Shown here in pieces: positions 1 through 64,000 of a stretch of 64,000 bases of DNA. The stretch spans positions 124,001 to 188,000 of the forward strand of contig CACXMZ010000006.1 in NCBI GenBank assembly GCA_902768975.1. The letters run 5' to 3'. The notes beneath the pieces were generated by a model. That model saw only the letters and a list, made by a program, of their open reading frames with translations, ran no database searches and was not told where the DNA came from. The translations under genes were made by a program, and so were the position numbers. The DNA is from an uncultured Coriobacteriaceae bacterium (GTDB lineage: Bacteria; Actinomycetota; Coriobacteriia; Coriobacteriales; Eggerthellaceae). The stretch's first letter is position 1. Each line of letters opens with the position of its first letter.

Positions 1-1216
1 CATTGGGCGAGGTATCATTCTTATAGCGCTGCAAAAGAGATTCAAATAAATACCTTGAATTTCCCGTATAACGATGGTCGAAACCAATAAAGAGAATAGT
101 ATTGCTTTGTCGAACTATTTCTAACGCGTCTTTTCTGGCATTGGGCCTAATCGTTATGTTGGAGCCGGAGTCCTTTGTCTGCAGTTGTTTTTTAATTTTG
201 TTGATAAACCTTTTTTTTGCGGTTCTACCTTTTCTCATATAAAACGTTAGCATTCGTAAGAGGAATTTCCTTTTACGAACAAAAACATGGTTCTTTTTGC
301 AAAATGCCAGAAACTTGTCATTTTCATAAAGAATAGGGAAATCGCCGAGTTTTGATAGAGCGTCGAGAAAGGCGTCAAGGAATTCATTCCGGATACTTTT
401 TGGAACTCGGTCATAGTAGTATCTCATGAATCGTCTAGTGGCATAATATGTGTAGTAATACTTTGCCGTTTCAATACTTGCATCCTCATTGTGTAATAAG
501 AGCAAGTCAACACATTTTCTTACTGCAGAAATATAATCGTCACAATGCTTCCTGGTATCGGTGTCTGTTTTTGTGGATGAGCCAGAATGGACGCGGACAT
601 TATAGAGGGGTGAATGGATAATGCTAACTCTATTTGCACACAAAACAGCTTCAGTTATAAAGGGGTTATCCTCATAAAGGTGTCCCTCAGCGAATTTGAT
701 GTTGTGAGTATCTAAAAACTCTTTTTTATAAAGACGCGTAACCGAAAAATATGCTTTACAGTCTAATATGCGATTAACCTGCTCACGTCCCTCAAGAATT
801 CTTTCTCCAAAAAACCGTTCTGTGTTGTTAAATTTTTGGGTTGCGCCTCGAAAATACTTAAACGAAAAAAGTGCAAAGTCAGAATCGTCATTTTCAATGC
901 GTTGCAGTACGGTTTGTAACGCAGTACGTTCTAGCGTATCATCAGCATCGAGGAAGAGAATATATTTTCCCGTAGCGAAATTCAGCCCAAAATTTCTTGC
1001 ACGACCTTGTCCGCCGTTAATAACGCTTACTACGTGGACGCGCGAGTCCGTGAGAGAATACCTTGTAGCAATTGCTTGGGTATCATCAGTAGAGCCATCG
1101 TTGACAACAATCAGCTCAAATGACTGATGAGTTTGTATAAGCACCGACTCCATGCACTCGGCAAGATATAAACCTGCGTTATAGGCGGGGACGATGATGC
1201 TTATTTTCTCCAACAT
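1..1216 (-). CDS. Bifunctional GT2 glycosyltransferase / CDP-glycerol glycerophosphotransferase-like protein, C-terminus cut by window edge
   Basis: This open frame starts at ATG 1216 and runs off the left edge without a stop. An AGGGAAAG ribosome site lies just upstream of the ATG. The N-terminus reads MLEKISIIVPAYNAG, followed by VVNDGSTDDT and the LFLDADD DXD motif, which is a standard GT2 fold. After about residue 365 there is a second segment (SNTILFIGFDHRYTGNSRYL) that resembles the start of TagF/TagB-type CDP-glycerol glycerophosphotransferases. The fusion suggests an enzyme that adds a sugar and a polyol phosphate to a wall polymer at the inner membrane face. The second domain is mostly outside the window, so its activity is inferred. 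The gene is transcribed away from the aminotransferase operon at 1818. Confidence 0.85.
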   Translation of the reverse strand, partial: MLEKISIIVPAYNAGLYLAECMESVLIQTHQSFELIVVNDGSTDDTQAIATRYSLTDSRVHVVSVINGGQGRARNFGLNFATGKYILFLDADDTLERTALQTVLQRIENDDSDFALFSFKYFRGATQKFNNTERFFGERILEGREQVNRILDCKAYFSVTRLYKKEFLDTHNIKFAEGHLYEDNPFITEAVLCANRVSIIHSPLYNVRVHSGSSTKTDTDTRKHCDDYISAVRKCVDLLLLHNEDASIETAKYYYTYYATRRFMRYYYDRVPKSIRNEFLDAFLDALSKLGDFPILYENDKFLAFCKKNHVFVRKRKFLLRMLTFYMRKGRTAKKRFINKIKKQLQTKDSGSNITIRPNARKDALEIVRQSNTILFIGFDHRYTGNSRYLFESLLQRYKNDTSPN

Positions 1217-1817
1217 TAATTCTTTCCCTGCTTTCAGCAACTTCAAGGACCGTATCTCTGTGATGTTTCGAAGCAAATGCCGTTTTTGCAACATCGACTA
1301 GAGAATAATCTTATACGTTAAGTATAAAAGATTTGTCGTGGTGGGAGCAGGAAAACATGGGAGAAGAAGCGCACGGGGTTGCTACCAGCTAGTTCTCTTA
1401 TAAAGAATACACAAATACTGAGACAATAATCAATGCTTTTGGCGCACCATTTCGTGCTTCTTTTTTGGACTTAAAAGTCCATTATTAATGCGTACGTACC
1501 TTGTTTGTATATTGGACTTCTATTTTGGGTTTAAAAGTTGAAGCTTATTGTTAGGTACGTATATTTTGGTTCATAGCGTGTTTGCAGCCGTTGATGATAT
1601 AAGTTCACCTTGGACTGCGTTGTATGTGGAAGACTGTTTTGGAATCAAACGTGCAAGTGTAATATTCGGAAACTAGTTTCTGATACGCCTAGTTTGATCA
1701 TATGAATCCTGTTTTCTTTCATAATTGCTGATATTTTATAATTCAACTGAAGGTAGCTGGTTTTATGAAGGCCACTGTTTGTATACAATACAGCCAGTAT
1801 TGAAAGAAGGAGCTCAA
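1217..1817. other. 601-bp AT-rich intergenic region between divergent surface-polymer genes
   Basis: No convincing gene is present. Visible structures are TTATAC-gttaa-GTATAA (1311-1327), a GGACTT-aa-AAGTCC hairpin (1467-1480), and a spaced 9-bp inverted pair TACGTACCT (1493-1501) / AGGTACGTA (1553-1561). A TATAAT box lies at 1737-1742. The region must carry promoters for both flanking transcripts, and the inverted repeats could be operators. An 11-codon frame from about 1358 has a purine-rich site before it but cannot be supported as a gene. Confidence 0.6.
1737..1742 (+). promoter_or_regulatory. Candidate -10 box for the aminotransferase operon
   Basis: TATAAT lies 75 bp upstream of the start at 1818. 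The -35 region (TTCTTT, 1714-1719) is a poor match, so this is a tentative call. Confidence 0.35.
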
Positions 1818-3014
1818 ATGACAGTCCCATTTCTAGATTTAAGTCGGCAGTATAGTCAAATACAGAATGAAGTCGAATCGGCAGTTTTAGAAGTTATGCG
1901 TTCAGGTGCCTTTGTAGAAGGCCCCGCTGTTAAAAGTCTTGAAGCAGAGCTTGCAGAATACATTGACGTAAAGCATGTAATCACCTGCGGAAATGGCACC
2001 GATGCCTTGGAGATCGCACTGAAAGCGGTTGGCATAGGTCCCGGCGACGAAGTTATTACAACCCCATTTAGCTTCTTCGCAACTTCAGAGGCTATTTCAA
2101 GTACAGGGGCTATTCCTGTTTTTGTTGATATTCAGGGCGATTCTCTTAATATTGATCCAGCATTAATTGAGGCCGCGATAACAGAAAAAACAAAGGCAAT
2201 TCTGCCAGTTCATATCTTCGGCACACCCGCAGACATGGATGAAATAAATGCTATTGCGAAGCATCATAACCTTTTTGTAATTGAAGATGCGTGCCAAGCT
2301 ATTGGGAGCACGTACAAAGGAAAGATGGCTGGGAATCTGGGCGACTTAGCTTGTTTTTCTTTCTATCCCACAAAGAATTTAGGTGCTTTTGGTGACGGGG
2401 GAATGATTACTACTAACAGCGACACATTAGCTAACGCATGCCGTGCGCTAAAAGCCCATGCAGCTGGAAAAACGGGCTTTGAAGCCGCTTCTTCACTTGG
2501 CTACGATGTTGGCGAAATGGCAAATATTGACCAGCATTCAGACTCGTTATACGACCCTTATAAATACTATAACTATCTTATTGGTTCGAATTCACGCCTT
2601 GATAGTATCCAGGCCGCTATCTTGCTTGTTAAGCTTAAGAAGTTAGACGAATATAATTCAAGCAGACGTCAAATTGCCAAAAGATATAACGAAGCTTTTC
2701 ATCATCTTCCCTTGCAAGTGCCTGTTTCTAACGACAATGATTATAGGAGCACTTGTTGGCATCAATATGCTGTTCTTTGTGAAGATAAGGACGCATTTAT
2801 CAAGAAGCTTGAAGAGGCTGGCATTGGTGTTGGCGCATTCTATCCTGTTCCCTTACATTTACAAAAAGCTTATATAGGTCTTGGCTATAAAGAAGGTTCG
2901 CTCCCTGTGGTTGAAAGTGTTTGCAAGAGATCTGTTTGCTTGCCAGTTTTCCCCGAGATGACGGTAGAAGACCAAGACCAGGTTATTAGTGCGGTAGAAA
3001 GCTTTTTTGCTTAA
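1818..3014 (+). CDS. DegT/DnrJ/EryC1/StrS-family sugar aminotransferase (WbpE/WlbC-like)
   Basis: This PLP enzyme is predicted to aminate a UDP-3-keto-hexose, using glutamate as donor, in nucleotide-sugar synthesis. It has 398 residues, normal for the family. The PLP-binding lysine is K186 in FYPTKNLGAFGDGG, and D158 in VIEDACQA should contact the pyridine nitrogen. I chose ATG 1818 because GAAGGAG (1806-1812) precedes it and the protein then begins MTVPFLDLSRQY, as relatives do; a 31-codon upstream extension lacks such support. The next two genes encode a Gfo/Idh/MocA oxidoreductase and a left-handed beta-helix acyltransferase. That trio is the known gene set for UDP-2,3-diacetamido sugars (Wbp/Wlb). 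GnnA/GnnB-type UDP-GlcNAc3N synthesis is the alternative. Confidence 0.9.
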   Translation: MTVPFLDLSRQYSQIQNEVESAVLEVMRSGAFVEGPAVKSLEAELAEYIDVKHVITCGNGTDALEIALKAVGIGPGDEVITTPFSFFATSEAISSTGAIPVFVDIQGDSLNIDPALIEAAITEKTKAILPVHIFGTPADMDEINAIAKHHNLFVIEDACQAIGSTYKGKMAGNLGDLACFSFYPTKNLGAFGDGGMITTNSDTLANACRALKAHAAGKTGFEAASSLGYDVGEMANIDQHSDSLYDPYKYYNYLIGSNSRLDSIQAAILLVKLKKLDEYNSSRRQIAKRYNEAFHHLPLQVPVSNDNDYRSTCWHQYAVLCEDKDAFIKKLEEAGIGVGAFYPVPLHLQKAYIGLGYKEGSLPVVESVCKRSVCLPVFPEMTVEDQDQVISAVESFFA

Positions 3015-3037
3015 TTTAGAGTGGAAGGTAATACCCT

Positions 3038-3997
3038 ATGATTACATTAGGCATTATTGGTGTTGGTAACATGGGAAAGAACCACGTGCGTTTGGCGCGT
3101 GAACTAAAGGATATTTACGACCTGGCAGCTGTTTTTGATCCCGATTCTAATCAAGTTGAAGCCCTAGGCTTAACCGATATTGCATGTTCTTCAGAAGAAG
3201 ATCTTCTCGGGAAGGTTGATGCATTAGTTGTTGCTGCGCCGTCTTCGATGCATAAGCGAATAGGGCTTGCTGCTGCCGAAGCGGGTGTACATGTACTTAT
3301 GGAAAAGCCGCTGGCGCTTTCAGAAGCCGATGCCGAGGAAGTAGTAGATGCTTTCAAAAGCGCTAATAAAGTATTGATGGTCGACCAGGTTGAGCGTTTT
3401 AATCCAGTTGTTCGTGAGCTTGAAAAGATTCTTGCGAACGAGGTTATTATTGGCATTGACATCAAGCGCTGTTCCCCCAAGGACACCAGAATAAGCGATA
3501 CTGATGTCATTTACGACTTAATGATCCACGATATTGATATTCTAATGAATGCGATTATGCCTTGTAGGGAGTGTAAATCTCTCGCGGCATTTGGAACCAA
3601 TTCATACAGCAAAGAATATGCCGACTACGTACAATCCTTGTTGCAGTTCGAAAATAACGTTGTTGCATCTATCGTAAGTTCGCGTGCGACAGAGGGAAAG
3701 ATTCGTAAAGTATTTGTCCATTGCGAAAGATCTTACATCGAGGCGGATTTGCTAAACAGAACGCTTACGGCAGCGCGAAAGACTCGTTACTCGCTTGATC
3801 TGGGCTATACGCCGCTATATTCTCAAGAAAATGTTATAGAGCGTGTTTTCGTTCCAAATGTTGAACCTTTGAAAGAAAGTCTTAAGCACTTCGCATTTTG
3901 TATCGACAATGGTGAAACCCCAATTACAAGTGGAGTTTCAACATTGCGCAGTTTGGCAATATGCGACAAAGTAAAAGAAGCGGTATACGGTCTTTAG
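3038..3997 (+). CDS. Gfo/Idh/MocA-family NAD-dependent UDP-sugar 3-dehydrogenase
   Basis: The 319-residue protein begins with a Rossmann dinucleotide motif (GIIGVGNMGKNHVR) and has the family signature EKPLAL near residue 91. It is predicted to oxidise C3 of a UDP-GlcNAc-type sugar and so make the keto substrate for the aminotransferase encoded 23 bp upstream. The start ATG follows GGAAGG. At 319 residues it is shorter than many WbpB/WlbA proteins and closer in size to GnnA/UDP-GlcNAc 3-dehydrogenases. The sequence alone does not show whether the substrate is the glucuronate or the neutral sugar. It sits in one operon with the genes on either side. Confidence 0.87.
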   Translation: MITLGIIGVGNMGKNHVRLARELKDIYDLAAVFDPDSNQVEALGLTDIACSSEEDLLGKVDALVVAAPSSMHKRIGLAAAEAGVHVLMEKPLALSEADAEEVVDAFKSANKVLMVDQVERFNPVVRELEKILANEVIIGIDIKRCSPKDTRISDTDVIYDLMIHDIDILMNAIMPCRECKSLAAFGTNSYSKEYADYVQSLLQFENNVVASIVSSRATEGKIRKVFVHCERSYIEADLLNRTLTAARKTRYSLDLGYTPLYSQENVIERVFVPNVEPLKESLKHFAFCIDNGETPITSGVSTLRSLAICDKVKEAVYGL

Positions 3998-4026
3998 TTC
4001 TATTTGTTTTAGAAGGCAGGATTGCC

Positions 4027-4584
4027 ATGACAGTGTTTGTTCATGAAACGAGTATCGTAGATGACGGGGCCATTGTTGGCGATGGTACAAAAATATGGCA
4101 TTTTTCCCATGTGCAGGCCGGAGCTCAGATTGGGCAAAACTGTGTTTTGGGGCAAAATGTAAACGTTGGATGTGAAGCAATCATAGGAGATGATTGCAAA
4201 ATCCAGAATAATGTTTCAATTTATGATGGCGTAGTACTTGAAGACAATGTCTTTTGTGGTCCCTCATGCGTATTTACTAACGATTTATTTCCCAGGGCGC
4301 ACTCTTCCCAAGGCTGGGAGATTAGTAAGACTTTAGTAAAAGAGGGAGCTTCGATTGGCGCAAATGCAACAGTCGTATGTGGACATACTATCGGCCGGTA
4401 TGCAATGCTGGGGTCTGGTTCTGTGTGTACTAGGGACGTGCCAGATTACGCGCTTGTTGTTGGTAATCCTGCACGTCAAATAGGCTGGGTGTGTGAGTGC
4501 GGCGCCCGATTAAATGATTCTTTGGTCTGTTCGTGCGGGTTGCATTATAAAGAAAATGAGCAAGGGCTCGTTCGGATTAATTAA
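4027..4584 (+). CDS. Left-handed beta-helix N-acetyltransferase (WbpD/WlbB-like)
   Basis: This 185-residue hexapeptide-repeat protein is predicted to acetylate the amino group made by the aminotransferase two genes upstream, giving a 2,3-diacetamido UDP-sugar. Hexapeptide turns run from about residue 10 to 155 (for example VDDGAIVGDGTKIW and GASIGANATVVCG). The C-terminus carries paired cysteine motifs (CECGARL ... CSCGLHY) that look like a small metal-binding knuckle. I chose ATG 4027, which follows AAGGCAGGA; an in-frame extension back to 3961 would overlap the preceding gene and lacks a ribosome site. The neighbours on both sides are nucleotide-sugar genes on the same strand. Confidence 0.88.
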   Translation: MTVFVHETSIVDDGAIVGDGTKIWHFSHVQAGAQIGQNCVLGQNVNVGCEAIIGDDCKIQNNVSIYDGVVLEDNVFCGPSCVFTNDLFPRAHSSQGWEISKTLVKEGASIGANATVVCGHTIGRYAMLGSGSVCTRDVPDYALVVGNPARQIGWVCECGARLNDSLVCSCGLHYKENEQGLVRIN

Positions 4585-4619
4585 CAACCGTATAGTATTT
4601 GTTTTGGGGGAAGGAAAGA

Positions 4620-5327
4620 ATGAACTTTGCTGCAATTTTGGCTGGTGGACATGGTACCCGTATGGGCGCCACAGACAAGCCTAAGCAATTTCAGCTCTTG
4701 GGCGAAAGGCCCATTGTTATTCATACGCTTGAAAAATTTGTTCTGATGCCTGAATTCGAAAGGGTGCTGCTTTTGTGTCCAGTAGAGTGGGTTGAAGCCG
4801 CGAAGGACTTAGTTGCGACCCATCTTCCTGCTTCGGAAAAAGTAGTTGTTATTTCTGGTGGCAGCACGCGAAGTGGCACAATCCAAAATGCCATTGCCTG
4901 GATTGAAGAAAACTATACGACGGACGCGAACACTGTTTTGCTCACGCATGATTCGGTCCGTCCCTTCGTTACCTATCGCATCATTAAGGATAATCTTGCC
5001 GCGTTGGAAAGCCACGATGCCTGCGACACTGTCATTCCTGCGAGCGATACCATCGTGGTAAGTGCGCAGGGCAAAGAGATTGATTCCATTCCTCTACGTG
5101 GGGAAATGTACCAGGGGCAAACGCCACAAAGCTTTAAGCTCCAAGCTTTGAAGGAAGTTTATAGCGAGCTTTCTAGCGACGAAGAGGCACAGCTGACCGA
5201 TGCGTGTAAAGCCTTTGTACTGCGCGGCCGCCCTGTTGCGTTAGTTGAAGGTGAACCTTTTAATATTAAGATTACTTACCCTGTTGACCTGCGCATTGCA
5301 CATGCTTTGTTGGGGCAGTACGAATAG
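4620..5327 (+). CDS. tarI: D-ribitol-5-phosphate cytidylyltransferase
   Basis: The 235-residue protein activates ribitol 5-phosphate with CTP to give CDP-ribitol for wall teichoic-type polymers. The nucleotide-binding loop AAILAGGHGTRMG is at the N-terminus, followed by DKPKQFQLLGERPI, the pattern of the IspD/TarI family. The phrase PIVIHTLEKF fits TarI better than IspD. The adjacent tarJ gene, 12 bp downstream, settles the assignment: IspD is the sequence alternative, but this pairing is typical of ribitol activation. ATG 4620 was chosen because GGGGGAAGGAAAG precedes it; the open frame extends seven codons further upstream without support. Confidence 0.92.
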   Translation: MNFAAILAGGHGTRMGATDKPKQFQLLGERPIVIHTLEKFVLMPEFERVLLLCPVEWVEAAKDLVATHLPASEKVVVISGGSTRSGTIQNAIAWIEENYTTDANTVLLTHDSVRPFVTYRIIKDNLAALESHDACDTVIPASDTIVVSAQGKEIDSIPLRGEMYQGQTPQSFKLQALKEVYSELSSDEEAQLTDACKAFVLRGRPVALVEGEPFNIKITYPVDLRIAHALLGQYE

Positions 5328-5339
5328 TAGGGTATTGCT

Positions 5340-6365
5340 GTGCTGAATACCGTGTATCAACTTGTGGCCCCGCGCAGGATTGACCTTGCGATAGAAGACG
5401 TTGTGGTCGCGCCTAGTGCCGTGGTAGTACGTCCAACGCATCTGTCGATTTGTCATGCCGACCAGCGCTATTATCAGGGTTTGCGCGACCCTAAGGTCTT
5501 GGCGGAAAAGCTGCCTATGGCCATGATTCATGAAGCGCATGGTGAAGTGGTATTTGATGGGTCTGGCACGTATTCGGTTGGCCAGCAGGTCGTTATGATT
5601 CCTAATCTGCCTACGGAAGAGCACCCTTATATTGCTGAAAACTATTTGCGGTCTTCAAAATTCCGTTCAAGTTCCGCCGACGGTTTTATGCAGGAACTGG
5701 TGGTTACTACGGCAAACCGGGTGGTGCCTTTGCCTGAAGGCATCGACTTGAACGTTGCAGCATTTACGGAGCTGGTTACCGTTGCCATGCATGTTCTCGA
5801 CCGCTTTGACGCTACAGCTAACGCGGGTCGTTCTGCTTTTGGCGTGTGGGGCGACGGGAACATGGGCTATATTACCTGCTTGTTGCTGCGTACGCGCTTT
5901 CCTGAAGCAGACGTATATATGTTTGGCAAAAACCCTGAAAAGCTTGCTGATTTTACCTTTGCTACCAGGACTTTTGTTATTAGCGAAGTACCTGCAGACC
6001 TACGAATTGACCATGCTTTCGAGTGCGTGGGCGGGGCAGGTTCAGCCGATGCTATTGAGCAAATTATTGAACATATTCACCCTGAAGGAACCATTGCCCT
6101 TATGGGCGTTTCTGAAAACCCAGTTCCCGTTAATACCCGCATGGTGCTTGAAAAGGGTCTACGCTTGCTAGGTTCCAGTCGGAGTGGGCTTGCAGACTTC
6201 CAGAACACGCTTGCGCTGTTCCAGGAGCAACCCCAGGTGGTTGCCCAACTGTCTCGTATTGTGGGTGGCGTGTTTGACATTCACGATACGAGTGATATTG
6301 CAAAGGCGTTTGCCGACGACCGTGCGCGCCGTTTTGGTAAGACTATTTTGCACTGGCTGGTGTAG
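5340..6365 (+). CDS. tarJ: Ribulose-5-phosphate reductase (alcohol dehydrogenase fold)
   Basis: This 341-residue enzyme reduces D-ribulose 5-phosphate to D-ribitol 5-phosphate, supplying TarI. The N-terminus shows RPTHLSICHADQRYYQGLRD, the metal-site segment with Cys and His, followed by IAENYLRSSKFRSSSADGFM. These are conserved TarJ landmarks. The nucleotide-binding segment is FGVWGDGNMGYI near residue 165. The start is GTG 5340, reading MLNTVYQLVAPRR. It sits in a tight operon with tarI. Together the pair gives a complete CDP-ribitol route in the window. Confidence 0.92.
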   Translation: MLNTVYQLVAPRRIDLAIEDVVVAPSAVVVRPTHLSICHADQRYYQGLRDPKVLAEKLPMAMIHEAHGEVVFDGSGTYSVGQQVVMIPNLPTEEHPYIAENYLRSSKFRSSSADGFMQELVVTTANRVVPLPEGIDLNVAAFTELVTVAMHVLDRFDATANAGRSAFGVWGDGNMGYITCLLLRTRFPEADVYMFGKNPEKLADFTFATRTFVISEVPADLRIDHAFECVGGAGSADAIEQIIEHIHPEGTIALMGVSENPVPVNTRMVLEKGLRLLGSSRSGLADFQNTLALFQEQPQVVAQLSRIVGGVFDIHDTSDIAKAFADDRARRFGKTILHWLV

Positions 6366-6388
6366 TAATACTTCGCATACAATAGTAG

Positions 6389-8158
6389 GTGCTTTATCCG
6401 TCTTGCACAGGCAAGGTAACCTTGTTTTTTAAAGAAGACAATAGCAAAAAGGCATTACTCTTTTCCCTCGTCCTTGGGGCGATGCTAGCTACCTCTTTTT
6501 TCATCGTTGCAGTATTTTTTAGGGGCGAAAGCTTTGCGGCGTATGCCTGGCTGCCCAAAAGCGCAGTGTTATGTGCCCTTATATCGTGCGCACTGGGGCT
6601 TGTATTAGCTGGAGCTTTCTATTTATTGTTGACAAGGTTTCCGGTCTATTGGGCTGAAGCCAGCGGTCATGAAGAGCCAAGCCTAGGGAAACGCATTGTT
6701 CTCTCAAGAAAAGGTATTGCTTTCTGCGGAATGGTAATCTTCCTCTTCTGGCTGCCCATTACTATTCTTATGTACCCGGCAGTAAGCAATATGGACTTCT
6801 TTAATCAGATCTACCAGTTCCAGGCTTCTGCCCCTACGTACTACACCACTATGGGCATAGTGGTAGATGCCGAATTTATCGACCATCATCCTGTATTCGA
6901 TACGCTGGTGTTTGGCCTGTTTTATTCTTTGGGCGATGCTATCGGGTCGCAAAATGTTGGTCTGTTTCTTTTGACTTTATGTGAAAGTGCTTCCTTGGCA
7001 ATTATGCTTGGTTTAGCAGTTTGTTACTTGGAGCGGCTCGGCCTGCCAGGTGCAGTACGCGTTGGTGCGCTTGTGTTTGCAATCTTCTTTCCTTACTATG
7101 CGCCTTTTGCGGCAGACTCAACCAAGGATACTTTGTTCGCAATTGCATTTATTCCGTTCGTAATTTGCTATATGGAAGCATTTAGGACTAGCGGGGAAGT
7201 GTTGCGTAACAAACCATTCTTGGTGGCTTTTATTCTTGCTACCGGGTTTTGCCTTTTAACTAAGAAGCTGGGTGTATTTATTTGTGTTCCTTCGCTGCTT
7301 CTGCTTCTTCCGTTTGTAAAGCAAGGCCGCCGCTATTTGGCGAGTGCTGTAGTATTGGTTGTGGTTGTTTTTTCTTTTGCTATACCTAACGCATTGCATA
7401 CTGCCTTAGATGTTGCCCCTGGCGGGAAACAGGAAACCCTGTTTATTCCCCTGCAGCAAACCGTAACTTTACTAAAGGCACACCCAGAAGAATTCACTGA
7501 TGATGATTTGGCCAAAATTGATAAGGTAATTAACCTTGAAAAAGCCCAAGAAAAATATGACAGGCTTCTTGCCGACGGAGTGAAGAATACGTTTAGGCCT
7601 GATGTAACGAGTATCCAGATATCCGAGTACCTAAGTTTGTGGTCCAGAGGTGCCTTAAGACATCCCATTCTATATGTAGAAGCCACGCTCATGTGTTCTG
7701 CTCGGTTGGTTTTGCCTTCAACGAGCATGGGTTTTGATGTCGATATAGCAAGCCCTGAAATACGTGAGCGTTGGACTCGAAATTTCAACAGCACAAGTGA
7801 GGGCTTTGATTTTAAAGCTGAGCGCCCGACTGTTCTCTTGGATGCTGCAACAAAGGTACGAGATTTTCTTATGAACGAAGTTTCTAGTATCCCAATTATT
7901 GGTTTGCTTACAACAAGAGGGTTTTATGGTGGTTGGCTACCATTTGTTTGTATTGCAATTACTTTATTCAATCGCAAGCGTGACTGTGCTGCCCTTATAC
8001 CAGTCATTCTTACTGTGCTGTCGCTACTTATTTCACCAGGGAGCCTGGCACGCTATGTGCATTCGCTCATGTTTGTAATAATTCCCATGGTTAGCTGGAT
8101 GCTGTATTCATTTAGGGACAAGAGAGTAGCTGTGCCTAAGGAGTCCCTGGATAAATAA
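6389..8158 (+). CDS. Polytopic membrane protein, DUF6020/GT-C-like
   Basis: This is a roughly 589-residue protein with about 12 hydrophobic segments. A luminal-type segment near residue 130 has YPAVSNMDFFNQIYQF and, further on, DHHPVFDTLVFG, which is the general pattern of DUF6020 proteins. Such polytopic proteins in polymer loci are thought to be GT-C-type lipid-linked sugar transferases, but no activity is proven. GTG 6389 has no clear ribosome site. TTG 6422, preceded by CAAGG, would give 578 residues and is equally possible. Its 3' end overlaps the convergent gene at 8136 by 23 bp. It may be cotranscribed with tarIJ (24 bp gap). Confidence 0.75.
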   Translation: MLYPSCTGKVTLFFKEDNSKKALLFSLVLGAMLATSFFIVAVFFRGESFAAYAWLPKSAVLCALISCALGLVLAGAFYLLLTRFPVYWAEASGHEEPSLGKRIVLSRKGIAFCGMVIFLFWLPITILMYPAVSNMDFFNQIYQFQASAPTYYTTMGIVVDAEFIDHHPVFDTLVFGLFYSLGDAIGSQNVGLFLLTLCESASLAIMLGLAVCYLERLGLPGAVRVGALVFAIFFPYYAPFAADSTKDTLFAIAFIPFVICYMEAFRTSGEVLRNKPFLVAFILATGFCLLTKKLGVFICVPSLLLLLPFVKQGRRYLASAVVLVVVVFSFAIPNALHTALDVAPGGKQETLFIPLQQTVTLLKAHPEEFTDDDLAKIDKVINLEKAQEKYDRLLADGVKNTFRPDVTSIQISEYLSLWSRGALRHPILYVEATLMCSARLVLPSTSMGFDVDIASPEIRERWTRNFNSTSEGFDFKAERPTVLLDAATKVRDFLMNEVSSIPIIGLLTTRGFYGGWLPFVCIAITLFNRKRDCAALIPVILTVLSLLISPGSLARYVHSLMFVIIPMVSWMLYSFRDKRVAVPKESLDK

Positions 8159-10205
8159 TGCGATAAAGCCGCATGTCACCTTCGGCAAGGACTAGTTCAA
8201 AACCTGGGGTATCTTCCCGGATTTCAAGAACTCCTTTCCAGGAGTCATTTCGTACTGATGGTCTGTACAGCGTGCGTTTTTCTGAAGTTGGCGCGTCAAG
8301 TTGAATGACATATTCAATATTCATGTCCTTCGCAATGCGTGCAACCTCTTTGTTTGTTGCTATGGAATTGATATCTGAAGCAAGAAGGCGGATTGCGTAG
8401 TCGTCGGTTTCATGGAACGAACGATTAACAATATTAATGCCACTGAGTGCATATGCGTATGCACTTCCATCGTGTGGCGCATTGAAAATGACGCCCTCAT
8501 TTCCAATAGTCGAAGACACAGTTTGAAGAAAATCGCGTTCTTCCTGCGTGAGGAAGCTTGTGCCGTAGCTTGGATTGTTGAAGTTTTCCATTTTACGTTC
8601 GTACCCATAAAGGGTTGTTTGTCGAGGAAGTGGCACGGGAATGATGGCAATGGCAACAATGGCAATGACAGTGATTGTTGTACCGAGTTTTGTTATCGAG
8701 GCCGTGTTATTGAGTTTTTGTTGAATGGATTTTAGGGCCTGGCTTTTACTCGTTTTTTTAGCGATAAGTTCCGCTGCTATTGCAATGCTGGCAAAGCCCT
8801 GTGCTGCTAAGGGCATTGCAAAGACTGCAATAGTGGACATAAGTCGAACATGGTGGTTATACCAAAAGCCTGAAAGCATAGATTTAAATGCTCCTGGAGA
8901 CGAAATAATACTGAAATAAGTAATAAAAACAGTCAGCAAGAAGGGGAACAGAAGCCAACGACGTTTTTTATCAAAGAGACAAGCAAGTACGCCTATGCCA
9001 ACAACAAACCCCAGGATATATTGAACGCCCACATGGGGTGCCCACATGAGTACAATACGCGCTACGCCGCCTAAAACTTTTGCTTTTGCGGGATATTCGT
9101 AGTTCACTGTGCTGCTCATGAAAGGCGCCTTGTTCAACAGCACCCAAAGCACTAGGCAAAAAAGTAGCCAGAGAACCACGATTGCTATGCGTTTACCCCT
9201 AGATAATGATGCGGTTCGTGTAAATAAAACATACGCAATATACGCAATTGCAAAGAGGATGTATGAAAAGAAAGCAGAGGGATGGGAAAGGGCAATAGCA
9301 GTAAGTGCCACAAAGAAGATAACCGTACGGCTACAAATAGAAGTATTGCGGCTTGTGTTTGGATATGATCTGAGTGGCGAGCGTTTTTCTTGCCAGGGCT
9401 CCAAGCAATCCATGAGCAGGGCCATGGCATGGGGAACGATGCATATACCTACGAAGAAGGCATAAAGGGTTGGTGCCGACCGCGTAAAGAGTTCCCATGG
9501 AAATGCGGCAAAAAGCATGCAGCAGAAAGCTCCAAGGTATGTTCTGAAATCCTTCCACCCGAATACTTTACCCATAAAGAGCCACATACCTAATGGGAAA
9601 ACGAGGCTAGTGAAGACAATATTTGTCGCATTAATTGCAAGTGTAACGGGAACATCAAGCGCACTGATGATAAGTGCTGCACAGAGAGAATTGACTGAAG
9701 GGTAGAACGAACCAGCTTCCCCGGGGAAGAGCGTAACGGACAGAGTAGACCAGTTGCCTGTTTCTATGAAAACACGCGGTACGGCCATATGGTGTGCGAT
9801 ATCGAAGGCACAAATAAAGGCATCTGCAGAACCCAAGGGGAGTATATAAAGCAGTGTCGTGGTAGCTATGGCAACAACACAATAAAGAGCCAAGGATGCA
9901 GCACCTTTGTATTGTGTAAGTGAAGCTTTGGGTGAATGGCTGTTGTTCCTTTGGCGTAAAAAGAGTCCAATTAAAAAGCTCGTCCCACCGAGTGCGGTAA
10001 GCGGGGCTACAAGAGAAACCCAATTGCTTACCAGGCCCACCTTTGAGTAGATAATAGCAAGCAAGGAATAGCCAACAATGGTAAAAAGCGGAGCATAAAC
10101 AAGAGCACGGCTTTTTCGCAAGCCAAGTCCACGAAGGAAAAGAATTCCTGGTACATAAAGGAACAGCAAAAGAAGTAGTATCGACTCAAATAGTAAGGTC
10201 CACAC
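8136..10205 (-). CDS. Large polytopic membrane protein, DUF6541-like, paralogue of the protein at 18868
   Basis: The 689-residue protein has a long series of membrane segments over the first ~520 residues and a soluble C-terminal domain. Near residue 140 is an extracytoplasmic stretch with FDIAHHMAVPRVFIETGNW. The last residues (TPGFELVLAEGDMRLYRI) are nearly identical to the end of the 18868 protein, and the N-termini also match (VPGILFLRGL against VPGYCFLRAL). I do not know the substrate; the topology fits a GT-C-type glycosyl or glycan-modifying enzyme acting outside the membrane. It is four bases from the GT2 gene at 10210, so the two form an operon read leftward. Confidence 0.75.
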   Translation of the reverse strand: MWTLLFESILLLLLFLYVPGILFLRGLGLRKSRALVYAPLFTIVGYSLLAIIYSKVGLVSNWVSLVAPLTALGGTSFLIGLFLRQRNNSHSPKASLTQYKGAASLALYCVVAIATTTLLYILPLGSADAFICAFDIAHHMAVPRVFIETGNWSTLSVTLFPGEAGSFYPSVNSLCAALIISALDVPVTLAINATNIVFTSLVFPLGMWLFMGKVFGWKDFRTYLGAFCCMLFAAFPWELFTRSAPTLYAFFVGICIVPHAMALLMDCLEPWQEKRSPLRSYPNTSRNTSICSRTVIFFVALTAIALSHPSAFFSYILFAIAYIAYVLFTRTASLSRGKRIAIVVLWLLFCLVLWVLLNKAPFMSSTVNYEYPAKAKVLGGVARIVLMWAPHVGVQYILGFVVGIGVLACLFDKKRRWLLFPFLLTVFITYFSIISSPGAFKSMLSGFWYNHHVRLMSTIAVFAMPLAAQGFASIAIAAELIAKKTSKSQALKSIQQKLNNTASITKLGTTITVIAIVAIAIIPVPLPRQTTLYGYERKMENFNNPSYGTSFLTQEERDFLQTVSSTIGNEGVIFNAPHDGSAYAYALSGINIVNRSFHETDDYAIRLLASDINSIATNKEVARIAKDMNIEYVIQLDAPTSEKRTLYRPSVRNDSWKGVLEIREDTPGFELVLAEGDMRLYRIIYPGTP

Positions 10206-10209
10206 AGTA

Positions 10210-11265
10210 CTATTCCTTTGCAGCTTTGCTTATTGTTTTCCTGGCAAGTTGGGAAAGATTACGCGGCAGTACAGCAAGAACTTTTTCAAGATTAGCTCCG
10301 ACTTTCGTTTTCCACGATTTTTGTTTTCGCTCTATTTCTATGGCCATCTGGATGCCGTGCTTTTCAAATTCTGTACGCTGCTCGGGCGTGAGACCTTCTT
10401 CGAATAAAACAATATCTTCCCCCGTGCAGTTAAGAATGTCCCGCGCCATAGATTGGCGTAGTACCCAAACATTATGCTTGAATGCTTCTACGAAGTCAGG
10501 GCTATATTCGTTTGCGTGTACATTCAGCCATCTTTCTAGCTCTTGTGTGACCGTAAAAAGGCCTGCGACGTTTTTAATCCCACGTTTTTTAGTGACAATG
10601 GATGAACTACGGATGCGGTACAAATAAAGTCGCTCGTTTAAAAACATCGCACGTTTTGCATGTGCGTGAAGGAGGGGGCTGAATAGTTCATCTTCATGCA
10701 AGATGCTCTGTTTAAACTTAAGCCCTGTTTCTTCTATAAGAACGCGTTTAATAAAGTGGAAGGGCGCGGGGGGTCTATAGCAGTCCTGCTGGTTATATAA
10801 AGTAAAAAGCTCTGGTCCAGAATGAATACCTTCTATGTTGGGGCGCTCCAAGTATTCTGCCTCGCCACGTGAAGCAGTATCTATCCCTTCTTCAAAAAAT
10901 GCTTCCGCATTAAAGTCGAGAACTTCCAAGTCGTTTCGCCCTGCAACGTCTACGAGGCGTTCAAGAGCATGGGGAACATACATGTCGTCAGAATCAAGAA
11001 ATAGGACGTATTCGCCTTTGGTATGTGCGAGCCCCGTATTACGCGCTGCTGAAAGCCCCTGGTTTACGTCGTGGTTAATAATGCGAAAACGGGGGTCGGC
11101 GGCAATTGTTTCTTTTACGCGCACAAGGGAATTGTCCGTCGATGCGTCGTTTACGCAGATTGCTTCCCAGTCTGTAAAGGTTTGCGTAAGAACTGATTGG
11201 ATGCAGTCGCCAACGTAAGCCTCGACGTTATAAATGGGGATGACTATGGAAACCTTCGGTGTCAT
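10210..11265 (-). CDS. GT2 family glycosyltransferase
   Basis: A 351-residue GT2 enzyme. The N-terminal half has VSIVIPIYNVEAYVGDCI, CVNDASTDNS and the metal-binding LFLDSDD motif near residue 93. The C-terminal third is basic and ends in a Lys/Arg-rich helix, as in membrane-peripheral transferases that act on lipid-linked polymer intermediates. The acceptor cannot be read from the sequence. It starts at ATG 11265 without a good Shine-Dalgarno site and faces the divergent GT2 gene at 11353 across 87 bp. It precedes the polytopic membrane gene at 8136 in the same transcript. Confidence 0.88.
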   Translation of the reverse strand: MTPKVSIVIPIYNVEAYVGDCIQSVLTQTFTDWEAICVNDASTDNSLVRVKETIAADPRFRIINHDVNQGLSAARNTGLAHTKGEYVLFLDSDDMYVPHALERLVDVAGRNDLEVLDFNAEAFFEEGIDTASRGEAEYLERPNIEGIHSGPELFTLYNQQDCYRPPAPFHFIKRVLIEETGLKFKQSILHEDELFSPLLHAHAKRAMFLNERLYLYRIRSSSIVTKKRGIKNVAGLFTVTQELERWLNVHANEYSPDFVEAFKHNVWVLRQSMARDILNCTGEDIVLFEEGLTPEQRTEFEKHGIQMAIEIERKQKSWKTKVGANLEKVLAVLPRNLSQLARKTISKAAKE

Positions 11266-11352
11266 GGCTTAATTGTATCTTAGCCCTGTTTCTTGTGCGA
11301 CTTCGCTGGTGCAACTACAATGAAAGGGTATTAAAGCGTTATTGAGGACATT

Positions 11353-12336
11353 ATGGCCGCAGTTGAACCAAAAGTATCTATTATTGTTCCCATTTACAAC
11401 GTGGAGCCATATTTGAAGCAGTGCTTAGAAAGCATTGCGGGCCAAGCGCTCGAAGAAATTGAAGTTATTTGTGTGGTAGATGGGTCGCCTGACAATTGCC
11501 TGGCGATTGCAAATTCCTTTGCTGAAGAAGATTCGCGCTTTCAGGTTATTAACAAGGAAAATACTGGTTATGGCGACTCTGTTAACACGGGTATTCGTGC
11601 CGCAAACGGGCAATACCTTGGCATAGTTGAACCAGACGACTGGGTGGCCACTCAGATGTATTCTGAGCTTTGGACGGCCGCTGAAAAGCATGGATTTCCT
11701 GACGTTGTTAAAGGGGATTATTGGCGCGTAACCCTTTCAGATTCCGGCGAAGAAGTGTATGGGCATTCGTTTCATCATGACTATGTTCAACCAGTAGATA
11801 GCCTTTTTACAGTTGAAGAAAGCGCCGACTTGCTTTTTTTGCACCCAAGCATTTGGTCGGCAATTTACAAGCGCTCTTTTTTGGAAGAAAAGCAGGTGGC
11901 TTTTCTGCCCATTCCTGGTGCTGGATGGGCGGACAACCCATTTCTTATGGATTCATTAGTGGCTGCTGAAAGTATTGTGTATATAGACGAACCCGTGTAT
12001 TACTATCGCGAATACATAGGGTCTTCGACCACCGTAGATCCCCAGATGATTGTTGACCGATGGCTCGATATGGACGACATCATACGACGTCGAGGTATTT
12101 CTTCTAGGAAAGTATTGGAAGCGCATTACAGTCGTGGCTGTTGGACCGTCAAAACGCTTGCGGAAAACTATTCAGGAAGCACTGTGGCAAGCGATGGCAT
12201 CCTTACAATTATGGGCAAGCTTGATGGTCGTGCCATTATTCAATCAAAGAAGATTAACGCTGAAAACAAGAAGGCGTATCTTATGCAACTGCCCCTTAAA
12301 GAACGACTAAAGCTCCAGTTTGCTGCCCGTGTTTAG
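11353..12336 (+). CDS. GT2 family glycosyltransferase
   Basis: The 327-residue protein is a GT2 enzyme with VSIIVPIYNVEPYLKQCLES, CVVDGSPDNC and the motif VEPDDW near residue 97, where the usual DXD appears as PDD. The region IPGAGWADNPFLMDSLVAAE is shared with the first domain of the frameshifted gene at 12347-14507 (IPGAAWVDNPFAYEALSVAK), so the two are paralogues. It begins at ATG 11353 and ends ten bases from the convergent gene. Sugar and acceptor are unknown. Confidence 0.88.
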   Translation: MAAVEPKVSIIVPIYNVEPYLKQCLESIAGQALEEIEVICVVDGSPDNCLAIANSFAEEDSRFQVINKENTGYGDSVNTGIRAANGQYLGIVEPDDWVATQMYSELWTAAEKHGFPDVVKGDYWRVTLSDSGEEVYGHSFHHDYVQPVDSLFTVEESADLLFLHPSIWSAIYKRSFLEEKQVAFLPIPGAGWADNPFLMDSLVAAESIVYIDEPVYYYREYIGSSTTVDPQMIVDRWLDMDDIIRRRGISSRKVLEAHYSRGCWTVKTLAENYSGSTVASDGILTIMGKLDGRAIIQSKKINAENKKAYLMQLPLKERLKLQFAARV

Positions 12337-12346
12337 ATACAAGCTA

Positions 12347-14507
12347 CTATTTACGGAATAGGCGCCGGGCTTTTTCTACTGCTGCGCCCGGAACAACCTT
12401 TTTGGCAAGCCCGGAGACTTTCTTTCCCAGTTGCATAGTGGCTGAATTTAGCAAATACACGACTTCATTTTCTGCCATATCTCGTTTGTATTGCATGTCG
12501 CGGTATGCGTAGAAGGAATAAGCTTCAAACCCCTTCGATTTCAAGAGTTGTAAGGCATTGTTGTTTATTCCTGAACCAAGAAGCTTATTGGTATCGTCGG
12601 TATTGAAAAGTTGAAGTAAAGTAGGCCAATACGTTTCATGGTAGGCCTGTGCAGCGGCATAGTTTTTTCTTGTTGAAAGGTCGTACAAGAATGCTTCAGC
12701 AGCTGCATGAAGTGCGGAAGCATAGTAGGGTGATGATTTTTCAAGCCTGTTAATAATGTCTAATGCCCCATGAATGGCAAGCGGTGCTTCTGTAGATGGG
12801 TCGTAGCGCGTGTCGTTAAGAAGCTGAACCCTTTCTGGCTCACGGTACGCCGACTGCCCATAGAACCAGCAAGAACAGTAGAGAACCTGCTCGCAGGCAA
12901 TGGCGGCATTTGCGCAGAAGCGGGCCCCTCCGGCTAGCTATATCATTTTCGTTAAATGCGAGTCCATTTTCTTCAAGGTATAAGCGTCGGTAAAGTGCAC
13001 AGTGCTTATTAGGAGGACAACAGTTCAGTATGAAGTTTGCTGCATCTGTGGGAGCTAATGGGCCGACAAAGACAACTTCGTCCTCTTCGGTGTTAACTAC
13101 GGTGGTGCTGCAACGAGAAGCTTTTATGGCATCGGCAACAAATGATTTGTTGGGGTCAATAAGTACGAGGTCAGCGTTGTGGTTAAGAGCCGACTGCAGT
13201 GCAGCATAGAGGGCTTCAGTATTTATAAAACAGCCTGGCTCATATATAAAGATATACGCTCCACGCGCTCTTTTTAGAGCAGCATTTAAGCCCCCATACA
13301 AAGCGCTGGGACTATCTTCAAGTAGCGTCATATTTGGGTGGCTAACAGCATATCGTTCGCAGATTTCTATACTGCTGTCACGGGAGGCATTGTTGAACGC
13401 AATGATTTCAGGTGAAGCAAAAGCGGAATGCGCTAGTGCATCCAATTCGGCTTCGATAGTCGACGCATTAGACCCAACAGGAACAATAAAGGATATATCG
13501 GGGGTATTGGTAAGCGACTGTGTTTTCGCAGCTTGAACAAGGCTTTCTGGCTTGTTTGGCACAAAAGTGTCGTAGTAAGCCTTTTCTCTGGGTGAAATAT
13601 AAGGATGTCCATGGACAATGACTTCATCCATGTCGTTGAGGGTTTCTTGAATAAGATCCTTAAGCACTGGGTCTTCTTCGGAAAAGCCGAATTCATTAAT
13701 AACAGATAGACAATACGATAGCTCCCTGGCATAAAAAGCAGCCCATACATTTTCAGAGGTATTTTTCGAATGAAGCATGGAGCGCGTGTCGCGCATGCGG
13801 TCGAAAATATAGCCGTAATCCTTGACATTGGAAGAGGCGTTTTCGTTTGAAAGTCGGTAATAATAATATGGTTTTGGGACCCATATTATTTGTTTTGCAA
13901 CAGAAAGTGCTTCGTATGCAAATGGGTTATCTACCCAGGCAGCACCAGGAATCTCTTTGAACACTATTTTATTGTGCAATAGGAAGTCGCGCCTGTAGAT
14001 GGCCGACCAAATTGATGGGTGAGCCGTTAGAACCGTGGCGTTTTCTTCTGTCGAAAAGACAGTAGGTGTTTTTGGCATGGCATCGCTAAGATAGGGGATA
14101 GTAAGCCCTGGACCCACCTCGTCTGTTGCGTCGAAAAACTCCCAGTAGGAACCTTTGACAATGTCGGCAGGGGATTCATTTTGATAAGTACTGAAGAATA
14201 ACAAGTCTTCATACATGTGCTCATCTATAAAGTCGTCCGGTTCAACGATACCAATGTAGGTACCCGTTGCTTTTGCAATGCCAGTATTGACCGAGTGCCC
14301 GTACCCAGCATTTTCTTTGTCAACGACTATGAAGCGGTTATCTTGCGCTGCAAACGACTCGATTATTTCGAGAGAAGAGTCGGTGCTACCGTCATTTACG
14401 CAGATAATTTCAATATCTTTAAGTGTTTGATTCTGGATGCTTTGCAAGCATTGTTCAAGATACACTTCTACGTTGTAAATGGGGAGAACAACAGAAACCT
14501 GTGGCAT
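12347..14507 (-). pseudogene. Tandem two-domain GT2 glycosyltransferase interrupted by a single +1 frameshift
   Basis: Read leftward from ATG 14507 (GGAG site upstream), the first frame encodes a GT2 domain (VSVVLPIYNVEVYLEQCLQS, CVNDGSTDSS, VEPDDF). A second, degenerate GT2 domain begins with ISFIVPVGSNAST. The frame breaks near 12922-12942. Past that point the adjacent frame continues without a stop as ARFCANAAIACEQVLY, then WFYGQSAYREPERVQLLND, to the TAG at 12347. Total length is 2161 bases, one more than a multiple of three, so removing one base restores about 719 codons. The site contains CCCC at 12925-12928, and a one-base gain there would explain it. It could be a real inactivating mutation, slippage-based variation or an assembly error. 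Confidence 0.8.
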
Positions 14508-14608
14508 TAAGACTCCGTTCAAATTACTATATTTATTGTTGTAATGATACGGCATAACAAGATTGTTCAATAGGGCTATTTTACGAGCGCTTATGAGGTA
14601 GAACGCGT

Positions 14609-15838
14609 ATGAATGCAGGGAAAAAAAGAATTGCGGTGTGGACCCAGGGAGTAAAGCTTCCTGGGGAGGTGCGCGGCTACACACGCTTTCGTAAAATAGC
14701 TGAAATGTTGGTTGTCGCTGGTTTTGATGTTGACCTGATTACAAGTAGTTTTCAGCATTGGGAAAAGGTCCAGCGTGAAACGAGTGGTGCTCAATACCAG
14801 GGAACACCGTACTCCATTGTTTTTGTCGACGAGCCTGGCTATAAAAAGAACTTGGACTTACGTCGTATTGCAAGCCACAAGAAGCTTGCGCAAAATCTTT
14901 CAACCTATTTTGCAGCGCACAAAGGGAAGTATTCCCTTATTTACGCCGAAATACCGCCTAACGACTGCGCGCGTGTTTGTGCAGAAGCGGCCAAGGCGCA
15001 GAATATCCCTTTCGTGGCTGACGTTAATGACCTATGGCCCGAAGCCATGCGTATTGCTGTGGATATCCCTGTATTGTCCGACCTGGCTTTTGCTCCTTTT
15101 GCCCGTGATGCCGAACAGGTGTATAAGCTACTAGACGCCGCCGTAGGCACGTCCGATGAATATGCAGCACGCCCTTCGCGCGACAGGAGTGAAGCCTATG
15201 AACATGTTACGGTTTATGTAGGCAATGACCTAAATGAATTTGACGCGGGTGTTGCCACGTATGCGGCTGGAATAGAAAAGCCCTTCAGTGAAATCTGGGT
15301 GGTCTATGCGGGCATGCTGGGCGCAAGCTACGACCTGGAAACCCTTATCGCAGCTGTTGCTGCGTGTGTGGAGCAGCTGCCAAACTTACGTTTAAAGATA
15401 TTGGGCGATGGACCGAACCGCACAGGTCTTGAAAAGCTTGCAGTGGAAATAGATGCCCCAGTCGATTTTTTGGGCTACTTGGACTATGCGCACATGGCAG
15501 CATGGCTTTCAAAGTGTGACATTACGGTTAATTCTCTTGTTGCAAGCGCCGCACAATCTATCGTGACGAAAATAGGCGATTATTTAGCTGCCGGTAAGCC
15601 CATGATTAACACGGGCAGTTCCCCAGAGTTCTATAACAAAGTTGAAAAAGATGGCTTTGGTATGAATGTTCCTGCTGAAGACGTGGAAGAACTTGCGGAA
15701 GCAATATATAAGCTTGCCTCTAATCCGCAGCAGTGTGCAGAGATGGGCAAACGTGCCCGTGCAATTGCAGAAAAAGAGTTTGACCAAAATACGTCCTATG
15801 CAGAAATAGTAAACTTAATTAAGCAAATGACTGCATAG
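14609..15838 (+). CDS. GT4 family glycosyltransferase
   Basis: This 409-residue protein has the two-domain GT-B layout of family 4. The N-terminal domain contains PGEVRGYTRFRKIAEML and VADVNDLWPEA. The C-terminal donor domain has WVVYAGMLGASYDLETLI, LKILGDGPNR near residue 264, and a closing glutamate segment (GKPMINTGSSPEFYNKV). It should transfer a sugar from a nucleotide donor to a lipid-linked glycan at the cytoplasmic membrane face. The start ATG 14609 follows GAGG. It leads a rightward run of polymer genes (14609-20907) with gaps of 0-20 bp. Confidence 0.9.
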   Translation: MNAGKKRIAVWTQGVKLPGEVRGYTRFRKIAEMLVVAGFDVDLITSSFQHWEKVQRETSGAQYQGTPYSIVFVDEPGYKKNLDLRRIASHKKLAQNLSTYFAAHKGKYSLIYAEIPPNDCARVCAEAAKAQNIPFVADVNDLWPEAMRIAVDIPVLSDLAFAPFARDAEQVYKLLDAAVGTSDEYAARPSRDRSEAYEHVTVYVGNDLNEFDAGVATYAAGIEKPFSEIWVVYAGMLGASYDLETLIAAVAACVEQLPNLRLKILGDGPNRTGLEKLAVEIDAPVDFLGYLDYAHMAAWLSKCDITVNSLVASAAQSIVTKIGDYLAAGKPMINTGSSPEFYNKVEKDGFGMNVPAEDVEELAEAIYKLASNPQQCAEMGKRARAIAEKEFDQNTSYAEIVNLIKQMTA

Positions 15839-15858
15839 TCTGAAGGATAATTAAACGC

Positions 15859-17109
15859 ATGCAAGAGCAACGATACATTCCTTTTTCACCGCCTGACATT
15901 ACGCAGGCGGAAATTGACGCGGTGGCTGAGGCCCTGCGTAGTGGCTGGATAACTACCGGTCCGCGTACGAAGGAACTGGAGGGGAAGTTGCGCGACTATA
16001 CGGGTGCTGCTGGCCTTGCATGCCTAAACTCTGCCACGGCAGCACTGGAAGGCGCCTTGCGTATATGCGGGATAGGCCCAGGGGACGAAGTTATTGTTCC
16101 TGCCTACACCTATTCGGCTTCAGCTGCAGTGGTTGAACACGTGGGTGCAAAACTCGTGCTGGTAGATGTGGCATCGGGGTCTTTCTTCCCTAGTGCGGAA
16201 GCCTATGCTGCCGCATGCACGCCGCATACTAAAGCCATTATCGCGGTAGACATTGCGGGCGTAATGGCCGACTACGACGCACTCTTTGCCGCCCTTGAAA
16301 GCTATACGGGCTGGCAGCCTGCCAATGAATTACAAGCATGTTTTACGCGCCCCATTGTTATTGCCGATGCTGCCCATGCCCTGGGTGCCACGCGTGGCGG
16401 GAAACCCGCAGGAAGTGTGGCGGATTTTACGGCCTTTTCTTTCCATGCCGTGAAGAATTTCACCACGGCCGAAGGGGGCGCCCTGGCCTGGCGCGACTTT
16501 GGTTATAGTTCAGACGAACTGTACCGCCAAGTGATGCTCTATTCGCTTCATGGGCAAACCAAAGATGCCCTTCATAAAGAAGGCGTGGGCAACTGGGAGT
16601 ACGACATCGAATACCCTGGCTATAAATGCAATATGACCGACATTCAGGCCGCGCTCGGTTTGGCACAGTTCGAACGCTACCCCCAGCTGCTTGCCCGCAG
16701 GCGTGAACTTGTTCAGATGGTGGAGCACTACCTTGACACGGCAGGGGTCACGAGTTCTAGTTTTGACCCACCCACCGAAGGTGGCAAGGTGCAGCTTCTT
16801 AAACACTTTGCCCCTGAATATGAATCGTCGGCACATTTGATGCTTACGCGCGTAGCGGGTGCAACGGAAGAAGTGCGCAACGCCATTATTGCCAAGATGG
16901 GCGAAGCGGGCATTACGTGCAACGTGCACTACAAGCCCTTGCCCATGCTTTCGGCATATAAGAACCTGGGCTTTAACATGGCAGACTTCCCACATGCGTA
17001 CGCGCAGTATGAAAATGAAATCACTTTGCCTCTGCATACATTGCTCACCAATGAAGATGTTGCCTATATTTGTGAGCACTACATAGCCGCCATTAAGGAA
17101 TGCTTGTAA
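15859..17109 (+). CDS. DegT/DnrJ/EryC1/StrS-family sugar aminotransferase
   Basis: A 416-residue PLP aminotransferase. The PLP lysine is K199 in FSFHAVKNFTTAEGG and the ring-contacting aspartate is D170 in IADAAHALGATR. The N-terminus (YIPFSPPDITQAEIDAVAEA, GWITTGPRT) resembles PglE/PseC-type enzymes that aminate C4 of UDP-4-keto-6-deoxy sugars. No dehydratase or acetyltransferase partner is adjacent, so the exact sugar is open. The next gene, a PglC-type phosphoglycosyl transferase, starts directly after its stop (TAA then ATG), consistent with making and then loading the first sugar of the repeat unit. Confidence 0.88.
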   Translation: MQEQRYIPFSPPDITQAEIDAVAEALRSGWITTGPRTKELEGKLRDYTGAAGLACLNSATAALEGALRICGIGPGDEVIVPAYTYSASAAVVEHVGAKLVLVDVASGSFFPSAEAYAAACTPHTKAIIAVDIAGVMADYDALFAALESYTGWQPANELQACFTRPIVIADAAHALGATRGGKPAGSVADFTAFSFHAVKNFTTAEGGALAWRDFGYSSDELYRQVMLYSLHGQTKDALHKEGVGNWEYDIEYPGYKCNMTDIQAALGLAQFERYPQLLARRRELVQMVEHYLDTAGVTSSSFDPPTEGGKVQLLKHFAPEYESSAHLMLTRVAGATEEVRNAIIAKMGEAGITCNVHYKPLPMLSAYKNLGFNMADFPHAYAQYENEITLPLHTLLTNEDVAYICEHYIAAIKECL

Positions 17110-17739
17110 ATGTACGTTCATTTCTTCAAACGTGTACTCGACATTCTTATCGGCATTATTGCAATGCCGTTTTTGCTTATTATCCTAGTGGTGTGCGGCA
17201 TTCTTATTAAGTTGGAAGATGGCGGCCCCATTTTTTATAACGCCCCGCGTGTGGGCAAGGATGGTCGGGAATTCATTATGTATAAGCTGCGCAGCATGAA
17301 GGTGAATGCACCGGACTTGGTAATGGATGATGGATCAACCTATAGCGCAGCGGACGACCCCCGCATGACGCGCATTGGTGCGCGCATGCGCAAGGCGAGC
17401 ATCGACGAGTTCCCTCAGTTCCTTAACGTGCTCAAGGGCGACATGAGCGTGATTGGCCCACGCCCCGACCTTAAACGTGAAACTGAACTCTACGTTGGTA
17501 ACGAAGTTGAAAAACTGCAGGTAAAGCCCGGTATTACAGGCTATGCTGCCGTGTACGGTGGTCGAAATTCAGACGAATGGCATAAGCGCCTTGCACTGGA
17601 TGTTTGGTACGTACACAACATCAGCTTTTGGCTCGACGTGAAGATTTTCTTTAAGACCTTTAGTGCCATTTTTGCACAAGAGGGAATCTATGCCTCAACT
17701 GAAGGTGAAGCACCGAAAGAAGCTCCTAGGGAGGTCTAA
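17110..17739 (+). CDS. Undecaprenyl-phosphate phosphoglycosyl transferase (bacterial sugar transferase)
   Basis: The 209-residue protein is a short monotopic phosphoglycosyl transferase of the PglC/WcaJ-core type. It has one N-terminal membrane anchor (ILIGIIAMPFLLIILVV), then GGPIFYNAPRVGKDG, MYKLRSM and the DEFPQFLNVLKGDMSVIGPR signature. It starts polymer synthesis by moving a sugar phosphate onto undecaprenyl phosphate. The 3' end is followed immediately by glf with no gap. The aminotransferase just upstream suggests that the first sugar is an amino sugar. Confidence 0.93.
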   Translation: MYVHFFKRVLDILIGIIAMPFLLIILVVCGILIKLEDGGPIFYNAPRVGKDGREFIMYKLRSMKVNAPDLVMDDGSTYSAADDPRMTRIGARMRKASIDEFPQFLNVLKGDMSVIGPRPDLKRETELYVGNEVEKLQVKPGITGYAAVYGGRNSDEWHKRLALDVWYVHNISFWLDVKIFFKTFSAIFAQEGIYASTEGEAPKEAPREV

Positions 17740-18858
17740 ATGGCTCAGTATGATTACTTGGTAGTTGGCGCAGGCATTAGCTCTGCCGTATTTGTGCACG
17801 AAGCCACTAAGGTGGGGAAGACCTGCCTGGTCATAGACCGCCGCGACCATATTGCGGGCAACATTTACACAGCTGAACAGGAAGGCATAAACGTCCATGT
17901 GTATGGTGCCCACATTTTCCATACGTCCATTAAGCGCGTGTGGGACTACGTAAACCAATTTGCGGAATTCAATAACTACATCAACAGTCCTGTGGCCGTG
18001 TATAAGGACGAGCTCTATAACCTGCCCTTTAATATGAATACCTTTGCTCAGATGTGGCATGACGTGCGTACGCCTGCGCAGGCAAAAGCGCGCATTGCGC
18101 AGCAGGTGGCAGAAGCAGGCATTGGCGAGCCCGCTAACCTGGAAGAGCAGGCCATTTCGCTGGTGGGTCGCGACATCTATGAAAAGCTGATTAAGGGTTA
18201 TACCGAAAAGCAGTGGGGCAGAGGCTGTACCGAATTGCCCGCAAGCATTATCAAGCGCCTGCCGTGCCGTTTTATTTACGACAACAATTATTTCAACGAC
18301 CGCTGGCAGGGTATTCCCATGGGAGGCTATACCGCCATGGTTGAGCGCATGTTTGGCAACGTAGAAATTCGCCTGGGCGTGGAATATAAGGACCTTATTG
18401 CCGAACAGCCTGACATTGCAGATAAGGTTATTTACTGCGGCCCCATCGACGAGTTCTATGACTTTAAGCTGGGCACGCTCGAATATCGTTCTTTGCGCTT
18501 TGAAACCGAAGTACTTGAAGAAGAAAACTTCCAAGGAAATGCCGTGGTGAATTATACCGAGCGGGAAGTGCCTTATACGCGCATCATAGAACACAAGCAT
18601 TTCGAATTTGGCCAGCAGCCTAAGACCATTATTACGCGCGAGTACCCAGCCGACTGGCAGCCGGGCGACGAACCCTATTACCCCATTAATGACGAACGCA
18701 ATTCTGCCCTCTATGCGCAATACGAAGACCTGGCTGCCCAGGAGGGAAGGGTTATCTTCGCTGGCCGTTTGGGTGGCTATAAGTATTACGACATGGACAA
18801 AGCCATCGATGCCGCATTAGACCTGGTAGAACGCGAACTGGGTATCGCAATAGGCTAG
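17740..18858 (+). CDS. glf: UDP-galactopyranose mutase
   Basis: This 372-residue flavoprotein interconverts UDP-galactopyranose and UDP-galactofuranose. The FAD-binding N-terminus reads DYLVVGAGISSAVFVHEA. RRDHIAGNIYT and HVYGAHIFHTS follow, all diagnostic for Glf, and the C-terminal FAGRLGGYKYYDMDKAI completes the pattern. Length is standard. Its presence means that the polymer or another glycan contains galactofuranose. The ATG abuts the stop of the phosphoglycosyl transferase, with GGGAGG upstream. Confidence 0.96.
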   Translation: MAQYDYLVVGAGISSAVFVHEATKVGKTCLVIDRRDHIAGNIYTAEQEGINVHVYGAHIFHTSIKRVWDYVNQFAEFNNYINSPVAVYKDELYNLPFNMNTFAQMWHDVRTPAQAKARIAQQVAEAGIGEPANLEEQAISLVGRDIYEKLIKGYTEKQWGRGCTELPASIIKRLPCRFIYDNNYFNDRWQGIPMGGYTAMVERMFGNVEIRLGVEYKDLIAEQPDIADKVIYCGPIDEFYDFKLGTLEYRSLRFETEVLEEENFQGNAVVNYTEREVPYTRIIEHKHFEFGQQPKTIITREYPADWQPGDEPYYPINDERNSALYAQYEDLAAQEGRVIFAGRLGGYKYYDMDKAIDAALDLVERELGIAIG

Positions 18859-18867
18859 GATACAGTT

Positions 18868-20907
18868 TTGTGGTTTGAGTTTTTTCTAACAGCTGCATTC
18901 GTTTTTCTTGTCCTGGTTGTACCTGGGTATTGTTTCTTACGGGCGTTAGATGTCGAGCGGGTTTGGTCGCTGTGTGGCGCCAGTCTTTTTAGTCCATTTT
19001 TTATTGCTTTAGCGGGCATTTTTTATTCATTAATTGGGGTCCGTAGCTCCTGGTATCTTGTATTACTTTTTTCTGGATTAATATGCCTCGTTGCCTTTGT
19101 TCTGCGTCTTATGTTTCGTGATACAAAAGGAGTGGGTTTTTCTTTTGAAACCCTGCATTTTTCTGGTAAAAAATGGATGCCCCTTCTTTATGTTATTGCT
19201 GGTTTCATTTTAGGAATATATGTTTTTGTCTGGTCGTTAGATACGCCGTTGTCTTTTAGTCAGAATTTTGACAACGGTTTTCACCTAAATGCAATACGGG
19301 CGTTTTTTGAATCCGGCGATTGGTCGATATTAAACTCAAGCAAATATCGCATAGGTATCGATAGAGAATTAAGTCCTTTTGGTTCTGTTGGCGGGTTTTA
19401 TCCGGCCGCTTTTCATTTAGTATGTGTTATGGCCATGGATGCGCTTGGGGTTGCCACAACTATGGCCGAAAACGCTGCGCTTTTTATTTTTTCTTCAATT
19501 ATGTTCCCGTTAAGTATGCTGTTGCTACTTGACACTTTATTTAATGGCGAGACACGCGCTCTATCTCTTGGATCGGTCGCTACGCTGTCATTTGCTGCTT
19601 TCCCATGGGGGCTTATTGTTTGGGGTCCTGTTTATCCAAATATGGCTGCATATGCGGTTTTTCCTGCGGCATTTTTACTAGGGATGAAAGCCGTTGATTC
19701 TATAGCTGAAAAACGCATAGACCTTGCGCTGTTTTCTATTTTTGTTATTGGCGTCTTTTCTCTTGTGGTTCTGCAGCCGAATGCGTTTTTCTTCGGATTC
19801 ATATGTTTAAGCATCTATATCTGCCATATTGTCTTTAATTACAACAAGGAAAATACAAGTCTCAGAATACGATTCATGCGCCTTTTCGCAATAGCTATTG
19901 TAGCTGTATTCCTATGGACTATGCTTTATATAGCTCCGCCATTCCAGGGAGTTTTGTCAGAAAATTGGGCATCAACCCTTTCGAAAAAAAGAGCGCTTTT
20001 AAATGTGTTTACAGTATCGCTTACTCAATACCCAGCCCAGTTGCCCTTAGCGGTTCTTATAGCCTTCGGCGTCTTTTCTGCCGCAACAAAAAAAGGAGCT
20101 CGGTGGCTCATTGCCATATATGCACTATTTTGCTTCATGTATTTTCTCGATATGTCAACAGAGGGTTTCCTGAAGAATTACTTAACTGGCTTTTGGTATA
20201 CGGACTACAATCGCATTGCTGCGTGTGTGGCCATTCTTGCTATCCCTCTTGTTGTTTTAGGGTTAGATTTCATTACGGAAAGCTTCTGTTCAGGTATTCA
20301 GCGGAAAGGGTCAACTCTGCTTGCCTTGCTTTTGGTAGTAGCTTCTTTTGTCTTTATCAATTATTTGCCGAATATATCTTTTGGTGCAGACAAAGTATTA
20401 ACAACTCCTTTTGGTACTACAAAAGAGTATCTAGAAGACCTTAATACTAAAGCCAAAAGAAATCAGTATGGACAGGATGAAATCGATTTTGTCGATAAAG
20501 TACTCAATACCATTCCTGAAGGTTCGCTCGTATTAAACGTACCAGATGACGGCTCTGTTTTTGCATATGGCATTAATGGCCTCCGTACTTATTATCGAGA
20601 TTATCGTACCTATGTGAACGCCGCACATACAAACAGGTCTCCTGAATCTGAGAGGAGCGTTTTGATTCGCGAACACATAGACGAGGTAGCAACAAATAGA
20701 GAAGTGCAGGACGCTTTACGGGAAAATGATTGCCACTATTTGCTGTTACTCGACAGAACTCACTCAATGTCAACTCAGGTTCACTTGTTCTCTTACAACG
20801 AAGAACTCTGGAGCCATTTCCAAATGATTGATGACGGTACACCTGGGTTTGAAATAGTCCTTCAGGAAGGCGATATGCGTCTTTACCGGATTGAGTATCC
20901 TGATTAA
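18868..20907 (+). CDS. Large polytopic membrane protein, DUF6541-like, paralogue of the protein at 8136
   Basis: The 679-residue protein has roughly 13-14 membrane segments followed by a soluble C-terminal domain of about 150 residues. The periplasmic-type segment NFDNGFHLNAIRAFFESGDW parallels the equivalent region of the 8136 protein. Both end in the same motif (TPGFEIVLQEGDMRLYRI here). The function is unknown; the fold resembles GT-C enzymes. TTG 18868 is the likely start because the TAGGA site and the hydrophobic N-terminus fit. Nine bases separate it from glf. It closes the rightward operon. Confidence 0.75.
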   Translation: MWFEFFLTAAFVFLVLVVPGYCFLRALDVERVWSLCGASLFSPFFIALAGIFYSLIGVRSSWYLVLLFSGLICLVAFVLRLMFRDTKGVGFSFETLHFSGKKWMPLLYVIAGFILGIYVFVWSLDTPLSFSQNFDNGFHLNAIRAFFESGDWSILNSSKYRIGIDRELSPFGSVGGFYPAAFHLVCVMAMDALGVATTMAENAALFIFSSIMFPLSMLLLLDTLFNGETRALSLGSVATLSFAAFPWGLIVWGPVYPNMAAYAVFPAAFLLGMKAVDSIAEKRIDLALFSIFVIGVFSLVVLQPNAFFFGFICLSIYICHIVFNYNKENTSLRIRFMRLFAIAIVAVFLWTMLYIAPPFQGVLSENWASTLSKKRALLNVFTVSLTQYPAQLPLAVLIAFGVFSAATKKGARWLIAIYALFCFMYFLDMSTEGFLKNYLTGFWYTDYNRIAACVAILAIPLVVLGLDFITESFCSGIQRKGSTLLALLLVVASFVFINYLPNISFGADKVLTTPFGTTKEYLEDLNTKAKRNQYGQDEIDFVDKVLNTIPEGSLVLNVPDDGSVFAYGINGLRTYYRDYRTYVNAAHTNRSPESERSVLIREHIDEVATNREVQDALRENDCHYLLLLDRTHSMSTQVHLFSYNEELWSHFQMIDDGTPGFEIVLQEGDMRLYRIEYPD

Positions 20908-20970
20908 ATAACACATTGTATTCAAAATGGATGTATTTGCTTATTCCTTTTACCTGGGAAAACGTGCTGG

Positions 20971-20976
20971 TATAAT
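20971..20976 (+). promoter_or_regulatory. Extended -10 promoter for the glucosaminidase gene
   Basis: TGGTATAAT is a perfect TATAAT with the TGn extension. It lies 69 bp before the ATG at 21040, with a weak TTTACC (20949-20954) at 16-bp spacing. Confidence 0.65.
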
Positions 20977-21039
20977 ACACCGATACCAAAAACAGTTGCT
21001 AATTTGCTTGATGCCGTAAGAAGAGTCGAAGGTTTAATC

Positions 21040-24027
21040 ATGAAACGTAGTTTAATTGTTGCAGTTTTTGTTTCACTTCAATGTCTCTGTGCTTTGCCTG
21101 CTTTTGCATGGGCAAGTGAGGCAAATCTCCAGGAAGATGTCCAGGAAATGGATGTCGCCGTTGTGGAACAACGGGAAATCGAGGCGTCCGAACAAAAAGA
21201 CACTTCGGATACTTCCCAGGACATAGATGAGATTTGCAACCAGGACACATCTGTTTCCGAGCGTGATGCAAGTACAGTTATTACAGATGAAGCTGTGCAG
21301 ACTACTGCTGAGTCCACGGATATAGGGCTAGATAATAACGATGTCGACCCATCCAGCACATCAGAGGAACAGTCTCTTGCTGAAAAGGCCGCGCTGCCAG
21401 TCCCTGAAGATATAAAAGCTTCAGAGGCCAAGGCTGTTCCAGAGGTATCAGCTGTATCCACGACTGTAACAAAGGGTGCAAAACCCGCCGTTGTGTCTGT
21501 GAAGGCCCCTGCAGCTACTACCCAGGAAAAAGCAGTAACTCAGGTACCAACAGCGTCAATAGCTGAAGGGCTCTACAATATCGTTTCCGCTTTGCGTTCA
21601 GACGCATATTTAGATATTGCTGGTGGGTCGGAGCAGAATGGTGCAAAAGCGCAGATTTATAGCGATAATGCAACACCAGCCCAACGCTGGCGTATTGAGT
21701 CGGTTGGCAATGGTTTTTACCGAATAGTTAATATTAATTCAGGAAAAGTGCTCGACGTGACTTTGGGAAAGGCGAAGAGTGGCACAAAGGTTCAACAGTT
21801 CGGTTGGAACGGTACGCCTGCCCAAAAGTGGAAGATAAATGCCATCTCTGGTGGGTTTTCTATTATTTCAGCCTTGTCCAATAGTCTAGTTCTAGACGTG
21901 GCAGGCGGGAGCAAAAAAGATGGAACTGGGGTACAGATATTTGCTGTAAATGGTACGGCCGCACAGACATGGAAGCTATATGCAATTAATGCCGTAATCC
22001 CAGATGACTATTATGTTTTAACTAACTCAGGTTCAGGAAAAGTGCTCGATATTGCCAATGGCTCTTATGACGACATGGGTAATGTGCAGCAGTATAGCAA
22101 GAACGCTACACTTGCTCAGACGTATAAGGCAAGCTATGACAAAAAGACCGGGTACTATACCTTTATTAACGTTGGATCGGGCAAGGCGCTTGACGTGGCA
22201 AAAGGCTCAACCGCGCGGGGTGCAAATGTACAGCAGTATGCTCCAAATGGAACGCTTGCTCAGCAGTGGGCTGTTTCCAAAGACAAAAAGGGTATGCTGA
22301 CCATACGCTCTGCGAATTGCGGAAAGGCATTAGACGTTAGCAATGGATCTCTTGCCAACACTGCAAACATTCAAATTTGGGACAGTAATAACACTCCTGC
22401 GCAAAAATGGACCGCGAATAAAGTTGGCAATTGGCTGCCTTCAGATACATATTATTTTTATAGTAGCAGGGCTCATGGAAATGCAATCGACGTGAAGGCT
22501 GGTAGTCAGTTAAACAATGCAAATATTCAAATCTATACAAGCAACGGTACTAATTCACAGCGTTTTTACTTGCGTTCGTTAGGCAACGGTTTTTATACCA
22601 TTCAAAATCCTTTTTCTGGTAAATACATCGATGCAACGTCTGCTAAGCCAGGGGCCAACGTTGTTCAGTCAACAAGTGCTGAACAATGGAAGCCCGTATT
22701 GCAGAGCAATGGCATTGTTTTCCAATTAAAAAGCAATCCCAGCCTCGTATTAGAGGCTGCTGGCGGATCCGCAGTGTCGGGCTCAAATGTGCAAGTGAAC
22801 ACAAGCAGGGGCACTCTTACACAAAAATGGTTGCTCAGTTCCACGAACCTGCTTGCCGACGATATCTATGAAATTATTAGCTCGAAAAACGAAGACTATG
22901 TGCTTGATGGCACAAATGGTACATCGGGAGGAAAGTTGCAAATAAGAAAGGCAACAGGTGTTGCTGTGCAGCTTTTCGAAATACGTCATTTGGGCAATGA
23001 AAAATATCGCATGTTAAATTTGGCTACAGGCAGAGTACTGCAGGCAAATTACAGCCCTAACGCTAGTGGTAGTGGCACGATAACCCAGGTTTCTCCGTCA
23101 AGCGCAGCTTCTCAGCAGTGGCATCCTGTTTTAAATACAGATGGAACTCTTACTTTCTATTCTACGGTGAATGGTGGTAAGTCAACAATGGATCTTTCAT
23201 CGGGCAAAGTTGCAGAGAATAATCCTGTGGGTGTTTATAAATCCAATTGTACAGAAGCTCAAAAATGGAAGCTCAGTACAGGAGCTAAGCGCAATTACGA
23301 CGTTTTAACTATTACGCTTGCACAAATCGTTAAGTGGAACTGGGACGGAAATCCTTACAACAGACAAAGGCTCTCTTCTATCGATGAGCTGCGTAAATAT
23401 ATGGATCCTGCAAATGGGTCACTGTATCAGTTTGCAGACTTGCGCAAGGCTTCAGCAACAACGGCTGCACAGTTGAATTCCTTTATTCTTTCTACGTCAA
23501 GCGGGCAAAGCGGGCAGCTAAAGAGCCTTGGTGCTGCCTTTGTTTCTGCGGCAAAAACCTATGGATTAAACCAGGACTATTTACTTGCTCATGCAATCTT
23601 GGAAAGTGGTTGGGGTACTTCGACCCTTGCAAATGGGTATAAGTATTCTGGTGGCAAGATTGATGGTAAATACTATAGTGCGGGAACATATTATAACTTC
23701 TATGGCATTGGGGCATACGACAGTAGTCCGCTTTCTGGCGGACGAAAGCTAGCCATTATTAATGGTTGGAATACCAAAGAAAAGGCAGTAACTGGTGCGG
23801 CTAAGTGGATTGCCAATAACTACGTATATTCTAGTGGATATCCGCAATATACGCTTTATGGCATGAAATGGGACTATAAGCAATCAGACGCATCAAAGGC
23901 ATATGCTTGGCATCAATATGCAACAGATGTAGCTTGGGCGCAAAGCATTGGTACCATTATGGCTAATATTTATGCGAAAACTGGCACGGGGAGTAGCGTT
24001 AGCTTTATTATTCCCAAGTATAAATAG
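21040..24027 (+). CDS. Secreted glucosaminidase with twelve ricin-type repeats
   Basis: This 995-residue protein begins with a signal peptide (MKRSLIVAVFVSLQCLCALP, AFAWA cleavage region). An acidic Ser/Thr/Glu-rich stalk runs to about residue 175. Then come twelve QxW-like repeats (AQRW, AQKW, AQTW and so on), grouped in four triplets divided by short linkers. That predicts four beta-trefoil domains. The C-terminal ~190 residues form a glucosaminidase domain with the probable catalytic Glu855 in AHAILESGWGTS. It should cut N-acetylglucosaminyl bonds in peptidoglycan while the trefoils hold it to wall glycans. ATG 21040 follows GAAGG; a TTG twelve codons earlier would spoil the signal peptide. 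It is monocistronic, between a strong promoter and a terminator. Confidence 0.93.
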   Translation: MKRSLIVAVFVSLQCLCALPAFAWASEANLQEDVQEMDVAVVEQREIEASEQKDTSDTSQDIDEICNQDTSVSERDASTVITDEAVQTTAESTDIGLDNNDVDPSSTSEEQSLAEKAALPVPEDIKASEAKAVPEVSAVSTTVTKGAKPAVVSVKAPAATTQEKAVTQVPTASIAEGLYNIVSALRSDAYLDIAGGSEQNGAKAQIYSDNATPAQRWRIESVGNGFYRIVNINSGKVLDVTLGKAKSGTKVQQFGWNGTPAQKWKINAISGGFSIISALSNSLVLDVAGGSKKDGTGVQIFAVNGTAAQTWKLYAINAVIPDDYYVLTNSGSGKVLDIANGSYDDMGNVQQYSKNATLAQTYKASYDKKTGYYTFINVGSGKALDVAKGSTARGANVQQYAPNGTLAQQWAVSKDKKGMLTIRSANCGKALDVSNGSLANTANIQIWDSNNTPAQKWTANKVGNWLPSDTYYFYSSRAHGNAIDVKAGSQLNNANIQIYTSNGTNSQRFYLRSLGNGFYTIQNPFSGKYIDATSAKPGANVVQSTSAEQWKPVLQSNGIVFQLKSNPSLVLEAAGGSAVSGSNVQVNTSRGTLTQKWLLSSTNLLADDIYEIISSKNEDYVLDGTNGTSGGKLQIRKATGVAVQLFEIRHLGNEKYRMLNLATGRVLQANYSPNASGSGTITQVSPSSAASQQWHPVLNTDGTLTFYSTVNGGKSTMDLSSGKVAENNPVGVYKSNCTEAQKWKLSTGAKRNYDVLTITLAQIVKWNWDGNPYNRQRLSSIDELRKYMDPANGSLYQFADLRKASATTAAQLNSFILSTSSGQSGQLKSLGAAFVSAAKTYGLNQDYLLAHAILESGWGTSTLANGYKYSGGKIDGKYYSAGTYYNFYGIGAYDSSPLSGGRKLAIINGWNTKEKAVTGAAKWIANNYVYSSGYPQYTLYGMKWDYKQSDASKAYAWHQYATDVAWAQSIGTIMANIYAKTGTGSSVSFIIPKYK

Positions 24028-24044
24028 CCTTTTTATCAGGTAAA

Positions 24045-24072
24045 ACCCCCTTGCAGGGGGGAGCGTCTTTTT
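24045..24072 (+). terminator. Rho-independent terminator after the glucosaminidase gene
   Basis: The stem CCCCC-ttgca-GGGGG (24046-24060) is followed by TCTTTTT ending at 24072, 18 bases after the stop codon. Confidence 0.8.
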
Positions 24073-24131
24073 GTTATGCTGGGCATATAGAAACATAACT
24101 GAATGCACGGCTACATTAAGGACGAAAATTG

Positions 24132-26879
24132 ATGCGTTTACTCCGCCTATTCTTTGTTTTGGGGATTGTTGCTGCAGTATCTGCAGCGGCTCCAGCTGCT
24201 TTTGCTGACGAGCTTAACGACGAACCATTAGCTAACGCAGCTAATGCTGACGTAGCCGATGAAGCGGGCAACGATATTCCTGATGACGAAACTGTTGGCG
24301 ATGTTGGCGACACAGTTCCGCTTGGCCTTTCTGGCGACCCAGAAACCGACGACTTATCCGAATTGCCCGATTCTGAAGGTATTGACGAGGAGTCTTCTGC
24401 TTCAGGTCAGGAAACAGAACTGTCCAGTACCGAAGGTGCTGGTCATGCAACTACCGAGCAATTTAATGCTGGAGATAATGCTAAAGAAAATGCTGAAGAA
24501 ACCCAGCCTGAAGTTGAACCTCAGGCTGTTGCTCAAGTAAAAGAGCCCGAGTCTCAGGTTGCACAAGCAGCTGCTATGGCTAAAACACCTGTGGTACAAA
24601 GCGCTAAGGCGAACACTAAGGTTTCTGAAACCTCCAAAACAACTGGCGCAACTACTAGTACGGCGGAAAAGACTACCGTTGCAGCTACGACAAAGGCACG
24701 AAAGTATTCGACTCCTTTTGAAGCTGGTGTGTACTACATTCAATCAAGCCTAGCTGGGATGTTCATGCTTGATGTTAGCAAGGGTAGTAAAAAAGATTGT
24801 GCGAATGTCCAAATCTACGATTCGAATAAAACAGATGCTCAGCGCTGGTATTTAAGCTATGACAAGGATGGTCTTTACTCCATTAAGTGTATGGCGTCGG
24901 GAAAGTATCTTGACCTTGCCAAGGGCAGTGTCAAGAATGGGCAGAACATCTGGCAGTTTAAAGGGAACAACACAGCTGCACAAAGTTGGATTATTTCCTC
25001 TAATGGAAATGGTTTTACCTTATCCAGTGTATTGAATAAGAATTTTGTTGTTGACGTTTCGGGCGGGAAAGCAAAGAACGGCAGGAATGTTCAGCTATAT
25101 AAGGCGAATAATACAGCCGCACAGCGTTGGTGGATTATTCCAGAAAACGCCAATCCCGTCTCTGAAAAAGTAATCGAAGAAGGCGTCTATGAAATTCTTT
25201 TTTCTCTAAATGAATCTTACGCACTTGATCTTCAGAATGGTGATTACGGGAACGGAACTAATATTCAATTATATAAGCGTAATAACACCGTGGCGCAACG
25301 TTGGGCTTTTACTTGGGAGGCCGATGGCTACTACAGCGTTAAAAACGTCAGTACAGCTAAGGCCCTAGACGTTGCGATTGGCAATCCTGCATCGAGGACT
25401 AATATCTGGTCGCATGAAAGCAACGACACCGATGCGCAGCGTTGGGCTGTTCAAAAAGTTGGCAAGTCGTTTACGCTCATTAATAAACAGACAGGTTTGG
25501 CGCTCGATATTGCTGGTGGCAAAGCTGCTAATGCTACTAATGCCCAGATGTTTATTTCGACGAAAGGCGCTTCGCAACGCCTGACCCTTTTGGCTACCGA
25601 TGTGCTACCAAATGGCATTTTTAATATTTACAGCATGATTAGTCCTACCTCGCAGGTGCTCGATATTCCTTCATCGTCTACAAAGGCGGGAGAGGTGCCA
25701 CAAGCATGGAAGCGGGGTAATGGAGCAATGCATCAAAAATTTATTTTTACTAAGACGGGCTCCAATACCTATACAATCAAGGCACTTAACAGCTCTAAAG
25801 TGCTCGAAGCTAATTCTTCGGGTAAGGTTACGCAGCAGGAAGTAAAGACGGGCGAAAAATCCCAGCAATGGGTGCTGAAGTTCGAGAAGACGGGCGTAGT
25901 GTTGCGAAACGCTCAAACAGGCCAACCGCTCTCTATGGCAGGAAATACCGCCAAGAATGGTGCAAAGGTTCAGGCTAAGAAAGCGTCAGCTATATCACAA
26001 TCCTTCCGCATGACACAGGTAGAGCTGATTGAAAATGGGTGTTACATTATTCGGAATGTCAACGGTCGTGTATTAGATATTAGCGACGGCAGCTACTTGA
26101 ATAGTGCCAATATTCAGGCTTACGACAAGAATGGTACGGGTGCCCAGGCTTTCTATATCGAAGAAGTGGGCGGTGGGTACTACAAGATTATTAATGCTAA
26201 AACTTTTAAGGCACTTGATGTTTCAGGCGGCAGCACGGCGGATAATGCCAATATTCAGCAATTTACCTATAACGGTACGCCAGCTCAGCTCTGGAAGCCA
26301 GAATTGGACGATACGGGGCACATCATATTTGTAAACAAAGGCTCTGGCAAAGTGCTTGACGTTGCTGGTGGTGGCACAAAAAACAGTGCCAATGTGCGAC
26401 AGGTTGGGAAAAATGGTTCTGCTTCGCAGCAGTGGTCGCTTACGGCAACATCGTATTCCCTTTCAGGTAATAGCACGCTCGATAAGAAGATTGCAAATAT
26501 CCTTAGTGGCATAACGGCGAAAGATAAGCTTAAAGCTGCATATAATCATGTAGTAGGGTATTCATACCGTTCTAGTAGTTTTGCCGGCGGTGGAAATTGG
26601 ACGGTGGGTTTTGCGCTCGATATGATTAATAGGCGGAGTGGCAACTGTTATCGTTATGCTGCGCTATTCCAGTGGCTCGCAAAGGGCTTGGGCTACAATG
26701 CTAAGGCGGTTAAAGGCTATGTTCCTTCTGCTTCTGGCGGATCTGCTCCGCATGGTTGGGTGGAAATTAGATCGGGCGGCAAAACCTATATCTGCGACCC
26801 CGACTTACAATATGAAATCCCGAGCCATAATTGGTATTGGCGGACATACGCAAATGCGCCGGTAGCTTATTCGTGGTAG
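24132..26879 (+). CDS. Secreted transglutaminase-like protein with twelve ricin-type repeats
   Basis: The 915-residue protein has a signal peptide (MRLLRLFFVLGIVAAVSAAA, cut after FA near residue 25), an acidic stalk to about residue 190, then twelve QxW-type repeats in four triplets, and a transglutaminase-like head. The catalytic triad is visible: Cys839 in SGNCYRYA, His874 in APHGWVEI and Asp889 in YICDPDLQ. It may cross-link or cleave wall peptides or proteins; the sequence does not say which. ATG 24132 is preferred over the adjacent TTG. It shares its whole binding half with the 21040 and 30361 proteins and differs in the catalytic end. Confidence 0.9.
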   Translation: MRLLRLFFVLGIVAAVSAAAPAAFADELNDEPLANAANADVADEAGNDIPDDETVGDVGDTVPLGLSGDPETDDLSELPDSEGIDEESSASGQETELSSTEGAGHATTEQFNAGDNAKENAEETQPEVEPQAVAQVKEPESQVAQAAAMAKTPVVQSAKANTKVSETSKTTGATTSTAEKTTVAATTKARKYSTPFEAGVYYIQSSLAGMFMLDVSKGSKKDCANVQIYDSNKTDAQRWYLSYDKDGLYSIKCMASGKYLDLAKGSVKNGQNIWQFKGNNTAAQSWIISSNGNGFTLSSVLNKNFVVDVSGGKAKNGRNVQLYKANNTAAQRWWIIPENANPVSEKVIEEGVYEILFSLNESYALDLQNGDYGNGTNIQLYKRNNTVAQRWAFTWEADGYYSVKNVSTAKALDVAIGNPASRTNIWSHESNDTDAQRWAVQKVGKSFTLINKQTGLALDIAGGKAANATNAQMFISTKGASQRLTLLATDVLPNGIFNIYSMISPTSQVLDIPSSSTKAGEVPQAWKRGNGAMHQKFIFTKTGSNTYTIKALNSSKVLEANSSGKVTQQEVKTGEKSQQWVLKFEKTGVVLRNAQTGQPLSMAGNTAKNGAKVQAKKASAISQSFRMTQVELIENGCYIIRNVNGRVLDISDGSYLNSANIQAYDKNGTGAQAFYIEEVGGGYYKIINAKTFKALDVSGGSTADNANIQQFTYNGTPAQLWKPELDDTGHIIFVNKGSGKVLDVAGGGTKNSANVRQVGKNGSASQQWSLTATSYSLSGNSTLDKKIANILSGITAKDKLKAAYNHVVGYSYRSSSFAGGGNWTVGFALDMINRRSGNCYRYAALFQWLAKGLGYNAKAVKGYVPSASGGSAPHGWVEIRSGGKTYICDPDLQYEIPSHNWYWRTYANAPVAYSW

Positions 26880-26913
26880 TGATGGACTTCTTTTTCGTGA
26901 CAAAATGTTCATG

Positions 26914-26937
26914 GTGCCCCTTCGAACGGAGGGGCAC
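26914..26937 (+). terminator. Hairpin between the transglutaminase-like gene and the MBOAT gene
   Basis: An 8-bp perfect stem, GTGCCCCT / AGGGGCAC, closes an 8-base loop. No real T-run follows, so it may be a weak terminator. The GGAGGGG that would serve as ribosome site for ATG 26946 lies inside the 3' arm. Confidence 0.55.
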
Positions 26938-26945
26938 TTAGTATT

Positions 26946-28343
26946 ATGGTTTTTAGCTCGCTTACATTTCTGTGTATTTTTCTCCCTCTTGTCTTTTTGG
27001 GGCATACGCTTCTGCCCTCAATGCGTTTAAAGAATGGTTTGCTTATTGTGGCAAGCCTGCTTTTTTATGCCTATGGCGAACCAATATACGTATTACTTAT
27101 GTTTGCATCTACGGTGGCAAATTGGGCCTTCGGGCGTGCTTTGGGAAGTTCGGAAGACAAGCAGAAACGAAGGATTATCCTGGGCGCCGCAGTAGTGCTC
27201 AACCTGGCTTTTCTCGCTGTATTTAAATACGCAAGTATGTTTGTGATGAACATTAATGCGATTCTTCCATTAGCTTTGCCAGACCCGCAGATTGCCCTAC
27301 CTATTGGTATTTCCTTTTATACCTTCCAGGCAATGTCTTACATTATCGATGTGTATCGTGGGCAAGTGCAGGCCCAGAAAAGCTACCCGCGTGTGCTGCT
27401 TTACATTAGTTTCTTCCCGCAGCTGATAGCGGGACCTATTGTGAAGTACCACGATATTGAAAACCAGCTTGTAGAACGCCATGCGACACTCGAAGATATT
27501 GCCCTTGGGTTGCGCCGTTTTTGCGTTGGACTGGCAAAGAAGGTGCTTATTGCAAATACTATGGCGGTCACTGTCGATTCGCTTTTTTCTGCCGATCCTT
27601 CTAGCGTAAATGTTTTAGTGGCGTGGCTTGCGGCGATTGCTTATGTCCTGCAAATTTATTTTGATTTTAGCGGTTATTCCGACATGGCCATTGGTATGGC
27701 TCGGATGTTTGGGTTCCATTTCAAGGAAAACTTCTGCTACCCTTATGCTGCCACCAGTATTAAAGAGTTCTGGCGGCGTTGGCACATAAGCCTGTCAACT
27801 TGGTTTAAGGAATACCTTTATATTCCTTTAGGGGGAAACAGGCATGGGCGCTTTCGCACTGTTTTCAACAAACTAATCGTTTTCTTCCTATGCGGCCTTT
27901 GGCATGGTGCTGCGTGGACTTTTGTAGTGTGGGGCTTAATCCATGGGTTCTTTTTATTGTTGGAAGAATATATACCTATTCGTAAGCTTCCGAAACCTTT
28001 GGGCTGGCTCTATACCTTGCTTGTGGTTACGGTTGCTTTTGTGCTGTTTAGGGCAGACACCTTTGCGCAGGGTGGATTGTTTATCCAGCAAATGTTTTCA
28101 GGTTTCCATTTTGAATATGCTTCAACGGCGCTGTTTATGCGGCAGCTTAATCCTGTGTTTGTGGTTACATTGTTCGTTGCCTTGTTCGCCGCGTTGCCTA
28201 TAGCGCCATGCTTGAAGGAACGGTTTGGCGAACGGCATGAACTGCGGGTGGTAAGTTTCGTTGCGTCATTAGTGCTGCTAGGGGTGTGCATATTGGCGCT
28301 TTCGGGCGGTGGTTACAATCCCTTTATCTATTTCAGGTTTTAG
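26946..28343 (+). CDS. MBOAT family O-acyltransferase (AlgI/DltB-like)
   Basis: The 465-residue polytopic protein belongs to the membrane-bound O-acyltransferase family and moves acyl groups from the cytoplasm to extracytoplasmic glycans. The N-terminus has VFSSLTFLCIFLPLVFLGH, typical of AlgI. The segment YFDFSGYSDMAIGMARMFGF and the catalytic histidine H320 in LWHGAAW follow. The next gene, seven bases on, encodes a DHHW/AlgJ-like partner. Such pairs O-acetylate exported polysaccharides or wall polymers. The target here is probably the polymer made by the neighbouring genes, which is inference. Confidence 0.93.
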   Translation: MVFSSLTFLCIFLPLVFLGHTLLPSMRLKNGLLIVASLLFYAYGEPIYVLLMFASTVANWAFGRALGSSEDKQKRRIILGAAVVLNLAFLAVFKYASMFVMNINAILPLALPDPQIALPIGISFYTFQAMSYIIDVYRGQVQAQKSYPRVLLYISFFPQLIAGPIVKYHDIENQLVERHATLEDIALGLRRFCVGLAKKVLIANTMAVTVDSLFSADPSSVNVLVAWLAAIAYVLQIYFDFSGYSDMAIGMARMFGFHFKENFCYPYAATSIKEFWRRWHISLSTWFKEYLYIPLGGNRHGRFRTVFNKLIVFFLCGLWHGAAWTFVVWGLIHGFFLLLEEYIPIRKLPKPLGWLYTLLVVTVAFVLFRADTFAQGGLFIQQMFSGFHFEYASTALFMRQLNPVFVVTLFVALFAALPIAPCLKERFGERHELRVVSFVASLVLLGVCILALSGGGYNPFIYFRF

Positions 28344-28349
28344 GTTGAC

Positions 28350-29882
28350 ATGGTTAGTGTGACTAAACAAAGCAATTCTTCCAGACGGTTGGCGAGTATC
28401 GAACTCGTCTTCATCGGGGTGGCATTAGCTATGATGCTCATTCCATTTATTGGTATGCTGTGGGCGCCAACAGAAACTACGACCGAAAATCGCGAACTAG
28501 CTGCTGTGCCAAAGCTTTTTACTCAGGACGGCGGTTTTAACGTCAATGTTTTAGACGATGCAGGTGCATATTTCGAAGATCATTTTGCTTATCGTAACAC
28601 TTTGGTTTCCGCTAACGCTTTCCTGAGGGCTTCTTTGGGTTCTTCTGCATCAGATTCTGTTGTGGTAGGTAAAGAAGGCTGGCTCTACTATACGGGGACC
28701 TTGCCCGACTATCTAGGGCAGTCGACCTTGAGTGACCGAGCATTGCGTAATATCGCTCATAATATGGCACTTATGCAAGGCTTTGCAAAAGCACACGACG
28801 CGCAATTTGTGTTTACGGTGGCACCAAACAAGAATTCTATGTACCCGTACTACATGCCTGAATACTATATTCAAACTACTCAGGTTGGGAACTGGGGGCG
28901 CTTAAAACCCTACCTCGATGCCTATGGGGTGAACTACGTAGACTTGTTCGAAGTACTGGGTAGTAATACTGAAACTCTTTATTACCGTCAGGACACCCAC
29001 TGGAATAACAAAGGTGCCCTCTTGGGTGGAAATAGTCTACTTACGTCTTATGGACTAGAGCCACTTTCTATTGAAGATAATATGTGGGTAGAACGCAATG
29101 ACTATATAGGTGACGTTGCAAGAATGCTCTATCCTTCTAATCCTACGCCAGAGCTTGCATACTATGCGCGGGGCTACAACGACGGGCCTTCCCAAAATGG
29201 TTCTTTGTGGGAATGGATACAAGGTAGTAGCGTTGAAGACGATTTCAGCCGTACTAAAAGTGCTGGTGAGGGGCACCTTGTTGTGTTCCGCGACTCCTTT
29301 GCTAACGCGCTTATCCCATATTTTTCAGCAACGTTTGCTGAATCAACTTTTACTAAGTTGGTGCCTTACGATGCGGCAACAATCAGCGTTCAAGAAGCAA
29401 ACTACGTGGTTGTTGAGCGCGCGGAACGACACCTGGACTACTTGGCTGCCAATGCGCCAATAATGCCAGCCCCTATGGTAAAGCTTGACGTGGATTTAGC
29501 TGATGCTGGTATGCAGTCGTTAGGTACAACGTTGCAAGTAATTCAAGATGGCGGCTATACCGTAATATCTGGAGAATTAGACGAGTCACTTTGGGACGAT
29601 GATGTAGATATCTATATTGAAGTACCGAGTGACGATGGACAAATACGCTTCTATGAAGCGAGCACTCTATCATCAATTGATAGTCCTTATAAAACGAGCG
29701 ATACTCAGCTACTTGATGAGCCAGAAGAAAGCATTAGCGCTATACAAGGGCAAGATAAACTAGAAAGTGACTGGGGCTATGTTGCCTACTTAGTTGGAGA
29801 TAGAGATTTTTCGGGTAAGACGTTGAAAGCAATTGCAATGAAAGATGGTAAATTGCTTGGCTATGCTTCGTTTACAATATAG
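28350..29882 (+). CDS. DHHW/AlgJ-like SGNH-type extracytoplasmic acetylation partner
   Basis: This 510-residue protein has one N-terminal membrane anchor (VFIGVALAMMLIPFIGML) and a large outside domain. Characteristic pieces are TENRELAAVPKL, YFEDHFAYRNTLV, GKEGWLYYTG and QDTHWNNKG (D215 and H217), and then FRDSFANAL, where Ser316 is the likely SGNH nucleophile. It should receive acyl groups from the MBOAT protein encoded directly upstream and place them on the glycan. The C-terminal ~130 residues look like an extra beta-rich domain of unknown role. Confidence 0.88.
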   Translation: MVSVTKQSNSSRRLASIELVFIGVALAMMLIPFIGMLWAPTETTTENRELAAVPKLFTQDGGFNVNVLDDAGAYFEDHFAYRNTLVSANAFLRASLGSSASDSVVVGKEGWLYYTGTLPDYLGQSTLSDRALRNIAHNMALMQGFAKAHDAQFVFTVAPNKNSMYPYYMPEYYIQTTQVGNWGRLKPYLDAYGVNYVDLFEVLGSNTETLYYRQDTHWNNKGALLGGNSLLTSYGLEPLSIEDNMWVERNDYIGDVARMLYPSNPTPELAYYARGYNDGPSQNGSLWEWIQGSSVEDDFSRTKSAGEGHLVVFRDSFANALIPYFSATFAESTFTKLVPYDAATISVQEANYVVVERAERHLDYLAANAPIMPAPMVKLDVDLADAGMQSLGTTLQVIQDGGYTVISGELDESLWDDDVDIYIEVPSDDGQIRFYEASTLSSIDSPYKTSDTQLLDEPEESISAIQGQDKLESDWGYVAYLVGDRDFSGKTLKAIAMKDGKLLGYASFTI

Positions 29883-29905
29883 CTAGGAACGAAGGAAGGT
29901 TTTGT

Positions 29906-30334
29906 ATGTTTTTGAGTCTACTTAAGCATATTTCAGCTGCCACGCTTGTAAGTGCTGCGCTCATTTGTGTGCTCGTAGGATGCTCGACAGGCGGCACAGC
30001 TGCAGCTTCTTCAGTTGTTGAAGAAAAGACTGCACTGAGCGAATTAACCAGCGTGCAGGTAAAAAAGGCGAAGGACAGGATTGTGGCTGAAGAAAAGGCA
30101 CGAGCAGAAGCCGAAGCAAAAGCAAAAGCAGAAGCCGAAGCAAAGGCTAAGGCTGAAGCTGAGGCACAGGCTAAGGCTGAAGAAGAGGCTCGTCTGGCAG
30201 CTGAAGCAGAAGCTGCAGCGGCTGCGGCAGAAGAACAATACTACGAGCCCTATTACGAAGAACCCATCAGTTATTACGATGGTGGCGGCCAAGCTGCTGA
30301 CGGCTGTGTAGAAGGTGGCGTAGCCTTACGCTAG
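29906..30334 (+). CDS. Small lipoprotein with Lys-Ala-Glu-rich helical stalk
   Basis: A 142-residue protein with a lipoprotein signal (lipobox LVGC, Cys near residue 26). A long charged helix follows, made of short AEAKAK-type repeats (about residues 60-110), then a Tyr/Glu-rich tail (EEQYYEPYYEEPISYYDGGG). The helix should reach through the wall as a rigid rod or coiled coil. No enzymatic domain is visible. The start follows GGAAGG with spacing of about 7. It lies between the acetylation pair and the amidase gene on the same strand and may be cotranscribed with them. Function unknown. Confidence 0.75.
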   Translation: MFLSLLKHISAATLVSAALICVLVGCSTGGTAAASSVVEEKTALSELTSVQVKKAKDRIVAEEKARAEAEAKAKAEAEAKAKAEAEAQAKAEEEARLAAEAEAAAAAAEEQYYEPYYEEPISYYDGGGQAADGCVEGGVALR

Positions 30335-30360
30335 ATTAAGTTTTGTAATTTTTTGGGGAA

Positions 30361-32841
30361 ATGGCAGGGGGCGCAATGGCGGCTTTGCATAAATCTTTCT
30401 TGACGCTGATTGCCAGCCTTTTGCTGCTGGCCTTGTGCATGGTTTTGCCATTGAGTGCTTGGGCAGATGACTCTAAGAACGTCACGGCACCCCTTACTAC
30501 TGCTCCAAAGTCTACGGTAGATTCCCCTAATAAAGATCTTCCTGAAGGCGTTTACGTAATTACTTCTGCGTTGCGCGGTAACGCTAGTCTAGATGTTGCA
30601 GGAGCCTCAAATAAGAATGGTGCAAAAGTCCAAATCTATTCCGATAACTCGACACCTGCTCAACGCTGGCGCTTGGAGCCCGTTGACGGTGGTTTTTACC
30701 GCATTGTAAATGTGGGGTCTGGAAAAGTATTAGACGTTGCTTCTGGGAAGATGAAGCCTGGCACGAAGGTCCAGCAATATGCATGGAATGGAACACCAGC
30801 ACAGAAGTGGAAGATATCTTCTACTTCGGGTGGCTATGTTATTACTTCGGCACTTTCGAAAAATCTTGTGCTTGATGTACGTACTGGAAAGAAAAGCGAT
30901 GGCACCCAAGTCCAAATCTATTCAGCTAACGGTACTAAGGCCCAGGTATGGAGTTTAAAAGCCATTAATCCGGTTCTTTCGAATGGGGTTTATACCTTTG
31001 CCAACGTAGGGTCGGGCAAGCTTTTAGACGAAGCAAGCGGCAACGTAAACAGCGGCACTAATGTACATCAGTATTCATCTAATGGCTCCATTGCACAATT
31101 CTTCGCTGTTCAATACGACAAGAAAACGGGCTACTACACGGTATATGCCGTTAATTCTGGTATGGCGCTTGATGTTGCCAACGGCTCAGAGAAAAATGGC
31201 GCCAATGTTCAGCTTTATATGCCTAATGGTACGCTAGCTCAGAAGTGGGCAGTTGTTAAGAGCGGCAGTGCATACGTATTGCTTAATGCGGTATCTGGGA
31301 AAGCCCTCGACATTACCAAAGGCTCTACAAAGAACGGCGCCAATGTGCAGATATTTACGAGCAATGGTACAAATGCACAGAAGTTCCGTGCAAGCGCTGT
31401 AACAAATTGGCTGCCAGATGGTATTTATAATTTTGTTACTTCTAACAACCAAGGCCTTTCACTTAACGTTTCCAAAGCGGCAATGAAAGCAGGCTCAAAT
31501 ATAGAGTCCGCTGGCCGTATTGCAATGGCGTGGGAACAGAATTGGCTTATTCAACAAGACAAGGGCAGTCCTGGTTACTACACCATTAGGAATATGAATT
31601 CACGAATGGCTCTTTCGGTTAAATCAAACAATGCATCGAGTGGAGCTAATGTGCAGCAGGAAGCTTTGAAAGCTGGTAGCGCTGGGCAGCTCTGGAGACC
31701 GATACACACTCCAGGTGGCGTTATTTGGCAGTCAAAACTAAGCGGCGATTTCGTTTTAGACTTAGTAAAGGGTGGCAAGGTTTCAGGTACAAATGCACAA
31801 ATCTACGCGCGAAATAATACAATTGCCCAGAAATTCCGCATGAAAAACGAAGACCTTACTGACTTGCTTAAGAGTACTGCGTTTGTTATTCGTAACGTTG
31901 AGTCTAATAAAGTACTGGATGTGAGTAATGGATCGCTAAGCAATGGCGCATTAATTCAGCTGTACGAGTCGAATGGTACAGGTGCCCAGAAATTCCGCTT
32001 AAGCGCCAATGGAAGTGGCATGCATATAGTGAATGCAAATTCCAGTAAAGCAATTGATATTGACAGTGCAGGGAAGACTAAGATTCAGCAGTGGTCGAAA
32101 GGCAACGCCGTAAATCAACGCTTTGTAGTTAGTTTTGATACCAAGAGCATGACTTTCACTGTCAAGAGCACATTTACAGGGAAAATGTTTGATGGCACAG
32201 GTGGGAAGTTGAGTCAACAAGCTGCGTCGGGTAAAGATGCGCAAAAATGGATTTTGCAGCCAACAGAAGCAGACTATTTCCGTGTGTACTTGAACGCTGG
32301 CCATGGCTGGAACGACTACAACAATGGTGCCTGGGCTTCGGGTGCTACCGCCAATGGGTACCAGGAGGCAAACCTGACCTATGAATTATGCGGCATGATT
32401 ATTAAGATTGCCCGCGACCAGTATGGCCTAGACGTAGTGGATGGGCGCGACTATAGGCTTGCCTATTGGAATCGTTTGCCTAAGGCGGTTTCGACGGGCT
32501 GTTCGACCATCTTTAGCGTGCACTTCGATGCAGGCGGCGGAAGCGGACCCATGACCATGGTGGGCGTTGATGGCCGCCATCCGGCTTCGTTAACATTTGC
32601 CAACATAATGAGTAGGCACCTGAATGCGTCACTCCCAGCTCTTGCGCCACGCCGCATGTCTTACCGTAATGACATTACCTGCGTGAATGGCAGCATTCCG
32701 GCGGTGCTTGTGGAAGTCTGTTTTGTCGACAATTCGCGCGATATCAACTATTACCAAAATCGCAAGAATACCGTTGCCAAAGAGCTGGCTGCTGGCTTGT
32801 ATGAGGCTTCACAGCAAAAGTCGCTGCGCAAGAATAGGTAA
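30361..32841 (+). CDS. Secreted N-acetylmuramoyl-L-alanine amidase with twelve ricin-type repeats
   Basis: The 826-residue protein has a signal peptide (hydrophobic FLTLIASLLLLALCMVLPLS, cut near SAWA), a short linker, twelve QxW-type repeats in four triplets, and a C-terminal Amidase_3 domain. The zinc and catalytic residues are in place: His648 (LNAGHG), Glu669 (YQEANL), His721 (SVHFDAG) and Glu785 (LVEVCFVDN). It cuts the bond between muramic acid and L-alanine. ATG 30361 and ATG 30376 are both possible; the latter has AGGGGG at better spacing. Unlike the other two repeat proteins it lacks a long acidic stalk. It converges on the gene at 32854. Confidence 0.93.
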   Translation: MAGGAMAALHKSFLTLIASLLLLALCMVLPLSAWADDSKNVTAPLTTAPKSTVDSPNKDLPEGVYVITSALRGNASLDVAGASNKNGAKVQIYSDNSTPAQRWRLEPVDGGFYRIVNVGSGKVLDVASGKMKPGTKVQQYAWNGTPAQKWKISSTSGGYVITSALSKNLVLDVRTGKKSDGTQVQIYSANGTKAQVWSLKAINPVLSNGVYTFANVGSGKLLDEASGNVNSGTNVHQYSSNGSIAQFFAVQYDKKTGYYTVYAVNSGMALDVANGSEKNGANVQLYMPNGTLAQKWAVVKSGSAYVLLNAVSGKALDITKGSTKNGANVQIFTSNGTNAQKFRASAVTNWLPDGIYNFVTSNNQGLSLNVSKAAMKAGSNIESAGRIAMAWEQNWLIQQDKGSPGYYTIRNMNSRMALSVKSNNASSGANVQQEALKAGSAGQLWRPIHTPGGVIWQSKLSGDFVLDLVKGGKVSGTNAQIYARNNTIAQKFRMKNEDLTDLLKSTAFVIRNVESNKVLDVSNGSLSNGALIQLYESNGTGAQKFRLSANGSGMHIVNANSSKAIDIDSAGKTKIQQWSKGNAVNQRFVVSFDTKSMTFTVKSTFTGKMFDGTGGKLSQQAASGKDAQKWILQPTEADYFRVYLNAGHGWNDYNNGAWASGATANGYQEANLTYELCGMIIKIARDQYGLDVVDGRDYRLAYWNRLPKAVSTGCSTIFSVHFDAGGGSGPMTMVGVDGRHPASLTFANIMSRHLNASLPALAPRRMSYRNDITCVNGSIPAVLVEVCFVDNSRDINYYQNRKNTVAKELAAGLYEASQQKSLRKNR

Positions 32842-32853
32842 GGTATCCGGGCT

Positions 32854-34095
32854 TTATTCTTCGGGCGCGGCTTCTAGTTGCTCGTGCTTTGCAACAAGAT
32901 AGTCCACGATGCGCGTGGCGGCTTCGCCTTGGTGTTGCCAGCATTCATTTCGTGCTGCATCGCGCCCCGCTTGGAGGCTATCGTCTTTTAGGCAGCTTTC
33001 TATAAGCTCACTAATTCCATCGAGCTTATCCATGGAAAGCTGCTTGCCAATCTTTGGTAGAGTGGTAAAAGTCCACGGCTCCTCTTCAAGCCAACAGGCG
33101 TCGTAAGGCGCATTGTCGAAGGCGGGCTCGGTGTAAATAAGCGGCTTGTCAAACACAAGCGCAAAGTCGAAGATGACGCCTGAAAAATCCGAGATCATAA
33201 TGTCTGAGCGGTGCAGCACATCGAAGTTGTCGTTGTCGCGGTTCCATTCAAGCTGTTCGCTTTCGGGGTAGTCCGCCATGAGCTTATCCATGAGCTCTTT
33301 TTCGCTTTCAAAGGACTGGGGGTGGGGGCGCACAATAACGTGGTAGCCCGCTTCCAGTAGCGCGTCGATAATCTTGCCACCATACAGGCTTAGGATGGCG
33401 CTTTTGCCCCATGAGGGCGCAATGAGCACGGTTGTTTCGTGGGCTGGAACTGGCTCGCTCGCCTGAAGGCGGGCCTTAAGGTAGTCAACGTAGGTAAGCC
33501 CAACAATTTCTAGTTCTTTCTCCGGCAGGTTGCGGAGGCTTTCAAGCTTGCGAATCTGTTCAACCTGGAATTCGCCCGTAAGCAGAACAGCGTCGTAGTA
33601 GTCTAGGCCAAACATACGGTACATGGTAGCGTCACTAATGGCATGCAGAATGTGTACGTAGTACTTTACGTCGCGCGAACGCTTCCATTGGTACACGTCG
33701 AGGCCTGGGGTAGTAGCCAGGACCATGTCGGCTTTAAGCATATTAAGGTGCGCAAAAGCTTTGTTGCCTTCACCAATAAACTTACACTTCACGTGCTCGT
33801 AGGGCTTTTCTAAGGCAGGGTCGTCTGGCGAGGCAGTCAAGTAGTCAATATCTATGCCGCGCGCCTCAAATTCGTCGCAGATGGCTTCAAATACGTTCCA
33901 ATAGCGCTTACTTTCCGCAAAGATGATGTAGGGTTTTTGCGCGTTGTCGCCTTTTTCAGCACGGCCGCCACTGGCAATAAAGCGAAGCTTCACCGCTAAG
34001 TTGCGCAAGCCATAGACACCAGCGCTTATTAAACCAATAAGCAAGGTGAATAGCATGCTGCCAGTGCCAGGATCTATGTAGAAAAGAGGATTCAT
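32854..34095 (-). CDS. CDP-glycerol glycerophosphotransferase family protein (TagF/TagB-like)
   Basis: The 413-residue protein has an N-terminal membrane segment (GSMLFTLLIGLISAGVYGL) and a GT-B-type body. Conserved pieces are VLIAPSWGKSAIL, VIVRPHPQS and MISDFSGVIFDFALVFDKP, which match the donor-binding half of TagB/TagF enzymes. It should add glycerol phosphate or a related polyol phosphate to a lipid-linked polymer, using a CDP-linked donor. Since tarIJ are present, CDP-ribitol is also a possible donor. It is the last gene of a leftward operon, 15 bases after the second YidC-like fusion gene; its ATG follows GAAGG. Confidence 0.87.
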   Translation of the reverse strand: MNPLFYIDPGTGSMLFTLLIGLISAGVYGLRNLAVKLRFIASGGRAEKGDNAQKPYIIFAESKRYWNVFEAICDEFEARGIDIDYLTASPDDPALEKPYEHVKCKFIGEGNKAFAHLNMLKADMVLATTPGLDVYQWKRSRDVKYYVHILHAISDATMYRMFGLDYYDAVLLTGEFQVEQIRKLESLRNLPEKELEIVGLTYVDYLKARLQASEPVPAHETTVLIAPSWGKSAILSLYGGKIIDALLEAGYHVIVRPHPQSFESEKELMDKLMADYPESEQLEWNRDNDNFDVLHRSDIMISDFSGVIFDFALVFDKPLIYTEPAFDNAPYDACWLEEEPWTFTTLPKIGKQLSMDKLDGISELIESCLKDDSLQAGRDAARNECWQHQGEAATRIVDYLVAKHEQLEAAPEE

Positions 34096-34110
34096 TTTGC
34101 TGCCTTCTTA

Positions 34111-36912
34111 TTACTCTTCGTATAGATACTTCCAATTGTTGATATCCCGAACATCGTCATGTACAGAAAACCACTGCCCTGGGTTAAAAGTATTGCCATT
34201 GTTTTCTTGCACAGACCATTCGGTTGAATACATAACATACTGTTCTTTTTCGTCCTTGTAATCGCTGCTAATTATATTGCCTGTGTAAGGATTTGTGGGC
34301 TTTTCAACGATGTCCTTAAATGCAAGTACGGGTGTATCTGCATTGGTCATAAAGGTGTCGTCAAAGCGGAATTCGGTACTGCCAAAGTCCTTTACCATAA
34401 GCAAGCAGTTAAATACCCTTGCGTCGCGCGATACCGTTTCATTGTTGTAGGGGCTAAATATATCGAAAACCATATCGTAGCCAAAAAAGCCGCCCCAGCT
34501 ATGGTCAGACACTAATATAATGCGCGTATTGTCGTATACATCGTTTTCCTTGAGATACTCGCACCATTCACCGATTTTGAGCATTGCGGCCATGTTAGCG
34601 TGATATGAAGTAATGAGATTAACAAGCCCGCCTTCTTTTTCTTCCTCAAATGAAAGAGTTTCGCCAGTTATGGTGCGGCGAATGCTGTGTGCGGCATCAT
34701 ATTCAGTGTTGTCTACTACGGTGTTCGGGGTGTATGAAGGTTCTTCTAGTAAGGTTGGCTCATGCGTTGTGTCATTTGCCATCACAAAAAAGTGATTAGT
34801 TGCGTTGGGGGAGATTTCGGTTATTTCTGGCATGTTGTCTAATACGGTGTAGGGCCGCATGAATAGCGTATTAACGCCCGAAGCTTTATTGGGGGAATAG
34901 ATAATTTGCGATGCTAGCTCGGTTGAATTGTAAGCACCTTGTTGGTAAATGCTAGGGCGAAAAGCGAGCGGGGCAATCTTGAACAAGCTGTAGCAGAAAA
35001 GATTGCGCGCTCTTTGGTCATTTGCTTTACCGCTTTGCCCTTCAGACTCAAATTGCTTGTTAAGGGAAGCTATTTGGGATGTTCTATACGCGTTAACATT
35101 TTCGATGCTGTCGTAAATACTTAAATCTGGTATCCACCCATAGCCTGCATAGGTAGGATCAAAAATGGTTACCTCGAATTCATTTTGGGCAAATATTGTT
35201 GGCATTACTTTAAGCGCTTCATTATGCTTTTCGGAAAGAGGCCGTTCGCTCTGTTCGTTTATCTGCTTTGGCCGATATTCGCTGCCGCCATATAAGGCAG
35301 GTGTTGCAACGTTGGTGATAGGACCATAAGAAAGCGCATTGGAATAGCACGTGAATCCTGAAAGCATTTCTTTGATCTGGGGTTTTTCTTCAATAAAGAA
35401 AGGAATAAAACCAGGAACCGCTCGGTCGAGCATGATTACCACAACGTTCTTGCCCTGCTTGCTTAAGTTGATGCTTGCTTTGGATGAATCATTTGCTGCA
35501 AGCTCTTCGTTCGATATTAAATCAATATTGCTTACTTCTTTGTTTATGCTTGCTGCACTATAGACAGAAAAGGCCACTATGGCAATGCATAGCGATGTAA
35601 AGGCAATGCGAGGAATGCTCTTTTTCTTGTTCCAACCAACAAAAACAATAGCTGCAATAAGAATGGCGGCAAGGCTACTCAGGAGTACTTCTATTGGTGC
35701 ATCGGTTGGCTCGTGGTCAAATAGGAGGTCTGGCGAGATATTGCCATAGTGCGTACCAAAAAAGAGGTAGCTAACAATAGCTACGATTGCAAGAACGATT
35801 ACGAGGAAAAGAAATATCGTTTTCCCTGTTGGCGTGGCAATCCAATAAAAAACTCCAAACCAAATAATGAAGGTACCGAGGGCAAGTGCGAGGGTAGTGG
35901 CTACATAGAGGAGGGGAGATTGGTAGTTGGTCACATCTATAAATTCAGATGGTGAAGACTGAATAACGGAAAGTGGTATGAGGAGTCCCGTGAGAAGCGC
36001 CAAGAAAAGGCAGGCAAACAAGAATGTTTTTGAATCTTCTTTGGAAGCCTGAGGGATTTTGGAGCGAATAGCCAGAGGCCGCTTCGCGGCTAGTTGCATG
36101 ATAGGCAGTTGGAGGCCCACGAAGAACAGAAGAAGGCTTACTATGCGTAAGGGTGAAGGCTCCATGCCACTTATAAAGAAGGCTATTGGAAGTGCAAGTC
36201 CAGTAATAGATGCCAGGACCGACAAGACTGCCTTTGGGTTTTTCAGCTTATAGAAAATGTTTTTAATCAAAGAGAATATGTTGTTAAGAGTCCAGTAGAA
36301 AACTAGGCCCGCTGGGGAGTTATAAAGCAGAATGAGGAAAATAGCTGCAATGCCATACGTCTGAATTTTGCTGGAAAGTGGAAAACCTTTCAGGTAGATG
36401 GCTGCTGAAACGATATTGATGAGCGTCATTATTATCGGGAGAATATTAATTGAAAGGCCTCCAAGCTGCAATAAAGCATCTGGGGCGCCCAGGTCGGGTA
36501 TGGGACCCAGCGAAGCACCGTGAATTAGTTTTAAGTTTGATAAGAAGTGATAGGCCGCAATAAAGAAAGGGATTTCGAGGAGGAGCGATATCGAACTCTT
36601 GAAAATATCAGTCTGTTTGTAGCCATTTTGACGATTGTAGGCCTGGAGCATCATAAAGCGTTCGTCGCCCTTGAAAGTCTTTTTGATATGGTCAGTCCAG
36701 GGTTTCATAGCTAAAGTGCGGTCGCGTTCTTCTTCCTGCATGGCATCGGCCCTGCGGTAGAGGGGAAGCACCAGGAAGTTCATGGCAAGGCTGAGCACAA
36801 GGATTGATATAACAGGGTCACCGAGTAAGCGGTAAGCAATTGCGTAGATAACTTCAAAGAATAGTTCAAGAGGCCCAATAAAAAGCTTATAGAGTATGGA
36901 AAGAATGCTCAT
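34111..36912 (-). CDS. YidC/Oxa1-like domain fused to an alkaline-phosphatase/sulfatase-fold domain (copy 2)
   Basis: This 933-residue protein joins two units. Residues 1-235 follow the YidC/Oxa1 pattern: leading helix, charged loop (KPWTDHIKKTFKGDERFM), LLLEIPFFIAAYHFLS, and the closing YWTLNNIFSLIKNIF. About five more membrane segments follow. Residues 485-880 form an outside alkaline-phosphatase-superfamily domain with probable metal ligand Asp496 (VVVIMLDRAV), likely nucleophile Thr533 (TNVATPALYGG) and Asp803-His804 (LVSDHSWGG). LtaS and phosphoethanolamine transferases share this catalytic fold, so a phospho-group transferase acting on exported polymer is a reasonable inference. It lies 12 bases after its paralogue. 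Confidence 0.85.
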   Translation of the reverse strand: MSILSILYKLFIGPLELFFEVIYAIAYRLLGDPVISILVLSLAMNFLVLPLYRRADAMQEEERDRTLAMKPWTDHIKKTFKGDERFMMLQAYNRQNGYKQTDIFKSSISLLLEIPFFIAAYHFLSNLKLIHGASLGPIPDLGAPDALLQLGGLSINILPIIMTLINIVSAAIYLKGFPLSSKIQTYGIAAIFLILLYNSPAGLVFYWTLNNIFSLIKNIFYKLKNPKAVLSVLASITGLALPIAFFISGMEPSPLRIVSLLLFFVGLQLPIMQLAAKRPLAIRSKIPQASKEDSKTFLFACLFLALLTGLLIPLSVIQSSPSEFIDVTNYQSPLLYVATTLALALGTFIIWFGVFYWIATPTGKTIFLFLVIVLAIVAIVSYLFFGTHYGNISPDLLFDHEPTDAPIEVLLSSLAAILIAAIVFVGWNKKKSIPRIAFTSLCIAIVAFSVYSAASINKEVSNIDLISNEELAANDSSKASINLSKQGKNVVVIMLDRAVPGFIPFFIEEKPQIKEMLSGFTCYSNALSYGPITNVATPALYGGSEYRPKQINEQSERPLSEKHNEALKVMPTIFAQNEFEVTIFDPTYAGYGWIPDLSIYDSIENVNAYRTSQIASLNKQFESEGQSGKANDQRARNLFCYSLFKIAPLAFRPSIYQQGAYNSTELASQIIYSPNKASGVNTLFMRPYTVLDNMPEITEISPNATNHFFVMANDTTHEPTLLEEPSYTPNTVVDNTEYDAAHSIRRTITGETLSFEEEKEGGLVNLITSYHANMAAMLKIGEWCEYLKENDVYDNTRIILVSDHSWGGFFGYDMVFDIFSPYNNETVSRDARVFNCLLMVKDFGSTEFRFDDTFMTNADTPVLAFKDIVEKPTNPYTGNIISSDYKDEKEQYVMYSTEWSVQENNGNTFNPGQWFSVHDDVRDINNWKYLYEE

Positions 36913-36924
36913 TGGAATCTTACT

Positions 36925-39618
36925 CTATTCTTGCATCACTTTTACAGCGTCATGGTCATAGCCAATGTATTTCCAGTTGTGCGCTTTTGAAGTGTCCCCG
37001 TGTACGCTATACCAGCGTCCAGGCAAGAATACATTGCCGTTGTTTAAAGAAGTCGCCCAGTGTTCAGAATCAAGAACAAATTGCTTGGGGTCATTTTTGT
37101 ATGCGAATGAAATATCGTTTCCCGTGTATGGGTTAACTGGGTTGTCGATGAGTCCATCGGTAGCCATAACGGGTACATCGGCCGTGGTCATGAAATTGTC
37201 GTTAAATGAAAAGCCTGTCGCGCCAAAGTCTTTTTCCATAAGCAAACAGGTAAAGGCGCGAACGTCATAGGAATAAGACGCACCTTTGTCTTCGTTAAAA
37301 ACGCTAAAGCGCAAGTTTTTATCAAACACATAAGGCCAAGAATGGTCAGACGCGATTATGATGCGTGTGTTGTCATACACGCCTTGTTCTTTAAGGCAGT
37401 CAAACCATTGACCCAGTTTAAGCAAAGCTGCCATATTGATTTCGTAGAAGGTGGGCGTGTAATACAGGTCGTAGGCTTCTTCATCTATAAACTTGAGCGC
37501 ATTTCCTTTTTCGTCTTTGCGCTGGGCATGTTCTGCGTCGTATCTTGTGTTGTCGACCGAATTCATGGGTTCATAGGAAGGCTCTTCAAGAATTGTAGGT
37601 TCGTGCGTGGTGTTGTTAGACATAATGAAGAGCCTGTTTACATTTTCGCTCGAAACTTCGGTAAGCGCAGGAAGGCTGTCGAGCACTGAATATGATTCCA
37701 TGAAGTAGGGATTAGAGCCAATAGCACGTGAAGGACTAATCCAAATTTGCACAACGGGATCAACCGAATTGTAGCCTCCGCCTTGGTAGAGCGCTGGCTG
37801 AAGAACAGTGGGCGCAACCTTGAAGATTCCGTAGCAGAAAAGATTTCGAGCCTGTTCACTGTGCAGGTGTTCTTTGTCTTCAGTGGTTTTATAGTTGTTG
37901 TTATAGAAGTAACCATTCATGGTTACCCTGGCTTGAACCTTGGGGACGTCGTTGAAGATGCTTACATCTGGAATCCAGGCATAATTAGCATAAGATGGAT
38001 CAAAGAATGTTGTTTCAAAGCCTTGCTCAGAAAATAAGGTGGGCATAACTTTAAGCGCTTCGTTGTGTTTTACGCGAAGAGGAATGGTGTTGCGTTCATT
38101 CATTTGTTTGGGGCGATAGTCGCTGCCTCCATAAAGCGCCGGGGCACCCACATTGGTATGCGTGCCGTATGAAATGGCGTTGGTGTAAACCGTAAAGCCT
38201 GAAAACATTTCTTTAAGTTCGGGTTTTTCTTCTACAAAGTAGGGCAGATACTGGGGGATAGCGCGGTCGAGCATGATTACCACGACATTCTTCCCATTTT
38301 TGCTCAAGGGGATGACGGGGTCGTCTGTCTGTCGGGTGTTTTCAATGTTCTTTTTTATGGTGCCGAGTTCGCCATTAATAGTATTGGCGCTTATGCCAGC
38401 GCTCACGGCAAAGGCAACAATGAGGCAGAGATAGACGATGCGCGCAGCAGTGTGCTGCTTTTTCCAAGCTACAAACAGCAAAGCGGCGGCAGCCAGAACA
38501 ACTACAGCATTAATGACCATTTGAAGCGGTTCAATAACAGGCGGATAATCGTATTGAAGGTATGGCGTGAGGTTGCCATAGGTGGTTCCAAAAGCAAGGA
38601 AATTCACTATGCCAATCAGTATAAAGCACAGCAAAATAAAACCAAAAACGCTTTTACCCTTTGGGCTGGCAAGGCGATAAAACACGCCAAACCACAACAC
38701 GAAAGTGCCAAGTGCGAGGGCAAACGTTTCAGCAATAAACCACAAGGGAGACCGATATGCCGTTGGGTCAATGAATTCCGCTGGGGAAGCCTGGATAACA
38801 GTAAGTGGAATAAAGATGCCTATGAGAATCGCTGCAAATAAGCCGCCTAGAGCAAATGTTTTGTCGTCGGCCAACGTGGCTTCTGGAAAGCTAAACCAAT
38901 GCTTCGCCGCTGCTTTGTTTTTGCTTGTTGTAGTGCTGGCTGTGCCCCGAAGTTTATAGAAGATGTTCTTTGCGAGCGAAAATATATTATTCAATGTCCA
39001 ATAAAAGACCAGGCCAGCAGGGGAATTGTAGAGTAGCACAAGGAAGATGGCCGCTATTCCATAGGTCTGTATTTTGCTGGAAAGCGGAAAGCCTTTGAGG
39101 TAGATGGCAGCCGAAATGAGGTTAATGACCGTCATAAGTATGGGCAACAGATTAATGCTTAGGCCACCTAGTTGAAGGAGTGCGTCGGGCGCACCGAGGT
39201 TGGCGATGGGGCCGAAGGGAACACCATTAAGTAGTTTAAGGTTTGAAAGAAAATGGAAGGCCGCAATAAAGAAGGGGATTTCGAGCAACAGCGAAATGGA
39301 GCTTTTTAAAATGTCGGTTTGCTTGTAACCATTTTGGCGGTTATAGGTTTGGAGCATCATGAAACGCTCGTCGCCCTTGAAGGTTTTCTTAATGTGGTCG
39401 GTCCATGGCTTCATGGCTATGGCTAGGTCGCGCTGTTCTTCTTGCATAATGTCTGCCCTGCGATAAAGCGGCAGGACCAAGATATTCATGGCAAGACTTA
39501 AGAAAATAATGGCAAGAGCAGGGTCACCCAGGGCGCGGTATGCCACTGAATAGACCACTTCAAAAAAGAGTTCGAGTGGCCCGATAAAGAACTTATATAG
39601 TAGAGCGAGTATATCCAC
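36925..39618 (-). CDS. YidC/Oxa1-like domain fused to an alkaline-phosphatase/sulfatase-fold domain (copy 1)
   Basis: The 897-residue paralogue of the 34111 protein has the same architecture: YidC-like residues 1-235 (YWTLNNIFSLAKNIF), extra membrane segments, then an alkaline-phosphatase-fold domain. Catalytic features are Asp451 (VVVIMLDRAI), Thr488 (TNVGAPALYGG) and Asp758-His759 (IASDHSWPY). The Asp-to-Thr spacing is 37 residues in both copies. The first Thr of the motif is kept in both while the second is replaced here, which points to the first as nucleophile. It starts with GTG 39618 and leads a three-gene operon. The pair diverged after duplication, most strongly in the outside domain, so they may act on different groups or sites. 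Confidence 0.85.
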   Translation of the reverse strand: MDILALLYKFFIGPLELFFEVVYSVAYRALGDPALAIIFLSLAMNILVLPLYRRADIMQEEQRDLAIAMKPWTDHIKKTFKGDERFMMLQTYNRQNGYKQTDILKSSISLLLEIPFFIAAFHFLSNLKLLNGVPFGPIANLGAPDALLQLGGLSINLLPILMTVINLISAAIYLKGFPLSSKIQTYGIAAIFLVLLYNSPAGLVFYWTLNNIFSLAKNIFYKLRGTASTTTSKNKAAAKHWFSFPEATLADDKTFALGGLFAAILIGIFIPLTVIQASPAEFIDPTAYRSPLWFIAETFALALGTFVLWFGVFYRLASPKGKSVFGFILLCFILIGIVNFLAFGTTYGNLTPYLQYDYPPVIEPLQMVINAVVVLAAAALLFVAWKKQHTAARIVYLCLIVAFAVSAGISANTINGELGTIKKNIENTRQTDDPVIPLSKNGKNVVVIMLDRAIPQYLPYFVEEKPELKEMFSGFTVYTNAISYGTHTNVGAPALYGGSDYRPKQMNERNTIPLRVKHNEALKVMPTLFSEQGFETTFFDPSYANYAWIPDVSIFNDVPKVQARVTMNGYFYNNNYKTTEDKEHLHSEQARNLFCYGIFKVAPTVLQPALYQGGGYNSVDPVVQIWISPSRAIGSNPYFMESYSVLDSLPALTEVSSENVNRLFIMSNNTTHEPTILEEPSYEPMNSVDNTRYDAEHAQRKDEKGNALKFIDEEAYDLYYTPTFYEINMAALLKLGQWFDCLKEQGVYDNTRIIIASDHSWPYVFDKNLRFSVFNEDKGASYSYDVRAFTCLLMEKDFGATGFSFNDNFMTTADVPVMATDGLIDNPVNPYTGNDISFAYKNDPKQFVLDSEHWATSLNNGNVFLPGRWYSVHGDTSKAHNWKYIGYDHDAVKVMQE

Positions 39619-39643
39619 TTAGCGCGCTAATCTCATTCTCCAA

Positions 39644-39672
39644 AGTGCCCCTAGGTTTTACCTAGGGGCACT
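39644..39672 (-). terminator. Strong hairpin between licB and the YidC-fusion operon
   Basis: A perfect 12-bp stem, AGTGCCCCTAGG / CCTAGGGGCACT, with a 5-base loop. The T-run is clearer on the plus strand (ATTTTT) than in the direction of licB transcription (TTT), so termination from licB is likely but may be incomplete. Confidence 0.65.
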
Positions 39673-39722
39673 AGATTTTTGCCAGATGAGATTATACCTG
39701 TTGATACGCCTTGCGAAAGGGT

Positions 39723-40700
39723 CTATGCAGCGCTTTCACTAATATTGTTACTATCGGTCGTAGCTTCAGGTTTTCCGTTCGAAAAGAGTTCCTTTAGGTC
39801 GGCCGCTGCCACGATGGCGCCAGCAATAATAACGAACGCACAAACTATGCCGCGCAGGTCGGGCATGGTGCCCAGAATTATAAGGCCCACCGGGATAGCC
39901 CAAGCAGAGTAGGTAATGTTGAGTGCCATGCTCTTGGCTGCACCAATGCGGTCGATGGCCTTGTAATAGAACAGGTAAGAAATGGTACCGATGAGCGAAG
40001 CCAGCATAATAACAGGCATGGCAGAAGATGCAGCCGCATGCAGGGTAACACCCCAACCACCCAGGAGGGGAAGGATAATACAGGCGTAAGTTACAGCCGA
40101 AGTGGTTTGGCGGATTTGCAGGCAGCATTCATCGTCGACGTTTTCGCCCTGCAAGGCCCATTCAATAATAACGGCTTCCGTGCCCCAGCCAACAACGGTA
40201 ATGAGGGCACCCACAATACCGAGTGTCCAGTTGCCAGAAACGCTTTCATCGGGCACCCAGCCCAGCACGGCAACGCCAATAAGGCAGGCAACCAGGCCAA
40301 GCCATTGGTACCAATGCATCTTGGTCTTCAAGAAGAAGACCGCAAGGAAAGCCCCGAAGGCGGGGAAAAAGGCTGAAATCGCTGCAGTATAGGCAGGACC
40401 AATATTGTTGATAGCCATTACGTAGCCACTCATGCCAAAAGGTCCGCCAATAAGGGCTGCGAGCACCACAAACTTGCCGCGCTTACTAGTGAGTAGCTCC
40501 CAGGTTTTCCGAAGCTTCTTGCGCACTGCCATATAGATGAACATGTAGATGGCCGACATGGCGTCATGCAAGAAAGTGCTGGTAAAAGAAGCAAGGGCAA
40601 TGGCCGTGGGGGTGTCTAAAAACACCACGTTGCTTAAGGCCAGGCCAAGAATGACCGTGTCGAACGCCCAGGTGAGGGCTGCGCCAAAACCGTAAATCAT
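39723..40700 (-). CDS. licB: Choline permease, EamA/DMT superfamily (LicB-like)
   Basis: The 325-residue protein has about ten membrane helices in the duplicated EamA pattern. Examples are FGAALTWAFDTVILGLAL at the N-terminus and GGPFGMSGYVMAINNIGPAY near residue 90, with AFLAVFFLKTKMHWYQWLG further on. LicB proteins import choline for phosphocholine synthesis. The gene starts two bases after the stop of licA, which makes them one translationally coupled unit. Family membership alone would not give the substrate; the licA neighbour and the LicC-like fusion on the other side make choline the best call. Confidence 0.85.
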   Translation of the reverse strand: MIYGFGAALTWAFDTVILGLALSNVVFLDTPTAIALASFTSTFLHDAMSAIYMFIYMAVRKKLRKTWELLTSKRGKFVVLAALIGGPFGMSGYVMAINNIGPAYTAAISAFFPAFGAFLAVFFLKTKMHWYQWLGLVACLIGVAVLGWVPDESVSGNWTLGIVGALITVVGWGTEAVIIEWALQGENVDDECCLQIRQTTSAVTYACIILPLLGGWGVTLHAAASSAMPVIMLASLIGTISYLFYYKAIDRIGAAKSMALNITYSAWAIPVGLIILGTMPDLRGIVCAFVIIAGAIVAAADLKELFSNGKPEATTDSNNISESAA

Positions 40701-40702
40701 TT

Positions 40703-41596
40703 TTACTCCTGTTCTTCAAGCAGCTGTTTTGCGTGCTCGCCGTATTCGGATGCAAAGTTGTGATAAATGCCTTCCAGTGGCCCCACAGGTTCGCCCGTTT
40801 GTGCCATGTAGAGTGCCCAAACCAACCAATGGAAACTAATAACTTGGATATAGGCCACGCAGTGAATGAGTTCTTCGCGCGTGAGCGGGCGCTGGAAATA
40901 TAGCTCGAGGAAATGCAGCGTGTCTTCGTAGGTGTAGTCGGAGCAGCATACAAATACGGCAAGGTCGCTGGCGTAGTCGCTCATGCCAGCATATTCCCAG
41001 TCAATCAAGTCCATGCGTCCGTCGTGGACGAGGAAGTTCGGATCGTAGAAGTCGTTGTGGCACAGTACGGGTTCCAACCCGTCGGCCTTCACAATGGCGT
41101 TGTAGTGTTCGGCCATTTCGAAGAGCTCTTCGAAGTTGTCGTACCTGTTGCGGAATTCGGACTGCAGAAGTGCCATCTGTGCGAGCGTGTCTTCATGCAT
41201 GTCTTTGACGTAGTCAATTTTGGCACCAGACCCGTGGAGCTTGCGCAAAAGTTCCAGTGCCTGAACCAGGTGCGATTCGTTATGGCAACTAAAGGGTTCG
41301 TCGCAGTCTACATAGTGGCAGATTTTCCAGCCAACTTGGGGGTCCTCAAAAATAAAGGTGCTGTCTATGTCTAATTCGGCAGCAATTTTCTGGCATTCAG
41401 TTTCGTATTTACGATTAGTGATTTTATCAGTACCTACGCCGGGGTGACGATAGGTGTACTGTTTTCCGCAAATTTCGATACGCCAGGTCTTGTTGGTAAG
41501 CCCGCCTGTTAGTTGGTCAATCCAGGTAATATCTTCAGGCCTGCAGGAAAGGACCTGGCAAATGTTATCAACTGCTTCTTGTGGGTATTCAAGCAT
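40703..41596 (-). CDS. licA: Choline kinase (LicA-like)
   Basis: A 297-residue aminoglycoside-phosphotransferase-fold kinase that phosphorylates choline with ATP. The catalytic motif is VLCHNDFYDPNFLV (His180-Asn181-Asp182) and the metal-binding aspartate is Asp199 in LIDWEYAGMSDYASDL. The N-terminal LTGGLTNKTWRI is the nucleotide-binding loop. I chose ATG 41596, which follows AAAGGAA; an upstream extension of 56 codons is rich in Lys/Arg and would cover the operator region. Phosphocholine made here would be activated by the LicC-like domain encoded at 41786 on the other strand. Confidence 0.9.
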   Translation of the reverse strand: MLEYPQEAVDNICQVLSCRPEDITWIDQLTGGLTNKTWRIEICGKQYTYRHPGVGTDKITNRKYETECQKIAAELDIDSTFIFEDPQVGWKICHYVDCDEPFSCHNESHLVQALELLRKLHGSGAKIDYVKDMHEDTLAQMALLQSEFRNRYDNFEELFEMAEHYNAIVKADGLEPVLCHNDFYDPNFLVHDGRMDLIDWEYAGMSDYASDLAVFVCCSDYTYEDTLHFLELYFQRPLTREELIHCVAYIQVISFHWLVWALYMAQTGEPVGPLEGIYHNFASEYGEHAKQLLEEQE

Positions 41597-41675
41597 GATA
41601 CGCAAAATTCCTTTTCGTTTTCGTTTGCTTCGCTTCTTATGGAGCTGTTCAATTATCGTTGAAAACTTTGAAAAA

Positions 41676-41721
41676 TGAACAAAAATGTTCAGCATTATTA
41701 TTTCGTTCACAAAAAATGAAC
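41676..41721. promoter_or_regulatory. Paired palindromic operator-like sites between divergent lic genes
   Basis: Two inverted repeats share the half-site TGAAC/GTTCA: TGAAC-n6-GTTCA (41676-41691) and GTTCA-n7-TGAAC (41705-41721). A looser TTCAA/TTGAA pair lies at 41648-41663. They sit in the 189-bp gap between licA and the fusion gene, where one regulator could control both promoters. Confidence 0.6.
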
Positions 41722-41726
41722 GTAGC

Positions 41727-41754
41727 TTGGGGCGCCTGAATAATGCGTTATAGT
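41727..41754 (+). promoter_or_regulatory. Promoter of the winged-helix/LicC/LicA fusion gene
   Basis: TATAGT (41749-41754) has TTGGGG (41727-41732) 16 bp upstream. The palindromic sites end just before the -35 box, where a bound protein could activate or block. Confidence 0.5.
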
Positions 41755-41785
41755 AGGCTTTCATTGAAGCAGAGGGCGGGAGTAC

Positions 41786-43564
41786 ATGCTTTCACGTCAG
41801 GAATTTGCAGTTTTATATGAATGCTTGCGGGGTAAGACTCCTTCGCAGCGCGAGCTTGTGGAAGCGACGGGCTATTCTTTGGGTGCCATTAACACCGTGG
41901 TCAAGGCCCTCAAAGAACAGGGCCTCCTCGACGAAGCGAATGCGCTCACCGAAGCGGGCATGAAAGCCTTGGAGCCCCATAAGGTCGACAATGCCATAAT
42001 CATGGCAGCTGGTATGTCCACGCGTTTTGCGCCCATTTCCTACGAAAAGCCCAAGGGTGTGCTCACTGTAAAAGGCGAAGTGCTCATAGAACGCCAGATT
42101 CGCCAGCTCAAAGAAGCGGGCATCGAAGACATCATTGTTGTCGTAGGCTACAAGAAGGAATGCTTCTTCTACCTGGCCGAAGAATTTGGTGTCGAAATAG
42201 TCGTCAACGCCGAATATGCCATGCGCAACAACAATTCAACCATCATGTGCGTGGCGGACCGCCTGGGCAACAGCTTCCTGTGTTCTTCCGACAACTACTT
42301 TGTTGAAAACCCCTTTGAACCCTACGTTTACGACGCCTATTACGCAGCCGTTTTCGACGAAGGCGAAACCAAGGAGTACTGCCTTCACACCCGCGGCAAG
42401 GAAGACCGCATCGTAGGCGTTTCTATTGGCGGGCACGACGAATGGGTCATGCTCGGCCATGCGTATTGGGACCGCACGTATTCGACCGAATTCGTGCGCA
42501 TCCTGCGCGACATTTACAACAAGCCCACCACGGCGGACATGCTGTGGGAAGACATCTATATTGAATACCTGCCGCAGCTTCCCATGGTTATGCGCAAGTA
42601 CGACCCCGGCGTAATTTGGGAATTCGATTCGCTGGCAGAACTCCAGGAGTTCGATCCTGCCTTCGTCGAAAATGTAGACTCTGAAATCATCGACAATATC
42701 TGCACGCATTTTGATTGCGAACGCAGCGGAATTTCCAACATCGTGCCCATAAAGCAAGGCCTGACCAATTTGTCTTTCCGCTTCGACGTAGCGGGGCAGA
42801 CCTATGTTTACCGCCACCCAGGGCCCGATTCGGGTGCCTTTATTAACCGGGCGAGTGAAACCGCAAGTGAAAAAGTAGCCCATGAACTGGGCCTGGATGA
42901 CTCTTTTGTTTTCGAAGACCCGCAAGCAGGCTGGAAGATTTCCCGCTTCATTGAAAACGCGAACAAGCTTGACTATGCGGATGAAAAGCATGTTGCGGAT
43001 GCCATTGCTACCTTGCAAACCTTGCACACATGTACCGCCGATACTGGTTTTAACTTCGACCATTTTGCCGCTGCAGAAGAAACCATTGCCAAACTGGGCG
43101 CCCAAGAACGCACCATGTTCAAGGACTTTGAAAGCCTGCGCTCAGACATCGCGCAGCTCGACAAGTTGGCCAAGGAACACGGTGCACGTACGTGCTTGTG
43201 CCACAACGACTTTGTGGCTTCCAATATTTTGGTGGCAGGCGGAGAGCTCCACGTCATCGACTGGGAATACTCTGCCATGTCGGACTATGCTTCTGACCTC
43301 GCGGTTTTTATTACCTGTGCCCCAAACTTTAGCTACGAAGACGCCCTACAGGTGCTTCATCTTTACTTCGGGCGTGAACCTTCCGAAGAAGAGCTTTTCC
43401 ATTGCATAGCATCCATCGCTGTGGTGAGCTTTTTCTGGTTTGTGTGGGCGCTTTACAAAGACGAACATGAAGAAGCAATGGGTGAATCGCTCTACCAGTG
43501 GTACAAGAATGCAAAGGAATATGGACGCAGAGCACATGAAATGGCGCAGGATTTTGCCTATTAG
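41786..43564 (+). CDS. Winged-helix / phosphocholine cytidylyltransferase (LicC) / choline kinase (LicA) fusion
   Basis: The 592-residue protein has three parts. Residues 1-65 are a winged helix (RELVEATGYSLGAINTVVKA). Residues 68-290 form a nucleotidyltransferase with IIMAAGMSTRFAPISYEKPK, the LicC loop that activates phosphocholine with CTP. Residues 300-592 form a LicA-like kinase with CHNDFVASNIL (His473-Asn474-Asp475) and Asp492 in VIDWEYSAMSDYASDL. It could make CDP-choline from choline in one polypeptide, and its winged helix could sense or control this locus. GGGCGGGAG precedes the ATG. A separate licA lies across the divergent promoter. No LicD-type transferase is in the window. Confidence 0.9.
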   Translation: MLSRQEFAVLYECLRGKTPSQRELVEATGYSLGAINTVVKALKEQGLLDEANALTEAGMKALEPHKVDNAIIMAAGMSTRFAPISYEKPKGVLTVKGEVLIERQIRQLKEAGIEDIIVVVGYKKECFFYLAEEFGVEIVVNAEYAMRNNNSTIMCVADRLGNSFLCSSDNYFVENPFEPYVYDAYYAAVFDEGETKEYCLHTRGKEDRIVGVSIGGHDEWVMLGHAYWDRTYSTEFVRILRDIYNKPTTADMLWEDIYIEYLPQLPMVMRKYDPGVIWEFDSLAELQEFDPAFVENVDSEIIDNICTHFDCERSGISNIVPIKQGLTNLSFRFDVAGQTYVYRHPGPDSGAFINRASETASEKVAHELGLDDSFVFEDPQAGWKISRFIENANKLDYADEKHVADAIATLQTLHTCTADTGFNFDHFAAAEETIAKLGAQERTMFKDFESLRSDIAQLDKLAKEHGARTCLCHNDFVASNILVAGGELHVIDWEYSAMSDYASDLAVFITCAPNFSYEDALQVLHLYFGREPSEEELFHCIASIAVVSFFWFVWALYKDEHEEAMGESLYQWYKNAKEYGRRAHEMAQDFAY

Positions 43565-43578
43565 TCCTGCAAAACGGC

Positions 43579-43584
43579 TATAAT
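43579..43584 (+). promoter_or_regulatory. -10 box of metN, implying a leaderless or near-leaderless mRNA
   Basis: A perfect TATAAT ends ten bases before ATG 43594, and no ribosome site lies between. Transcription would begin about at the start codon. The -35 is weak (TTTTGC or TTGCCT). Confidence 0.5.
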
Positions 43585-43593
43585 GGTGCGATT

Positions 43594-44493
43594 ATGATTC
43601 AACTTGACCATGTGTCGAAAATATTCATTGGAAGCGAACGCGAGCATACCGCGTTAGCCGACATTAACCTCACCATCGAAGATGGCGACATTTTCGGTAT
43701 CATTGGTGAAAGCGGCGCCGGCAAGTCTACGCTCGTGCGCTGCATCAATTTGCTCGAACGCCCCAGTTCGGGCCGCATCCTTATAGACGGCAACGACATT
43801 ACCAAGCTTTCAGGCAAAGGCCTGCTTGCCCTGCGCCGCGACATTGGCATGATCTTCCAAAACTTCAGCCTGTTCCAGCAGCGCACGGTCTTGCAAAACG
43901 TTACCTTCCCGCTTGAACTGACGCGCACTCCGAAGGCGCAGGCCGAAGAACGCGCCCGTGAATTGCTCAAGCTCGTGGGCCTGGCGAACCTGGCGGAAAG
44001 CTACCCGAGCCAGCTTTCGGGCGGTCAGCAGCAGCGCGTGGCCATTGCGCGCGCCCTGGCAAACAGCCCTAAGGTCATGCTGTGCGACGAAGCCACAAGC
44101 GCGCTTGACACTATGACCACCCATGCCATTTTGAACTTGCTGCGCGACATCAACCGCGAACTGGGCGTGACCATAATCCTTATTACCCATTCCATGAACG
44201 TGGCCGAAGCTGTGTGTAATCGCATTGCGGTTATCGACGGTGGCACCATTGTGGAACAGGGCGAAACCAAGGCGGTGTTTGCCAACCCGCAGGCGCCCAT
44301 TACGCGTGCGCTCCTGGGTGTGGAAGGTAGCATGGCCAGCGGAATTGCTGCCGAAGCTGCCGCCTTTGTGGCGCAAGAAAGTGCGAGCGCTGAATCCAGC
44401 CTTGCGGAATCGAGCATAGCTGAACCGGGCAAGAGCACAGCCACCGAAGCAGACGCTGCGGCAGGCAGCCACACCGAAGGCGCAGGTGAATAG
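43594..44493 (+). CDS. metN: Methionine ABC transporter, ATP-binding protein
   Basis: The 299-residue ATPase has Walker A GESGAGKSTLV, the signature LSGGQQQRVAIARAL and Walker B VMLCDEATSALD. Its N-terminus (IQLDHVSKIF) and the adjacent metI and metQ genes identify the methionine importer. It drives uptake through MetI. The last ~45 residues are Ala/Ser/Glu-rich and look disordered, an addition to the usual MetN. Its stop overlaps the region of the metI start. No Shine-Dalgarno site precedes the ATG. Confidence 0.93.
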   Translation: MIQLDHVSKIFIGSEREHTALADINLTIEDGDIFGIIGESGAGKSTLVRCINLLERPSSGRILIDGNDITKLSGKGLLALRRDIGMIFQNFSLFQQRTVLQNVTFPLELTRTPKAQAEERARELLKLVGLANLAESYPSQLSGGQQQRVAIARALANSPKVMLCDEATSALDTMTTHAILNLLRDINRELGVTIILITHSMNVAEAVCNRIAVIDGGTIVEQGETKAVFANPQAPITRALLGVEGSMASGIAAEAAAFVAQESASAESSLAESSIAEPGKSTATEADAAAGSHTEGAGE

Positions 44494-44494
44494 C

Positions 44495-45163
44495 ATGGGC
44501 GATTTCTTTGCGCAATATGGCGGCTTGCTTGCTCAGGGCACCTGGGATTCCGTCCTTATGACGCTTGGCGCGACGCTGTTTGCCTACATCTTGGGCATTC
44601 CCATTGGCGTGGCTGTGGTCGTAACCGACAAGGATGGACTGCACCCCAACCCAGCGGTGAATATGGTGCTTGGCTGGGTGGTAAACATTGGTCGTTCCAT
44701 TCCCTTCATCATATTGCTCGTGGCCATCATTCCGTTCACGCGCCTGATTGTGGGAACAAGCCTTGGCATCAAGGGTGCCCTCGTGCCCCTGGTTATTGCG
44801 AGCGCGCCATTTGTGGGCCGCATGGTGGAACAGAGCCTCAAAGAGGTTGACCCTGGTTTGGTCGAAGCGGCGCAAAGCTTCGGGGCAAGCAACTGGCAAA
44901 TTATCTACAAGGTTTTGCTGAAAGAAAGCCTGCCTTCACTTATTCGCGGCGTGGCCATTACCTGTATTGCGGTGTTTGGTTACACAGCCATGGCGGGTAC
45001 GGTGGGTGCCGGCGGGCTGGGCGACATCGCCATTCGCTACGGTTACCAGCGCTATCAAACCGACATCATGATTGCCACCATTATCATTTCCATTGTGCTG
45101 GTCCAGCTCATTCAGTCCACGGGCGACTTTGCAGCCCGCAAGCTCGACAAGCGCAACCGCTAA
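44495..45163 (+). CDS. metI: Methionine ABC transporter, permease
   Basis: A 222-residue protein with five to six membrane segments. The EAA loop is visible (VEAAQSFGASNWQIIYKVLL). The sequence GRSIPFIILLVAIIPFTRLIVG is typical of MetI. It forms the channel for methionine with MetN. ATG 44495 starts one base after the metN stop; a GTG three codons earlier overlaps metN and is an alternative start. GCAGGTG upstream serves as ribosome site. Confidence 0.93.
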   Translation: MGDFFAQYGGLLAQGTWDSVLMTLGATLFAYILGIPIGVAVVVTDKDGLHPNPAVNMVLGWVVNIGRSIPFIILLVAIIPFTRLIVGTSLGIKGALVPLVIASAPFVGRMVEQSLKEVDPGLVEAAQSFGASNWQIIYKVLLKESLPSLIRGVAITCIAVFGYTAMAGTVGAGGLGDIAIRYGYQRYQTDIMIATIIISIVLVQLIQSTGDFAARKLDKRNR

Positions 45164-45238
45164 CTTCCGCGCACCCCATATCACGAACGCTTTATACGTG
45201 CCGTTCACGAATACCCATGCACCAAATAGCCAAAACGT

Positions 45239-45246
45239 GCGATAAT
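45239..45246 (+). promoter_or_regulatory. Extended -10 promoter in front of metQ
   Basis: TGCGATAAT matches an extended -10 and lies about 50 bp before the metQ ATG. It would let metQ be transcribed apart from metNI, giving more binding protein than transporter. Confidence 0.45.
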
Positions 45247-45294
45247 GTGTGTTCGATTTTTTGAATGAGGTTTCATTTTTTGAAAGGGAGAATA

Positions 45295-46137
45295 ATGAAG
45301 AACGTACTTAAGATTACGACTCTTGCGGCTGTTGCGGGCGTGTTGGCCTTTGTGCTGGCTGCTTGCGGTGGCAACGCTGCACCGGCAAGCAGTGCTGCTT
45401 CGAGTGGCGCGGCCGAAGGCGGCAAGATTGTGGTGGCAGCAACGCCAGCGCCCCATGCCGACATCCTGCGCGACGCCGTGGCACCTATTCTGGCGGAAAA
45501 GGGCTACGAACTGGAAGTCCAGGAATTCACCGACTATGTGCTGCCCAACACAGCAACCGAAGAAGGCGAAGTGGACGCCAACTTCTTCCAGCATGACCCT
45601 TACCTGAACAATTTCAACGAAGAACAGGGCACTCACCTGGTAAGCGTGTTGGGTGTTCACGTGGAACCCATGAGCGTATATGCGGGCAAGACCACTTCCC
45701 TCGAAGACCTGCCCAATGGTGCCCACGTGGCCGTTCCTAACGACGCAACCAACGAAGGCCGCGCGCTGCTGCTTTTGCAGACGGCTGGCCTGATCACGCT
45801 TTCCGACCCCGAAAATCTGGAAGCTACGCCGAAGGACATCAAGGACAACCCCAAGAACCTGCAGTTCGTGGAAGTTGAAGCAGCCACCGTGCCCACCGTA
45901 TTGCCCGACGTGGACATCGCGGTCATTAACGGCAACTATGCTATTTCGGCAAACCTGGACAGCAGCCTGGCTCTGTTTACCGAAGGCGCCGAAAGCCCCT
46001 ATGTAAACGTTATCGTGGTGAAGGAAGGCAACGAAAATAACCCCGCCATTCAAGCGCTGGTTGAAGCAACGCTTTCCGACAGCGTGCGCGAATACATCAA
46101 TAGCAAGTACAACGGGGAAGTGGTTGCTGTTTTCTAG
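45295..46137 (+). CDS. metQ: Methionine-binding lipoprotein, NlpA/MetQ family
   Basis: The 280-residue protein has a lipoprotein signal with lipobox LAAC (Cys near residue 22) and the NlpA fold: VVAATPAPHADILRDAV, then LPNTATEEGEVDANFFQHDPY, and PNDATNEGRALLLLQTAGLI. It captures methionine outside the membrane for MetNI. ATG 45295 follows AAAGGGAG; ten upstream in-frame codons are not part of the signal peptide. The gene is separated from metI by 131 bp that carry its own promoter. Confidence 0.94.
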   Translation: MKNVLKITTLAAVAGVLAFVLAACGGNAAPASSAASSGAAEGGKIVVAATPAPHADILRDAVAPILAEKGYELEVQEFTDYVLPNTATEEGEVDANFFQHDPYLNNFNEEQGTHLVSVLGVHVEPMSVYAGKTTSLEDLPNGAHVAVPNDATNEGRALLLLQTAGLITLSDPENLEATPKDIKDNPKNLQFVEVEAATVPTVLPDVDIAVINGNYAISANLDSSLALFTEGAESPYVNVIVVKEGNENNPAIQALVEATLSDSVREYINSKYNGEVVAVF

Positions 46138-46161
46138 CAGCGGGGAAGCGCTTGCCGTAGT

Positions 46162-47532
46162 CTAGCGGCTGGCTTGCACAAGCTCTAACAGAGCGTCCCG
46201 TTCGTTAGGAACTTCTTCGTTAATAACGGCATCAAGGGCTGCGTTGAGGACTTCTCCGACACGCGGCCCTTCTTCTATTCCTAGGGCAATTACGTCGCTG
46301 CCCGTTATGGCAAGGTCCTGAAGCGTATAGGCATCGCCACGGGCCAGCACTTCGTCGAGGCACCCTTCAAAGTCCTGCGCCATTGTGCCGCGCTCCCTAA
46401 ATTCGGGCGCATGGCCAAGGGCGTCGGCCACTTGCAGCTTGCAAAGCGCGCGCACTAATTCGGGGCGCCCTTCCAGCTGGCGCAGCATCCGCTTGACCAT
46501 TTTGTGGTTGGCGGGGCGGTGCGTGTCGTGAAAGCGCACGAGCAGTTCAACATCGTGGCTGAGTTGGCCAGGCATTTTGAGGCGCTTCATAACACTAGCC
46601 GCAATTTCGGCACTCACCATGGCATGGCTGTAGAAATGCCCCTGCCCGTTGGTACCCACACTGAAGGTGGCGGGCTTGCCCACATCGTGCAGAAGGGCGG
46701 CCCAGCGCAAGAGTGGTTCGGGCGGCGTGGCTTCTACTACGTAGGCTGTATGTTCTAACACGTCGTAGATGTGGTAAGGGCTTTTTTGGTCGTGTCCGCG
46801 CATGGGCGCCAGCTCTGGCAGGGCGGCATCGATGATGGTGGGGTAGTTCATAATCACTGTGCGCACGTGGGCTCCGCAAATGAGACGCGTAAGTTCAATG
46901 GCAATGCGCTCGACCGAAACTTTGTTTAAGCGTTCTACCTGCGCGTTTGCACCTTCAAGTGTTTCGGCGTCAAGTGAAAAGCCAAGCTCGCTTGCAAAGC
47001 GTACGGCGCGCAGAATGCGCAAGGCATCTTCCCCAAAGCGTTCCTGTGGTATGCCCACCGCACGGATGATGCCTGCTTCGGCATCCGCCGTACCACCATA
47101 AGGGTCGCACAGGCCGCGCGTGGGGTGGAAGGCAATGGCATTCATCGTGAAATCGCGGCGCGCCAAGTCTTCTTCAATGGTGCTTACGAACTGCACCGCG
47201 TCGGGGTGACGTGCGTCGCTGTAGCTGCCTTCGGTGCGGTAGGTAGTAACTTCAATGATGCTTGCCTCGGGCGCTGGAAGCACGGAAAGCGTGCCATGCG
47301 CCACGCCCGTTTCGAAGGTGTGCATGCCGGCAGCTTCGCAGTGTTTTTGAACCTGCTGCCAATGGGCGTTGGTGGCAATGTCGATGTCGTGGACGGGGCG
47401 TTCAAGCAACACATCGCGCACAAAACCGCCGACCACCCAGGCTTCAAAACCGGCGCTTTCGAGCACCTGGATTACGCGTGCGGCATTTTCAGGAAGGGCA
47501 TGTATAAGACGGTCTGTGATGGCTGTATTCAT
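46162..47532 (-). CDS. cca: CCA tRNA nucleotidyltransferase with HD domain
   Basis: The 456-residue enzyme adds or repairs the 3' CCA of tRNAs. The catalytic head has GFEAWVVGGFVRDVLLERPVHDIDIATNA, in which the DxD aspartates bind metal (only the GGFVRD and DIDIAT parts are diagnostic). RRDFTMNAIAFHP follows. A C-terminal HD domain is present (WAALLHDVGKPATF, FYSHAMVSAEIA). The gene is divergent from the transglutaminase-like lipoprotein gene. Its ATG lies six bases from a probable -10 box, with no ribosome site. Confidence 0.94.
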   Translation of the reverse strand: MNTAITDRLIHALPENAARVIQVLESAGFEAWVVGGFVRDVLLERPVHDIDIATNAHWQQVQKHCEAAGMHTFETGVAHGTLSVLPAPEASIIEVTTYRTEGSYSDARHPDAVQFVSTIEEDLARRDFTMNAIAFHPTRGLCDPYGGTADAEAGIIRAVGIPQERFGEDALRILRAVRFASELGFSLDAETLEGANAQVERLNKVSVERIAIELTRLICGAHVRTVIMNYPTIIDAALPELAPMRGHDQKSPYHIYDVLEHTAYVVEATPPEPLLRWAALLHDVGKPATFSVGTNGQGHFYSHAMVSAEIAASVMKRLKMPGQLSHDVELLVRFHDTHRPANHKMVKRMLRQLEGRPELVRALCKLQVADALGHAPEFRERGTMAQDFEGCLDEVLARGDAYTLQDLAITGSDVIALGIEEGPRVGEVLNAALDAVINEEVPNERDALLELVQASR

Positions 47533-47538
47533 ACAGAT

Positions 47539-47544
47539 ATCGTA
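47539..47544 (-). promoter_or_regulatory. Candidate extended -10 for cca
   Basis: Read leftward, TGATACGAT ends six bases before the cca ATG. If used, the cca mRNA would be leaderless. Confidence 0.35.
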
Positions 47545-47640
47545 TCATTGAACGGCAAAGATTTGCTGTGCGTATGTGGTCGGCGCTTGAGTGGTGACTG
47601 TGCCATCGTTCGTGCAGCAGGAAAGGCTACCGTTACGACC

Positions 47641-49698
47641 GTGCAAACCAGGCGTCCCGTTAAAAACCCGAAAGCTGTGCATTCTGCCAATAGCGCGCAA
47701 GCTGCAGGTCGCGCCAATGGCGTACTAGCAGTGCATTCCGCACAAGCCGCAGGTCGCGCCAATAGCGTGCAGACCAAGCAAGCTCCACACCGCGCGCAGG
47801 CAGTGCAGCAAAGCACGCCGCGCGTGTTTCTTTGCGCATGCATGGCAGCGTTTTGCATAGTTGCAGCATTGTGCCTGGGCGCATGCAACGCTCTGCCGGG
47901 CACGGGTGGCACGGGTGCCTTACATGAAATGACAGAAACAGCCGCCCAGGCGGTAATCGACGCCCGCACCCAACAGATTCAAAACTCTATTCAGGCGGCC
48001 GCAGACCTTGCGGGTGAACTTTCTGCACTCGAAAGCAAGATCGAAAATGCCTGCAGCGTTGCCGACAATCCGGACTTCTATGCTGAACTCGACGAACTCC
48101 AGGCCACGCATGCCGAAAAGCTCGAACAGGGCCAAACATTGGTGGCCGACGCGCGTAAGCAGGTGGACGCCGGCATTGCCTGGGTGGAAGGCGTGGCGGC
48201 AGAATCTGAAGAAGCGGCCCAAGCAACGGAACATTTTATGCGTCAGCTGAACCAGGCGCGCACAGGCTTGGCAGAAATGGCCGAACTCATGAACTACGAG
48301 CAGCACCAGCTTACTGCACGCAACGCTTTGGGCAACCCGCCTGAAAACCCCGAATTGGGCAGTGTGGGCGACTACTACACTGCGGTGTGGGCAGCCTATG
48401 GCGCCTACGACGCAATCAGCGCGCCCCAGTGCATGGAAGACCTGAACGCACGCTTTGCTGAACTGTGGGAAATGGCGGGCACCTACTATTACAACATGTC
48501 GGAAGCGGGCGCGAGCCACGAACTGGACCGCCGTAGTCTTGTCCAAATGATGGACTGGGTGGCCGCGCGCGAAAAGCTTACGCTCAAGCAGCAAAGTTGG
48601 GTGGCGGGCAAGCAATACGACTATGTCATCGACATGATGGCCGACCGCATCGACCCTGAAGCTGCCCCTGAAGTTGAATTCCATGCCATTGAACGCGTTT
48701 CGCCCAACCTCTACGATTCGCTCGATTCGGTGCTCGAACTAACGGTGTGCGCCGCCCATGAACAAGACGTGATTATCGAAGTTGAAATCGCGGGCCTCAC
48801 GCTTACGCACACTACCAAGCTTACTCTTCAGCCAGGTGTGAACTACTTCGAATTGAAGCCTGAGCTGCTGCCAGGCCTGACGGTGGCCGACCTTGAATCT
48901 GCTTCTACTACGCAGCTCGACTACCGCATGACCAGCCCCGATGGTACCGTGGTGGACGCGCAAAGTGCGAGCGTTGAGGTGCTGACCATCTACGATTACC
49001 TGTGGTACAACGACAACTTCGGCTTCGCTGCCCAATACGAACTCTTTGCCTGGCTGCGCCCTGGCCACGCAGTTATCGACGACCTGGTCCGCCGTGCTGC
49101 CGACTACGTGGGCGACTGGACCGACGGGGAATTTAGGGAAATTAACGGTTACCAATATGGTGCAGACTGGTATGGCACCTTGCTGCAGGTGGCGGCCATT
49201 CAAAAGGCCATGTCGGATTCTGGGGTGGTGTACATTATCGACACCTACACGCCCCGCGCCGATCAGCGCGTGCTTACTGCTGCGGCCGTGTTCGAAAAGC
49301 GCCAGGCGCTCTGTATTGAAAGTTCGCTCGTCATGGCGAGCGCCCTGCTTTCGGCGGGTATGCACCCCATGCTCATTATTACGCCCACGCACGCACAGGT
49401 GGCCGTGGAAACCTGGGCGGGGTCGGGCCAGTACTTCCTGATCGAAACGTCGGCCTTGCCCTATGGTGGTTTGGACCGCGGCATGGACTCGGGTAATTCC
49501 TGGGCCTGGGGTGGCCTGACGCCGGTGTATGACGACGGTGGCTCTATTGCTTGGGTCGAGTCGGGCGGTTCTTCAGACACGTGGGTGCGCTACTTTAACA
49601 TGGTGGAAGACTTTAACTCCGACACCTACGGCGGCATTTTCGTTATCGACTGCAACCTTCAGCGCATCTTGGGCATTACTGGGCTCGAAGCTATGTAG
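47641..49698 (+). CDS. Transglutaminase-like lipoprotein
   Basis: The protein (685 residues from GTG 47641) has a basic N-terminal stretch with two 15-residue repeats, a lipoprotein signal (VFLCACMAAFCIVAALCLGAC) and a helical Ala/Glu-rich part. A C-terminal transglutaminase-like domain holds Cys558 (QALCIESS), His584 (TPTHAQVAV) and a third acidic residue, Glu602 (FLIETSAL). It should be anchored outside the membrane and act on peptides or wall proteins. The start is uncertain: GTG 47803 would give a normal short signal peptide (MQQSTPRVFL). An upstream open frame back to 47125 overlaps cca and is not credible. The next gene converges from the right. Confidence 0.78.
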   Translation: MQTRRPVKNPKAVHSANSAQAAGRANGVLAVHSAQAAGRANSVQTKQAPHRAQAVQQSTPRVFLCACMAAFCIVAALCLGACNALPGTGGTGALHEMTETAAQAVIDARTQQIQNSIQAAADLAGELSALESKIENACSVADNPDFYAELDELQATHAEKLEQGQTLVADARKQVDAGIAWVEGVAAESEEAAQATEHFMRQLNQARTGLAEMAELMNYEQHQLTARNALGNPPENPELGSVGDYYTAVWAAYGAYDAISAPQCMEDLNARFAELWEMAGTYYYNMSEAGASHELDRRSLVQMMDWVAAREKLTLKQQSWVAGKQYDYVIDMMADRIDPEAAPEVEFHAIERVSPNLYDSLDSVLELTVCAAHEQDVIIEVEIAGLTLTHTTKLTLQPGVNYFELKPELLPGLTVADLESASTTQLDYRMTSPDGTVVDAQSASVEVLTIYDYLWYNDNFGFAAQYELFAWLRPGHAVIDDLVRRAADYVGDWTDGEFREINGYQYGADWYGTLLQVAAIQKAMSDSGVVYIIDTYTPRADQRVLTAAAVFEKRQALCIESSLVMASALLSAGMHPMLIITPTHAQVAVETWAGSGQYFLIETSALPYGGLDRGMDSGNSWAWGGLTPVYDDGGSIAWVESGGSSDTWVRYFNMVEDFNSDTYGGIFVIDCNLQRILGITGLEAM
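47704..47763 (+). repeat. 45-bp direct repeat at the start of the transglutaminase-like lipoprotein gene
   Basis: The 15-mer GCAGGTCGCGCCAAT occurs at 47704-47718 and 47749-47763 in similar flanks, encoding two copies of SAQAAGRAN. It lies between the two possible start codons. Confidence 0.7.
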
Positions 49699-49802
49699 TT
49701 GCAAGACTGCTTGCCGCAGCCACGAGCAAAAACACAAAAGTCAGCATTAAAAGGAATCCCCCTAAAAAAAGACCGGTCAGGCCTACCTGGGAGCCTTGTG
49801 GC

Positions 49803-51155
49803 CTAGCCTGCGGTTGGAGGCAGAGAAACGCCAATTGCCGCTAGAGTCAAAAACGCGAATGTGACAATGAGCACAAAGGCCCCGATGAAAAGAAGACTGC
49901 GCCAATTGAGTTTCCCAAAGCTGTGGGGGAACCGCTTTTTAAGACGGCTTTTATCCAACAGAAGCAAGACGATATACAGAACAATTGCAGGAATGACCAA
50001 CCCATAGCCGGTGTTGTTTACTATGGCCGGGTACTGTGCCATGTTTTCTGGGACGTTGAAAATACAGGAAATGCTTGCTCCTATAACAACAAGTGCAGCA
50101 AGGGCAACAAGGGTATTCCAGACAACTCCGACTATGGTGCGTGCAGGATGCTGTTCGCGCGTTCCTTGTGGCGCCTGCGGGGGCTGAAGGGGAACAGGCT
50201 GAGTGCTTTGGGTATAGCCTGGCTGAGCAGGCGGCGCATAACTCGCTTGGGTAGGTGGCGCGTAGTTCGGCTGGGCAGGTGGTGCATAGTTAGCTTGAGC
50301 AGCTGGCGCATAGTTGGGCTGCTGGTTTACCGCAGATGCCCCGGAGCCATGATTCTGCATGGCATTTAGAAAGGCAGCCTTAAGCTCCAGCGCGCTGGCA
50401 TAACGATTGTTCGGGTCAAACGCGGTGGCTTTTACCAGCACGTCTTGCAAGGGCGGGCTAATGCGTGCGTCCTTGAACCGCGCTTCGACAACTGCGCTAC
50501 TCGGCGTTTCTTCCACAAGGCAGAAATACAGAAGCATGCCAAGCGCATACACGTCGCTGCGCGTGGTGGTTTGCCCGTAGCCAAATTGTTCGGGTGGCGC
50601 ATAGGCGCGCGTACCAAAATGCATGGTGTCGCTGCTGGCCTGGTCCTTTAAGTCACGCGCAATGCCAAAATCAATAATGAAAACCCGGTTGTTGTGCACC
50701 ATGATATTGGACGGTTTTAGGTCGCGGTGAATAAGCGGAGGATTAAAAGCGATGTGCAATTCGTTCACGGCGTCGCAAATCTGCGGGAACAGGCAGGCCG
50801 TAAGTTCAGGGGATGGGTCGAGGCGATATATAAGATCTTGAAGCGTTTCGCCAGCAATATAGTCCATGACCACAGTTAGCTTCGTTTCGTCTGCATAACA
50901 TTCGTGGATAAAAGGAATAGAGCTGCTGGTAAAACCCGCTTGTTGCTGTTCGAAAATACGCTCGTAAGCCTGGCCGAGCCCCGTGTCGCGCTTGATGGTT
51001 TTGCGGATAAAGGGGCCGCTTTCCGTCCCGTCTTCAGCGCAGAGGAAAACGACATCGGTATGTTCGAAGTCAGACGCTTTCAGCGACGTGTCCACGCGGT
51101 AGCGGTCTTGTCGTGAAAGCGAATTAAGGTATTGAGTAAGGGCGTCATTCGTCAT
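49803..51155 (-). CDS. Membrane-bound Ser/Thr protein kinase
   Basis: The 450-residue protein has a Hanks-type kinase domain (residues 1-265) with the catalytic loop LIHRDLKPSNIM, the DFG motif IIDFGIAR and the APE-like AYAPPEQFG. The glycine loop is not obvious. A Pro/Tyr/Gln-rich linker of 8-residue repeats follows, and then about three membrane helices. It phosphorylates proteins at the inner membrane face. No PASTA or other sensor domain is present, unlike PknB. An HTH protein gene lies just upstream on the same strand. A TGCTACTAT box seven bases before the ATG suggests a leaderless mRNA. Confidence 0.9.
   Translation of the reverse strand: MTNDALTQYLNSLSRQDRYRVDTSLKASDFEHTDVVFLCAEDGTESGPFIRKTIKRDTGLGQAYERIFEQQQAGFTSSSIPFIHECYADETKLTVVMDYIAGETLQDLIYRLDPSPELTACLFPQICDAVNELHIAFNPPLIHRDLKPSNIMVHNNRVFIIDFGIARDLKDQASSDTMHFGTRAYAPPEQFGYGQTTTRSDVYALGMLLYFCLVEETPSSAVVEARFKDARISPPLQDVLVKATAFDPNNRYASALELKAAFLNAMQNHGSGASAVNQQPNYAPAAQANYAPPAQPNYAPPTQASYAPPAQPGYTQSTQPVPLQPPQAPQGTREQHPARTIVGVVWNTLVALAALVVIGASISCIFNVPENMAQYPAIVNNTGYGLVIPAIVLYIVLLLLDKSRLKKRFPHSFGKLNWRSLLFIGAFVLIVTFAFLTLAAIGVSLPPTAG
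50233..50328 (-). repeat. Four 24-bp tandem repeats in the kinase linker
   Basis: Four 24-base units (50233, 50257, 50281 and 50305) encode the octapeptide PPAQPNYA with small changes. They form the spacer between the kinase domain and the membrane. Copy number could vary between strains. Confidence 0.75.
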
Positions 51156-51162
51156 GTTGTTT

Positions 51163-51168
51163 ATAGTA
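51163..51168 (-). promoter_or_regulatory. Extended -10 promoter of the Ser/Thr kinase gene
   Basis: Leftward TGCTACTAT ends seven bases before the kinase ATG at 51155. There is no ribosome site, so initiation on a leaderless transcript is likely. Confidence 0.5.
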
Positions 51169-51221
51169 GCAAATGCCTTTTGCTTACACCTCCAGGGTTT
51201 CCCCTTTTGCTTAAGCGGGCA

Positions 51222-51680
51222 CTAACAAATTGTGTCTTCTTTGAAGCGGTAAAGTTCCTGGTCGGTTTGGAGAAGATTGTAGCCATGGTCGAGGCAAAAG
51301 ATAATGATGGCGTCACGGCGGTTTTTGCAATAGAGCTCGTTGACGCCTGCGGCCTGAAGACTGCGGTTTGCTTCCTTCAAGGTCATCTTCATGGCAAAGA
51401 TGATTTGAAGAATCTTGTTGCGCGTGGCGTTGCGCTGGCCCATGAAAATCTGGTAACCATAGGTTTCGTTGAGGCCCGCTTCACGAATAACATGGGAACG
51501 TTCCAGACCCTTTTCGTCGAGAAGTTGTTGCAGATAGTCGGGCAGGCTGCGCGTGGTAATTTTGTTTTCGGCGGCGAATTGCGCAGGGTCGGGCGCAGCA
51601 AGGAGCTGTTCGAGCAATTCTTCTGTCAGCGGCTCTTTCACGCGGCGCTTCCTGCGCTTTCTCTTAGGTCTTGTAATCAT
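51222..51680 (-). CDS. HTH-domain protein next to the Ser/Thr kinase
   Basis: The 152-residue protein has a very basic N-terminus (ITRPKRKRRKRRVK) and a central XRE-like helix-turn-helix (GLERSHVIREAGLNETYGYQ, then NKILQIIFAMKMTLKEANRS). The last ~50 residues form an unknown tail. It probably binds DNA, and as the kinase neighbour (66 bp downstream) it may be its substrate; that is inference. ATG 51680 was chosen because the only upstream start would place a strong terminator hairpin inside the coding region. Confidence 0.75.
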   Translation of the reverse strand: MITRPKRKRRKRRVKEPLTEELLEQLLAAPDPAQFAAENKITTRSLPDYLQQLLDEKGLERSHVIREAGLNETYGYQIFMGQRNATRNKILQIIFAMKMTLKEANRSLQAAGVNELYCKNRRDAIIIFCLDHGYNLLQTDQELYRFKEDTIC

Positions 51681-51689
51681 TGTAATAGA

Positions 51690-51720
51690 AAGAAGTGGGC
51701 GGGCGCAGGTGCACCCGCCC
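51690..51720 (-). terminator. Terminator after the DUF4190/DUF5067-like gene
   Basis: The stem GGGCGGG / CCCGCCC (51697-51720), continued by two further pairs past one mismatch, is followed leftward by ACTTCTTTCT. It lies 11 bases after the stop of the gene at 51731. Confidence 0.7.
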
Positions 51721-51730
51721 TTCATAGTGT

Positions 51731-52654
51731 TTATTCGAGCTTAAAGGTTTGTTCTGCAATGATTGTGTTGTCGAAACTAATAATCTCCTGAATTTCGACT
51801 GTTAAGTCGCTGTGGTCTTTGATAGGGTAGGGCCATTCAAAACTAGTAGTGCCACCTGGCTTTACGTTGGCTGAATAGCCGTCCTGATTAACGTCGTCAG
51901 AAAAAGTGAAGTCGGTTATTTCGACACCATTCTGGTAGGCGCGTGCTATGTAGTTATAAGCAAAAGCAGTCGTTTCATCCGTCGTGTTGGTCCAGGTATA
52001 GGAAACAATTGCAATCTCGTTACCATCGTAGTCTTGACCAAGCCTTACGCCGTCAATGCTTATCTGGGCCTGTGAAGCTTCTGCAGCAGCAGGTTCTGAA
52101 GCGGCTTCTTCAGTGGCAGACGCCGCGGCTGCATCCTGTGAGGGTTCAGCACTCGTGGCAGCTTCTGCGGCAGCGCTTGTCTGGGCGGGCGCTTCCTGTG
52201 CTGCACTTGTTTGTGCCGTTTGTTGGGTTGCACTCGTAGCAGATCCTTCGCTCTTGCTGCTATCGGAAACTGCTGCAGCGGTGCCGTACATAAGGAAGAC
52301 TACTGCTAAGGCCAAGATGCTCAAAATGATGCCCGCAATGGCAATACCCTTACCTTTTTGCTTTCCGTTTTTCGTGCTAATAAGGCCCACGACTGCCAAC
52401 ACAAGACCAAGGAGACCCATGATAATCGAGCCTAAATTCATGAGAGGAATAAACGAAAGAAGGAACGCAAGAATGCCAAGGACAAGACCTGCAACAGCAA
52501 GACCTGACGTTCCAACCGTTGCTACGGGCTGTTGTACGGCAACTCCCGGTTGCTGAATAGGGGGCTGCTGAACCTGTTGGGCTGGTTGGACCTGCTGGGG
52601 GGCTTGCTCAAGGGGCGTCTGCTGGGTTTGTTGTTGGTTCATTTCATCAGGCAT
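51731..52654 (-). CDS. Membrane-anchored DUF4190/DUF5067-like surface protein
   Basis: The 307-residue protein opens with a Gln/Pro-rich cytoplasmic tail. Two hydrophobic hairpins follow (GLAVAGLVLGILAFLLSFIP and GIAIAGIILSILALAVVFLM) in the DUF4190 style, then an Ala/Ser/Thr/Glu-rich linker. The extracytoplasmic C-terminal beta domain has VSYTWTNTTDETTAFAYNY and VKPGGTTSFEWPY, resembling DUF5067/DUF4352 modules. The role is unknown; such proteins are often abundant surface or stress proteins. A GGAAAGGAA site precedes the ATG. Confidence 0.8.
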   Translation of the reverse strand: MPDEMNQQQTQQTPLEQAPQQVQPAQQVQQPPIQQPGVAVQQPVATVGTSGLAVAGLVLGILAFLLSFIPLMNLGSIIMGLLGLVLAVVGLISTKNGKQKGKGIAIAGIILSILALAVVFLMYGTAAAVSDSSKSEGSATSATQQTAQTSAAQEAPAQTSAAAEAATSAEPSQDAAAASATEEAASEPAAAEASQAQISIDGVRLGQDYDGNEIAIVSYTWTNTTDETTAFAYNYIARAYQNGVEITDFTFSDDVNQDGYSANVKPGGTTSFEWPYPIKDHSDLTVEIQEIISFDNTIIAEQTFKLE

Positions 52655-52870
52655 GATAGTTCCTTTCCTAAAAGAGCTTTTACGTATTGCCTGTAAAAAT
52701 GCTAGCTAAGCCCGCAGCTAAATACATTAGCTGCCAGCTAATATTTTTGGATTCATGTCGGGCGTGCGCCTGGACTCTGCTCGGTATTACTTCTGGACTC
52801 GGCTCAGTCCTTCGCTTGAACTCAACTTAGCCTCTATCTGGACTCTTCACGTGTCGGAAGCAGCGGGAAT
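52655..52870. other. Non-coding gap with small palindromes upstream of the DUF4190-like gene
   Basis: It contains the palindrome TTAGCTG-c-CAGCTAA (52727-52741), a related TAGCT/AGCTA pair just before it, and three copies of CTGGACTC (52770, 52793, 52838). No gene is seen. It should hold the promoter of the leftward gene at 52654. Confidence 0.5.
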
Positions 52871-52895
52871 TAAAAAAGGCCAGGAAGCCCTGACC
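52871..52895 (-). terminator. Terminator of the tRNA-Gln/tRNA-Glu transcript
   Basis: Leftward, GGTCAGG-gctt-CCTGGCC (52878-52895) is followed by TTTTTT. It begins nine bases after the tRNA-Glu CCA end. Confidence 0.85.
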
Positions 52896-52903
52896 AAATG
52901 ATT

Positions 52904-52980
52904 TGGTAGCCCTGACCGGATTCGAACCGGCGATCTCCGCCTTGAGAGGGCGATGTCCTAAACCGCTAGACGACAGGGCC
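52904..52980 (-). tRNA. tRNA-Glu (anticodon CTC)
   Basis: A complete cloverleaf can be folded on the minus strand. The acceptor GGCCCTG pairs with CAGGGCT (one G-U), the anticodon loop is CTCTCAA on stem TCGCC/GGCGG, the T-arm contains GGTTCGAATCC, and the 3' CCA is encoded. It reads GAG codons. It lies four bases downstream of tRNA-Gln in one transcript. Confidence 0.95.
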
Positions 52981-52984
52981 AAAG

Positions 52985-53058
52985 TGGCTGGGGTAGCAGG
53001 AGTCGAACCCACACATACGGAACCAGAACCCGCTGTACTACCATTATACGATACCCCA
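52985..53058 (-). tRNA. tRNA-Gln (anticodon CTG)
   Basis: On the minus strand the acceptor TGGGGTA pairs with TACCCCA. The anticodon loop TTCTGGT sits on stem GCGGG/TCCGT, the T-loop is GGTTCGACTCC, and the discriminator G is followed by CCA. It reads CAG codons and is the first tRNA of the pair. Confidence 0.95.
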
Positions 53059-53090
53059 GCTTAGTGCGTTCGCGCCCAGGGGCGCGAGTG

Positions 53091-53096
53091 AGTATA
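53091..53096 (-). promoter_or_regulatory. -10 box of the tRNA pair
   Basis: Leftward TATACT lies about 33 bases before the tRNA-Gln 5' end. The -35 (TTGCGC) is at long spacing (20 bp). Confidence 0.45.
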
Positions 53097-53239
53097 TTAG
53101 CTGCTTGCAGGCATTCGCGCAACTTTCCCAAGGAAATAAGCAAAAAACTTGCGAAAAGCCCTTGCCATTTTCCATGCGGCTGATAAAGTAGACAGTCCCT
53201 CATTCAATGCCTTCGGAAGAGCTCCAAAGGAGGCGATGA

Positions 53240-55765
53240 ATGATGACGTACATCACGCGCGCGGCATGCAATGGAATCATGCCCCCACAGTTTTCTAAAA
53301 CAACTTTCTTTAACCGTGACTCGCTGCTTGCTTCCATGATGCGCAGCCGAGAAATGGTGCGCTATCTTCGTGCTCCTTTTGGGTTTGGAAAGTCGCTCTT
53401 AGCCTGTTCATACGCGCGATTGATGTTCGATTTCAAAGGTGTGTACTGGTTCGACGGCGAAAACCCCTGTTTTCTGCGCGACCTGGACGCCCACACCCTT
53501 TTGCCCGACTTGCTTGACGCCACAACAGTGGGCGACCTTGTCGTGTTTGACGACGTGCCGCATCTGGGCGCAGCGCGTCGCTCGCATGTATGGGATGTGT
53601 GTGCGGGCCTTACAAAAGCAGGGCGTGAAGTGGTGGTATGCGCGACTCCTACGGCGGACCCTTTGGCCGGCCACGAAGCGCACTGCATTTGTATAGAAGC
53701 CAACGAAATGCTCTACAACGAAAAAGACCGCGAAAGCTTGCGCGCGCAGGGCATTAGCCTGCGCCAGGACCTTCCTGCCTTGCACCCTGTGAGCAAAGTG
53801 CCAGGCCTTGCCTTGTGCGGCCAGGAAAGTTTTTGCCAATTTCTGCGCGCCCATATCGAAGAAATGGACAACCCCGTCCAAAGCGCCCTGAGCTTTTGTA
53901 TGCTCATGCTGGAGAGGGGGACCGTGGAAGAGCTGGAGCTCATTCTTGGCATTGAAGTAAACGTTGCCGACATTACCGCGAAGCAGGTCCGTTCGTTTAT
54001 GGAGGTCGATGAATATAACGGCGAATTTGCGGCCTTGGGTTTTCCCATCAAGGAAACGCTCACGGCTTTTTCGCCGTATATGGCTACCATCGCGAACGAA
54101 GCCGGCGCGGACGATTCGAGCGAACTTGCCATGCAGCTGGCAGACGTGTTGTTAGAACGCGGAAACGCTGAACGTGTGGTGCAGCTGCTCATGAATTTGT
54201 GCGACCCGCATCGGCGGAGCATGTGGTTGACGGACTGGCAGGAACTCATGCTTGACCGATGTGCCTTGTCGGCCGCGGAAAGTATTTACGACAGCCTGCG
54301 CAGTGAACGGTGGCGCAGCAAACCTGAATTGAAGGCGGGCTCATGTGTGCGCCGTTCGCTACTCGACTACAGCGACGGTGCCTTAGACGAATTAAGCCAG
54401 GTGGCGGCCAAGGTTGACTACCCTTTAAGGGAGCGCCTGCTGGCGGCTTCATTTGCCTACGTGTTGACCGAAGATGCTTCCCTGGCAAGCGAACTTGAAC
54501 AGCTTTTTCATGCGCAGGGGGCGCCCCTTAAGCGCGAGGCGGCCGGCTTGGAAGGGGCCGCAAAACAGCAGTGGTTTTTCTGGTCGAGGGCGGCAGCGAC
54601 TAATGCCAAAATCGACAATATTGCGAAGCGCTTGGAGGCGGGTAAGCATGGTTGCCTTGCCCTTGCGTGTTGCGTGCATCGGGCCCGCCTGGACGGCGTG
54701 GACCTAGGCGAAATCCCTCAAATTCAGAAGCAGGTGAAGGCACTTCTTGAAAACCATGACGGAGTACATGCTGCCGAACTTGCTTTGTTGCGCCGCGAAG
54801 TTGACAGCCTAGGCGTGGAATTGGACATGTCGCAGATGTCCCTTATGGCGGCCTATCATAGGTGCGACTTGTTCGAAGACGACCTTGAAGTGCAACGGAC
54901 AGTTTACGCGCGCAGCAAGGCGGCCCTTGCCGGGGCATTTTCCAGCTTTGCACGCGCCCATGTTGCATTTGCGGGCCGTGAAGCGCGCCGACACAAAAAA
55001 GAAGCCATTGAGCCCTTGAACATGCGCCTTCTTGGTTCCTTTGAAGTGCGCCTGGGGTCTGAGTTTATCGACCCGAAGCGCTTTAAACGGAAAAAGGTGC
55101 GCACCCTGCTTTCCTTGCTGGCCCTTGAAAGCGGCCATGAGTTTTCCTGCGACAATTTGGCGGAGCGCCTCTGGGGCGAAAGCACCTTTCTTCAGGCGCG
55201 GCATAGCTTGTACAACTCCATTTCAATTCTGCGAAAAGTTCTTTCACTTGCCGACGGCACCTGCCCCTACTTGGTGCGTTCGCATGGGGTTATTAGTTTG
55301 AAAGAAAGCCTTGTGCAAACTGACCTTGGAGCTGTGAAAGAGCTGGTGAAGCGCCTCCGCTATTCCGACCCCGACCCGGACCTCTACCAGCACATACTCG
55401 AACAAATCCGCGAGCTGTACAAGGGCGACTTACTTCCAAGCGAAACCAATGAACCCATGCTGATTGCCGCGCGTGAAGAATGGCGCAACCGCGTGGTGAA
55501 TGTGCTCGTACACGCAGCGGGCAAGCTTGCTTCCGTGGGCGACTCGACGGTTGCATTGCAGCTGGCCGAACAGGCGCTTGTCTACAACCCGCACCGCGAA
55601 GACTGCTACGAGCACCTTATGAGTTTGCAGGCGCGCTGCGGCCAGCGCCCAGCGGCTTTGGGCACCTGGCGGCGTTACCGCACGTACATGGTCGACGAAC
55701 TTGGCTTGGACCCTTCGAAGCGCATTGCGGACCTTTATGAGCGTATTCTGAATGAAACCCTGTAG
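53240..55765 (+). CDS. STAND ATPase regulator with C-terminal OmpR/BTAD domains
   Basis: The 841-residue protein has an N-terminal nucleotide-binding module (Walker A-like APFGFGKSLL near residue 47, Walker B DLVVFDDVPHL near residue 97), a long helical middle and a C-terminal output part. The output part is an OmpR-type winged helix (MRLLGSFEVRLGSEFID onward, about residue 595) joined to a bacterial transcriptional activation domain (DLLPSETNEP to the end). It should bind DNA in response to a ligand. In classic AfsR-type regulators the DNA-binding and BTAD unit is N-terminal; here the order is reversed. ATG 53240 follows AAAGGAGG. Its targets cannot be named. Confidence 0.87.
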   Translation: MMTYITRAACNGIMPPQFSKTTFFNRDSLLASMMRSREMVRYLRAPFGFGKSLLACSYARLMFDFKGVYWFDGENPCFLRDLDAHTLLPDLLDATTVGDLVVFDDVPHLGAARRSHVWDVCAGLTKAGREVVVCATPTADPLAGHEAHCICIEANEMLYNEKDRESLRAQGISLRQDLPALHPVSKVPGLALCGQESFCQFLRAHIEEMDNPVQSALSFCMLMLERGTVEELELILGIEVNVADITAKQVRSFMEVDEYNGEFAALGFPIKETLTAFSPYMATIANEAGADDSSELAMQLADVLLERGNAERVVQLLMNLCDPHRRSMWLTDWQELMLDRCALSAAESIYDSLRSERWRSKPELKAGSCVRRSLLDYSDGALDELSQVAAKVDYPLRERLLAASFAYVLTEDASLASELEQLFHAQGAPLKREAAGLEGAAKQQWFFWSRAAATNAKIDNIAKRLEAGKHGCLALACCVHRARLDGVDLGEIPQIQKQVKALLENHDGVHAAELALLRREVDSLGVELDMSQMSLMAAYHRCDLFEDDLEVQRTVYARSKAALAGAFSSFARAHVAFAGREARRHKKEAIEPLNMRLLGSFEVRLGSEFIDPKRFKRKKVRTLLSLLALESGHEFSCDNLAERLWGESTFLQARHSLYNSISILRKVLSLADGTCPYLVRSHGVISLKESLVQTDLGAVKELVKRLRYSDPDPDLYQHILEQIRELYKGDLLPSETNEPMLIAAREEWRNRVVNVLVHAAGKLASVGDSTVALQLAEQALVYNPHREDCYEHLMSLQARCGQRPAALGTWRRYRTYMVDELGLDPSKRIADLYERILNETL

Positions 55766-55898
55766 CCCGCCAGTGGCTGGGCTTGTAGGTTTCTTTGAAG
55801 AGCAGCGCACTTCGTCTTGGTGTGAACAAGTTCTTTTGCGGAAGGTGAAGCCAAAGCGTAAAGCAGGTGGAATTCGTGCCTGGTGCCTAAGGCTGTGC

Positions 55899-55904
55899 TA
55901 GCAT
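55899..55904 (+). promoter_or_regulatory. Candidate extended -10 upstream of secA
   Basis: TGCTAGCAT matches an extended -10, 39 bases before the secA ATG. A 6-codon frame ending in TGA (55910-55930) lies between and is probably chance. Confidence 0.35.
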
Positions 55905-55943
55905 AAATCATGTACGTTCAATTTGAGTGAAAGCGCATGTGAT

Positions 55944-58751
55944 ATGGCAGGTTTTCTTTCGAAATTATTAACGGTTGGTGAAGGGCGCCAGCTGAAAGCT
56001 TACCAGGGCATTGTTGACAAAATTAACAGCCTGGAAGCGGGTATGGAAGCTAAGTCCGACGAAGAGCTGCGGGCACTTACAGCGGCATATAGGCAGCGTT
56101 GCGAAAACGGGGAAGACCTAGATTCCATCTTGCCTGAAGCCTTTGCCACGGTGCGCGAAGCGTCGCGCCGCACGCTTGGCCTGCGCCACTTCGACGTGCA
56201 GCTTATTGGCGGCATGGCCCTCAACGCCGGCCAGATTGCCGAAATGAAAACGGGTGAAGGTAAGACGCTCGTGTCTACGCTGGCGGGTTATTTGAACGCG
56301 CTGCCCGGGCACAACGTCCACATCGTGACCGTGAACGACTACCTGGCCAAGCGCGACAGCGAATGGATGGGGCGCATCTATAAGTTCCTCGGAATGGAAG
56401 TAGGCCTTATCCAAAATGGCATGCCGCTTTCGGCGAAGGTGCCTGCCTACGAAGCCGACGTAACCTATGGCACGAATTCGGAATTCGGTTTCGACTATCT
56501 GCGCGACAACATGGTGACGAAGGCCGAAAACAGGGTGCAGCGTGGCCACCATTTTGCGGTCGTGGACGAAGTTGACTCCATCCTCATTGACGAAGCGCGT
56601 ACGCCGCTTATTATTTCGGGCGCGGGCACCCAGGCAGCGGACACCTACCGCAAGTTTGCGCGCGTTATCCCCAGCCTTATTGAAGGCGTGGACTTTGAAA
56701 AAGACGAAGCCAAGCGCACCATTTCAACAACCGAAGTTGGCTTAACCAAGGTGGAAAACGCCCTGGGCCTCGACGACTTGTATAACGACCCGTCTGGCCA
56801 GATGCCCAACCATTTGCAGCAGGCCTTGAAGGCGCAGTTCCTGTTCCACCGCGACGTCGACTACGTGGTGGTCGACGGGGAAGTGAAGATCGTTGACGAA
56901 TTCACGGGCCGCATTATGGAAGGCCGCCGCTGGTCTGAAGGCCTGCACCAGGCGGTGGAAGCCAAGGAAGGCGTTCACATTCGCGAAGAAAACCAGACGC
57001 TGGCTACCATTACCCTGCAGAATTACTTCCGTTTGTATGAAAAGCTTTCGGGCATGACGGGTACCGCCATGACGGAAGACTCCGAATTCCGCCAGATTTA
57101 CAACCTGCCTGTTATGGCCATTCCGCCAAACAAGCCGGTGGTGCGTGTGGACGCGAACGATTTGATTTATCGCACAATCGACGCGAAATACAACGCTGTG
57201 GCTGACGACATTGCAGCACGCCACAATGCGGGCCAGCCCTGCCTTATTGGTACGGTGACCATTGAAAACTCTGAAAAGCTTTCGCGCCTGCTGGACAAGC
57301 GTGGCATTCCGCATGAAACCCTGAACGCGAAGAACCATGAACGCGAAGCGCATATCGTTGCGCAGGCGGGTCGTGTGGGTGCCGTAACCATTGCAACCAA
57401 CATGGCTGGCCGTGGTACCGACATTTTGCTGGGCGGTAACCCTGAAGGATTGGCCAACGCCATGCTCTATGAACGCGGCTTCAACCCCGAACTTGAAGAA
57501 GGTGTCGAAGTTGAAGAAGGCGCGCTTGTGCCGCCCACCCAAGCCGACCGCGACGCGGCCCTTGAAGAGGCGCGCGCCATTACGAAGGTCGAACATGAAC
57601 AGGTGGTGGCTGCCGGTGGTTTGTGCGTTATTGGCACGGAACGCCACGAAAGCCGTCGTATTGACAACCAGCTGCGTGGTCGTTCTGGCCGTCAGGGTGA
57701 CCCGGGCTTCACCCAGTTCTACCTTTCGTTGGAAGACGACCTGATGCGCCTGTTCGGCGGCAGCCGCATGGACAGCATTTCGCGCATGATGGAAAAGACT
57801 GAAATTCCCGAAGACCAGCCCATTCAGGCGTCTATGGTTTCGAAGGCCATTGAAGGCGCCCAGCGCCAGGTGGAACAGATGAACTTCGCCGCACGTAAAA
57901 ACGTGCTTGAATACGACGACGTTATGAACCTGCAGCGTAAGGCTATCTACGAAGAACGCAATGCCATTTTGGACGGCAAGGACTTAAACGAAAGCATTCC
58001 GGGGATTGCGCGCGACTGTGCTGAAGCCGTCGTGCTGGAAAACTGCCCCGACCGCGTCCCGAGCGACGACTGGGACAAGCATGCCGTGGAACGCTGGGTT
58101 GCTGAAATGGACGGCCGCAATACCTTTACGGTAGACGGCGTGAACCATGGGGACGACCCGTATGCCGTGGTGGAAGCTGCGACGGACGAACTGATGGACA
58201 TCTATCAGGAAAAGTGCGACGTCATTGGCGAAGACATTATGGCGAATCTGGAGTCGCAGGTCATGCTGCGCATTATCGACACGCGCTGGATGAACCATCT
58301 GCAAGACATGGACTACTTGAAGGTGGGTATTGGTCTGCGCGCCTTTGGCCAGCGTGACCCGCTGGTGGAATACAAGAATGAAGCGCATCGTGCCTTTGGG
58401 GAAATGACAAGCGGCATGTATGAAAGCTATTTGCGTACGGTGCTGCGTCTGCAAATTGCCGAACAGCAGCCCCCGTTCGTACAGCAACAAAATGCCTTGG
58501 GTGGTAAGGTGAATTATTCGTCGCCCGAAGCGGTGCTCGACGCGTCCAACGTGGGTTCTGCCCAGCGTGTGGCGGCTGCTCAAGCTGCGGCGGAAGGCAT
58601 GCCGGCTGAAGCACCGAAGCCCGCTGAAACTGCCCGTGTGACCACCTTCGAAAAGGACAAGAACGACCCTTGGGCCAACGTGGGCCGCAACGACCCATGC
58701 CCCTGCGGTAGCGGCAAGAAGTACAAGAAATGCCATGGTGCCAATAAGTAG
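55944..58751 (+). CDS. secA: Protein translocase ATPase SecA
   Basis: The 935-residue motor pushes preproteins through SecYEG. Walker A is MKTGEGKTLV near residue 105, the DEAD-type box is VVDEVDSILIDEARTP near residue 210, and the helicase motif TNMAGRGTDI is in the second nucleotide-binding domain. The C-terminus ends in a zinc-binding SEC-C motif (CPCGSGKKYKKCHG). I prefer ATG 55944 (MAGFLSKLLTVGEGRQL), which matches the family; a TTG seven codons upstream is possible. Its stop is followed directly by the prfB start. Confidence 0.97.
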   Translation: MAGFLSKLLTVGEGRQLKAYQGIVDKINSLEAGMEAKSDEELRALTAAYRQRCENGEDLDSILPEAFATVREASRRTLGLRHFDVQLIGGMALNAGQIAEMKTGEGKTLVSTLAGYLNALPGHNVHIVTVNDYLAKRDSEWMGRIYKFLGMEVGLIQNGMPLSAKVPAYEADVTYGTNSEFGFDYLRDNMVTKAENRVQRGHHFAVVDEVDSILIDEARTPLIISGAGTQAADTYRKFARVIPSLIEGVDFEKDEAKRTISTTEVGLTKVENALGLDDLYNDPSGQMPNHLQQALKAQFLFHRDVDYVVVDGEVKIVDEFTGRIMEGRRWSEGLHQAVEAKEGVHIREENQTLATITLQNYFRLYEKLSGMTGTAMTEDSEFRQIYNLPVMAIPPNKPVVRVDANDLIYRTIDAKYNAVADDIAARHNAGQPCLIGTVTIENSEKLSRLLDKRGIPHETLNAKNHEREAHIVAQAGRVGAVTIATNMAGRGTDILLGGNPEGLANAMLYERGFNPELEEGVEVEEGALVPPTQADRDAALEEARAITKVEHEQVVAAGGLCVIGTERHESRRIDNQLRGRSGRQGDPGFTQFYLSLEDDLMRLFGGSRMDSISRMMEKTEIPEDQPIQASMVSKAIEGAQRQVEQMNFAARKNVLEYDDVMNLQRKAIYEERNAILDGKDLNESIPGIARDCAEAVVLENCPDRVPSDDWDKHAVERWVAEMDGRNTFTVDGVNHGDDPYAVVEAATDELMDIYQEKCDVIGEDIMANLESQVMLRIIDTRWMNHLQDMDYLKVGIGLRAFGQRDPLVEYKNEAHRAFGEMTSGMYESYLRTVLRLQIAEQQPPFVQQQNALGGKVNYSSPEAVLDASNVGSAQRVAAAQAAAEGMPAEAPKPAETARVTTFEKDKNDPWANVGRNDPCPCGSGKKYKKCHGANK

Positions 58752-59846
58752 GTGGCAGAACTTAAAGACATAGACGCAGCGGCGGAGCGCTTGGATGGCG
58801 CGCGGGAGTTTTTGCATATTGCCGAAAAGTCCACGCAGCTTGAAGCGCTCGATGAACAGGTATCCGAGCCTGGCTTTTGGGACGATCCTGAAAAGGCAGC
58901 CGAAGTTTCGCGCCAGGCAAGCAATATTCGCTCCACGCTGACAGACTTCGAAGCAGCGAGCACACTCCTCGACGACTGCCGTACGGCGCTCGACCTTGCC
59001 ACCGACGACCCGAGCTTTGCCGAAGAAGCTGACCAGAATCTGAAGCGCCTGGAAGCCATGCTCGACCAGTTCGAAATCGAGTCCTGGTTCGACGGGCGCT
59101 TTGACGAAGGTGACTGCATTATTAATATCAACCCGGGTAGCGGCGGCTTGGAAGCCCAGGACTGGACGGACATGCTCTACCGCATGTATACCCGCTATTG
59201 CGAACAAAAGGGCTGGAAGGTCCATGTGCTCGACCTGGCACGCGGTGCTGAAATGGTGGGGCTGGAGCGCGCAAGTTTCCAGGTGGAAGGCCATTTCGCC
59301 TATGGCATGTTGCGCAGCGAAGTTGGCGTACATCGCCTCGTGCGCATTTCACCGACCGACCTGAAGGCCCGCCGCCATACCACCTTTGCAGCGGTGGAAG
59401 TGGTACCCGTGCTTCCCGACAGCGTGGAAGTGGAAATCAAGGATTCTGACCTAAATATAGACGTGTATCGTTCGAGCGGCCACGGTGGTCAGGGTGTGAA
59501 CACCACCGACTCGGCCGTGCGCATAACGCATATTCCTACAGGCATCGTAGTTACCTGCCAGAATGAGCGCAGTCAGTTGCAGAACAAGGAATGGGCCATG
59601 CGCGTGCTGCGTTCCAAACTCTATGAACTGGAAGAGCAAAAACGCGCCGAAGAAATGGCAACGCTTACGGGCGGCAAAATGGCAAACGCATTTGGCAGCC
59701 AAATTCGCAACTACGTCCTGTACCCCTACCAGCTGGTCAAAGACCTGCGCAGCGAATGGGAAAGCAACAACCCCGACGCCTTCCTGGGCGGCGAAATCGA
59801 AGACTGCATCTTGGCTTATCACCGTTGGCACACCGCCCAACAGTAG
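58752..59846 (+). CDS. prfB: Peptide chain release factor 2 with altered stop-reading tripeptide
   Basis: The 364-residue class I release factor has the peptidyl-hydrolysis motif GGQ at residues 245-247 and an overall layout matching RF2. The codon-reading tripeptide is Ser200-Pro201-Thr202 (RISPTDLKARRHTTF) where RF2 normally has Ser-Pro-Phe. The Thr codon is ACC, two changes from any Phe codon, so a single read error does not explain it. There is no in-frame TGA frameshift site near the start, unlike many prfB genes. The start is GTG, directly after the secA stop, so translation is probably coupled to secA. In this window no gene ends in TGA. Confidence 0.95.
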   Translation: MAELKDIDAAAERLDGAREFLHIAEKSTQLEALDEQVSEPGFWDDPEKAAEVSRQASNIRSTLTDFEAASTLLDDCRTALDLATDDPSFAEEADQNLKRLEAMLDQFEIESWFDGRFDEGDCIININPGSGGLEAQDWTDMLYRMYTRYCEQKGWKVHVLDLARGAEMVGLERASFQVEGHFAYGMLRSEVGVHRLVRISPTDLKARRHTTFAAVEVVPVLPDSVEVEIKDSDLNIDVYRSSGHGGQGVNTTDSAVRITHIPTGIVVTCQNERSQLQNKEWAMRVLRSKLYELEEQKRAEEMATLTGGKMANAFGSQIRNYVLYPYQLVKDLRSEWESNNPDAFLGGEIEDCILAYHRWHTAQQ

Positions 59847-59990
59847 GAATGTGAGGGCAGGCGATATTTTCCTATTTTTAGGATAAAATCCTGCGTTCCC
59901 AAATTCCCAGGTTGTGGCACAATGGATACGTAGCGAAAATCAATGCAGTTTAAACGTATCAGGAGTTTGCAAAAGGGGCGAGAAAGCTCT

Positions 59991-61883
59991 ATGGAATTGA
60001 ATGAGCTTCAGGCGAAGGCAAACGACATCCGCATTGACATTGTGCGTAGCGTGGCAGAAGCGGGCAGCGGGCATCCCGGTGGTTCGCTTTCTTCGGCCGA
60101 CATTTTAACCGCTTTGTATTTTGGTGGCGTGCTCCAGCACGACCCACAAAACCCCACGTCAGACGCTCGTGACCGTTTTGTTATGGCGAAAGGCCATGCC
60201 GCGCCTGCCCTCTATGCAACACTTGCCAATGCGGGTTATTTCCCGCGCGAAGAACTGCTGACCTTGCGCATGTGGGGCAGCCGCCTGCAGGGCCACCCCG
60301 ACTGCCGCCTGCTTCCTGGCGTGGAAGTTTCCACGGGTTCGCTTGGTCAGGGCCTTTCTATTTCTGCCGGCCTGGCTTGCGGCTTGCGCACCAAGGGTAA
60401 CAATGCGCGCGTGTTTGCCTTGCTCGGCGACGGCGAATGCGAAGAAGGCCAGGTGTGGGAAGCAGCCATGTTCGCAGCCCACGAAAAATGCGGCAACCTT
60501 ATTGCTATCGTGGACTACAACCACCTTCAGATCGACGGCGACGTTGCCGACGTGGTGCAAGTGGGCACCTTGGCCGAAAAGTTTGAAGCCTTCGGGTGGC
60601 ACGTACACGAAGTGGACGGCCACAGCATCGAAGCTCTTATCGAACAGCTTAGCGCCTGCAAGGCCGAAGGGGGGAGCCAGCCCCATGCCATAATCGCTCA
60701 TACCACCAAGGGCAAGGGCGTTTCCTTCATGGAAGACCAGGCAGGTTGGCACGGTAAGGCCCCCAATGCTGAAGAAACGGCCATCGCCTTGGCTGACCTG
60801 GGCCTAAGCCAGGAAGAAATCGAAGCATCGCTTGCTCAGAAGCCCCAGGTTGAAATAACGGACGCATTCAAGGCCCTGATTACGCCTGAAGCCACAGGTG
60901 CTGCAAACGGTGCTGCGGCTGCTCCTGCCTTTGCAAGCGAAGAAGAAAAGGCCACCAAGAAAGCCACGCGTGCAGCCCTGGGCGAAACCCTTATTGAACT
61001 TGCCCAGGAAGGCATGTCTATTGCGGCCGTCGACGCGGACCTCGCGGGTTCAACCACCTTGGGGAAATTCGGCGCCGCTTACCCCGAACAGTTCTACAAC
61101 GCGGGCATTGCCGAACAAAACATGGTCGACGTGGCAGCAGGCCTGGCGCTCGCGGGCAATGTTGCCTTCACGGGCAGCTTCGCAGTGTTTGGTACGGGCC
61201 GAACCTACGACCAAATTCGCAACACCGTAGCCTATTCAAACCTCAATGTGAAAATCTGCCCCACGCACGCGGGCGTTTCGGTAGGACCCGACGGCGGAAG
61301 CCACCAAATGCTTGAAGATGTGGCGCTCATGCGTGAACTTCCACATATGAAGATTCTCGTTCCTGCAGACTATAATGCTGCAAAATCGGCTATTCGCCTT
61401 GCCGCGCAGACCCCTGGCCCCGTTTATGTGCGCATGGGCCGCTCCAATGTGCCCACGGTTTATGCCGAAGGCGCCCAGCTCGAAATTGGGCGCGCCTACG
61501 TCCTGCGCGAAGGTACCGACGTCAGCATTATTGCCAACGGCGTGGAAATTCGTGAAGCCCTTCTCGCCGCCGAAGAACTGGCCCAAAAAGGTATATCTGC
61601 CGAGGTCATCGACGCATTTTGCGTAAAACCCCTCGACGTCGAAACCATAGTCACCTCCGTCAAAAAGACGGGTCGCGCAGTGGTTGCCGAAGAACATTCC
61701 ATCTATGGCGGCCTGTGTTCGGCCGTGGCTGAAACCCTTGCCCAGCACCACCCCGTACCCTGCACATTTGTGGCCATGAAAGACGTTTTTGGCAAGTCGG
61801 GGTCATTTGAAGAGCTTATGGAGCAATTTAGCTTGAATTCTGCTGCAATTGTTGAAGCTGTGGAGAGCCAAAACGCGTCATAG
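59991..61883 (+). CDS. Transketolase, N- and C-terminal halves in one chain
   Basis: The 630-residue enzyme moves two-carbon units between sugar phosphates in the pentose phosphate pathway. The thiamine-diphosphate half has SGHPGGSLSSADI near residue 24 and the GDGECEEGQVWEA loop near residue 145. The pyrimidine-binding half begins near residue 320, with the catalytic Glu in NAGIAEQNMVDVAAGLAL. It is compact and resembles the split two-subunit transketolases joined by a short Ala-rich linker (about residues 280-305). ATG 59991 is chosen over 59943 because the protein then begins as relatives do, with AAAGGGG upstream. It sits between prfB and ftsE. Confidence 0.9.
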   Translation: MELNELQAKANDIRIDIVRSVAEAGSGHPGGSLSSADILTALYFGGVLQHDPQNPTSDARDRFVMAKGHAAPALYATLANAGYFPREELLTLRMWGSRLQGHPDCRLLPGVEVSTGSLGQGLSISAGLACGLRTKGNNARVFALLGDGECEEGQVWEAAMFAAHEKCGNLIAIVDYNHLQIDGDVADVVQVGTLAEKFEAFGWHVHEVDGHSIEALIEQLSACKAEGGSQPHAIIAHTTKGKGVSFMEDQAGWHGKAPNAEETAIALADLGLSQEEIEASLAQKPQVEITDAFKALITPEATGAANGAAAAPAFASEEEKATKKATRAALGETLIELAQEGMSIAAVDADLAGSTTLGKFGAAYPEQFYNAGIAEQNMVDVAAGLALAGNVAFTGSFAVFGTGRTYDQIRNTVAYSNLNVKICPTHAGVSVGPDGGSHQMLEDVALMRELPHMKILVPADYNAAKSAIRLAAQTPGPVYVRMGRSNVPTVYAEGAQLEIGRAYVLREGTDVSIIANGVEIREALLAAEELAQKGISAEVIDAFCVKPLDVETIVTSVKKTGRAVVAEEHSIYGGLCSAVAETLAQHHPVPCTFVAMKDVFGKSGSFEELMEQFSLNSAAIVEAVESQNAS

Positions 61884-61942
61884 TCCGTTCTGCTAAACTT
61901 TTCGAGTTGTCTCAGTAACCTAGTATTTGAACGGAGTATTCT

Positions 61943-62782
61943 GTGACAGAAGCTAATAGCCAAGGGGCGCGCCACAGCGCTGCCCACGCAGGCGGGCAGA
62001 CATCGCGTGTAGCCAAGGCCACCGCAGATCTCAGCAATCAGTTACCGGACTTAGATGTTGAATCTGTTGGGCAGCCTACGGGTACACCGGTTATCACCTT
62101 CGACCATGTAAGCAAGGTGTATCCCGCCCAACCATCCAAACCAGCCCTTAACGACATTTCGGTACAGGTATATGCCGGCGAATTCGTGTTCTTGGTGGGC
62201 CATTCCGGTTCTGGTAAATCCACCTTCATTCGCATGATTATTCGCGAAATCAAGCCTTCGGAAGGCCATATCTATATTGCCGACGAAGACCTGACGACCA
62301 TGCGCAACTGGCGCGTGCCGTACCTGCGCCGCAATATCGGGTGCGTGTTCCAGGACTTTAAACTCCTGCCGAACAAAACCGTATTCGAAAATGTTGCCTT
62401 TGCGCTGGAAGTAATCGGCAAGAGCCGCCACGTCATTAAGACGCAGGTGCCCGAAGTGCTGCGCCTCGTAGGCCTGCAGGACAAGCTCGACAAGCGCCCC
62501 GACCAGCTTTCCGGTGGTGAACAGCAGCGTGTGTCTATTGCGCGCGCTATTGTAAACCGCCCGCCGCTGCTCATCTGCGACGAGCCCACGGGTAACCTGG
62601 ACCCGCAAACGTCCCGCGGCATCATGGACCTGCTGGAGCGCATTAACCGCACAGGTACCACGGTGCTGGTGGCCACGCACGACCGCGAAATGGTGGACAA
62701 CATGCGCCGCCGCGTTATCGCGCTCGACAAGGGCCGCCTCACGCGCGACCAGGACAGGGGGGTGTACGGTTTCGATGTCTAG
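61943..62782 (+). CDS. ftsE: Cell division ATP-binding protein FtsE
   Basis: The 279-residue ABC ATPase has Walker [14 protein letters not shown], signature [15 protein letters not shown] and Walker [14 protein letters not shown]. It powers FtsX, which switches on cell-wall hydrolases at division. An unusual N-terminal extension of about 50 polar residues precedes the normal FtsE start ([11 protein letters not shown]). GTG 61943 follows ACGGAG. The 3' end overlaps ftsX by eight bases, as is common for this pair. Confidence 0.94.
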
Positions 62783-63689
62783 TCTTATTTACTTCTTTAC
62801 TGAATCCCTCAAGGGTTTCGCTCGTAACCTGTCCACAGCGCTGGGTTCTATCATCACGATTTTCCTTTCGCTGCTTATCATTGGTATTTTCCTGATTGGC
62901 GGCCTCGTGGTTTCCAACGTGCTTGAGTCGGTGGAAAGCAAGGTTTCCATTACCGCCTACGTTTCCGACGACGCAAGCGAAGCCGACATTCAGGCCCTGC
63001 AGCAATACATTGGCGGCCTGGACGGCGTGGCAAACGTTTCTTTCACGACGAAGGAACAAGCGCTCGAGAAATTCAAGAATTCCATGACCAGCAACCCCGA
63101 AATCGTGGACCAGCTGGACGGCCAAAACCCGCTTCCCGCTTCTATCGACGTGGAACTTGCTGAAGCCCAGGAAGTTGAATCCATCGCTTCTGCTATTGAA
63201 AGCAACGAAACCTTCCGCAAGATTTGCGACAACAAGACCGAACCTGCGGACTCGCTGAAGTACGGCCAGAAGACGGTTGAACGCCTGTTCAGCCTCACGA
63301 ACTACATTCGCTATATTGGCTTGGCCCTTATCGTGCTTCTGATTTTCATCGCGTTTGTGTTTATCAACAACACTATTCGCCTGTCTATTCTGGCGCGCCG
63401 CAAGGAAATTGCCATCATGCGTTTGGTAGGCGCTTCGAACAACTTCATTCGCGGGCCCTTCCTTATGGAAGGTACGCTGCATGCCATTATTGGTGCGGCA
63501 CTGGCAATTCTGTGCCTGCAACTGCTGCGCATGTTTGCCATTCCGCACGTGCAGTCCACGCTGCAATGGCTGCCTATCGACATTTCGGGCAATTCCTACC
63601 TGCTCATTTTTGGTGTGCTGGTAGTGGCTGGCTTGATTATTGGTTTGTTGGGTTCCGCGTTGGCAATGCGCCGTTATTTGAAGGTGTAG
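62775..63689 (+). CDS. ftsX: Cell division protein FtsX
   Basis: The 304-residue protein has an N-terminal membrane helix ([20 protein letters not shown]), an outside domain of about 130 residues, and three C-terminal membrane helices with [20 protein letters not shown] between them. The layout is standard FtsX. It passes the FtsE ATPase signal to extracellular peptidoglycan hydrolases. The wall hydrolases encoded at 21-33 kb could be among its clients, but nothing in the sequence shows this. Confidence 0.94.
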
Positions 63690-63710
63690 CGCCAGCTTTA
63701 AGGTAGTCGT

Positions 63711-64000
63711 ATGGCACGCCGTACACAGAACAAACTACGCGCCCAGGGCGCAAAAAATGCAAGGCTGATCAAGGTTTTGGTCAGCCTGCTTGTTGCATGC
63801 CTTTTCTTTGCGGCAGGTTTTTGGGTGCGCGGCAATACCGACATCTTGAACCGCCTCGGCTTCGACACGGGTAAAGGTGCCGAACAGGTGAACCCCGGTA
63901 TGACCGTTTCGGGTTCAACTTACGACTCACTCGCTGCCCGCGTAGCTGAAGTGCAGGGCATTCTGGAAAAGCAAAGCTTCGACGAATACAACCTTGAAGA
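63711..64000 (+). CDS. S41-family C-terminal processing peptidase-like protein, 3' part beyond window
   Basis: An open frame starts at ATG 63711, 21 bases after ftsX, and runs past the right edge. It begins MARRTQNKLRAQGAKNARLI, followed by a membrane anchor (VLVSLLVACLFFAAGFWV) and the start of an outside domain (EVQGILEKQSFDEYNL). Anchor, spacing and place after ftsEX fit CtpA-like S41 peptidases, but PDZ and catalytic regions are not in view. A different anchored protein cannot be ruled out. Confidence 0.6.
   Translation, partial: MARRTQNKLRAQGAKNARLIKVLVSLLVACLFFAAGFWVRGNTDILNRLGFDTGKGAEQVNPGMTVSGSTYDSLAARVAEVQGILEKQSFDEYNLE

Follow-up and report, generated by a model that had tools for sequence, protein, structure and literature searches.

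Tandem fusions of a YidC-type domain with an alkaline-phosphatase-fold ectodomain, a new combination of known folds associated with phosphocholine genes

The window examined here, the whole 64,000-nucleotide stretch from an uncultured Coriobacteriaceae bacterium, contains an operon on the minus strand in the order licA, licB, fusion A, fusion B and a TagF-like gene, with intergenic gaps of 2, 104, 12 and 15 bp, respectively. licA is the first gene of the operon and the TagF-like gene the last listed. According to the window's list of open reading frames, fusion A encodes 897 aa from a GTG start and fusion B 933 aa from an ATG start, and the earlier note's description of two adjacent proteins of about 900 residues was thus borne out at exact coordinates. 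Both have the same layout, in which a YidC-fold domain is followed by transmembrane (TM) helices (about five; seven in B) and an alkaline-phosphatase-superfamily ectodomain; B is 54% identical to A overall, 83% in the YidC part and 53% in the ectodomain. The features of the locus are:

32854-34095, minus strand: TagF-like partner gene (413 aa), a YIDPGTG TM segment plus a Glyphos_transf domain (Pfam)
34111-36912, minus strand: fusion B, tandem paralogue of A (open reading frame, Pfam)
36925-39618, minus strand: fusion A, YidC-like part, five TM helices and alkaline-phosphatase-fold ectodomain (open reading frame, Pfam, model)
36928-38301, minus strand: ectodomain of A, residues 440-897, with D451, T488, H672, D758 and H759 (conservation, model)
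38329-38886, minus strand: five TM helices of A, residues 245-430, leading from the YidC part to the ectodomain (model helices, hydropathy)
38944-39618, minus strand: YidC-like part of A, residues 1-225 (60KD_IMP, E 2e-19; model pLDDT 91.7; Z 17.6 to BhYidC2)
39484-39486, minus strand: codon of N45 of A, at the position of the canonical YidC groove Arg (N 107, S 6, A 2 of 116)
39723-40700, minus strand: licB, choline permease, within the fusion operon (PDB 7b0k LicB, E 6.5e-30)
40703-41764, minus strand: licA-type choline kinase, first operon gene (APH/Choline_kinase; related to the LicA part of 41786-43564)
41786-43564, plus strand: wHTH-LicC-LicA fusion gene divergent from the operon, phosphocholine cytidylyltransferase plus choline kinase (PDB 1jyk, E 1.1e-33; 4r77, E 9.5e-26)

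Several lines of evidence identify the N-terminal part of the fusions. Pfam 60KD_IMP matched residues 35-221 above its cut-off (E 4e-19 and 2e-19 in the two fusions), NCBIfam yidC_oxa1_cterm gave 68.9 and 70.7 bits, under its 84.3-bit cut-off, and the closing motif noticed earlier as YWxLNNIFS was found as YWTLNNIFS in both proteins. YidC chains ranked first in a PDB search with a profile of 14 homologues. They were absent from the PDB list of the whole-protein model because the ectodomain filled that list, which was resolved by modelling the YidC part alone (61 sequences; pLDDT 91.7, pTM 0.84). That model matched BhYidC2 (3wo7) with Z 17.6 over 210 residues, E. coli YidC with Z 17.3 and OXA1L with Z 12.8, and unrelated folds with Z below 6. 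The earlier note had treated an N-terminal part unlike YidC as fatal to its idea; as modelled, this part is a true YidC fold.

In the model of A, the helices that follow span residues 249-277, 292-316, 319-342, 364-387 and 391-428. Pfam Sulfatase matched residues 443-759 of A above its cut-off (E 3e-6) and residues 488-804 of B below it (E 1e-4), and the whole-protein model (pLDDT 77) placed residues 441-897 of A in the alkaline phosphatase superfamily, with Z values of 19 to a phosphonate monoester hydrolase, 18.1 to PbgA/YejM, 17.6 to LtaP and 16.9 to both LtaS and MCR-1. The Pfam matches and the models of both parts agree with the combination of insertase-like and sulfatase-fold domains that had been proposed, and the Asp, Thr and Asp-His residues said to be kept (D451, T488, H672, D758 and H759, numbered as in the 897-aa protein) are invariant across 116/116 homologues. 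Both ectodomains have the fold and the Thr/Asp/Asp-His active site of the LtaS/EptA/YejM-like phosphotransferases. A sulfatase was ruled out, the nucleophile being Thr in all 116 rather than a Cys or Ser for formylglycine.

The TagF-like enzyme reported for the operon was recovered as a Glyphos_transf match of 46.9 bits (E 2e-12) against a cut-off of 22.1. YIDPGTG occurs in 71/71 members of the partner family, near the start of the gene products where these are complete, and the RPHP and D303/S305 residues are kept. The partner scored 14 bits against the host's canonical TagF and 99-112 bits against the TagF parts of a mirrored system described below.

Relatives of the fusions were found by an alignment scan of genome contigs, a single-protein scan having given no match. 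At least 554 stretches of named bacterial genomes encode such relatives, from which 78 loci were kept for locus counts; nearly all of these are from Clostridia, among them Lachnospiraceae and Oscillospiraceae, plus Schwartzia and three loci from Eggerthellaceae. They contain 105 fusion genes, in tandem runs of up to about six. Within Coriobacteriia, 18 of 398 genomes matched, about 16 with this family and two with weak matches that resemble ordinary YidC. An assembly artefact was ruled out, as the fusions recur in more than 70 loci, also in tandem. The tandem pair is therefore not unique and belongs to a widespread family, carried by hundreds of gut bacteria; the search for the architecture and its neighbours that had been recommended thus yielded a large family, with a TagF-like gene within 200 bp of the fusion in 55 of the 78 Clostridial/Eggerthellaceae loci. 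One homologue (L041, 4505-6879 and upstream), beside an intact TagF-like partner, has in-frame TAA and TAG codons and is likely a pseudogene.

A mirrored arrangement was found in Coriobacteriia, in which a YidC-TagF protein of about 650 aa is followed by a YVDPS (YxDP)-LtaS-like protein. YidC-TagF occurs in 72/396 Coriobacteriia genomes, and of 20 loci checked, 19 have the LtaS-like protein next to it. The open frame that contains the YidC-TagF match is 1373-1463 residues long in nine genomes, and three such proteins, when read, were each one continuous YidC-TagF-LtaS-like chain. Between the two systems, the LtaS-like parts match each other (14-41 bits) and do not match the host's own LtaS. 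These cross-matches of the TagF and LtaS-like parts indicate that the same two specialised enzymes are present in both systems and that the YidC module changed partner. The mirrored system is new here, and its enzymes resemble the window's enzymes more than they do the host's TagF or LtaS; an hhalign comparison of the YxDP segments of both systems (E 0.013, probability 3.3) is only suggestive of their homology. Most of the YidC part is gone from the fusions of three genomes in two genera (G170, G179 and G234), all of which also encode YidC-TagF, as if in these few cases the YidC module were supplied in trans. The homologues at L042 (8490-10682), L043 (8675-10867) and L044 (3591-5981) keep the first helix without most of the YidC part and are without an adjacent TagF-like gene. 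No YidC-LtaS or YidC-TagF link was found in the literature searched.

The YidC groove differs between these classes. At the position of the canonical Arg, the fusion family has Asn, Ser or Ala in 115 of 116 sequences, one row being gapped, and never Arg, whereas Arg is present in 13/13 canonical Coriobacteriia YidCs and Lys in 10/10 YidC-TagF proteins. In a tree, these three YidC classes formed separate clades (support 0.99, 1.00 and 0.75). Canonical YidC is encoded elsewhere in 14 of 16 genomes examined; none was found in the other two, both fragmented assemblies (G342 and G375). With its groove Arg replaced, the YidC part does not read as a canonical insertase. Because it forms its own monophyletic group, lacks the Arg, has been swapped between partners and coexists with a canonical YidC, it probably has a role other than general protein insertion.

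The phosphocholine genes had been described as lying next door, which is true of the divergent licC-licA gene, but licA and licB sit inside the fusion operon itself. LicA, LicB and LicC were identified by match to solved structures, and their activities are established for their families. Genes of the lic type are present in 27 of the 78 fusion loci, in several of which LicC, LicA, LicB, the TagF-like gene and the fusion lie in one row, and in six loci they lie beside the mirrored system. Without regard to relatedness, LicC-LicA was found in 65/72 genomes that have the mirrored system and in 84/324 that lack it (odds ratio 27), and in 12/16 genomes with the fusion. The fusion is a new combination of known folds that is strongly associated with phosphocholine genes. 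LicD was not found in the lic-fusion operons, in 11 of 17 assemblies with lic genes and the fusion (drafts), in 7 of 10 with LicC, LicA, LicB and the fusion, or in the single-contig, 99% complete G163 and G134, where LicC-LicA stands beside the mirrored system. Among LicC-LicA genomes, either system was present in 19/29 without LicD and 49/120 with it (p 0.02), a weak association that ignores relatedness.

In the remaining 51 of the 78 fusion loci, no lic gene lies within the stretch examined; in those lic-less loci that were scanned, the operon neighbours are mostly housekeeping genes and revealed no second donor. Near the tandem fusions of L051 (817-3806) lie a TPP-enzyme gene and an NTP-transferase/Fe-alcohol-dehydrogenase fusion. 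We read the TPP_enzyme match as a phosphonopyruvate-decarboxylase-like enzyme. The two genes recall CMP-phosphonate logic (PMC6697681) and would suggest a CMP-phosphonate donor, and some operons may use cytidylyl-activated groups other than choline. Genes for a BCCT choline/betaine transporter, MTTB and URO-D lie between the lic-type genes and the TagF-like gene of L063 (3255-8643).

Next to the operon, three large wall-active proteins (glucosaminidase, transglutaminase-like and amidase; 21004-24027, 24129-26879 and 30361-32841) carry 7-9 ricin-B-type lectin repeats and, by analogy with choline-binding proteins, could be ligand-binding wall enzymes. Large DUF6541 membrane proteins (8136-10205 and 18868-20907) lie in the same surface-polymer region, and such proteins adjoin fusion homologues in other genomes (L042, L043 and L045). 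An MBOAT and AlgX-type SGNH pair (26946-29882) is likely a polymer O-acetylation unit. Directly before the window (G000, contig C6, 115-124 kb; L054), about 33 kb from the fusion, are canonical wall teichoic acid genes (TagF-type, TagD and an ABC transporter). An LCP (LytR-CpsA-Psr) gene lies downstream of the fusion in L119 (17103-18710), and L079, L123 and L127 have genes of 535-540 aa at the equivalent place.

Taken together, we propose, with a little less than even confidence, that the fusion and its TagF-like partner are one membrane machine that moves a small phospho-headgroup from a cytosolic CDP-activated donor to an outer polymer, the headgroup in lic-linked operons most likely being phosphocholine. 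First, LicB would bring in choline, LicA would phosphorylate it and LicC would yield CDP-choline. The TagF-like domain in the cytosol, whose CDP-binding half is retained, could then put the headgroup on a membrane carrier, after which the YidC-type part (groove Asn) and the YxDP TM segment might pass headgroup or lipid through the bilayer. Finally, the outer-domain Thr would accept the phospho-headgroup and hand it to a surface polymer, perhaps the host's own wall teichoic acid. The topology agrees with this: the YidC C-terminus is cytosolic, so that a fused TagF stays inside, while the LtaS-like domain, after an odd number of additional helices, ends up outside. Liposome experiments in vitro have shown lipid scrambling by YidC and Oxa1, which makes the passage step plausible (PMC10491306).

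The analysis shows which domains are present, their fold and conservation, the operon, the swap of the module between the two systems and the co-occurrence with lic genes, whereas donor, carrier, acceptor, direction and translocation are inferred. The relay is favoured by the YidC fold, the phosphotransferase residues, the adjacency of the TagF-like gene, the mirrored system, the co-occurrence with lic genes, the absence of LicD from some lic genomes, a groove residue specific to each class (R, K or N) and a YidC part that is the most conserved region (mean pairwise identity 61%; ectodomain 49%, linker helices 34%). Against it count the lic-less majority of loci, the weakness of the LicD association and the YidC-poor fusions of two genera, though all three of those genomes carry YidC-TagF. 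The host genome also encodes LicD and canonical TagF/TagD, so that the fusion is not the sole possible user of CDP-choline there, and we know of no TagF-family enzyme that uses CDP-choline.

One alternative is that the outer domain acts like LtaS on phosphatidylglycerol and the partner uses CDP-glycerol, while the lic genes act separately through LicD. The fold and catalytic set are as in LtaS/LtaP, the partner is a member of the CDP-glycerol transferase family, and TagD, TagF and LicD are all present in the host. However, the glycerol-phosphate site of Listeria LtaS is formed by His-353, Trp-360 and Arg-362 (PMC4192460), and the motif HGN...W.R, which we used as a proxy for it, is absent from 116/116 fusion homologues. 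Glycerol phosphate is thus not the favoured group, and the group transferred is probably not that of LtaS, although the test is not sharp, as the host's own LtaS-like protein does not match the strict pattern either. The term LtaS-like in the earlier note therefore stands for fold and catalytic residues but not for this site. Considering also the distance of the partner from canonical TagF and the LicD-less lic-fusion operons and assemblies, we regard this alternative as unlikely.

A second alternative, to which we give equally little credence, sees the YidC part as an insertase or chaperone dedicated to the fusion's own helices, the partner or a small membrane protein, without any headgroup role. 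The full YidC fold and its strong conservation would fit. A positive groove residue has been described as strictly conserved across all insertase homologues, yet the Arg of E. coli YidC is not always needed, its loss being tolerated when the neighbouring residue is polar or aromatic (PMC8920935). W207 of A lies where an aromatic residue makes that Arg dispensable, and this Trp therefore leaves room for insertase activity. On the other side stand the missing positive charge, the normal YidC of most genomes examined and a module that is joined to TagF-like proteins in one system and to LtaS-like proteins in the other, an odd trait for a general insertase. The earlier suggestion that this domain does not insert proteins accordingly holds for general insertion, where a role beyond it is probable, but not for every insertase or scaffold role. 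Still less probable is a YidC part that merely holds the TagF-like and outer enzymes together, since its groove, TM motifs and loops are kept above the level of the enzyme, which a scaffold need not do, even if the module swap and the fusions require docking at most and two genera have lost most of the part.

Returning to the proposed relay, its boldest element, that a YidC-type core was recruited as the membrane passage between CDP-choline with a TagF-like loader and an LtaS-like outer transferase, through a YidC/YxDP step, is put forward more tentatively than the relay as such. If true, surface phosphocholine would have a third route in addition to those of LicD and PptA, and this would be the first protein of the YidC family to handle lipid headgroups or polymer rather than protein. 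The fusion and its TagF-like gene are also candidates for the missing phosphocholine transferase of LicABC bacteria without LicD. YidC/Oxa1 proteins are insertases that scramble lipids in vitro; here a large natural family, in many gut Clostridia and Coriobacteriia, has their fold welded to teichoic-acid-type transferases in two mirrored arrangements, and whether it was turned to lipid or polymer traffic is now a testable question.

Compared with known systems, the YidC part has the five-helix core, cytosolic hairpin, P50 and Y/W-rich TM5 of YidC/Oxa1 proteins (BhYidC2, 3wo7; E. coli YidC, 6al2; OXA1L), but differs in its groove Asn/Ser/Ala, a four-residue insertion after TM1 (ADxxQ), an FKGDE hairpin motif and its joining to a phosphotransferase. 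As in LtaS/LtaP, EptC/MCR-1 and YejM/PbgA (Z 16.9-18.1), about five TM helices precede an outer domain with a Thr nucleophile and Asp plus Asp-His ligands; unlike these, the fusions have a YidC part in front, pair with a TagF-like gene and are without the HGN..W.R of LtaS. The partner shares the C-terminal CDP-binding half and the RPHP and D-x-S motifs with TagF/TarF/TarL (PF04464), yet it begins with YIDPGTG and a TM segment and its scores are 14 bits with the host TagF and about 100 with the mirrored system. LicA and LicB in the operon and LicC in the divergent gene recall the pneumococcal lic pathway, in contrast to which the operon is without LicD and has the TagF-like gene and the fusion where LicD would be expected. 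PptA, an enzyme of the alkaline-phosphatase fold, is not known to have a YidC part. According to PMC10434233 it is a lipid-donor pilin phosphocholine transferase and does not occur alongside the Lic pathway, whereas here the phosphotransferase and Lic-type genes share an operon.
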